Below are positions 1 through 29,027 of a stretch of 29,027 nucleotides of DNA, in pieces. The position numbers were made by a program, and so were the translations under genes. This DNA is from Clostridia bacterium (GTDB taxonomy: Bacteria > Bacillota_A > Clostridia > Oscillospirales > Acutalibacteraceae). The notes under the pieces are model-generated. The model was given only the letters and a program-made list of their open reading frames with translations, was not told where the DNA came from and ran no database searches. The stretch covers positions 1 through 29,027 of the forward strand of contig RZYX01000019.1 in the NCBI GenBank assembly GCA_009930155.1, read 5' to 3'. Each line of letters opens with the position of its first letter. Position 1 is the stretch's first letter.

Positions 1-984
1 GAAGGAATAGTAATGCGTGGACCAAACGGTTCTGCCATGTCTGTTCGTTTGCCCAGCGGTGAAATAGAAACAACACCTAAAGAAACAAAACAGTTAAAGG
101 ATAAATACAAGATATTAGGGGTTCCGCTTTTGCGAGGTTTTATCGCTTTTATTGAGTCAATGATTTTTGGCTATGGTTGTCTTATGGAGTCAGCAGAAAA
201 ATCAGGCTTAAGTGATGATGAAGAGGAAATGTCAAAGTTTGATAAATGGATTAATGATAAGTTTGGCGAGAATATAATGACATTTATCGGAATTATCTCT
301 GTTATTTTGGGCTTTGCATTATCATTTGGTCTTTTTATTTATCTGCCTATCTATGCTGTTGATATGTTTGATAAATATGTAACTGGTAATGTTCTTTCAA
401 ATTTGCATCCTTTATTTGAAGGAATTATGAGAATAATTATTTTTATTGCTTATATAGCCGCTGTTTCACAGATGAAGGATATAAAAAGAGTATTTATGTA
501 TCATGGTGCAGAGCATAAAACTATTTTTTGTTATGAAAATGGTGAGGAATTAACAGTAGAGAATGTAAAGAAATATATACGTTTTCATCCAAGATGTGGA
601 ACAAGCTTTATTTTTGTAATTCTAATAATAGGCATATTATTATCTACAATAGTTGTTATGTTATTCCCTTCAATTGGCGATGTTCGTTGGCTTTGGACTT
701 TAGTAAAATTATTGCTTATGCCAATAATAATGGGAATAGGTTATGAATTTATAAAATATGCAGGAAAAACAGAAAATCTATTTACAAAGATAGTTTCAGC
801 CCCTGGACTTTGGATGCAGCGACTTACAACAAAAGAGCCCACAGATGATATAATAGAAGTTGGAATAGCAGCGCTTAAGGCAGTTATAAATAATGATGAA
901 TCACAATTGAATAATACAACAAAAACAGAGCAATTTGAAGATATTCAGCAAGAACAGGATCTAAAGGATGATATAGCAGAATGA
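1..984 (+). CDS. DUF1385 (YqhQ-like) membrane protein, 5' truncated by window edge
   Basis: This is a polytopic membrane protein of the DUF1385 family (B. subtilis YqhQ), whose function is not known. The reading frame is open from base 1: the first four codons read EGIV and run into MRGPNGSA, matching the family's N-terminal signature (IEGVMMRGP type). The ATG at 13 is therefore an internal methionine and the true start lies upstream of the window. Hydrophobic segments are visible around codons 90-125, 135-155 and 195-245. Between them are a charged stretch with YHGAEHKTIFCYE and then HPRCGTSF, the His/Cys-rich conserved core of the family. The C-terminus is an acidic, Gln-rich tail. The stop overlaps the prmC start (ATGA), so the two genes are probably translationally coupled, an arrangement often seen in Clostridia near prmC. 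The family assignment is firm; the molecular role is unknown. Confidence 0.88.
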   Translation, partial: EGIVMRGPNGSAMSVRLPSGEIETTPKETKQLKDKYKILGVPLLRGFIAFIESMIFGYGCLMESAEKSGLSDDEEEMSKFDKWINDKFGENIMTFIGIISVILGFALSFGLFIYLPIYAVDMFDKYVTGNVLSNLHPLFEGIMRIIIFIAYIAAVSQMKDIKRVFMYHGAEHKTIFCYENGEELTVENVKKYIRFHPRCGTSFIFVILIIGILLSTIVVMLFPSIGDVRWLWTLVKLLLMPIIMGIGYEFIKYAGKTENLFTKIVSAPGLWMQRLTTKEPTDDIIEVGIAALKAVINNDESQLNNTTKTEQFEDIQQEQDLKDDIAE

Positions 985-1826
985 ATTATTCAGAAGCGTA
1001 TAGATATGGATTGAAAAAGCTCAAAGATAGTGGCATAGATAATGCAGAATTTGATAATCGTATGATTTTTGAAAATTGCTTTGGGCTTGATAGAATACAG
1101 CTTGCAATAAAGAGCGAACAACAAGCACAAAAGGATAATGAAGACAAGTTTTTAAACGATTTAGATGCAAGGATAAGTGGTGAACCACTTCAATATATTC
1201 TTGGCCTTTGGGAGTTTATGGGTTTAGATTTCTATGTTGGTAAAGGGGTTCTTATTCCAAGGGAAGAGACAGAACTTTTAGTTCGTGAAGTGAACAGAGA
1301 ACTTAAAAAAAGTAGTGATGAAAAAATCATATTTGACCTTTGTTCAGGCAGTGGATGTGTAGGAATATCTATCGCAAAACTTTGTGAAAATTGCAAAGTA
1401 TATTTAATTGAAAAATCAAAGGATGCAATTAAATATCTTGAAAAAAATGTGGCTAAAAATAATTTATCAAATATAACGATTGTCGAAGGAGACATAACAA
1501 AAGGTTTTGAATATTTTAATTTACCACAGCCAAATATAATTATTTCAAACCCACCATATATAAAATCACAGGATATAAAACAACTTCAAAATGAGGTTAA
1601 AAGGGAGCCAATAATGGCTCTTGACGGTGGCAATGATGGCTTAGATTTTTATAGGATATTGGCACAAAAATGGATGCCTTTTATTTTAGAAAATGGAATG
1701 ATAGCTGTAGAAATAGGGGATGGTCAAGCAGATGAGGTTTGCATGATATTCTCACAGATATTTTCTAAAATTACAAAAAAACAAGATTTTAGTGAAATTA
1801 TGCGTGTTGTCATAGCAAGAAAATAG
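981..1826 (+). CDS. prmC: Release-factor glutamine methyltransferase PrmC
   Basis: PrmC transfers a methyl group from S-adenosylmethionine to the glutamine of the GGQ motif in class I release factors in the cytoplasm, which raises termination efficiency. The 281-residue length is typical. The N-terminal helical domain contains GEPLQYILG, which helps hold the release factor. The SAM-binding motif FDLCSGSGCVGISIA follows at about residues 118-132, and the catalytic NPPY motif sits at 190-193 (ISNPPYI). The start overlaps the DUF1385 stop by four bases, with an AAAGGA-like ribosome site upstream. In many Bacillota prfA is adjacent to prmC. Here no prfA follows and a peptidase gene comes next after about 185 bases. 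No clear intrinsic terminator is visible after the stop. Confidence 0.96.
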   Translation: MNYSEAYRYGLKKLKDSGIDNAEFDNRMIFENCFGLDRIQLAIKSEQQAQKDNEDKFLNDLDARISGEPLQYILGLWEFMGLDFYVGKGVLIPREETELLVREVNRELKKSSDEKIIFDLCSGSGCVGISIAKLCENCKVYLIEKSKDAIKYLEKNVAKNNLSNITIVEGDITKGFEYFNLPQPNIIISNPPYIKSQDIKQLQNEVKREPIMALDGGNDGLDFYRILAQKWMPFILENGMIAVEIGDGQADEVCMIFSQIFSKITKKQDFSEIMRVVIARK

Positions 1827-1855
1827 AAAAAACACATTTAATTTCTATTTATATA

Positions 1856-1884
1856 TTGACGATTAACATATTTTACTGTAATCT
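1856..1884 (+). promoter_or_regulatory. Candidate sigma-A promoter upstream of the M50 peptidase
   Basis: TTGACG (1856-1861), 17 bases, then TAATCT (1879-1884). The -35 matches the consensus at five of six positions and the spacing is ideal. It would give a leader of about 120 bases before the gene at 2012. A second candidate lies closer to the gene. Confidence 0.4.
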
Positions 1885-1948
1885 TTTAGTGATATAGATT
1901 TTATCGGACGAATTATTATTTTAATTTTGATTTAGTATATCCATATAT

Positions 1949-1976
1949 TTGACTGCACAAAATATTGTGGTTTAAT
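1949..1976 (+). promoter_or_regulatory. Second candidate promoter with an operator-like dyad in its spacer
   Basis: TTGACT (1949-1954), 16 bases, then TTTAAT (1971-1976), about 35 bases before the gene start. The spacer holds the dyad CACAA-AATA-TTGTG (1956-1969), where a bound repressor would block polymerase. The elements are seen directly; that they act together is inference. Confidence 0.4.
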
Positions 1977-2011
1977 GATACATTTACTAGTGCAGAGAAT
2001 GGTGTGAAACA

Positions 2012-2686
2012 ATGCTTTTAACTGCAATAAGATCAGGTAATATGCTAACTGTTTTAATCAGTTTAGCAGCTTCGGCATTTGTTATTTTTTGTACTTTACC
2101 AATTCATGAGTTTGCTCACGCTTTTGCAGCAAACAAGCTTGGTGATAATACAGCAAAGCTTCAAGGTAGACTAACAATTAACCCTATGGCACACATTGAC
2201 CCATTTGGTGCAATTATGCTTGCCTTGGTTGGTTTTGGTTGGGCTCGTCCAGTACCAATAAATGAACGAAATTTTAAAAATAGAAAAGCTGGTGTGGCAA
2301 TTACTTCACTTGCAGGTCCAGTTGCAAATATTATTATGGCAATTGTTATGTTGCTTATTGCTAATATTGTCGCTACATTTGGTGGTATTACAATAAGTGT
2401 GTTTGCACAATCAGTTTATTTTTTCTTTTATTTTGCTGCAAATATAAATGTTATGTTAGCTGTATTTAACCTTTTACCGATACCACCACTTGATGGTTAT
2501 CGAATTATGTCTGTTTTTTTACCACGAGATATATACTATAAGGTAATGCAATACGAGCACTATATTATGATTGGTGTTATGGTATTATTGTTTACAGGAG
2601 CGCTTACAATGCCGCTGACTTATCTTTCGGGCTGGGTATTTGAACTTCTTTTAAAACTCACAAATTTGCCTTTTAAGGTATTTTAA
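2012..2686 (+). CDS. Site-2 protease family (M50) membrane metallopeptidase
   Basis: A small integral-membrane zinc protease of family M50, YwhC-like, which would cleave substrates within or next to the membrane. The HEFAH zinc motif is at residues 32-36 in the first membrane segment. The third zinc ligand lies in NLLPIPPLDG at 153-162 (Asp161), the standard second motif. At 224 residues, with about five or six hydrophobic segments and no PDZ or CBS domain, it is a minimal form of the family. The start ATG at 2012 has only a weak upstream ribosome site (GGTGTG). It lies 14 bases before scpA, and M50-scpA-scpB is a common order in Bacillota, so it is probably the first gene of this operon. Its substrate is not known. 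SpoIVFB-like activity is conceivable, but nothing in the sequence requires it. Confidence 0.9.
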   Translation: MLLTAIRSGNMLTVLISLAASAFVIFCTLPIHEFAHAFAANKLGDNTAKLQGRLTINPMAHIDPFGAIMLALVGFGWARPVPINERNFKNRKAGVAITSLAGPVANIIMAIVMLLIANIVATFGGITISVFAQSVYFFFYFAANINVMLAVFNLLPIPPLDGYRIMSVFLPRDIYYKVMQYEHYIMIGVMVLLFTGALTMPLTYLSGWVFELLLKLTNLPFKVF

Positions 2687-2700
2687 AAGGGATTGTTGAA

Positions 2701-3426
2701 ATGAAAAAAATCTCTTATAAGATAGATGTGTTTGAAGGTCCTATGGACTTACTTTTGCATTTAATCAATAAGCATAAGCTTAATATAAACGATATTCCGA
2801 TTTTTGAGCTTGTCGAACAATATACAGGATATGTTCGTCAAATGCAGAAATGTGATATGAATATAGCAAGTGAATTTCTTGAAATGGCAGCAAGATTAGT
2901 ATATATAAAAACTATTTCACTTCTTCCTGTTCATGATGAAGCGGATGTTTTAAAGTCAGAACTTGCTGGAGAACTGCTTGAGTATAGGGACTGTCAAATT
3001 ATGGCGGGTGAGCTTGAGAAGATTGCTTTGGGTTTTGATTTGATTTCAAAAACACCCGAGGAGCAAGAAAGGGATATGACTTATAATTGTCTTCATGAGC
3101 CACAAGAGATTTTGGCTGCTTATCTATCTGCAGTGGGAAAGGGCCAGCGTAAATTACCTCCTCCTATTGAAGCTTTTACAGGTATAGTTTCTAAAAAATT
3201 AGTATCTGTATCCTCAAAAATAATGTTTGTGCTTCGCAGATTACTGAAAAATAAAAGCCAGAGCATTGATTCTCTTTTTGAAGCTGCAGAAAGTCGCTCA
3301 GATATGGTGGCAACTTTTCTTGCAGTGCTTGAGCTTTTAAAGGCAAAAAGAGTTACAGTAAGTGGAGAGGGCACAGGAATGATTGTCGAATTATCCAAAG
3401 GAGCTGAAGTCCTTGAACGCAAGTAA
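2701..3426 (+). CDS. scpA: Segregation and condensation protein A (kleisin)
   Basis: ScpA is the kleisin subunit of the bacterial SMC-ScpAB condensin. It bridges the two SMC heads and binds a ScpB dimer, and so helps separate newly replicated chromosome origins. The N-terminus has the family signature FEGPMDLLLHLI followed by the helical SMC neck-binding domain (residues about 8-90). A variable middle binds ScpB, and a C-terminal winged-helix segment (about 160-240) contains the conserved LELLKAKRVTV stretch. The length of 241 is normal. A ribosome site (AAAAGGGA) precedes the ATG by about nine bases. Its 3' end overlaps scpB, as expected for two subunits made in a fixed ratio. Confidence 0.96.
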   Translation: MKKISYKIDVFEGPMDLLLHLINKHKLNINDIPIFELVEQYTGYVRQMQKCDMNIASEFLEMAARLVYIKTISLLPVHDEADVLKSELAGELLEYRDCQIMAGELEKIALGFDLISKTPEEQERDMTYNCLHEPQEILAAYLSAVGKGQRKLPPPIEAFTGIVSKKLVSVSSKIMFVLRRLLKNKSQSIDSLFEAAESRSDMVATFLAVLELLKAKRVTVSGEGTGMIVELSKGAEVLERK

Positions 3427-3979
3427 ATTGCAGGCAACTATAGAGGCGATACTCTTTGCTGCAGGTGATCCTATACATATAAAAAAACTTGCAGAAATAA
3501 TGCAATTGGATATTGATGAGACACAGCAGATTTTGCTTAATCTTGGAGCTCAACTTGATGAAAAACACAGTGGAATTTGTCTTGTAAAAATGCAAGATAA
3601 ATATCAGCTTTGCACACGCAAAGAATTTGCACAGCAGGTTCGAGCAGTGTTAGATATAAGGCGAAATACGCCATTGTCACAAGCTGCATTTGAAGTTTTG
3701 GCTGTTGTAGTTTATAATCAACCAGTAACCAAATCTTTTGTAGAGCAAGTCAGAGGAGTTGACTGTTCAGGAGTAATGGCAACACTTTGCCAAAAAGGTT
3801 TAATAGAAGAAAAGGGCAGAATGGATTTGCCAGGCAGGCCACTACTTTATGGAACTACACCAGAATTTTTGAGGTGTTTTTGCATATCTTCTCTTGATGA
3901 ACTTCCTCCATTACCACAGCCTGAAATGGCAGAAATGAAGGAGCCCGAATTAACTGAAGAAAACGATGAAAGTGTTTAG
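3413..3979 (+). CDS. scpB: Segregation and condensation protein B
   Basis: ScpB dimerises and binds the central part of the kleisin ScpA in the SMC condensin complex. The protein consists of two winged-helix domains, here about residues 1-80 and 85-165. It includes the N-terminal IEAILFAAGDP and the second-domain FEVLAVVVYNQPVTK. I place the start at TTG 3413, nine bases after AAAGGAG (3397-3403); this gives 188 residues beginning MNASKLQATIEAILF, as in homologues. An upstream in-frame TTG at 3383 would add ten residues but has no ribosome site. The chosen start lies inside scpA (14-base overlap), indicating translational coupling. The C-terminus has an acidic, Pro/Glu-rich tail. Confidence 0.94.
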   Translation: MNASKLQATIEAILFAAGDPIHIKKLAEIMQLDIDETQQILLNLGAQLDEKHSGICLVKMQDKYQLCTRKEFAQQVRAVLDIRRNTPLSQAAFEVLAVVVYNQPVTKSFVEQVRGVDCSGVMATLCQKGLIEEKGRMDLPGRPLLYGTTPEFLRCFCISSLDELPPLPQPEMAEMKEPELTEENDESV

Positions 3980-4038
3980 CAGTGCTCTTAACAAGGTTTT
4001 TATATATTATTCATTAAAACAGAGGGAGGTGTTGATTA

Positions 4039-4848
4039 TTGATTGTACTTAAAATAATTGGCTGGATTATACTTATATTTTTAGCCCTTCAACTTTTGTT
4101 GCTTATCATTACTTCATTATTATTGACAGTTAAGGTAACTCTTGGACTGGACTTTGGAGAAAATGGAACAAAAGTTAAGCTAAAGTGGGGATTTTTTAAA
4201 ATTAACCTTTATCCCGAACAATTTACTCCAGAAAGAATTGAGTGGTATAAATCAAAATTAAAACCTTTTATTGTAAGAATAAAAGCTAGAAAACAAAATA
4301 AAAACACTGAAAAAAAAGTAGAACAACCAAAAGAAAAAATGGACATTGATGAAATTTGGGCAAAAATAAAAGCCTTTGATTTTGAAGGTGCATATGCAAA
4401 GGCAAAGGATATGTTTGAAAAGCTCGGAGGTTTTGGAGGCACAATAGAGATATTACAATACATTGCCTCAAAAACAAAGGTTATGTTCACTAAGGTTTTA
4501 AAGCACATCGTAATCAAGGAACTTTTTGTTGACTTAACTGTAGCAGGTAATGATGCGGCAGATACCGCAATGAATTATGGAAAAACTTGTGCTGCTGTAT
4601 TCCCGGCACTCGGAACAATCTGTACAAACATGAAGGTTAGGGAGTATAATGTTGATATTAATCCAGATTTTATAGCCAAAAAAAATAACGGTGATCTTCA
4701 TACAGTAATAGCTTTTAGACCAATATTTATACTAATGGCATTAACTGGTTTTGGTACAAAAATAATAAACAAGATTATTTTTAAACTGCTTTTTTCACAT
4801 GGTAAGAGCAATGAAAATATAAAAGAAGAACAAAAATTAAAAATATAA
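4039..4848 (+). CDS. DUF2953 domain protein (YtfI-like)
   Basis: A 269-residue protein with an N-terminal membrane helix (about residues 1-28, very Leu/Ile-rich) followed by a soluble, Lys-rich region and a second weakly hydrophobic patch near the C-terminus. It resembles the DUF2953 family, and its position directly before ytfJ matches the B. subtilis ytfI-ytfJ pair, where YtfI is the DUF2953 member. The function is unknown; the pairing suggests a sporulation-related role, which is inference. Translation starts at TTG 4039, eight bases after a strong GGGAGGT ribosome site (4024-4030). The middle (about residues 85-110) is a highly charged Lys/Glu linker. Confidence 0.75.
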   Translation: MIVLKIIGWIILIFLALQLLLLIITSLLLTVKVTLGLDFGENGTKVKLKWGFFKINLYPEQFTPERIEWYKSKLKPFIVRIKARKQNKNTEKKVEQPKEKMDIDEIWAKIKAFDFEGAYAKAKDMFEKLGGFGGTIEILQYIASKTKVMFTKVLKHIVIKELFVDLTVAGNDAADTAMNYGKTCAAVFPALGTICTNMKVREYNVDINPDFIAKKNNGDLHTVIAFRPIFILMALTGFGTKIINKIIFKLLFSHGKSNENIKEEQKLKI

Positions 4849-4864
4849 TTAGGTGGTGCTTAAA

Positions 4865-5251
4865 ATGAAAGAACAAACATCAGCAGCAGGACTCCTTGGA
4901 ACAACAATTGAAAAAGTTAGAGATTTGGTAGATGTCAGCACAATAATTGGTGAGCCAGTATATACAGAAGCAGGACTTACAATAATTCCTGTATCAAAGG
5001 TTACATATGGCTTTGCAAGTGGCGGCACAGACCTTCCAACAAAGGGCAATAAAGAACTTTTTGGCGGCGGCGGCGGTGCAGGAGTTACAATAACCCCTGT
5101 AGCATTTTTACTCATAAGTAATGGTGAAGTTACAATTAAGCATATAACCGCTTATGATAATGCAGCTGAGAGAATGGTTAGCCTTGTTCCAGATATGTTT
5201 GATAAAGTTACAGGTCTTATTAATAAAACTAAGAATGACCTTAATAAATAA
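4865..5251 (+). CDS. ytfJ: Sporulation protein YtfJ / GerW family
   Basis: A member of the YtfJ (GerW) family, found in nearly all endospore formers. In B. subtilis it is made in the forespore and is needed for normal germination with some germinants. Diagnostic stretches are a central VIIGEPVYTEAGLTIIPVSKV-type segment (here TIIGEPVYTE, then GLTIIPVSKVTYGF), a Gly-rich GGGGGAGVTITPVAFLLI region and a short C-terminal helix. I choose ATG 4865 (128 residues), eight bases after AGGTGG (4851-4856). The upstream GTG codons at 4853 and 4856 lie within the ribosome site itself. It follows the DUF2953 gene by 16 bases, as in other spore formers. Confidence 0.93.
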   Translation: MKEQTSAAGLLGTTIEKVRDLVDVSTIIGEPVYTEAGLTIIPVSKVTYGFASGGTDLPTKGNKELFGGGGGAGVTITPVAFLLISNGEVTIKHITAYDNAAERMVSLVPDMFDKVTGLINKTKNDLNK

Positions 5252-5267
5252 TTTTAATAATTTTTTA

Positions 5268-5312
5268 GCAACCGCCTGCATATTTATTTAAAAATGGCAG
5301 GTGGTTGTTTTG
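5268..5312 (+). promoter_or_regulatory. Hairpin covering the dacF ribosome binding site (attenuator or terminator)
   Basis: An 11-bp stem pairs 5269-5279 (CAACCGCCTGC) with 5297-5307 (GCAGGTGGTTG), with one G-U pair and a 17-base AT-rich loop. It is followed by TTTTGTTG. The 3' arm contains AGGTGG (5299-5304), the ribosome site of the next gene, whose TTG start is at 5313. The structure resembles a terminator, yet no room remains for a promoter after it, so dacF needs read-through or hairpin opening. Confidence 0.6.
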
Positions 5313-6461
5313 TTGATTAAAATAATTTTATCTTTATTTCTAGCTGTGTGCAGCATCTTTTTATCTATAGATGCTAGTGCACTAGATGTTTCTGCAAAAT
5401 CTGCAGCACTTATTGAAACGAGCAGCAAAGAAATTTTGTATGGTAAAAATGAAAATGATAAGTTGCCAATGGCAAGTACCACAAAAATAATGACATCATT
5501 ATTAACGCTTGAATCAGGCATAAAAAATGATGCAATTATAGTAAACGAAGATATGTTAAAGGTTGAAGGTACATCAATGGGGCTTTTGCCAGGTGACTCT
5601 GTTGCGTTAAAAGACCTAGTTTATGGTATGCTTTTGGCATCAGGTAATGATGCTGCAAATGTTGCGGCAATTACAGTTGGTGGTGGAGATTTAGAAAAAT
5701 TTGCACTGCTTATGAATGAAAGAGCACAGCAAATTGGAATGAAAAATACAAACTTTGTAACACCATCAGGTCTTGATGAGGAAGGTCATTATTCAACAGC
5801 GTATGATATGGCAATTTTGGGAGCAACAGCAATATCAAATCCAGAGTTTAGATCAATTTGTTCTTCTAAAAGTGTTCGTATAAGCTATGGTAATCCACCT
5901 TATCTAAGAACATTAACAAATCATAATCGGTTGTTAAATACCTATGATTCTGCAATAGGTATAAAAACAGGATTCACTAAGAAGAGTGGTAGATGTCTTG
6001 TTTCTGCAGCTGAAAAAGATGGTGTAACGCTTGTTGCAGTTACTTTAAACGCACCAAATGATTGGGCTGACCATATAAAAATGTTTGATTATGGATTTTC
6101 TCAGTATAAAAGTGTTGATCTTGATTCAGACCTTTCTAATGTTTTTCTTAATGTAGTTGGTGCAAAAGATTGTAAAGTTGCTTTACAATGTGCATCGCAA
6201 CCACAAGTAACTCTTAAAATAGCTCAGAGTGAACAGGTAGTTCGTATAATTGAATTATCTCACTTTGAATATGCTCCGATAAATCAGGGAAAAATAGTTG
6301 GTAAGGCTAGTTATTATATTGAAGATGAGTTGGTGTGTGAAACACCAATAATTACGGCACAGGCTGTTGATTCAAATATAAAAATATTAGAAAATAAACA
6401 ACCAATAAAAAAAGAGAAGAAATCTTTTATAAAGAATTTTTTTGAAAAGTTTAAGAAATGA
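5313..6461 (+). CDS. D-alanyl-D-alanine carboxypeptidase, S11 family (DacF/DacB type)
   Basis: A penicillin-binding, secreted serine peptidase that removes the terminal D-Ala from peptidoglycan stem peptides outside the cytoplasmic membrane. A signal peptide (residues 1-23, hydrophobic core then ASA) precedes the mature domain. The three catalytic motifs are present: STTK (Ser55, Lys58), SGN (from Ser110) and KTG (from Lys218). Residues about 280-355 form the PBP5-type C-terminal beta domain, and a very Lys-rich tail could lie along the membrane. At 382 residues it is typical. The TTG at 5313 is favoured because AGGTGG lies eight bases upstream; GTG 5301 lies within that site. In B. subtilis dacB sits between scpB and spmA-spmB-rluB, so this may be the sporulation carboxypeptidase, although DacF and DacA types cannot be excluded. 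Confidence 0.9.
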   Translation: MIKIILSLFLAVCSIFLSIDASALDVSAKSAALIETSSKEILYGKNENDKLPMASTTKIMTSLLTLESGIKNDAIIVNEDMLKVEGTSMGLLPGDSVALKDLVYGMLLASGNDAANVAAITVGGGDLEKFALLMNERAQQIGMKNTNFVTPSGLDEEGHYSTAYDMAILGATAISNPEFRSICSSKSVRISYGNPPYLRTLTNHNRLLNTYDSAIGIKTGFTKKSGRCLVSAAEKDGVTLVAVTLNAPNDWADHIKMFDYGFSQYKSVDLDSDLSNVFLNVVGAKDCKVALQCASQPQVTLKIAQSEQVVRIIELSHFEYAPINQGKIVGKASYYIEDELVCETPIITAQAVDSNIKILENKQPIKKEKKSFIKNFFEKFKK

Positions 6462-6470
6462 GGAATTAAA

Positions 6471-7217
6471 ATGACTGATGGGACAATCAGGCTGCAAAAA
6501 TATCTTGCAGAATGTGGTATAGCATCAAGACGCAAGTCAGAAGAACTTATTGAACAGGGCAAGGTAAAAGTAAACGGAGTAAAGGCAAAGATAGGCGACA
6601 AAATAAATCCCAAAAAAGACATGGTTTTTGTTGATGGAAGAAAAATTACTAAAGATAAAACAAAGCATTATATCATGCTTTATAAGCCAAGGGGATTTAT
6701 AACCACAATGAGCGATGAAATGGGAAGAAAATGTGTTGCAGAGCTTATTGCCGATGTAGACACAAGAATTTATCCCATAGGCCGTCTTGATAGAGAGTCT
6801 GAGGGACTTTTGCTGTTTACTAATGATGGTGAATTTGCAAACGCAATGACACATCCTACAAAGCATGTTCCAAAGACATACAGAGTAACAATAAGACCCG
6901 ATATAACAGATGATCAAATTACAAAGATGATGACAGGTATGATGATTGATGGTAAAAAGACAATGCCTGCTGATGTAAAAGTGCTTACAAAAGAGCCAAA
7001 CAGAGTTGTAATTGAAATTATTATCTGTGAGGGTAGAAATAGGCAGATAAGAAAAATGTGTGAAGAGCTTGGTTTAGATGTTGCAAGGCTTAAGCGTACA
7101 GCAATAGGCACAGTTAAGCTTGGTATGCTTCCGCAAGGTAAGCATAGAGAACTAACAGATGAGGAAATTAAAAGGCTTATGAACGCTTCAGCAATGAATA
7201 AAAAGAATGGAGCGTGA
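6471..7217 (+). CDS. rluB: 23S rRNA pseudouridine synthase RluB
   Basis: A pseudouridine synthase of the RsuA/RluB group, which in B. subtilis and E. coli converts one uridine near the peptidyl transferase centre of 23S rRNA. The N-terminal S4 RNA-binding domain covers about residues 4-62 (LQKYLAECGIASRRKSEELI). The catalytic domain holds the motif GRLDRESEGLLLFTNDG with Asp107 as the nucleophile, and the C-terminal RQIRKMCEELG signature follows. The length of 248 is typical. The ATG follows dacF by nine bases with GAGGAA as ribosome site. The location after a dac gene supports RluB over RsuA or RluE/F, although the exact target base is inferred. Confidence 0.92.
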   Translation: MTDGTIRLQKYLAECGIASRRKSEELIEQGKVKVNGVKAKIGDKINPKKDMVFVDGRKITKDKTKHYIMLYKPRGFITTMSDEMGRKCVAELIADVDTRIYPIGRLDRESEGLLLFTNDGEFANAMTHPTKHVPKTYRVTIRPDITDDQITKMMTGMMIDGKKTMPADVKVLTKEPNRVVIEIIICEGRNRQIRKMCEELGLDVARLKRTAIGTVKLGMLPQGKHRELTDEEIKRLMNASAMNKKNGA

Positions 7218-7222
7218 GGATT

Positions 7223-7615
7223 GTGTTTAGCTTTAAAACTATTTCAAAGATTGAATCAGATAAATTATTTGAGCAAAATGCAATAAATGTAACCGATACA
7301 TCTATGGCTGTTGTTGCAGTTAACAGTGAAGATAATGAGAATTATGGGTTTTGTTTGTTCGATTACAAAGATTTAACTGCAACTATTTTAGCTCTTGAAT
7401 ACAGTAAAAAATTTCACTTTATGTCTGAAGGTATTGTTAAAGCTGCACTTAATTATGCTGCAAATAGAGGAGCATATATAGCTGAAAGTAGCAATATGTC
7501 AATCAATAAAGAACTTATTGATTTGGGCTTTATCCAAAATGGGAAATTATTAACAGCAGAGATACCAAAAATAATGGTTGGCAAGTGCTGTTCATGTAAT
7601 CAACAACAAAATTAA
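7223..7615 (+). CDS. Hypothetical protein with a Cys-rich C-terminus, possibly a reduced GNAT fold
   Basis: I do not recognise this protein with confidence. It has about 130 residues and no signal peptide or membrane helix. Its alternating strands and helices (AVVAVN, YGFCLFDY, then a helix EGIVKAALNYAANRGAYIAE and LIDLGFIQNG) resemble the second half of a GNAT acetyltransferase fold. No clear acetyl-CoA-binding R/Q-x-x-G-x-G/A loop is visible, so it may be a degenerate member or something else. The C-terminus ends in KCCSCNQQQN, three cysteines that could bind metal. I prefer GTG 7223, ten bases after GGAG (7209-7212); GTG 7214 overlaps the rluB stop and is only one base from that site. It is the last gene before the yicC promoter. 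Confidence 0.7.
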   Translation: MFSFKTISKIESDKLFEQNAINVTDTSMAVVAVNSEDNENYGFCLFDYKDLTATILALEYSKKFHFMSEGIVKAALNYAANRGAYIAESSNMSINKELIDLGFIQNGKLLTAEIPKIMVGKCCSCNQQQN

Positions 7616-7621
7616 AACAAT

Positions 7622-7651
7622 TTGACAAAACTCTATAAAAGTTGTTAAAAT
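7622..7651 (+). promoter_or_regulatory. Sigma-A promoter of the yicC-to-rsgA operon
   Basis: TTGACA (7622-7627), a perfect -35, is followed after 18 bases by TAAAAT (7646-7651), five of six matches. The start site would fall near 7658, about 60 bases before yicC. The leader holds a 7-bp inverted repeat, TACAAGT (7663-7669) and ACTTGTA (7690-7696), just before the AAGGAG ribosome site. Confidence 0.7.
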
Positions 7652-7716
7652 ATATGTTGCAATACAAGTAAAGACGCAGTATGCAAAAAACTTGTAATTA
7701 AGGAGAATTTAATAAG

Positions 7717-8595
7717 ATGGTAAAAAGTATGACGGGATATGGTCGTGCTAGTGCTGAAATTGACTCTATGATGATAACGGTAGAGATTAAAAGTGTTAAT
7801 CATCGTTATTTTGAGCTTAATTCAAGAATTCCAAGAGTATATGGATTTCTTGATGAAAAAGTAAAAAGCTTTTTACAGGGTGTTATTTCGCGTGGTAAGA
7901 TAGAATGTTATATACAGATTGATGCACTTGATAATGATGATGTGATAGTAAAAGTTAATCATTCTCTTGCAAGTGGTTACATTACGGCATTTAATGAACT
8001 TGCAGAAAGATATGACATAAGAAATGATATTTCAGTTTCTTCTCTCACAAGATACAGCGATATTTTATCTGTTCATAAAGAACAGGCTGATGAGGAAAAA
8101 ATATGGTCAGTAGTTAAAATGGTTTTACAGAATGCTGCTGATTCATTTATAAAGATGAGAGAAAAAGAGGGAGAAAAGCTTAAAGCCGATATTTTAGGCA
8201 GAGCAGACACAATTTTAGAAGAGGTAAAATTTGTTGAACAGCGTTCTCCTGAAACAGTAAAAGAGTACAATCAAAAGCTTGAAGCAAGAATAAAAGAGCT
8301 TGTTGCAGATGCTCATGTTGATGAGCAGAGATTACTTACTGAGGCTGCAATCTTTGCAGATAAAACAGCAGTTGATGAAGAGACAGTTCGCTTGCGTAGC
8401 CATATAGAGCAGCTTAATGCAATGTTTGATGATGATGTAGCAATTGGTAGAAAAATGGACTTCTTGATTCAAGAAATCAATCGTGAGGCAAACACAATTG
8501 GCTCAAAAGCACAGGATGTTGAAATAGCACGAAAAGTGCTCAATATCAAGGCAGAGGTTGAAAAAATCCGAGAACAGGTACAGAATATAGAATAA
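7717..8595 (+). CDS. yicC: YicC/YloC family endoribonuclease
   Basis: A member of the YicC family (B. subtilis YloC), shown in other bacteria to be an endoribonuclease taking part in RNA turnover. The start VKSMTGYGRA is the near-universal N-terminal signature of the family. The stretch EIKSVNHRYFELNSRIPR and the C-terminal MDFLIQEINREANTIGSKA are also conserved; the latter holds acidic residues proposed for metal binding. The 292-residue length is normal. Residues about 150-220 are predicted long helices (Glu/Lys-rich, coiled-coil-like). The ATG lies 11 bases after AAGGAG. It opens the operon, as yloC does for the remA-gmk-rpoZ-priA region of B. subtilis. Confidence 0.95.
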   Translation: MVKSMTGYGRASAEIDSMMITVEIKSVNHRYFELNSRIPRVYGFLDEKVKSFLQGVISRGKIECYIQIDALDNDDVIVKVNHSLASGYITAFNELAERYDIRNDISVSSLTRYSDILSVHKEQADEEKIWSVVKMVLQNAADSFIKMREKEGEKLKADILGRADTILEEVKFVEQRSPETVKEYNQKLEARIKELVADAHVDEQRLLTEAAIFADKTAVDEETVRLRSHIEQLNAMFDDDVAIGRKMDFLIQEINREANTIGSKAQDVEIARKVLNIKAEVEKIREQVQNIE

Positions 8596-8613
8596 TTCTC
8601 TGGGGGAAGTTTC

Positions 8614-8883
8614 ATGAAACTTATCAATATTGGATTTGGAAATATGATAAATGCGAACAGGCTTGTTGCAATTGTCAGCCCTGAATCCGCACCTATAAAA
8701 AGAATTATCCAGGATTGCAAAGAGAGAGGCACTTTAATAGATGCAACCCATGGACGAAGAACAAGAGCTGTAATAATTACGGACAGCGATCATGTAATTT
8801 TAACTTATCTGCAATCAGAAACAGTGGCAAATCGCTTAAATGATGACGATGATACCATTGGAGAGGAGGCAGATGATGAATAA
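8614..8883 (+). CDS. remA: Extracellular-matrix regulator RemA (DUF370)
   Basis: RemA is a small DNA-binding regulator. In B. subtilis it activates matrix and osmoprotection operons by binding as an oligomer upstream of promoters. The 89-residue length equals that of B. subtilis RemA as I recall it. Conserved features are the start LINIGFGNM, the arginine-rich [14 protein letters not shown] stretch (Arg48, Arg49, Arg51) that contacts DNA, and [14 protein letters not shown]. The C-terminal tail is strongly acidic (DDDD...EEADDE). The ribosome site GGGGGAAG precedes ATG 8614. The stop overlaps gmk, and the yicC-remA-gmk order is well conserved in Bacillota. Whether it controls matrix genes in this organism is unknown. 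Confidence 0.93.
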
Positions 8884-9436
8884 TAAAGGTGTATTACTTA
8901 TTCTTTCAGGACCTTCAGGTTCAGGAAAAGATACAGTACTTGAAGAACTTTTAAAGCTTGATAGCGAAATTGTTGTTTCTATGTCTGTTACAACTAGAAA
9001 ACCGAGAAAAGGCGAGATTAACGGGGAACATTACATATTTGTTTCTGTTGATGAGTTTGAAAATAATATTGTAAGCGGAAAAATGATAGAATATGTAAAA
9101 TATGGGGAAAACTATTATGGAACACCCAAAGATCCTATTGACAAGTGGCTTGCAGAAGGTAAAACAGTTATATTGAGAATAGAGGTTCAGGGTGCAGATA
9201 GGATAAGAGAAATTTTCCCTGGAGTTATTAGTGTATTCCTTATGCCACCATCAGTTCAGGCTTTGCATAAAAGGCTTAAAGGCAGAGGCTCCGAAGATGA
9301 TAGTTCTATAAAACGCAGAATGGAAATAGCAAAAGATGAAATGATTCGAGCTTCTGATTATGATTATATAGTAGTTAATGATAGATTAGAGGAAGCAGTA
9401 AATTATACTTTAGATGTTATACGCAGACACAGATAA
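8876..9436 (+). CDS. gmk: Guanylate kinase
   Basis: Guanylate kinase phosphorylates GMP to GDP with ATP in the cytoplasm and so feeds GTP, dGTP and (p)ppGpp pools. The P-loop GPSGSGKDT is at residues 12-20. The GMP-binding region follows with [17 protein letters not shown], and EVQGADRI and [13 protein letters not shown] (lid) come later. I choose ATG 8876, six bases after GGAGG (8865-8869), giving 186 residues. ATG 8873 is three bases from that site and ATG 8840 is an unsupported extension. The start overlaps remA by eight bases. The C-terminus is a little short compared with the usual about 200 residues, lacking the last helix extension of many homologues. Confidence 0.95.
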
Positions 9437-9471
9437 ACCTAAAAGTAATTTATTTTTAACATTTAGTTAAT

Positions 9472-9500
9472 TTGAAGTACACAAATTATAATTAATATAA
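9472..9500 (+). promoter_or_regulatory. Weak candidate promoter before rpoZ
   Basis: TTGAAG (9472-9477), 17 bases, then ATATAA (9495-9500), in the 93-base gmk-rpoZ gap. The very AT-rich context makes chance matches likely, so it is offered only as a possible internal promoter. Confidence 0.25.
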
Positions 9501-9529
9501 ATATATAAAGTGAAAGGTTGATAATTTAT

Positions 9530-9739
9530 ATGCTAAATCCAGATTTAAGAGGGGTTTTAACAAACCATGTAAGCCGTTATTCATTAGTAACAGCAACAGC
9601 AAAAAGAGCTAGAGATATATCACAAAAGATTGAGGATGACAAGGCAATTGTTATTGAAAAGCCTGTAACACTCGCACTTGAGGAAATTTTGAATGGTGAC
9701 TATTATATAGTAGAGCCAGAAGAAATCAGAAATATATAA
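9530..9739 (+). CDS. rpoZ: RNA polymerase omega subunit
   Basis: Omega wraps the C-terminal region of beta-prime and helps RNA polymerase assemble; in some bacteria it also forms a ppGpp site. The 69-residue protein carries the family signature SRYSLVTATAKRARDI (residues 14-29 from ATG 9530) and the later KPVTLALEEILNGDY. The in-frame TTG at 9518 directly follows the GAAAGG site and cannot be used with it, so I choose ATG 9530, at a somewhat long spacing of 12 bases. It follows gmk by 93 bases and, as in B. subtilis, belongs to the yicC-remA-gmk-rpoZ order. The usual next gene, coaBC, is missing. Confidence 0.92.
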   Translation: MLNPDLRGVLTNHVSRYSLVTATAKRARDISQKIEDDKAIVIEKPVTLALEEILNGDYYIVEPEEIRNI

Positions 9740-9753
9740 CTTTTAGTTCTGCT

Positions 9754-9775
9754 GAGTTTTAACTAACTCTTTTTT
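9754..9775 (+). terminator. Weak terminator-like hairpin after rpoZ
   Basis: GAGTT (9754-9758) pairs with AACTC (9765-9769) over a six-base loop and is followed by six T residues. The stem is only five pairs, so at most it gives partial termination between rpoZ and priA. Confidence 0.3.
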
Positions 9776-9809
9776 ATTTCAACTAATCGCTTAACGGAGG
9801 TTATTCTCC

Positions 9810-12275
9810 ATGCAAGAGGTCAACATAGCTTCTGTAGCTGTGGAAAATGTTGCTTATCATTTTGATAAGGCTTATGACTATATTGTTCCTGATGAACTAT
9901 CTGAAATAGTTCAAAGAGGTAGTAGGGTTATGGTGTCCTTTGGAAATGGTACAGCAAAGCGACAAGGTATAGTTATGGATTTGTCGCAAGCACAACCTAA
10001 AAAGAGAATGAAAAATATTTCAGCGGTGCTTGATAAGGCACCGCTTGTCAGTAATGAGATGCTTGATCTTGCAGTCTATTTAAAAGAGAGAACATTTTGT
10101 ACTCTTTTTGAAGCCGTAAAGTTAACTTTGCCAACAGGGATAAATTTAAAGACAACTATTTCTTTTATTGCTTTACCAAATTTAGAGCAAGCAGAGGTTT
10201 TGCAACTTAAATCAGATGAAAGACAGGTGCTTGAGTACCTTATAAACAAGCGTATATATGTTAAAAAGCAAAAGGTAATTGAAGATTTAGGTCTTAATCA
10301 AACCACTGATGTTCTGGAAAGATTGCTAAAAAAAGAATTGGTTTTTCGTAATTATGATGCTGTTAGAAATATAAATGATGCTTCTGTAAGAATGATGCGG
10401 ATTGTTATGGAAGGTCAACAGCTTGAAGAATCGATTGCAAGACTTACTAAAAAACAAAAAAGTGTTACTGATTTGCTGTGTGAGGTTGGAAGTGCATCCG
10501 TAAAAGAGATTTGTTATTTTACTGGAGTTACTCCTGCTGTTGTAAATGCAGTTGAAAGCAAGGGCATTGCAGAGTTTTTTGAACATGAGATTTTAAGGAA
10601 TCCATATGAATCAAAAAAAGTAACAGATAATTCTGAAATAAAGCTTACCGATGAGCAACAAAAAGCTTATCTTAATTTACTTAATCAATATAAGTTGGAC
10701 AAAGGTAGTGTGTCCTTACTGTTTGGAATAACAGGAAGTGGCAAAACTCAAGTTTTTATGAAGTTAATTGATGAAGTTTCACAAAGTGGCAAAGGTGTAA
10801 TTGTAATGGTTCCCGAGATTTCGCTTACACCTCAAACTCTTAGTGCATTTCATGCACGATATGGTGAAAAGGTTGCCGTGTTTCACAGTGGTCTTTCACT
10901 TGGTGAGAGAATGGATGAATGGAAGCGTGTTAAGAGTGGACAAGCTAAAATAGTTGTTGGTACTCGTTCGGCGGTCTTTGCGCCCTTTGACGATATTGGA
11001 CTTATAATAATGGATGAGGAACAGGAACATACATATAAATCTGAGGCATCACCACGATATCATGCAAGAGATGTTGCAAAGTTTAGATGTGCAAAAAATA
11101 ATGCATTACTAATCCTAGCATCTGCCACTCCAAGTTTTGAAACATATACAGCAGCACAGCAAGGTAGATATTCATTAAATGTACTAAAAAATCGCTATGG
11201 CAATGCTGTTTTGCCACAAGTTATAATAGTTGATATGTGTAAACAGAGAGCAAATGGAAATAAATCAGAAATAAGCACAGAACTTTATAATAAGCTTTGT
11301 GAAAATATAAAGGAAAATCATCAATCAATCCTTTTAATGAATCGAAGAGGTTATAATACATTCGTATCATGTGAATCATGCGGTGCAGTTGTAACGTGTC
11401 CTAATTGCAGTATTTCGATGACCTATCACAGTGCAAATGGTAGGCTTATGTGCCACTATTGCGGACATTCACAGCCCTTTACGGAAGAATGTGAAAGCTG
11501 TGGTGATAACAATGTACGTTACTCTGGTGCAGGAACTCAAAGAGTTGAGGATGAACTTAATGAGCTTATTCCAGAAGCACGAATTTTAAGAATGGATACA
11601 GACACCACAATGAAACGCTTTTCTCATGAGAAAAAGCTTGCTGAATTTGCTAATGGTGATTATGATATTATGCTTGGTACACAGATGGTGGCAAAGGGAC
11701 TGGATTTTGAAAATGTTACACTTGTTGGAGTTTTATCGGCAGACCAACAGCTTTATAACGATGATTTTAAGAGTATGGAGCGAACTTTTGATTTACTTAC
11801 GCAGGTTGTTGGACGTTCGGGCAGAGGTAAGCACGAGGGTAAAGCAATAATTCAGACAATTGTACCTGAAAATGAAGTTATAAGTCTTGCCGCAAAACAA
11901 GATTACGAAGATTTTTATAATACAGAAATGAAAATAAGAAAAGCAATGATATATCCTCCATATTGTGACTTGTGTTCTTTGGGCTTTTCTGGAAAAAGAG
12001 AGATGCAGGTAAGAGCGGCATCAAAAGTATTTTTAGATAATTTAAAGCAAAAGATGCAAGGTGAATATAAAGAAGAAAAAATAATAGTTCTTGGACCAAT
12101 GCCAAGCAGAGTTGCAAGAGTGAATAATAAATACAAATATAGAATTATAATAAAGTGTAAAAATTCAGCAAGGTTTAGGAACCTTGTTTCTGAACTTTTA
12201 ATAGATTTTGGTACTGATAGTAGATTTAAAGAGATAACAGCTTTTGCGGATATTAACCCTGAAAGCATATTTTAA
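9810..12275 (+). CDS. priA: Primosomal protein N' (replication restart helicase PriA)
   Basis: PriA recognises stalled or collapsed replication forks, unwinds the lagging-strand arm and loads the replicative helicase. The N-terminal 3'-DNA-binding domain begins with VAVENVAYHFDKAYDYIVP. The superfamily 2 helicase core has Walker A GITGSGKT (from Gly306), the DEEQEH box at 402-407, and later GTQMVAKGLDFENVTLVG and VVGRSGRG motifs. Eight zinc-binding cysteines are in place: 521, 524, 530, 533, 548, 551, 561 and 564. At 821 residues it is close to the Bacillota norm (E. coli is shorter at about 730). The ATG lies nine bases after GGAGG (9796-9800). It precedes def and fmt in the usual order. Confidence 0.97.
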   Translation: MQEVNIASVAVENVAYHFDKAYDYIVPDELSEIVQRGSRVMVSFGNGTAKRQGIVMDLSQAQPKKRMKNISAVLDKAPLVSNEMLDLAVYLKERTFCTLFEAVKLTLPTGINLKTTISFIALPNLEQAEVLQLKSDERQVLEYLINKRIYVKKQKVIEDLGLNQTTDVLERLLKKELVFRNYDAVRNINDASVRMMRIVMEGQQLEESIARLTKKQKSVTDLLCEVGSASVKEICYFTGVTPAVVNAVESKGIAEFFEHEILRNPYESKKVTDNSEIKLTDEQQKAYLNLLNQYKLDKGSVSLLFGITGSGKTQVFMKLIDEVSQSGKGVIVMVPEISLTPQTLSAFHARYGEKVAVFHSGLSLGERMDEWKRVKSGQAKIVVGTRSAVFAPFDDIGLIIMDEEQEHTYKSEASPRYHARDVAKFRCAKNNALLILASATPSFETYTAAQQGRYSLNVLKNRYGNAVLPQVIIVDMCKQRANGNKSEISTELYNKLCENIKENHQSILLMNRRGYNTFVSCESCGAVVTCPNCSISMTYHSANGRLMCHYCGHSQPFTEECESCGDNNVRYSGAGTQRVEDELNELIPEARILRMDTDTTMKRFSHEKKLAEFANGDYDIMLGTQMVAKGLDFENVTLVGVLSADQQLYNDDFKSMERTFDLLTQVVGRSGRGKHEGKAIIQTIVPENEVISLAAKQDYEDFYNTEMKIRKAMIYPPYCDLCSLGFSGKREMQVRAASKVFLDNLKQKMQGEYKEEKIIVLGPMPSRVARVNNKYKYRIIIKCKNSARFRNLVSELLIDFGTDSRFKEITAFADINPESIF

Positions 12276-12303
12276 AATAGTAATAATGAAAGGATAATTA
12301 CAA

Positions 12304-12759
12304 ATGGCACTTAGAAATATAATTACAATAGAAGATGCAATTTTAAAGAAAAAGAGCAGACTAGTTGAGGCGTTTGATGATAGACTTGTTCAGTTGCTTG
12401 ATGATATGTCAGAGACAATGTATAAAGAAGAAGGATGCGGGCTTGCAGCGGTTCAGGTTGGTGTGCTTCGCAGGGTAGTTATTGTTGATGTTGGCGACGG
12501 GCTACTGGAACTTATAAATCCTGAAATAATATCTCAAGAGGGTGAGCAAAACGAACCAGAAGGTTGTTTGTCTTTACCAGGAGAAAGCGGAATAACATCT
12601 AGACCTGCAACAGTGAAAATAAAAGCTCAAAATAGAAATGGACAGTGGTGTGTTTATAAAGGCGAAGAATTAAAGGCTCGTTGTTTCTGCCATGAAATTG
12701 ACCATTTGGACGGAATAATATTTACAGATAGATTAAAAGAGATTAAAACTGAGGTGTAG
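12304..12759 (+). CDS. def: Peptide deformylase
   Basis: Peptide deformylase removes the formyl group from the N-terminal methionine of new proteins, using a bound metal (usually Fe2+). All three active-site motifs are visible: GCGLAAVQ from residue 44, EGCLS at 86-90 with the metal-binding Cys88, and HEIDH at 130-134 with two metal-ligand histidines and Glu131. At 151 residues it is a compact type 1 enzyme. It begins 28 bases after priA with an AAAGGA ribosome site and runs into fmt, so the enzymes that add and remove the formyl group are made together. Confidence 0.97.
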   Translation: MALRNIITIEDAILKKKSRLVEAFDDRLVQLLDDMSETMYKEEGCGLAAVQVGVLRRVVIVDVGDGLLELINPEIISQEGEQNEPEGCLSLPGESGITSRPATVKIKAQNRNGQWCVYKGEELKARCFCHEIDHLDGIIFTDRLKEIKTEV

Positions 12760-12762
12760 TAT

Positions 12763-13689
12763 TTGAAGATTGTATTTATGGGTACACCAGAATTTGCTGT
12801 GCCATGTATAAAGAAAATTATAAGTGACGGTCATGATGTGTTAGGAGTTTTTACACAGCCTGACAAACCAAAGGGTAGAGGATATACACTTACTCCACCA
12901 CCTGTAAAGGTAACTGCACTTGAAAATAATATTCCTGTATATCAACCATCAACTTTAAAAGATGGTGAAGCACTAAATATATTAAAAACTCTTAATCCAC
13001 AACTTATAATTGTAGTTGCTTACGGTAAAATTTTACCGAAAGATATTTTGGATTTGCCACAATATGGATGTGTAAATATTCATGCATCTGTTTTGCCAAA
13101 ATATAGAGGAGCAGCACCAATTCAGTGGTCCGTAATCAATGGTGACAAGCAAACTGGCGTTACATCAATGTATATGGAACAAGGGCTTGACACAGGAGAT
13201 ATGTTAATTACAGAAACGTTAGAAATTGGAGAAAATGAAACGGCAGGAGAGCTTCATGATAGGCTTTCAATTCTTGGTGCAGATGTTCTTTCACAAACAA
13301 TCATAAAAATAAAAAATGGTGAATTAATAAGAAGAAAACAAGATGATAATCTTTCAACATATTCTCCTATGCTAGACAAATCACTTTGTCCAATAAATTG
13401 GAATGAAAGTGCACAAACAATTCATAATAAGATAAGAGGACTTTCTCCGTGGCCTGTTGCAACGGCAAATTTTGAAGATAAAATTTTAAAAATTCATTCA
13501 TCGGTGCTTGTAGATGGAATTTATTCAAAACCTGGAGAAGTAATTTTATCTGACAATAGGCTTATAGTATGTTGTGGTGATGGAAAATGCATAGAGATTT
13601 TACAGATTCAAGCACAAGGTTCAAAGCGTATGTCAGCACAGGATTTTTTAAGGGGACACAAAATAGAAAAAGGAACATTATTAAAATAA
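12763..13689 (+). CDS. fmt: Methionyl-tRNA formyltransferase
   Basis: This enzyme formylates initiator Met-tRNA with 10-formyltetrahydrofolate. The start KIVFMGTPEFAVP is characteristic. The catalytic triad positions are Asn105, His107 (NIHASVLPKYRGAAPIQ) and Asp143 (GLDTGD). The C-terminal OB-like tRNA-binding domain (about 205-308) includes IRGLSPWPVA. The 308-residue length is typical. The start is TTG 12763, with GAGGTG inside the end of def as ribosome site, three bases after the def stop. The def-fmt pairing is nearly universal. Confidence 0.97.
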   Translation: MKIVFMGTPEFAVPCIKKIISDGHDVLGVFTQPDKPKGRGYTLTPPPVKVTALENNIPVYQPSTLKDGEALNILKTLNPQLIIVVAYGKILPKDILDLPQYGCVNIHASVLPKYRGAAPIQWSVINGDKQTGVTSMYMEQGLDTGDMLITETLEIGENETAGELHDRLSILGADVLSQTIIKIKNGELIRRKQDDNLSTYSPMLDKSLCPINWNESAQTIHNKIRGLSPWPVATANFEDKILKIHSSVLVDGIYSKPGEVILSDNRLIVCCGDGKCIEILQIQAQGSKRMSAQDFLRGHKIEKGTLLK

Positions 13690-13707
13690 AATAAGGGGTG
13701 ACATATA

Positions 13708-14400
13708 ATGCCATTATATTATAATTTGGATGTTTATTATTTAATACTTGTGGTACCTGCTTTTATATTTGCACTTATAGCACAATCTAGGGTTAAATCA
13801 ACATTTTCTGCATATTCTCATCAGAGAAGCCAAAGAGGACTTACAGGTCAGCAAGCAGCAAGACAAGTGCTTTCTTATTATGGGATAAACGATGTTGAAA
13901 TTGAAATGGTAAGCGGGAATTTAACCGACCATTATGACCCAAGGGATAATGTAATAAGACTTTCAGAAGATGTTTATTCAAGTTCATCAATAGCATCAAT
14001 CGGAGTTGCGTGTCATGAGGCAGGGCATGCAGCACAGCATGCACAAGGGTATGTACCGATAAAAATTAGAAATGCAATACTGCCCGTATGTAACATTGGT
14101 TCAAAAATTGGTATTCCGCTTGCAGTAATTGGGCTTATCTTTAACTCACAGCCATTTGTATCAATAGGGCTTATCTTTTATGCTTTTGTTGCTGTTTTTC
14201 AGTTTGCAACTTTACCTGTTGAATTTAATGCAAGTAGCAGAGCAATTAAAGTTATAGATGAAACAGGAATACTTTCAGATGAAGAAGCAACTGGAGCAAA
14301 AAGTGTTCTTAGAGCTGCCGCAATGACTTATGTTGCAGCACTTGCAGTTTCAATTGCAAACCTTTTAAGGTTATTTTTACTTTCAAATAGAAGGGATTAA
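13708..14400 (+). CDS. Membrane zinc metallopeptidase (Zn_peptidase_2, YugP-like)
   Basis: An integral-membrane protein of the Zn_peptidase_2 family (B. subtilis YugP). The N-terminal membrane helix spans about residues 6-27. The zinc motif HEAGH is at 103-107 within VACHEAGHAAQHAQGY, and three hydrophobic helices follow (about 120-170 and 205-225). A second conserved stretch, LPVEFNASSRAIKVI, probably supplies the third metal ligand through its Glu. At 230 residues it is full length. The substrate is unknown. In B. subtilis yugP lies elsewhere, while in many Clostridia a gene of this family stands between fmt and rsmB, as here. The ribosome site AAGGGGTG precedes ATG 13708. Confidence 0.9.
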   Translation: MPLYYNLDVYYLILVVPAFIFALIAQSRVKSTFSAYSHQRSQRGLTGQQAARQVLSYYGINDVEIEMVSGNLTDHYDPRDNVIRLSEDVYSSSSIASIGVACHEAGHAAQHAQGYVPIKIRNAILPVCNIGSKIGIPLAVIGLIFNSQPFVSIGLIFYAFVAVFQFATLPVEFNASSRAIKVIDETGILSDEEATGAKSVLRAAAMTYVAALAVSIANLLRLFLLSNRRD

Positions 14401-14403
14401 TTT

Positions 14404-15726
14404 ATGAAACCAGCAAGACAGGTAGCGTTTGAAATTCTTATAAAAGTTCACAGGGATAGTGCCTATTCAAATCTTGTAATAGATTCTAAACTTAATGATA
14501 ATGAAATAAGCTTAAAGGACAAATCACTTGTAACAGCAATAGTTTATGGTGTACTTGAACGCAAAATAACGCTTGATTTTATTATATCTCTTTATCTTAA
14601 ACAGTCATTAAAAAAATTAAAGCCCGAGGTTTTAACAATTTTAAGAATAGGCGTATATCAATTATTATTTATGGATAAAATACCGAATTCAGCTGCAATT
14701 AATGAGAGTGTAAATATTGCAAAAAGAAATGGCTGTGCATTTGCAAGTGGGCTTATAAATGCAGTGCTTAGAAAAGTATCAAGCAATGGATTTTCTCTTC
14801 CTAACTATGATGATGATAAAGTGCTGTTTTATAGCGTAAAATATTCTTGTCCAACTACGCTTGTGGATTTGTGGATTAATGCATATGGAGAAGATAATGC
14901 CAAGCAGATTATGCATGCATCAATCGGTGCTGCACCTACAGTTATAAGGGTAAACACTCTAAAAACCACAACAAATGAATTAATTGAGATTTTAAATGAA
15001 CAGGGAATACAAGCGACAATCTGTAACGATATTGAGAATGCAATAGTTATAGGAAAAGTTGGCGCAGTGGAAAGCATAAAGGCATATAAAGACGGGCTTT
15101 TTTATGTACAAGACACAGCTTCACAAATTTGTTGTAAAGCGCTGGGTACAAAGCCAGGCGAAACAGTTTTTGACCTTTGTTCAGCACCAGGTGGTAAAAG
15201 CTTTACAATTGCACAATATATGAATAATACCGGTTCTCTTCATTCTTTTGATATTTATCCTGCTAGAATAAATTTGATTTCAGAAGGTGCAAAAAGGCTC
15301 GGAATATCAATTATTAAAGCAGGTGTTTCAGATGCATCTGTGTTTAATGAAAGCATAGGATTTGCTGATAAAGTTTTGTGTGATGTACCTTGCTCAGGGC
15401 TTGGAATAATCAGAAGAAAACCAGAAATAAGATATAAATCTTTAGAAAATATTGACAATTTGCATAACATACAGTACGATATACTGCGAACTGCTTCAAG
15501 ATATGTAAAACAGGGTGGCACACTTCTTTATTCTACCTGTTCTCTTAACCCAAATGAAAATGATAAAATCTGTGATAGATTTTTAAAAGAACATAAGCAG
15601 TTTAAAGCAGTAAGACCATTGCCAAATATTAAATCTTATAACGATGATTCTAGCTATTTAACGCTTATGCCACATATAAATAATTCAGATGGCTTTTTTA
15701 TAGCTACTTTTATTAGAACGGAGTGA
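14404..15726 (+). CDS. rsmB: 16S rRNA (cytosine-C5) methyltransferase RsmB
   Basis: RsmB (Sun/Fmu) methylates C967 (E. coli numbering) of 16S rRNA with S-adenosylmethionine. The N-terminal NusB-like RNA-binding domain covers about residues 1-135. The Rossmann methyltransferase domain follows, with SAM motif FDLCSAPGGKSF around Asp257. DVPCSGLGIIRRKPE carries the Cys330 of motif IV, and STCSLNPNEN has the catalytic Cys379 of motif VI. The length of 440 is typical. It starts four bases after the zinc peptidase gene and is followed after four bases by rlmN, in the same order as B. subtilis yloM-yloN. Confidence 0.96.
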   Translation: MKPARQVAFEILIKVHRDSAYSNLVIDSKLNDNEISLKDKSLVTAIVYGVLERKITLDFIISLYLKQSLKKLKPEVLTILRIGVYQLLFMDKIPNSAAINESVNIAKRNGCAFASGLINAVLRKVSSNGFSLPNYDDDKVLFYSVKYSCPTTLVDLWINAYGEDNAKQIMHASIGAAPTVIRVNTLKTTTNELIEILNEQGIQATICNDIENAIVIGKVGAVESIKAYKDGLFYVQDTASQICCKALGTKPGETVFDLCSAPGGKSFTIAQYMNNTGSLHSFDIYPARINLISEGAKRLGISIIKAGVSDASVFNESIGFADKVLCDVPCSGLGIIRRKPEIRYKSLENIDNLHNIQYDILRTASRYVKQGGTLLYSTCSLNPNENDKICDRFLKEHKQFKAVRPLPNIKSYNDDSSYLTLMPHINNSDGFFIATFIRTE

Positions 15727-15730
15727 AAGT

Positions 15731-16795
15731 TTGAGTAAGGCGGATATTAGATCAATGACCATTGATGAACTAAAACAGGCTATCGAGGAATTGGGGCAGC
15801 CTAAGTTTCGTGCAGGTCAAATATATTCGTGGCTTCATCAAAAAAATGTTCAAAGCTTTGATGAAATGACAAACTTATCAAAGGATTTACGGCAGCTAAT
15901 TGATGAAAACTTTGAACTTTTAAACTGTACTATTGAAAAGAAACTTATATCCGAGTATAATAATACAGTCAAATATCTATTTAAGCTTAATGATGGTGAA
16001 TATATTGAGTCTGTTGTAATGGAATATAAGTATGGTTATACTATATGTATTTCAACACAGGTTGGCTGTAAAATGAAATGTTCTTTTTGTGCATCTGCAC
16101 TTGACGGATTTTGTAGAAATCTAACTTCGTCTGAAATGCTTGCACAAATTTACACAGCACAAAGAGATATGAATATTCGTATCTCTCATGTCGTATTGAT
16201 GGGTATGGGAGAACCGCTTGATAATTTTGATAATGTAATGCGATTTTTTAAGCTCATCACAAATGAGCAAGGTGCAAACATAGGTGCAAGGCATATTTCT
16301 CTTTCTACTTGTGGTATAGTACCTCAGATTTATAAATTACAAGAACAAAAGCTTCAGCTTACCCTTTCTGTATCTTTGCATGCACCTAGCGATAAAATCC
16401 GCTCAAAGATAATGCCAGTTAATCTTAAGTGGGGTGTTGATGAACTACTTAATGCTTGTCGTAGTTATATTAATGTAACTTCAAGAAGAATATCATTTGA
16501 ATACGCAATGATAAGTGGTGTTAATGATACAGACGAATGTGCAAAACTACTTGCGAAAAAATTAAAAGGCATGTTGTGCCATGTTAATCTTATTCCTGCA
16601 AACGAAGTAAAAGAAAATGACTATGTTAGAAGTACTAATGAGCGTCTTTTAGCATTTTCAAAGATTCTTGAAAGCAAAGGAATAACAGTAACCGTTCGTC
16701 GCAGTATGGGTAGCGATATAGACGCATCTTGCGGTCAACTTCGTAGAGGTTACGAAAAGGGAGTGAACAGCATTGAAAATAGTTGCCAAAACTGA
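15731..16795 (+). CDS. rlmN: Dual-specificity 23S rRNA/tRNA adenine-C2 methyltransferase RlmN
   Basis: RlmN is a radical-SAM enzyme that methylates C2 of A2503 in 23S rRNA and of A37 in some tRNAs. The 4Fe-4S cluster cysteines are Cys113, Cys117 and Cys120 in CKMKCSFC. The GMGEPLDNFDNV stretch binds SAM. Cys334 in DASCGQLR matches the C-terminal cysteine that forms the methylene-bridged intermediate. The 354-residue length is typical. The start is TTG 15731, eight bases after GGAG at the end of rsmB. A chloramphenicol-resistance Cfr identity is unlikely, given the synteny with rsmB and the phosphatase gene. The 3' end overlaps the next gene by 23 bases. Confidence 0.95.
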   Translation: MSKADIRSMTIDELKQAIEELGQPKFRAGQIYSWLHQKNVQSFDEMTNLSKDLRQLIDENFELLNCTIEKKLISEYNNTVKYLFKLNDGEYIESVVMEYKYGYTICISTQVGCKMKCSFCASALDGFCRNLTSSEMLAQIYTAQRDMNIRISHVVLMGMGEPLDNFDNVMRFFKLITNEQGANIGARHISLSTCGIVPQIYKLQEQKLQLTLSVSLHAPSDKIRSKIMPVNLKWGVDELLNACRSYINVTSRRISFEYAMISGVNDTDECAKLLAKKLKGMLCHVNLIPANEVKENDYVRSTNERLLAFSKILESKGITVTVRRSMGSDIDASCGQLRRGYEKGVNSIENSCQN

Positions 16796-17501
16796 TATAG
16801 GCAAAGTTCGAAGTTCAAATCAGGATTCATATGCAGCGGGCGAACTGCCAAACGGAGTTGCTTGGGCAGTCGTGTGTGATGGTATGGGTGGAAATGCTGG
16901 CGGAAACATTGCAAGTTCAACTGCCGCAAAGATGATTTCAGAGCAAATCACCTCTTCTTACAGGGATGGAATGAGTACATCTTCGATCAAAAATATATTA
17001 GTAACAGCTATAACAAATGCAAATATAAACATTTTTGACATGTCCCAAGCAAATGAAGAATTAAAGGGAATGGGAACTACTGTTATTGCAGCAATTATAA
17101 TAAACAATACAGTTTGTATTGCACATGCAGGAGATAGTAGGGCTTATCTTATATCAAACAATGATATAACACAGCTAACTAAAGATCATTCTGTTGTTCA
17201 AGCTATGGTAGAAACTGGCAAGCTTACTCCAGCCGAAGCTAAAGTTCATCCAAGAAAAAACTTGATTACTCGTGCACTTGGTGTTGATGAAAATATTCAA
17301 GTTGATTTTTGTGAGGAATTTATTAGCAATGACGAATTTTTATTGATGTGCACTGACGGCCTTACAAATTATATTGAGGTCGATGACATATATAATTTAA
17401 CAAGAGGCGGTAAGTATTATGAGTTTGCCGACAAACTTGTTGAACTTGCAAACAACAATGGTGGTGGAGATAATATAACCGTTGTTGTAATTGCATACTA
17501 A
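16773..17501 (+). CDS. prpC: PP2C-type serine/threonine phosphatase (PrpC/Stp)
   Basis: A metal-dependent protein phosphatase that reverses phosphorylation by the PASTA kinase encoded next to it. PP2C motifs appear in order: TDIGKVRSSNQDSY, VCDGMGG with metal-ligand Asp36, GDSRAYLI, LLMCTDGLTNYI with Asp195, and GGGDNITVVVI with Asp233. At 242 residues it is a bare catalytic domain with no membrane segment, so it acts in the cytoplasm. The start is TTG 16773 inside rlmN, with GGGAG upstream, so its translation is coupled to rlmN. The phosphatase-kinase pair is a conserved cell-wall and growth-state signalling unit in Gram-positive bacteria. Confidence 0.95.
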   Translation: MKIVAKTDIGKVRSSNQDSYAAGELPNGVAWAVVCDGMGGNAGGNIASSTAAKMISEQITSSYRDGMSTSSIKNILVTAITNANINIFDMSQANEELKGMGTTVIAAIIINNTVCIAHAGDSRAYLISNNDITQLTKDHSVVQAMVETGKLTPAEAKVHPRKNLITRALGVDENIQVDFCEEFISNDEFLLMCTDGLTNYIEVDDIYNLTRGGKYYEFADKLVELANNNGGGDNITVVVIAY

Positions 17502-17534
17502 CATCCTTCGAAACAGAATGGAGAGTGCAAATTT

Positions 17535-19703
17535 ATGGATAGTTATGTTGGAAAAAGGCTTGACGGTCGTTATGAAATAAGAGAGATTATCGGCGTCGGT
17601 GGTATGGCAGTTGTTTATAAGGCGTACGATAATATTGACGACCGCATAGTAGCAGTAAAGATTTTAAAAGAAGAATTTCTTGCAAACGAGGAATTTCGCA
17701 GACGCTTTAAAAATGAATCAAAAGCTATTGCAGTGCTTTCTCATCCTAACATCGTAAAGGTTTATGATGTTAGCTTTGGAGATAGATTGCAGTATATTGT
17801 AATGGAATATATTGAAGGAATAACTTTAAAAGAGTATATTGAGCAACAAAAGGTAATTAACTGGAAAGAATCAGTTCATTTTGCCACACAAATTTTGCGA
17901 GCACTTCAACATGCTCATGATAAAGGTATTGTTCATAGGGATGTTAAGCCACAAAACATTTTATTATTGCAAAATGGTAACATAAAAGTAACAGATTTTG
18001 GTATTGCGCGCTTTAGCCGTAGCGAAACACGCACAATGACAGAGAGTGCAATTGGTTCAGTTCATTACATTAGCCCTGAGCAAGCAAGGGGAGAAATAAC
18101 AGATGACAAGGCAGATATTTACTCTGTTGGCGTTGTGCTGTATGAAATGACAACTGGCGAGCTTCCATTTCAGTCTGATAGTGCCGTTTCGGTAGCTATT
18201 ATGCAACTTCAGGCAGATGCAAAAAAGCCAAGAGAGATAAATTCAAACATTCCTCTTGGACTTGAGCAAATCACAATGCGTGCAATGCAAAAGAGTCCAA
18301 AAGAACGCTATCAGTCAGCTGCAGAAATGCTGCTTGATTTGGATGAGTTTAAGCGTAACCCTGCAATAAAGTTCGATTACACATATTTTGTAGACACAGA
18401 ACCAACAAAATTTTTAAACAAGCCAACTCAATCTACATCTTCATTAAATTCCGAAATGGATGAAGAACTTGAGGATGAATATTATGAAGATGATGACCGT
18501 AAGAAGACATTACCTATTCTTATAGGTGTTTTGTCTGCACTTCTTGCTATAATTTTAATTACTATGGGTGGTTTGTTCTTCTTTACAGATGTTTTTAAAT
18601 CTGAAAAGATAGAGGTTCCTAATTTTGTTGGAATGTATTATGAAGATGATATTAAAGATAATCCAGAATATGATGACTATAAATTCTCTGTAACATATGT
18701 AAATAGCTCAAGTTCAAACTCGGGTCAAGTTTCAAAGCAGAGTCCTTATGCTTCATCAAAAGTTACGAAGGGAACAACAATTAAGCTTGAAGTTGTTTCG
18801 GGTGGAACTAAAAAAACTATTCCAGACATTGAAAATGTTGATATTGCAACGGCAAAACAAATGTTAAGTGCAGAAGGATTTACAAGCGTTAATATTATTA
18901 AGCAATATAATGCAAAGCTTGATAAAGGAACAGTTATAAAAAGTGAACCCTCAGGTGGTACCAAAGCAGATGTGTCAACAACTATAACAATTTATGTTGC
19001 AACAGATGTAGATGAAAACTTAGTCGAAGTCCCTAATGTTTGTGAAATGAGCCAAGCTGATGCAAAGGTATTTCTTGAAAGTGTTAATCTTGTGTTAGGT
19101 AAAGTTACGGAAGAAGATAGTAATCTTCCAAAGGGTCAAGTTATTAGACAGAGTATAGATAATCCAGAACCAGTGCCAAAGGGAACCAAAATAGACATTG
19201 TTGTAAGCTCTGGTGTTCCTAGCGTTGGTAATACAACAATTACTATTAAATTGCCAGATGATTCAGGTAAAAATGGAGTTTGCAAAGTTTATGTTAACAA
19301 CGAACTTCTGTCTAGTAAAAATACACTTCTAGATGGTGCGAATTATTCCTTTGAGGTTCAGGGTTCAGGAGCATCAAACAAAGTAAAAGTTCTTATTGAT
19401 AGTTTCGTACTCTATGAATGCAATATAGATTTTACAAAAAATCCAGCTGCAATCGGAAATGTAATAAATAGTGTTGATAAATACCCTGTGTCAAAAGAAG
19501 TCCCACCTGTAATTGGAATGACATTTGATGATGCAAAAAAAGAACTTGCAAAGTACGGATTTACCAATGTTACAAAAACAGAAAAACCTTCGGCAACCGA
19601 AAATATTGGTAAGGTTATAATTCAATCTGAAGATGCAGGAACAAAGGCAAAGACAACAGATGAAATAAAACTTACTATCGGCAAATCTTATTCTCTATTT
19701 TGA
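17535..19703 (+). CDS. prkC: PASTA-domain Ser/Thr protein kinase (PrkC/Stk) with an extra domain
   Basis: A membrane kinase whose outside PASTA repeats sense muropeptides or lipid II and whose inside kinase phosphorylates cell-wall, translation and dormancy proteins. In B. subtilis PrkC triggers spore germination. The kinase domain (about 1-275) has the Gly loop GVGGMAVVYKA, VAVKIL, the catalytic loop HRDVKPQN (Asp136), DFG (Asp154) and SPEQARG. An acidic linker leads to one membrane helix (about 326-350). Outside lie PASTA units at about 359-422, 424-492 and 496-560, then about 94 residues not of PASTA type (562-655), then a fourth PASTA unit (656-720). The insert may be a beta-sandwich. The gene follows prpC by 33 bases and precedes rsgA, as in B. 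subtilis. Confidence 0.95.
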   Translation: MDSYVGKRLDGRYEIREIIGVGGMAVVYKAYDNIDDRIVAVKILKEEFLANEEFRRRFKNESKAIAVLSHPNIVKVYDVSFGDRLQYIVMEYIEGITLKEYIEQQKVINWKESVHFATQILRALQHAHDKGIVHRDVKPQNILLLQNGNIKVTDFGIARFSRSETRTMTESAIGSVHYISPEQARGEITDDKADIYSVGVVLYEMTTGELPFQSDSAVSVAIMQLQADAKKPREINSNIPLGLEQITMRAMQKSPKERYQSAAEMLLDLDEFKRNPAIKFDYTYFVDTEPTKFLNKPTQSTSSLNSEMDEELEDEYYEDDDRKKTLPILIGVLSALLAIILITMGGLFFFTDVFKSEKIEVPNFVGMYYEDDIKDNPEYDDYKFSVTYVNSSSSNSGQVSKQSPYASSKVTKGTTIKLEVVSGGTKKTIPDIENVDIATAKQMLSAEGFTSVNIIKQYNAKLDKGTVIKSEPSGGTKADVSTTITIYVATDVDENLVEVPNVCEMSQADAKVFLESVNLVLGKVTEEDSNLPKGQVIRQSIDNPEPVPKGTKIDIVVSSGVPSVGNTTITIKLPDDSGKNGVCKVYVNNELLSSKNTLLDGANYSFEVQGSGASNKVKVLIDSFVLYECNIDFTKNPAAIGNVINSVDKYPVSKEVPPVIGMTFDDAKKELAKYGFTNVTKTEKPSATENIGKVIIQSEDAGTKAKTTDEIKLTIGKSYSLF

Positions 19704-19719
19704 TTGGGGTCGAATGTTT

Positions 19720-20598
19720 ATGCAACAAAGCGGACTTATAATTAAAGGAATAGGCGGTTTCTACTATGTGGAAACCGCCTGCGAAGTTCTTGAATGTAAA
19801 GCAAGAGGCATATTCCGCAAGGATAAAATAACGCCTTTTGTTGGGGACTTTGTAAAAATTTCTGTAAACACAGATGCAGAGAATATAATAGATGAAATAG
19901 AGCCCCGCAGAAATTGTTTAAAGCGTCCGCCTATATCAAATTTAGATCAGCTCATAATAGTTGCATCATCCTGCGACCCAAGTCCAAGCACTTTGATTAT
20001 AGACAAGCTTACGGCTATTGCGTGTAATAAAAACATTGAGCCAATAATAGTGTTTAATAAAACTGATTTGAAAAATGTTGATGAACTTATCAATATTTAC
20101 AATTTGGCAGGGTTCAAGACCTTTGCAGTATCTGGTAAAAAGGGCGAGGGACTCGAAGAGCTTAAAAATGTTTTGAGTAATAAGATAAGTGCTTTTACAG
20201 GAAACTCAGGTGTTGGAAAGTCAACTTTACTTAATTGTATTGATAACCGATTGGGACTTTCTACAGGCGAAATTAGCGAGAAACTTGGCAGAGGCAGACA
20301 CACAACAAGGGAAACGCAGCTGTTTAAAGTTCAGGGTGGTTATGTTGCAGACACACCTGGATTTTCATCTCTTGAAATTGAAAGAAATGAAATAATAAAA
20401 AAGGATGACTTACAATATTGTTTTCCAGAATTTGCACCATATATAGGTGGTTGTAAATTCACCTCGTGTGCTCATATTAATGATAAAGGTTGCAGTATAA
20501 TAGAAGCTGTTAAAAACGGAGAAATAAGTCAGTCAAGGCATAATAGTTATACATCAATGTACAATGATGTTAAAAACATAAAAGATTGGGAGCTTTAA
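19720..20598 (+). CDS. rsgA: Ribosome small subunit-dependent GTPase RsgA
   Basis: RsgA (YjeQ/CpgA) is a circularly permuted GTPase that checks late assembly of the 30S subunit. An N-terminal OB fold (about 1-65) is followed by the permuted GTPase: FNKTDL (G4) comes before GNSGVGKST (G1, from residue 161) and DTPGFSS (G3). A C-terminal zinc finger follows with Cys/His ligands in CKFTSCAHINDKGC. The 292-residue length is typical. I prefer ATG 19720, ten bases after GGGG (19706-19709); ATG 19714 is only four bases from it. It is the last gene of the operon, and the stop codon lies in the loop of the terminator. The genes rpe and thiN that follow it in B. subtilis are absent. Confidence 0.95.
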   Translation: MQQSGLIIKGIGGFYYVETACEVLECKARGIFRKDKITPFVGDFVKISVNTDAENIIDEIEPRRNCLKRPPISNLDQLIIVASSCDPSPSTLIIDKLTAIACNKNIEPIIVFNKTDLKNVDELINIYNLAGFKTFAVSGKKGEGLEELKNVLSNKISAFTGNSGVGKSTLLNCIDNRLGLSTGEISEKLGRGRHTTRETQLFKVQGGYVADTPGFSSLEIERNEIIKKDDLQYCFPEFAPYIGGCKFTSCAHINDKGCSIIEAVKNGEISQSRHNSYTSMYNDVKNIKDWEL

Positions 20599-20612
20599 AG
20601 GCTCCCTTTTTT
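20588..20612 (+). terminator. Intrinsic terminator of the yicC-rsgA operon
   Basis: GGGAGC (20588-20593) pairs with GCTCCC (20601-20606) over a seven-base loop that contains the rsgA stop codon, followed by six T residues. It separates rsgA from the spoVM promoter directly downstream. Confidence 0.85.
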
Positions 20613-20618
20613 CTATTT

Positions 20619-20647
20619 TTCACACATTTATTTTAAAAGCGTATAAT
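20619..20647 (+). promoter_or_regulatory. spoVM: Strong promoter of spoVM
   Basis: TTCACA (20619-20624), exactly 17 bases, then a perfect TATAAT (20642-20647); start site near 20654. In B. subtilis spoVM is read by mother-cell sigma-E. CGTATAAT (20640-20647) also resembles a sigma-E -10 (CATACAAT type), but no good sigma-E -35 is seen, so which sigma factor acts is open. Confidence 0.6.
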
Positions 20648-20689
20648 GTAATAGCTTTGATTGCTAAGATATAGTTGGGAGGATATCAT

Positions 20690-20773
20690 ATGAAGATTGT
20701 AGTACTCAGGAGTCCCAAGGTTATAAGAGGATTTTTAAGATTTATCTTTGGTATAAAAAAGGAAGAAGTTTAG
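20690..20773 (+). CDS. spoVM: Stage V sporulation protein M (27-residue amphipathic peptide)
   Basis: SpoVM is a tiny amphipathic helix that inserts into the outer forespore membrane by sensing its positive curvature and recruits SpoIVA, so that the coat assembles only there. The ORF encodes 27 residues starting MKIVVLRSPKVIRGF and ending GIKKEEV, close to the 26 of B. subtilis SpoVM (MKFYTIKLPKFLGG start). Pro9, Lys10, Gly14, Arg17 and Gly21 match in an ungapped alignment with the B. subtilis protein as I remember it. A strong GGGAGG (20677-20682) lies seven bases before ATG 20690. Position also fits: in B. subtilis spoVM lies a short distance downstream of the rsgA homologue cpgA. The gene is too short for most ORF callers. 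Confidence 0.88.
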   Translation: MKIVVLRSPKVIRGFLRFIFGIKKEEV

Positions 20774-20809
20774 CTATAACATAATAAAAAGGTAGTTACT
20801 TAAAACACA

Positions 20810-20877
20810 GCACTGTCCTAAACAATATAAAGCTTATAAAATAGCTTTTGTTAAATTGTTTAGGGCGGTGTATTTTT
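20810..20877 (+). terminator. Long two-part hairpin between spoVM and the SipL-like gene
   Basis: A 17-bp stem joins 20810-20826 to 20855-20871 with three internal or terminal G-U pairs. Inside it AAAGCT (20829-20834) can pair with AGCTTT (20843-20848). It is followed by A and five T residues (20873-20877). It is most simply the spoVM terminator. The rest of this 209-base gap (20774-20982) holds no gene I can support. Confidence 0.65.
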
Positions 20878-20982
20878 ACGCTTGTTTTATAAAAATAAAG
20901 AGTAGAAAAATTTTTATCATAAAAAGGACAGGGCGGGAATATAGATTGATAGACAGCAAATTGCAAAAGGAGATGCGACTGT

Positions 20983-22515
20983 ATGGATTTAAAGATAACA
21001 AAGGAAGCTGTGTGCATAAACGAAACAATATACGAAGGCTCTGTTGAACAGGCAATAGACAGTGATGTTACGCTGCCTGATTATTGTCCTGATATTCTTC
21101 GCGTACTAAAATGCACAATAATGCCAAGGATAAACTCAACCCAAACAGCAGGAGACAGAATAACAGTTGATGGGTCGGCACTTTTACGGGCAATTTATGT
21201 ATCAGAAAACGGAAGAATGCATTGTTATGAACAGAGTATACCATTTTCAAAATTCATTGAGAAAAAGGGATTAGAAAGCAATCCTTTTGTAAAGGTTAGG
21301 ATAAAAACGGAATATATAAACTGTAGAGCAGTTAGCCAAAGAAGGCTTGATATTCACGGTGCATTATCTGTTAATTTTATGGTTGTATCAAAAAAGCCAA
21401 AAGAAATTTTAAGCGATGCACAGGGTGAAGGTATTCAGACAAAGAAAAAATGTATTGAAGTAAGTAGTGTAGTTGGTAGTACAAGTAGAGCTTTCCCACT
21501 TACAGATGTTCTTGAAATAGGTGCAAGTAAACCACCTATAGCACAAATGGTAAGAACAAGTGCATTTGCAACCGCAAGTGAAATAAAAGTTATAAATAAT
21601 AAGGTAATGATAAAAGGCGAACTTATAATTAATGCTATGTATAGTGCAGATACAACAGAGGCATCACTTGAAACAATCGAAACATCATTACCGATAAGCC
21701 AAGTAGTTGAGCTTGCAGGTATTACAGAAGATTGCACAACAGATATAATGCTTGATTTAACGAGTATAGATATTATTCCAAAAGCAGATAGTTCTGGCTC
21801 TATGCGTTTGCTTGATATAACAGCAAGAGTAGATGCCACTCTTAATGCTACTAAAATAATGAATATACCGATAATTATTGATGCTTATTCAACACAGTAT
21901 GAAATAGAATCAGAAAGCAAAATAGTAGATTTTAAACGACTATTAGAAAGTTTTACAGAAACAAATCTGTGCCGAAGTTCAATTGATGTTTCTGGAATAG
22001 GTATAAAAAAAGTGCTGGATATGTGGTGCTCTGATATAACATCGTCCTCACATATTCATGAAGAAGAACTTGTTATAAGAGGTACAATAAATGTTTGTAT
22101 GCTTGTTGAAGATGCCGATAATCAAATCGGTTATATAGAAAGACAGATAAATTACGAGCATAAACGCAAAACAATAGTTACAGAAAAAATAGAGTGTGAT
22201 CCATTCGTTAGCGTTTGTGCATCCAGCTTTGTAATTGGAGCTGGCGAGAGCATAGATGTGAGAGTAGAGATAAAGGTTCAGGCAAGTGTTTTTGCCGTGT
22301 CATCAAGCAGAATGATAGACAGTATAACTATTGATGAAGAACAGGGCAAGAAAAAAACCAAAGCATCGCTTACCATATATTTTTCACAACAAGGCGAAAG
22401 CGTGTGGGAGATAGCCAGAAGATATAACACCACTTTAGAAGCAATAATGCAAGAGAACTCTTTGACAGAAGAAAAAGTGTTAGAAAATGCTATGCTTCTT
22501 ATACCGGGAATATAA
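20983..22515 (+). CDS. sipL: SPOCS/DUF3794-LysM spore coat protein, probable SipL
   Basis: A 510-residue protein with repeated DUF3794/SPOCS domains (roughly residues 30-140, 165-280 and 325-440) and a C-terminal LysM domain (about 462-509, from QQGESVWEIARRYNTTLEAI to MLLIPGI). This is the domain plan of C. difficile SipL, a mother-cell protein whose LysM domain binds SpoIVA to anchor the coat to the forespore and which stands in for SpoVID of Bacillus. The N-terminal TLPDYCPDILRVLKC motif is typical of clostridial members. No signal peptide or membrane helix is present, as expected for a mother-cell coat protein. ATG 20983 follows AAAGGAG (20966-20972). The gene stands 15 bases before spoIVA, which strengthens the SipL call. 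Another SPOCS-LysM paralogue role is the alternative. Confidence 0.85.
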   Translation: MDLKITKEAVCINETIYEGSVEQAIDSDVTLPDYCPDILRVLKCTIMPRINSTQTAGDRITVDGSALLRAIYVSENGRMHCYEQSIPFSKFIEKKGLESNPFVKVRIKTEYINCRAVSQRRLDIHGALSVNFMVVSKKPKEILSDAQGEGIQTKKKCIEVSSVVGSTSRAFPLTDVLEIGASKPPIAQMVRTSAFATASEIKVINNKVMIKGELIINAMYSADTTEASLETIETSLPISQVVELAGITEDCTTDIMLDLTSIDIIPKADSSGSMRLLDITARVDATLNATKIMNIPIIIDAYSTQYEIESESKIVDFKRLLESFTETNLCRSSIDVSGIGIKKVLDMWCSDITSSSHIHEEELVIRGTINVCMLVEDADNQIGYIERQINYEHKRKTIVTEKIECDPFVSVCASSFVIGAGESIDVRVEIKVQASVFAVSSSRMIDSITIDEEQGKKKTKASLTIYFSQQGESVWEIARRYNTTLEAIMQENSLTEEKVLENAMLLIPGI

Positions 22516-22530
22516 AAAGGGGGTAATAAT

Positions 22531-24009
22531 ATGGAAGAGAACAATATATATAACGATATTGCCCAAAGGACACAAGGCGATATATACATAGGTGTTGTCG
22601 GTCCTGTTAGAACGGGTAAATCAACTTTTATAAAACGATTTATGGATGAGATGGTATTACCAAACATTGAGGGTGAATATCAAAGAGAACGTGCTATGGA
22701 TGAAATGCCACAATCATCCGCTGGAAGAACAATAATGACAACAGAGCCAAAATTTATTCCAGAAGATGCAATAGATATAGTGATGCCTGATCAAGCACAT
22801 TTTAGAGTAAGAATGATAGATTGTGTAGGATATATTGTTCCTAGTTCTCTGGGATACATTGAGGATGACCAACCAAGAATGGTTAGAACTCCATGGTATG
22901 AGCATGAGATACCATTTAATATGGCTGCAGAAATGGGTACACAAAAAGTAATAAGTGAGCATTCTACAATTGGACTTGTAATTACTACGGATGGAAGTAT
23001 AAGTGACATACCTCGAGATGAGTATGAAGAGGCAGAAGAGCGTGTAATAAATGAACTTAAAGAAATTAATAAACCGTTTGTAGTTCTTCTTAATTGTATG
23101 TATCCACAAACACAAAATGCAAGAGCACTTGCAACAAGCCTTATGCAAAAATATGAAGTGCCAGTTATTCCTGTTAACTGTTTAGAGATGGATGAACAGG
23201 AGATAAAAGCAGTTTTAGCACAAGTGTTATTTGAATTCCCCATAAAAGAAATCTCAATTAATATGCCTAGCTGGCTTATGTCGCTTGATTCTAAACATTG
23301 GCTTCGTGAAAGTACATTTAAATCAATTGAGATGTCGGCACACTCAGTTTCACATGTACGAGATGTAAACACCCTTGTTACAGAAATATGCACTTGTGAG
23401 CATATAGAAACATCGCAGATAGTATCGATGAATCTTGCAACAGGTAGTGCAGAAATCTCAGTAACAATGAATCAAGAGCTGTTCTATAAGGTGATTGCTG
23501 AGAGCACAGGTCTTGAGATTGATTGTGAACAAGGTCTTATGAACTGCATTGTAGAGCTAGCAAGAGTCAAAAAAGAATACGACAGGTTAAAGGGAGCACT
23601 TGATGAGGTGGAGGCAACTGGCTATGGAATAGTTATGCCAACAATTGATGAGTTAACTCTTGAAGAACCAGAAATAATGAAACAAGGTGGAAGATACGGA
23701 GTTAGGCTTTGTGCTTCAGCACCATCGATACACATGATAAAAGCAAATATCACTACAGAAGTTGCACCAATAGTAGGCTCCGAGAGTCAGTCTGAAGAGC
23801 TTGTTATGTATCTGCTTAAGGAGTTTGAAGAGAACCCTGCAAAGATATGGGATTCTAACATTTTTGGCAAGTCACTTAATGATTTGGTAAACGAGGGGCT
23901 TCGCAACAAGCTTTACCATATGCCTACTGATGCACGAATGAAACTTCAAGAGACACTTGAAAAAGTAATAAACGAGGGATGTAGCGGATTAGTTTGCATA
24001 ATATTGTAA
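22531..24009 (+). CDS. spoIVA: Stage IV sporulation protein A (coat basement ATPase)
   Basis: SpoIVA is a cytoskeletal ATPase of the mother cell. It is recruited by SpoVM to the forespore surface, hydrolyses ATP and polymerises irreversibly into the basement layer on which the coat builds. The N-terminal signature NIYNDIAQRTQGDIYIGVVG and Walker A GPVRTGKST with Lys30 agree in position with B. subtilis SpoIVA. The TRAFAC-like GTPase-derived domain covers about 1-240. The central region follows, and the C-terminus ends in CSGLVCIIL, the conserved membrane-targeting end. The 492-residue length matches the family. The ribosome site AAAAGGGGG precedes ATG 22531. It forms an apparent two-gene unit with the SipL-like gene and ends at a strong terminator. 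Confidence 0.97.
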   Translation: MEENNIYNDIAQRTQGDIYIGVVGPVRTGKSTFIKRFMDEMVLPNIEGEYQRERAMDEMPQSSAGRTIMTTEPKFIPEDAIDIVMPDQAHFRVRMIDCVGYIVPSSLGYIEDDQPRMVRTPWYEHEIPFNMAAEMGTQKVISEHSTIGLVITTDGSISDIPRDEYEEAEERVINELKEINKPFVVLLNCMYPQTQNARALATSLMQKYEVPVIPVNCLEMDEQEIKAVLAQVLFEFPIKEISINMPSWLMSLDSKHWLRESTFKSIEMSAHSVSHVRDVNTLVTEICTCEHIETSQIVSMNLATGSAEISVTMNQELFYKVIAESTGLEIDCEQGLMNCIVELARVKKEYDRLKGALDEVEATGYGIVMPTIDELTLEEPEIMKQGGRYGVRLCASAPSIHMIKANITTEVAPIVGSESQSEELVMYLLKEFEENPAKIWDSNIFGKSLNDLVNEGLRNKLYHMPTDARMKLQETLEKVINEGCSGLVCIIL

Positions 24010-24049
24010 ATAGTCAAGTTTATGCCAATTAACATTAGAATAAAAAATG

Positions 24050-24091
24050 CCACTATTGTAGTTGATTTAACTCTACAATAGTGGTTTTTTT
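24050..24091. terminator. Bidirectional terminator between spoIVA and the DUF2804 gene
   Basis: A perfect 12-bp stem joins CCACTATTGTAG (24050-24061) to CTACAATAGTGG (24073-24084) over an 11-base loop. Seven T residues follow on the + strand, and six A residues (24042-24047) precede it, giving a U tract on the minus strand. It lies between two convergent genes. Confidence 0.9.
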
Positions 24092-24119
24092 GTTTTATAT
24101 AATTGTTTTTATGTTCTAA

Positions 24120-25181
24120 TTAAAGCTTTTGTGTTCTATCTTCGCCAACACCATACATTCCATCAAGAACATATTTATTACCTTCAATATCTTTTATATA
24201 TCCTGTAAGTGTACCAAATGGTAGCTTATAGTCAACATCAATAATTCCGAGGTGAACCTGCATTTGAAAATCATCTTCAATATTGAACACAAGGTTTACA
24301 ACATCATGATCGTCTTTAACAGCCCATTTATTATTAGCAATATGTGTAAAGTTAACAGGAGGTAGGGGACAACTGTAACCTTCAAGCCACAATAAGTTTT
24401 CATTATAATCTTCTGATGAAGTTGTTTGATTTTGCGTAAGGTTAAATCCAAGATATTGTTCTTTTCCATCAATCATTGTTGTTCCCATTGTTGTAAGCCA
24501 ATCGTAGTGCATTTTGAATGGATAAAAGCCCTTATGGTCATCAACTATAGCAGTAGATCTTTTGTTTGCTGTAAAAGTTTCACCATTAAGTTTAAGGTAT
24601 CCTTCAACGCTAAAAAATTCTTTTTGTGAGTATAAAGGCTTATTATCACCCAAAGGCATGCTAACAATAGAAGGCGGTGCAAGGCTTGTAATTTTTAAAT
24701 CAAATTCAATATCTCCAGATTTTTTATTATGTGCCTTACCTTTTCCGTGGCATTTGCCATCTTGCAACTGATTGTTAAGAATAAGATAAGAATTTGCGGT
24801 GTAAAGCTCTGTTATACTGTGAATAAGGTTTGGAGCAACCTTTGCATTTAAGCCAGTTGTTGGGTTAACCCAGCTGTATGTTTTCTTGCTTCTCTTGTCA
24901 AAGAAAACAAATATGCTAAAACCTGCGACACCAACATTATAAACGGCAGAGATAAGGACGCCTTCATCAAGCATGATTTCAAAAGCTTCCCATACAGTAA
25001 GCCTAAATTTGTTAGCAAAACTCGGTGCGTATTTTCCTAAGGGTTTATCGCAATCAAGAAAATTCATTGTTTGGAAAGGAGCGTCAAATGTTCCGAAAAC
25101 TGCTTTTCCATTTTTAATAAGTCTTTTAGGAGTTGCAACAGGTCTTCTTTTTCTAGAGATATAGCTTGGATAATTATGCAT
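24120..25181 (-). CDS. DUF2804 family protein of unknown function
   Basis: A 353-residue soluble protein that I assign to the DUF2804 family; no biochemical role is established. There is no signal peptide or membrane segment. The sequence is rich in beta-type stretches (aromatic and Gly-rich, such as GVAGFSIFVFFDKRSKK, FYPFKMHYDWLTTMG, LGFNLTQNQ), in keeping with a beta-barrel or calycin-like fold, which is inference. The start is the ATG at 25181-25179, seven bases after GGAGG (25193-25189 on the minus strand). An in-frame extension to 25226 lacks a ribosome site. It is transcribed against spoIVA and meets the shared terminator. Base composition looks like its neighbours, and nothing suggests recent transfer. 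It could act on a lipid or other hydrophobic ligand, but no evidence in the window shows this. Confidence 0.75.
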   Translation of the reverse strand: MHNYPSYISRKRRPVATPKRLIKNGKAVFGTFDAPFQTMNFLDCDKPLGKYAPSFANKFRLTVWEAFEIMLDEGVLISAVYNVGVAGFSIFVFFDKRSKKTYSWVNPTTGLNAKVAPNLIHSITELYTANSYLILNNQLQDGKCHGKGKAHNKKSGDIEFDLKITSLAPPSIVSMPLGDNKPLYSQKEFFSVEGYLKLNGETFTANKRSTAIVDDHKGFYPFKMHYDWLTTMGTTMIDGKEQYLGFNLTQNQTTSSEDYNENLLWLEGYSCPLPPVNFTHIANNKWAVKDDHDVVNLVFNIEDDFQMQVHLGIIDVDYKLPFGTLTGYIKDIEGNKYVLDGMYGVGEDRTQKL

Positions 25182-25216
25182 TTTTATTCCTCCAATATAA
25201 TTTATTGCCCAAATAA

Positions 25217-25245
25217 ATGCTAACATATTCGGACAACATAATCAA
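25217..25245 (-). promoter_or_regulatory. Candidate promoter of the DUF2804 gene
   Basis: On the minus strand TTGATT (25245-25240), 17 bases, then TAGCAT (25222-25217), about 36 bases before the start codon. Each box matches the consensus at four of six positions only. Confidence 0.3.
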
Positions 25246-25326
25246 GTTAAATATAACTAAATAATTTTTAGATTTTTTATGTAAATGTACATTTTATAAA
25301 CTATCGTGCTAAAAGAATATTATTAT

Positions 25327-25365
25327 ATATATACGGCGTGACCTTATAAGTCACGCCGTATATAT
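25327..25365. repeat. Perfect 16-bp inverted repeat (hairpin) of unknown role
   Basis: The arms 25327-25342 and 25350-25365 are perfectly complementary (ATATATACGGCGTGAC against its complement) around the loop CTTATAA. The GC-rich core CGGCGTGAC stands out from the AT-rich surroundings. It lies in a 298-base gap between two minus-strand genes, 115 bases past the stop of the upstream one, with no clear T tract on the minus strand and only TTTT on the + strand. The rest of the gap (25182-25479) shows no gene. Confidence 0.8.
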
Positions 25366-25479
25366 GATTTTGTTATTAAAATTTTTAAGTAATATCTAAA
25401 ATTTATTAACCTTTTGTTAAATGCTAGTTTGTCAAAATATATTTTTAAAATTTAGAGGTTTATTATTAAGATGAGCTTT

Positions 25480-25896
25480 TTATTCGTTTAACTTCAGATT
25501 ACAATTATCATATTTAAAAATTTTCTTGTAAGTGAACATACATAATAGTGTTGCAGGGATACAAAGCAAAAACCATAATAAAGTAAATAAAGGACATATC
25601 TGACCTAAAATTTGCATTGGTTGCTTAGAATAATTCCAAACATTCATTTTACAAACAATGTTTACGATATATCCAACAACAAATTCAATTCCTGTTATTG
25701 TAAAACATCCAATAATACATCTTTTAAATAATGAGCCTTTAATTATTTTTGTATTTAAGATATATAGTGTTAAAAGGACAATTCCACCCGTTATAATCAT
25801 TGTCCAGTGGGTAAAACCTCTCCACAACAGTTCTATTGAACCATAACCAATTGCTCCGATACAAAAGATAATAATATATTCATATAATTTTTTCAT
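25480..25896 (-). CDS. Small four-helix membrane protein (putative ABC-transporter type IV, CmpB-like)
   Basis: A 138-residue membrane protein with four hydrophobic helices, at about residues 7-27, 33-48, 60-82 and 97-124. The motifs GYGSIELLWRGFTHWTM near the N-terminus and GQICPLFTLLWFLLCIPATL near the C-terminus match small clostridial membrane proteins grouped in Pfam as putative ABC-transporter type IV permeases (ABC_trans_CmpB). No ATPase gene is near, so a transport role is not supported here; the function is unknown. The start is the ATG at 25896-25894, with GGAGTG about 11 bases upstream. A GTG at 25908 overlaps that site. It diverges from recJ across a 156-base AT-rich gap. Confidence 0.7.
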   Translation of the reverse strand: MKKLYEYIIIFCIGAIGYGSIELLWRGFTHWTMIITGGIVLLTLYILNTKIIKGSLFKRCIIGCFTITGIEFVVGYIVNIVCKMNVWNYSKQPMQILGQICPLFTLLWFLLCIPATLLCMFTYKKIFKYDNCNLKLNE

Positions 25897-25996
25897 AATA
25901 CTAATCACTCCAAAATTATGATTAGCAAATGAACTCTAAATTATTATAAAAAATTTATAATATATTGCTATATATGTATTATTTAGACTTATTCTA

Positions 25997-26025
25997 TTGA
26001 ATAAATTTATAAAAAATGATAAAAT
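25997..26025 (+). promoter_or_regulatory. Promoter of recJ-relA
   Basis: TTGAAT (25997-26002), 17 bases, then TAAAAT (26020-26025), about 28 bases before the recJ start. The -10 matches at five positions and the -35 at four. The divergent gap also holds a TATAAT on the minus strand (25948-25943) without a good -35. Confidence 0.5.
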
Positions 26026-26052
26026 ATTATAATTTAGGAAGGAATGGTATTT

Positions 26053-28095
26053 TTGGGCCGTAAAAAATGGAGCATTTCTAATGCTAGTAAAGAAAAAGCG
26101 GCACAGATTGCCGAAAAATACAATATAGATGCATTTGCTGCGTTGCTGTTGGTTTCACGAAATATTGATAACGATAACGAAATTAAAGCGTTTTTTGAAC
26201 CAGCATCAAATATTTCAGACCCATTTGAAATTAAAGATATGCAGAAGGCTGTTGACCGTATAAATCAGGCTATTTTTGATTTTGAGAGAATTGCAGTATT
26301 TGGAGATTATGATGCGGATGGAGTTACTGCTACATCTGTTTTATACTCTTATCTCGATGCTCAGGGTGCAGATGTATTTTACTATATACCCAGCCGTAAA
26401 TATGAAGGATATGGATTGAGTAATTCTATTATTGATAAATTGCATCAGAATGGTGCAAAACTTATTATAACCGTTGATAATGGTATTAGCGCAATCAAAG
26501 AAATAGATTATGCAAATGAAATTGGAATTGACGTTATTGTTACTGATCATCATCTTCCAGGTGACACGCTACCAAATGCCATAGCTGTTGTTGACCCCCA
26601 CCGTAAGGATTGTACAAGTCAGTTTAAAGACTGGGCGGGCGTTGGAGTCGCTTTTAAACTCGTTAGTGCTATTGAAGGCGGTGAGCCTGAGACTTTGCTT
26701 CATCATTTTGCAGATTTTGTAGCTATTGGAACTGTTGCAGATGTTGTTCCATTAGTTGGAGAAAATCGAAAGCTTGTAAAACAAGGTTTGCATATTATAA
26801 ATCGCAGAGAGCGTCTTGGTATTGAAGCTCTTTGTCAATTCTCAGGATTGCGTGAAAAGCACATAACTGCTACTAGCATAGCTTTTGGTCTTGCACCCAG
26901 AATAAATGCTGCAGGGCGTATGGGAAGTGCAGACAGAGCTTTGAGCATGCTGCTGTGCGATGATGCAGAAATGGCTGAAGACATTGCAACTGAAATTAAC
27001 AATGCAAATGTTCTGCGTAAAGAGGCTGAGCAAATCATACTTGAAAGTGTTGAACAACAGTTTAAAGAAAATCCCAAAAGATGCTTTGACCGTGTGATTG
27101 TTGTAAATGGCGAAGGTTGGCATGATGGTGTTATTGGAATTGTTGCTTCAAGATTAGTTGAAAAGTATTCAAAACCATGCGTAGTAATTACCAGTGATGG
27201 TGAAATTTCTAAAGGCTCCGGAAGAAGTATTGATGGTTTTTCTCTTTACAATGCTCTTTATGCTGTAAAAGATAAATTAGAAATATTCGGTGGGCATAGC
27301 CTTGCTGCAGGATTTACAATGAAAACAAATAATATAGAAGATTTTAGAAAATTGATAAATGAATATGCTTCCAACATGGAAATGCCATATCCACAACTTA
27401 AAATTGACTGTAAGATTAATCCACAGTTTATTAATGTAGATATTTTAAACTCACTTTCGATACTTGAACCGTTTGGTGCAGGTAACAACACTCCAGTTTT
27501 TGGGATTTATGAAATGGTAATTGATTCAATTATTCCCGTTGGAGACCAAAAGCAACATATAAAAATCAACATGCACAAATACGGTAAAGAAAGCAAAATA
27601 TGTGCAATGAAATTTGGCACATCCCCAGTTGATTTTCCTTTTAAACAAGGTGATATTGTCGATGCTGTTATAAGTGTTGACCGAAACGAATTTATGGGTG
27701 AACTTAGAGTAACAGTACTTTTAAAAGATATAAGATTTTTTGAAACTGATGATGATGAAATGATAAAGGGAATTAAAATATTTGAAAAAGTTTGTAGAGG
27801 GGAAAAGCTTTTAAAAGATGAGGCTATATATGCTTTTCCATCAAGAGAACTTTTTGCTAATATTTACAAATTTATTAAGTTAAATGGCAACTGGAGATAT
27901 TCAATAGAAATTTTATGGAAAAGAGTTAATACTCCTGAAAATAACTATTGTAAAACAGCTGTTGTGCTTGAAGTTTTTAAAGAGCTCGGGCTTTTAGACA
28001 TAAATGAGTCTGGTCATATAATTATTCCAAGTGATGTGCAAAAAACTTCACTGGACAATTCAATTTTATTAAAATTTATAAAAGAACAATGCTAA
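26053..28095 (+). CDS. recJ: Single-stranded-DNA exonuclease RecJ
   Basis: RecJ digests single-stranded DNA 5' to 3' in recombination and mismatch or fork repair. The DHH-superfamily metal motifs are visible: DYDADG from Asp85, TVDNGISA, and TDHH with Asp165-His166-His167. The DHHA1 domain follows (GSGRSIDGFSLYNAL, GGHSLAAGFT), then an OB-fold region with LEPFGAGNNTPVF, and a C-terminal winged-helix-like extension (about 575-680) typical of Bacillota forms. At 680 residues it is between E. coli (about 577) and B. subtilis (about 786). I prefer TTG 26053, ten bases after AGGAAGG (26036-26042); ATG 26044 overlaps that site. It is followed after 38 bases by relA; the apt gene found between them in B. 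subtilis is missing. Confidence 0.94.
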   Translation: MGRKKWSISNASKEKAAQIAEKYNIDAFAALLLVSRNIDNDNEIKAFFEPASNISDPFEIKDMQKAVDRINQAIFDFERIAVFGDYDADGVTATSVLYSYLDAQGADVFYYIPSRKYEGYGLSNSIIDKLHQNGAKLIITVDNGISAIKEIDYANEIGIDVIVTDHHLPGDTLPNAIAVVDPHRKDCTSQFKDWAGVGVAFKLVSAIEGGEPETLLHHFADFVAIGTVADVVPLVGENRKLVKQGLHIINRRERLGIEALCQFSGLREKHITATSIAFGLAPRINAAGRMGSADRALSMLLCDDAEMAEDIATEINNANVLRKEAEQIILESVEQQFKENPKRCFDRVIVVNGEGWHDGVIGIVASRLVEKYSKPCVVITSDGEISKGSGRSIDGFSLYNALYAVKDKLEIFGGHSLAAGFTMKTNNIEDFRKLINEYASNMEMPYPQLKIDCKINPQFINVDILNSLSILEPFGAGNNTPVFGIYEMVIDSIIPVGDQKQHIKINMHKYGKESKICAMKFGTSPVDFPFKQGDIVDAVISVDRNEFMGELRVTVLLKDIRFFETDDDEMIKGIKIFEKVCRGEKLLKDEAIYAFPSRELFANIYKFIKLNGNWRYSIEILWKRVNTPENNYCKTAVVLEVFKELGLLDINESGHIIIPSDVQKTSLDNSILLKFIKEQC

Positions 28096-28133
28096 CTATA
28101 TAAATAAAGTTTGTTTTTAGAAAGGTGTTCACT

Positions 28134-29027
28134 ATGAGCAATAATTTTGATGATAATTACAGTGAACTTAGAACCCTGATTGAAGAACAATTTTCTCAAC
28201 AAGAGGTCGAAGTTATTGATAAAGCCTATAATATTGCAAGAGAGGCCCATTTTGGTCAAATTCGCTATTCTGGTCAACCATATATTATTCATCCAATAGC
28301 GGTTGCAAAGATTTTAATTGAACTTGGAATGGATTCAGATTCCATAGCTGTTGCACTTTTGCATGACACTGTAGAAGACACCACAATAAGTCTTGCAAAA
28401 ATTAAAGAAATGTTTGGTGAAGAGATTGCAACACTTGTTGATGGTGTTACAAAGCTCGGTAAAGTTCCACTGTCAACAAAAGAAGAGCAGCAGGCAGAAA
28501 ACATTCGAAAGATGTTGCTTGCTATGTCTGTTGATATTAGAGTTATTATCATTAAACTTGCGGACAGACTTCATAATATGAGAACCCTTGATTTTATGCG
28601 TCCACAAAAGCGTAGAGATAAAGCACTTGAGACATTGGAGATTTATGCACCAATTGCTCATAGGCTTGGAATTCGTGCAATCAAGGAAGAACTGGAAGAC
28701 TTGGCAATTAGCTATCTTGACCCAATTGCATATACAGAAATTGGCGATACTCTCAATATAGCAAATGATTCACATAAAGATTTTATACCAAGCACTATTG
28801 AAAAAATTCAGCTACGAGTAGATGAAGTTGTTCCAGGTGCTCATATCGATGGAAGAATAAAGAGTATTCATGGGATATACCGCAAAATGTATATACAAAA
28901 CCGCAATTTTGATGAGATTTATGATATTTATGCAATTAGGATAATTGTTGAATCTGTAATTGATTGTTATAATTGCTTAGGTATAATGCATGATATGTTT
29001 CATTCGTTACCAGGTAGGTTTAAGGAC
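28134..29027 (+). CDS. relA: Bifunctional (p)ppGpp synthetase/hydrolase RelA/SpoT, 3' truncated by window edge
   Basis: This enzyme makes and breaks down (p)ppGpp, the alarmone of the stringent response. Only the first 298 codons are inside the window and the frame is still open at the edge. The HD hydrolase domain is complete and keeps its metal and catalytic residues at His53, His77-Asp78, Asp144 and Asn148, the same numbers as in the well-studied streptococcal Rel. The enzyme should therefore be able to hydrolyse (p)ppGpp. The synthetase domain begins with GRIKSIHGIYRKM and DEIYDIYAIRIIVE; its catalytic glutamate and the TGS and ACT domains lie beyond the window. The ribosome site AAAGGTG precedes ATG 28134. 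Synteny with recJ is conserved in Bacillota. Confidence 0.95.
   Translation, partial: MSNNFDDNYSELRTLIEEQFSQQEVEVIDKAYNIAREAHFGQIRYSGQPYIIHPIAVAKILIELGMDSDSIAVALLHDTVEDTTISLAKIKEMFGEEIATLVDGVTKLGKVPLSTKEEQQAENIRKMLLAMSVDIRVIIIKLADRLHNMRTLDFMRPQKRRDKALETLEIYAPIAHRLGIRAIKEELEDLAISYLDPIAYTEIGDTLNIANDSHKDFIPSTIEKIQLRVDEVVPGAHIDGRIKSIHGIYRKMYIQNRNFDEIYDIYAIRIIVESVIDCYNCLGIMHDMFHSLPGRFKD

What the first reader, a model, noticed from the sequence alone, without database searches (positions are those of the whole stretch)
20619..24091. Compact coat-initiation module: spoVM, a SipL-like gene and spoIVA side by side
The 27-residue SpoVM, a SPOCS-LysM protein and SpoIVA are encoded consecutively between two terminators. 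In C. difficile SipL binds SpoIVA through its LysM domain; in Bacillus SpoVM recruits SpoIVA and SpoVID couples it to encasement. As I recall, in C. difficile and in B. subtilis these genes are scattered. Here the curvature sensor, the polymerising ATPase and the tether form one small locus, so the LysM protein can be assigned as SipL by position as well as by domains. It suggests co-inheritance of the whole basement-layer machine in this lineage.
Basis: partly seen in the sequence, partly recalled or inferred. Interest (0 to 1): 0.72.

Follow-up and report, generated by a model that had tools for sequence, protein, structure and literature searches.

The report
Three spore-coat starter genes side by side
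In a group of gut-type anaerobes, three genes that start the building of the spore coat often sit together in one place, although in the best studied spore formers they lie far apart; the proteins look ordinary, the arrangement is a recurring variant.

Summary
The genes are real: spoVM (20690-20773), sipL (20983-22515), spoIVA (22531-24009). The SipL assignment holds: SPOCS and LysM domains, a confident model with three beta domains plus LysM, the aromatic residue that C. difficile SipL needs, and no second SPOCS gene found in the closest relative's draft genome. One detail is wrong: a third terminator (20810-20871) separates spoVM from sipL, and a sigmaE-type promoter motif follows it. So spoVM is probably its own unit and sipL-spoIVA a bicistron. 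The adjacency is no one-genome quirk: in 147 genomes of the relative's order, sipL lies within 3 kb of spoIVA in 58 of 124 with both located; spoVM lies within 3 kb upstream of sipL in 46 of 123 decidable loci; all three are together in 27. It is also far from fixed. spoVM seems to be at its old place behind stp-prkC-rsgA; rpmB, its usual neighbour elsewhere in the phylum sample, is gone, and sipL-spoIVA stands there. Follow-up found a ~50-aa membrane-hairpin gene upstream of spoVM in 64 of 72 loci (relatives and window) and in 8 of 15 phylum-sample loci; the window lacks it.

The parts
16773..17501 (+). stp (PP2C-type Ser/Thr phosphatase), first gene of the old block upstream of spoVM
   Evidence: NF033484 269.9 bits
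17535..19703 (+). prkC (PASTA Ser/Thr kinase)
   Evidence: NF033483 594 bits
19714..20598 (+). rsgA (ribosome-assembly GTPase), last gene before spoVM
   Evidence: TIGR00157 230 bits
20588..20606 (+). terminator of rsgA
20619..20647 (+). promoter-like site before spoVM, TTCACA-17-TATAAT (sigmaA-type, 11 of 12); kept in relative L001, not general (3 of 54 loci score 10 or more)
   Evidence: match to a consensus only
20690..20773 (+). spoVM, 27 aa, Pro9 present
   Evidence: NF033436 33.7 bits over cut-off 31
20810..20871 (+). terminator between spoVM and sipL
   Evidence: fold z -4.3; counterpart in L001
20917..20946 (+). sigmaE-type promoter motif of sipL-spoIVA (TCATAAA-N14-AATATAGAT)
   Evidence: same motif upstream of sipL in 58 of 166 loci, 0.6 in shuffles; unchanged except one spacer base in L001
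20983..22515 (+). sipL, 510 aa: three SPOCS beta domains and a C-terminal LysM
   Evidence: Pfam; model, pLDDT 91.6
22531..24009 (+). spoIVA, 492 aa, 15 nt behind sipL
   Evidence: TIGR02836 738 bits, PF09547/PF20438/PF20439
24049..24085 (.). terminator between spoIVA and the convergent DUF2804 gene
   Evidence: fold z -6.6
26044..28095 (+). recJ, next large ORF on this strand; a recJ-like gene follows spoVM or sipL directly in six order loci
   Evidence: TIGR00644 562 bits

Best explanation
This is the start kit of the spore coat's basement layer: SpoVM (membrane-curvature peptide), SpoIVA (polymerising ATPase) and SipL (SPOCS-LysM tether). Shown by sequence: what the three genes are, and their order. 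Inferred: sipL and spoIVA are read as a bicistron from a mother-cell sigmaE-type promoter, so the tether and the polymer are made together, while spoVM is read on its own behind rsgA at a separately set level. As in C. difficile, the LysM of SipL would bind SpoIVA and the SPOCS domains would hold coat proteins, while SpoVM helps SpoIVA stick to the forespore membrane. Inferred history: spoVM stayed at its old place behind stp-prkC-rsgA; in this order rpmB left and sipL-spoIVA came to stand on the far side of spoVM, before recJ; later rearrangements separated the pieces in many lineages.
For: Families. SipL model with three SPOCS beta domains and LysM. LysM residue 475 is Trp in 120 and Phe in 6 of 126 SipLs (125 order loci and the window); in C. 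difficile W475F works, while W475A/D/E lower heat-resistant spores about 100-fold (PMC6436350, section 9 part 1). Two SPOCS matches, both in one ORF, in the draft genome of L001, the closest relative found. Internal terminator; terminator-like in 19 of 41 co-directional spoVM-sipL gaps (window included, L001 counted twice as L001 and L081) against 4.25 in mononucleotide shuffles. sigmaE-type motif before sipL in 58 of 166 loci against 0.6, before spoVM in 0 of 54; none directly before spoIVA in 40 loci where sipL precedes it. sipL-spoIVA gap about 18 nt at the median, 45 of 54 at most 40 nt. Linkage: sipL within 3 kb of spoIVA in 58 of 124 order genomes. spoVM beside rpmB in 14 of 15 phylum-sample regions and in 0 of 25 order genomes with both located; rsgA upstream and co-directional in 24 of 113 order sipL loci and in 8 of 18 order spoVM loci picked because they lie away from sipL.
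Against: No expression data; promoters are consensus matches. The sipL motif was written after looking at a few of the loci, so those few are not independent. With a recalled B. subtilis sigmaE consensus the window's sites do not beat shuffles. The loci where spoIVA stands alone also lack the motif (1 of 35 has it), so its absence before spoIVA in linked loci is weak support for a bicistron. 22 of 41 co-directional gaps show no terminator by my finder. The linkage is absent in more than half of the decidable order loci, and the SipL tree (quick method) needs 14 changes of spoIVA adjacency and 18 of spoVM linkage, so one origin with later breaks is not shown. LysM residue 471 and T483 vary. The window's own genome is not held.
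Confidence: 0.8

Rival explanations
1. All three genes form one operon read from the spoVM promoter; the hairpin between spoVM and sipL only attenuates.
For: All on one strand; in 13 of 41 co-directional loci the spoVM-sipL gap (sipL start estimated) is under 90 nt and shows no terminator-like site. A hairpin can be partial.
Against: Strong hairpin and T-tract, with a counterpart in L001 at the same place, followed by a promoter motif that recurs in relatives.
Confidence: 0.15
2. The adjacency is a neutral leftover of gene order with no bearing on function.
For: spoVM seems to be simply at its old place behind rsgA; spoIVA adjacency is absent in 71 of 125 and spoVM linkage in 77 of 123 decidable loci.
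Against: spoVM stays near sipL although its orientation differs (14 of 46 divergent, 4 changes on the tree) and in 18 loci where spoIVA is not adjacent.
Confidence: 0.35
3. The LysM protein is another SPOCS-LysM paralogue and not SipL.
For: Genomes of the phylum sample can hold many SPOCS domains (20 PF12673 matches in G190); NCBIfam names only SpoVID, far below its cut-off (20.2 of 169.9 bits).
Against: SPOCS matches in only one ORF of G001; kinship with SPOCS-LysM proteins elsewhere in the phylum sample (20 of 20 chosen loci have an ORF scoring 113 bits or more, the LysM end of the profile is matched in 18); key aromatic residue in 126 of 126; three SPOCS domains plus LysM.
Confidence: 0.04

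Closest known systems
SipL (CD3567) of Clostridioides difficile
   Same: SPOCS (DUF3794) domains and C-terminal LysM; aromatic residue at the position of W475, hydrophobic residue at that of I463
   Different: Here next to spoIVA and spoVM; in C. difficile the locus tags lie far apart (CD3567, CD2629)
spoVM locus of C. difficile (CD25622-spoVM, near rpmB) and of Bacillus
   Same: SpoVM peptide; in 14 of 15 phylum-sample regions beside rpmB, in 9 of 15 with rsgA upstream
   Different: Here sipL-spoIVA stands on that side instead of rpmB, and the small gene before spoVM is missing
SpoVID of Bacillus (TIGR02907)
   Same: Works like it: SPOCS and LysM tether of SpoIVA
   Different: Only the LysM matches, far below the family cut-off; window has Trp at the position where SpoVID has Glu (paper section)

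Membership tests
SipL | SPOCS domains (PF12673), three in C. difficile | tested here: met
   Two Pfam stretches; three beta domains in the model; three DUF3794 in C. difficile per PMC6436350 (passage)
SipL | C-terminal LysM | tested here: met
   PF01476 469-501, 26.5 bits over cut-off 20.9
SipL | Aromatic residue at LysM position 475 and a residue at 463 that is not positively charged | tested here: met
   Trp475 and Leu463 in the window; rule from PMC6436350
SipL | No better SipL elsewhere in the genome | tested here: inconclusive
   Window genome not held; relative G001, a draft, has SPOCS matches in one ORF only
SipL | Binds SpoIVA; needed for coat encasement | not testable with these tools
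   Needs an experiment
SpoVM | 26-27 aa peptide of the SpoVM model with Pro9 | tested here: met
   NF033436 over cut-off; Pro9 in the translation
SpoVM | Beside rpmB | tested here: not met
   The genes next to spoVM here are rsgA, sipL and spoIVA; rpmB is not near spoVM in 25 of 25 order genomes with both located. A habit of position, not a defining trait
SpoIVA | Full-length equivalog model with ATPase, middle and C-terminal domains | tested here: met
   TIGR02836 1-492, PF09547, PF20438, PF20439
SpoVID | Over the TIGR02907 cut-off | tested here: not met
   20.2 bits against 169.85

The most novel reading that the evidence does not exclude
SpoVM in Clostridia has a frequent partner that has been overlooked: a ~47-57 aa two-helix membrane protein with the pattern P-x15-G, encoded upstream of spoVM (64 of 72 loci of relatives and window; 8 of 15 phylum-sample loci) and, where the profile finds it in whole genomes, found only there. 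C. difficile CD25622, described as limited to its family, would be one member. The basement-layer start kit would then be hairpin protein - SpoVM - SipL - SpoIVA, and the window's lineage would be a natural knock-out of the hairpin gene in which spoVM stands behind its own terminator and promoter.
Probability: 0.5. Interest if true: 0.62.

Novelty: new variant of a known kind. Interest (0 to 1): 0.42.

Why it matters
Coat assembly in Clostridia is known mostly from C. difficile, where the genes are scattered and spoVM is largely dispensable. A lineage that keeps tether and polymer in one probable transcription unit, with spoVM beside them under separate control, offers a natural system for asking how their doses are matched. 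The small membrane gene before spoVM, if functional, gives a testable candidate for how SpoVM works in Clostridia.

Tried and rejected
Rejected: a single three-gene transcription unit as the likeliest reading (internal terminator). Rejected: adjacency unique to one genome. Rejected: SipL as a SpoVID. A recalled B. subtilis sigmaE consensus gave nothing above shuffles in the window; the motif seen across relatives did, but it was written after looking at some of them. My terminator finder undercounts: it gave none for L001, L022, L200, L111 and L118, where folding shows long hairpins with T-tracts (L182, also folded, is less clear). Searching SipL as a single protein in genome contigs found no relative; SpoIVA did. 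The fold search of the SipL model against solved structures gave no match with E <= 0.001; in the 50 rows listed only LysM pieces had a probability near 1. The hairpin profile A3 misses members: five order genomes with a hairpin by position (G058, G138, G135, G123, G010) and all nine phylum-sample genomes searched had no strong match; the phylum-sample hairpins were found by position and hydrophobicity.

Distances run from the SPOCS match, not from the gene end. The phylum sample may contain order members that the order sample did not draw. In one search weaker SPOCS matches were cut from the list; re-listed 18 genomes. The comparison of contigs in the phylum sample was made by eye. SpoVM detection near sipL uses a model grown from the window, which may miss divergent SpoVMs. 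The 72 hairpin loci are 63 of the order sample, 8 named relatives and the window; some named relatives could repeat sampled species. P-x15-G was noticed on the same sequences on which it was then counted.

Papers: passages only for PMC5607322, PMC8745062, PMC3789822, PMC10867305, PMC10659427; PMC6436350 passages, section 8 (30) and section 9 part 1 of 2 (31). All others: search listing only. Recalled, from no call: B. subtilis gene order around spoVM and spoIVA, sigmaA and B. subtilis sigmaE consensus.
Full report
What is there. The window holds a strand of housekeeping genes ending in stp-prkC-rsgA (16773-20598), then spoVM (20690-20773, 27 aa), sipL (20983-22515, 510 aa) and spoIVA (22531-24009, 492 aa), then a DUF2804 gene on the other strand and recJ. 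SpoVM passes the NCBIfam cut-off (33.7 of 31 bits), SpoIVA passes its equivalog model by far (738 of 460 bits), and the middle protein carries SPOCS (SipL) and LysM domains.

Correction. There are three. Besides 20588-20606 and 24049-24085, a long hairpin with a T-tract lies at 20810-20871, between spoVM and sipL (z -4.3). The closest relative found, L001 (spoIVA 89% identical), has a counterpart at the same place. About 40 nt further on stands TCATAAA-N14-AATATAGAT (20917-20946); it is unchanged in L001 except for one spacer base. Such a motif occurs within 160 nt upstream of sipL in 58 of 166 loci (window included) against a mean of 0.6 in shuffled sequence, at a median of 64 nt before the estimated start, and before spoVM in 0 of 54. 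It resembles the sigmaE/sigmaK type reported for C. difficile (ATA in the -35 region; passage of PMC3789822), where sipL, spoIVA and spoVM are sigmaE-dependent. The motif was written after looking at a few loci. A recalled B. subtilis consensus did not beat shuffles in the window. sipL and spoIVA are 15 nt apart here and about 18 nt apart at the median in 54 linked loci. The motif is absent directly before spoIVA in 40 of 40 loci with sipL in front, but also in 34 of 35 without, so that comparison does not help. The reading is spoVM alone and sipL-spoIVA as a bicistron. In C. difficile spoIVA and sipL are expressed 50- to 100-fold above spoVM (passage), so separate control would make sense. 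This is inference.

Is it SipL? The model (pLDDT 91.6, pTM 0.81) shows three beta domains and a C-terminal LysM, as described for C. difficile SipL (three DUF3794 and LysM). In C. difficile the aromatic residue at 475 and a suitable residue at 463 matter for SpoIVA binding (section 9 part 1 of PMC6436350). The window has Trp475 and Leu463, and in 126 SipLs (125 order loci and the window) residue 475 is Trp in 120 and Phe in 6; positions 471 and 483 vary. G001, the draft genome of L001, has SPOCS matches in one ORF only. In 20 stretches chosen from the phylum sample, each has an ORF that scores 113 bits or more against the order's SipL profile, and the LysM end is matched in 18. The SpoVID model is far below cut-off. 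The window's own genome is not held.

How common is the arrangement? In the order of G001 (147 genomes drawn; named relatives among the loci include Oscillospiraceae, Angelakisella and Massiliimalia, so Oscillospirales is my inference), 132 genomes pass the SpoIVA cut-off and 129 have a SPOCS match. Of 124 with both located, sipL lies within 3 kb of spoIVA in 58 (57 directly upstream on the same strand; G017 has it on the other side), on another contig in 59, and further away on the same contig in 7. Among the 80 named loci plus the window, 40 have sipL directly upstream, 35 do not and 6 cannot be judged at a contig end. In the phylum sample (101 genomes, 61 with SPOCS matches) I found adjacency only in G001 and G019, both members of the order (compared by eye, with a truncated list). 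In 129 order sipL loci, spoIVA follows directly in 54 of 125 decidable, spoVM lies within 3 kb upstream in 46 of 123, rsgA upstream in 24 of 113; all three coat genes are together in 27, and with rsgA in 11. A control scan downstream of sipL with the same SpoVM model hit one of 169 loci, L132, with a strong SpoVM-like peptide. spoVM points away from sipL in 14 of the 46.

History. In the phylum sample, rpmB lies next to spoVM in 14 of 15 fetched regions, and rsgA upstream in 9 of 15 (five of five). In the order, rpmB is near spoVM in 0 of 25 genomes with both located (nearest about 12 kb) and was found in 0 of 129 fetched sipL loci, while spoVM is often still behind rsgA, also where sipL is elsewhere (8 of 18 picked loci, plus 2 in opposite orientation, 8 without). 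A recJ-like gene follows spoVM directly in three loci without sipL there (L211-L213) and follows spoVM-sipL in three without spoIVA there (L097, L130, L153); in the window it is the next large ORF on the strand after spoIVA. The simplest reading is an old order rsgA-spoVM-sipL-spoIVA-recJ in this lineage with later breaks. The trees do not prove it: the SpoIVA tree needs 5 changes of adjacency over 75 decidable rows, the SipL tree 14 for spoIVA and 18 for spoVM.

A fourth gene that the window lacks. Looking upstream of spoVM, 57 of 72 loci (63 of the order sample, 8 named relatives, the window) have an ORF with a strongly hydrophobic segment ending 3-57 nt (median 16) before spoVM. A profile of these finds a matching ORF 101-228 nt upstream of spoVM on the same strand in 7 more, so 64 of 72; none in the window, L001 and six others. 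As a control, the same test before sipL gives 17 of 168 and before spoIVA 5 of 75. The product is typically 47-57 aa, with two hydrophobic stretches around a proline; P-x15-G occurs in 45 of 57 against 5.7 in shuffles, and in 8 of 8 from the phylum sample against 1.2 (a pattern noticed on the same sequences). Eight of 15 phylum-sample spoVM loci have such an ORF, seven do not. Between near relatives the changes fall mostly at third codon positions (162, 80, 425), as in a coding gene; the 22 pairs overlap. For six members tested no Pfam model reaches its cut-off and no NCBIfam model matches. In 24 whole genomes nine have a strong match, each upstream of spoVM on its strand; three have only weak matches elsewhere, and twelve have none, G001 among them (some of the nine supplied rows of the profile, and five genomes with a hairpin by position were missed). 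99 proteins in the large database match; the names shown are 'hypothetical' or 'unknown'. In C. difficile a 50-aa gene of unknown function, CD25622, is cotranscribed with spoVM and was described as primarily conserved in, or unique to, Peptostreptococcaceae (passages); I did not have its sequence, so kinship is untested. Against a strong role: in C. difficile a CD25622 insertion, thought polar on spoVM, looked like the spoVM mutant.

Literature. Searches for SipL with SpoIVA, SpoVM, operon, SPOCS, DUF3794, rpmB, gene order, CD25622 and Oscillospira listed no paper whose title, abstract start or passages seen describe a joint spoVM-sipL-spoIVA locus. Most subscription papers are not in that library.

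Verdict. The proteins are ordinary; the gene arrangement is a real, recurring, order-level variant and not a fixed module. The best lead is the small membrane gene, which lies outside this window.

Noticed in passing
L200, L058, L022, L130, L102 and others, upstream of spoVM; not in the window: A ~50-aa membrane-hairpin ORF precedes spoVM in 64 of 72 loci (relatives and window) and 8 of 15 phylum-sample loci; six members tested fit no Pfam or NCBIfam family.
   Followed up: yes
window 20619-20647: spoVM is preceded by a near-perfect sigmaA-type promoter (11 of 12), kept in L001 but not general (3 of 54 loci score 10 or more), odd for a gene that is sigmaE-dependent in C. difficile.
   Followed up: partly
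L102, L156, L058, L176 and others: 6 of 55 SpoVM peptides lack proline at position 9, which a C. difficile paper calls the only fully conserved residue; in some, such as L058 and L176, proline is at position 8.
   Followed up: no
order sipL loci, e.g. L105, L122, L135, L086: spoVM and sipL are divergent in 14 of 46 linked loci, so they may share one intergenic control region.
   Followed up: partly
window 7717-20598: Long block yicC-remA-gmk-rpb6-priA-def-fmt-Zn peptidase-rsmB-rlmN-stp-prkC-rsgA, much as recalled for the Bacillus ylo region.
   Followed up: partly
window 4039-6461: Spore gene ytfJ (PF09579) between a DUF2953 gene and a D-Ala-D-Ala carboxypeptidase gene.
   Followed up: no
window 25326-25366: Hairpin of 17 pairs between the DUF2804 gene and recJ.
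   Followed up: no
genomes G190, G154, G199, G236: 16 to 20 SPOCS domain matches in one genome, with several neighbouring ORFs; SPOCS arrays of unknown role.
   Followed up: no
L091 (genome G017): sipL lies on the downstream side of spoIVA here, the only such case among 58 linked order genomes.
   Followed up: no
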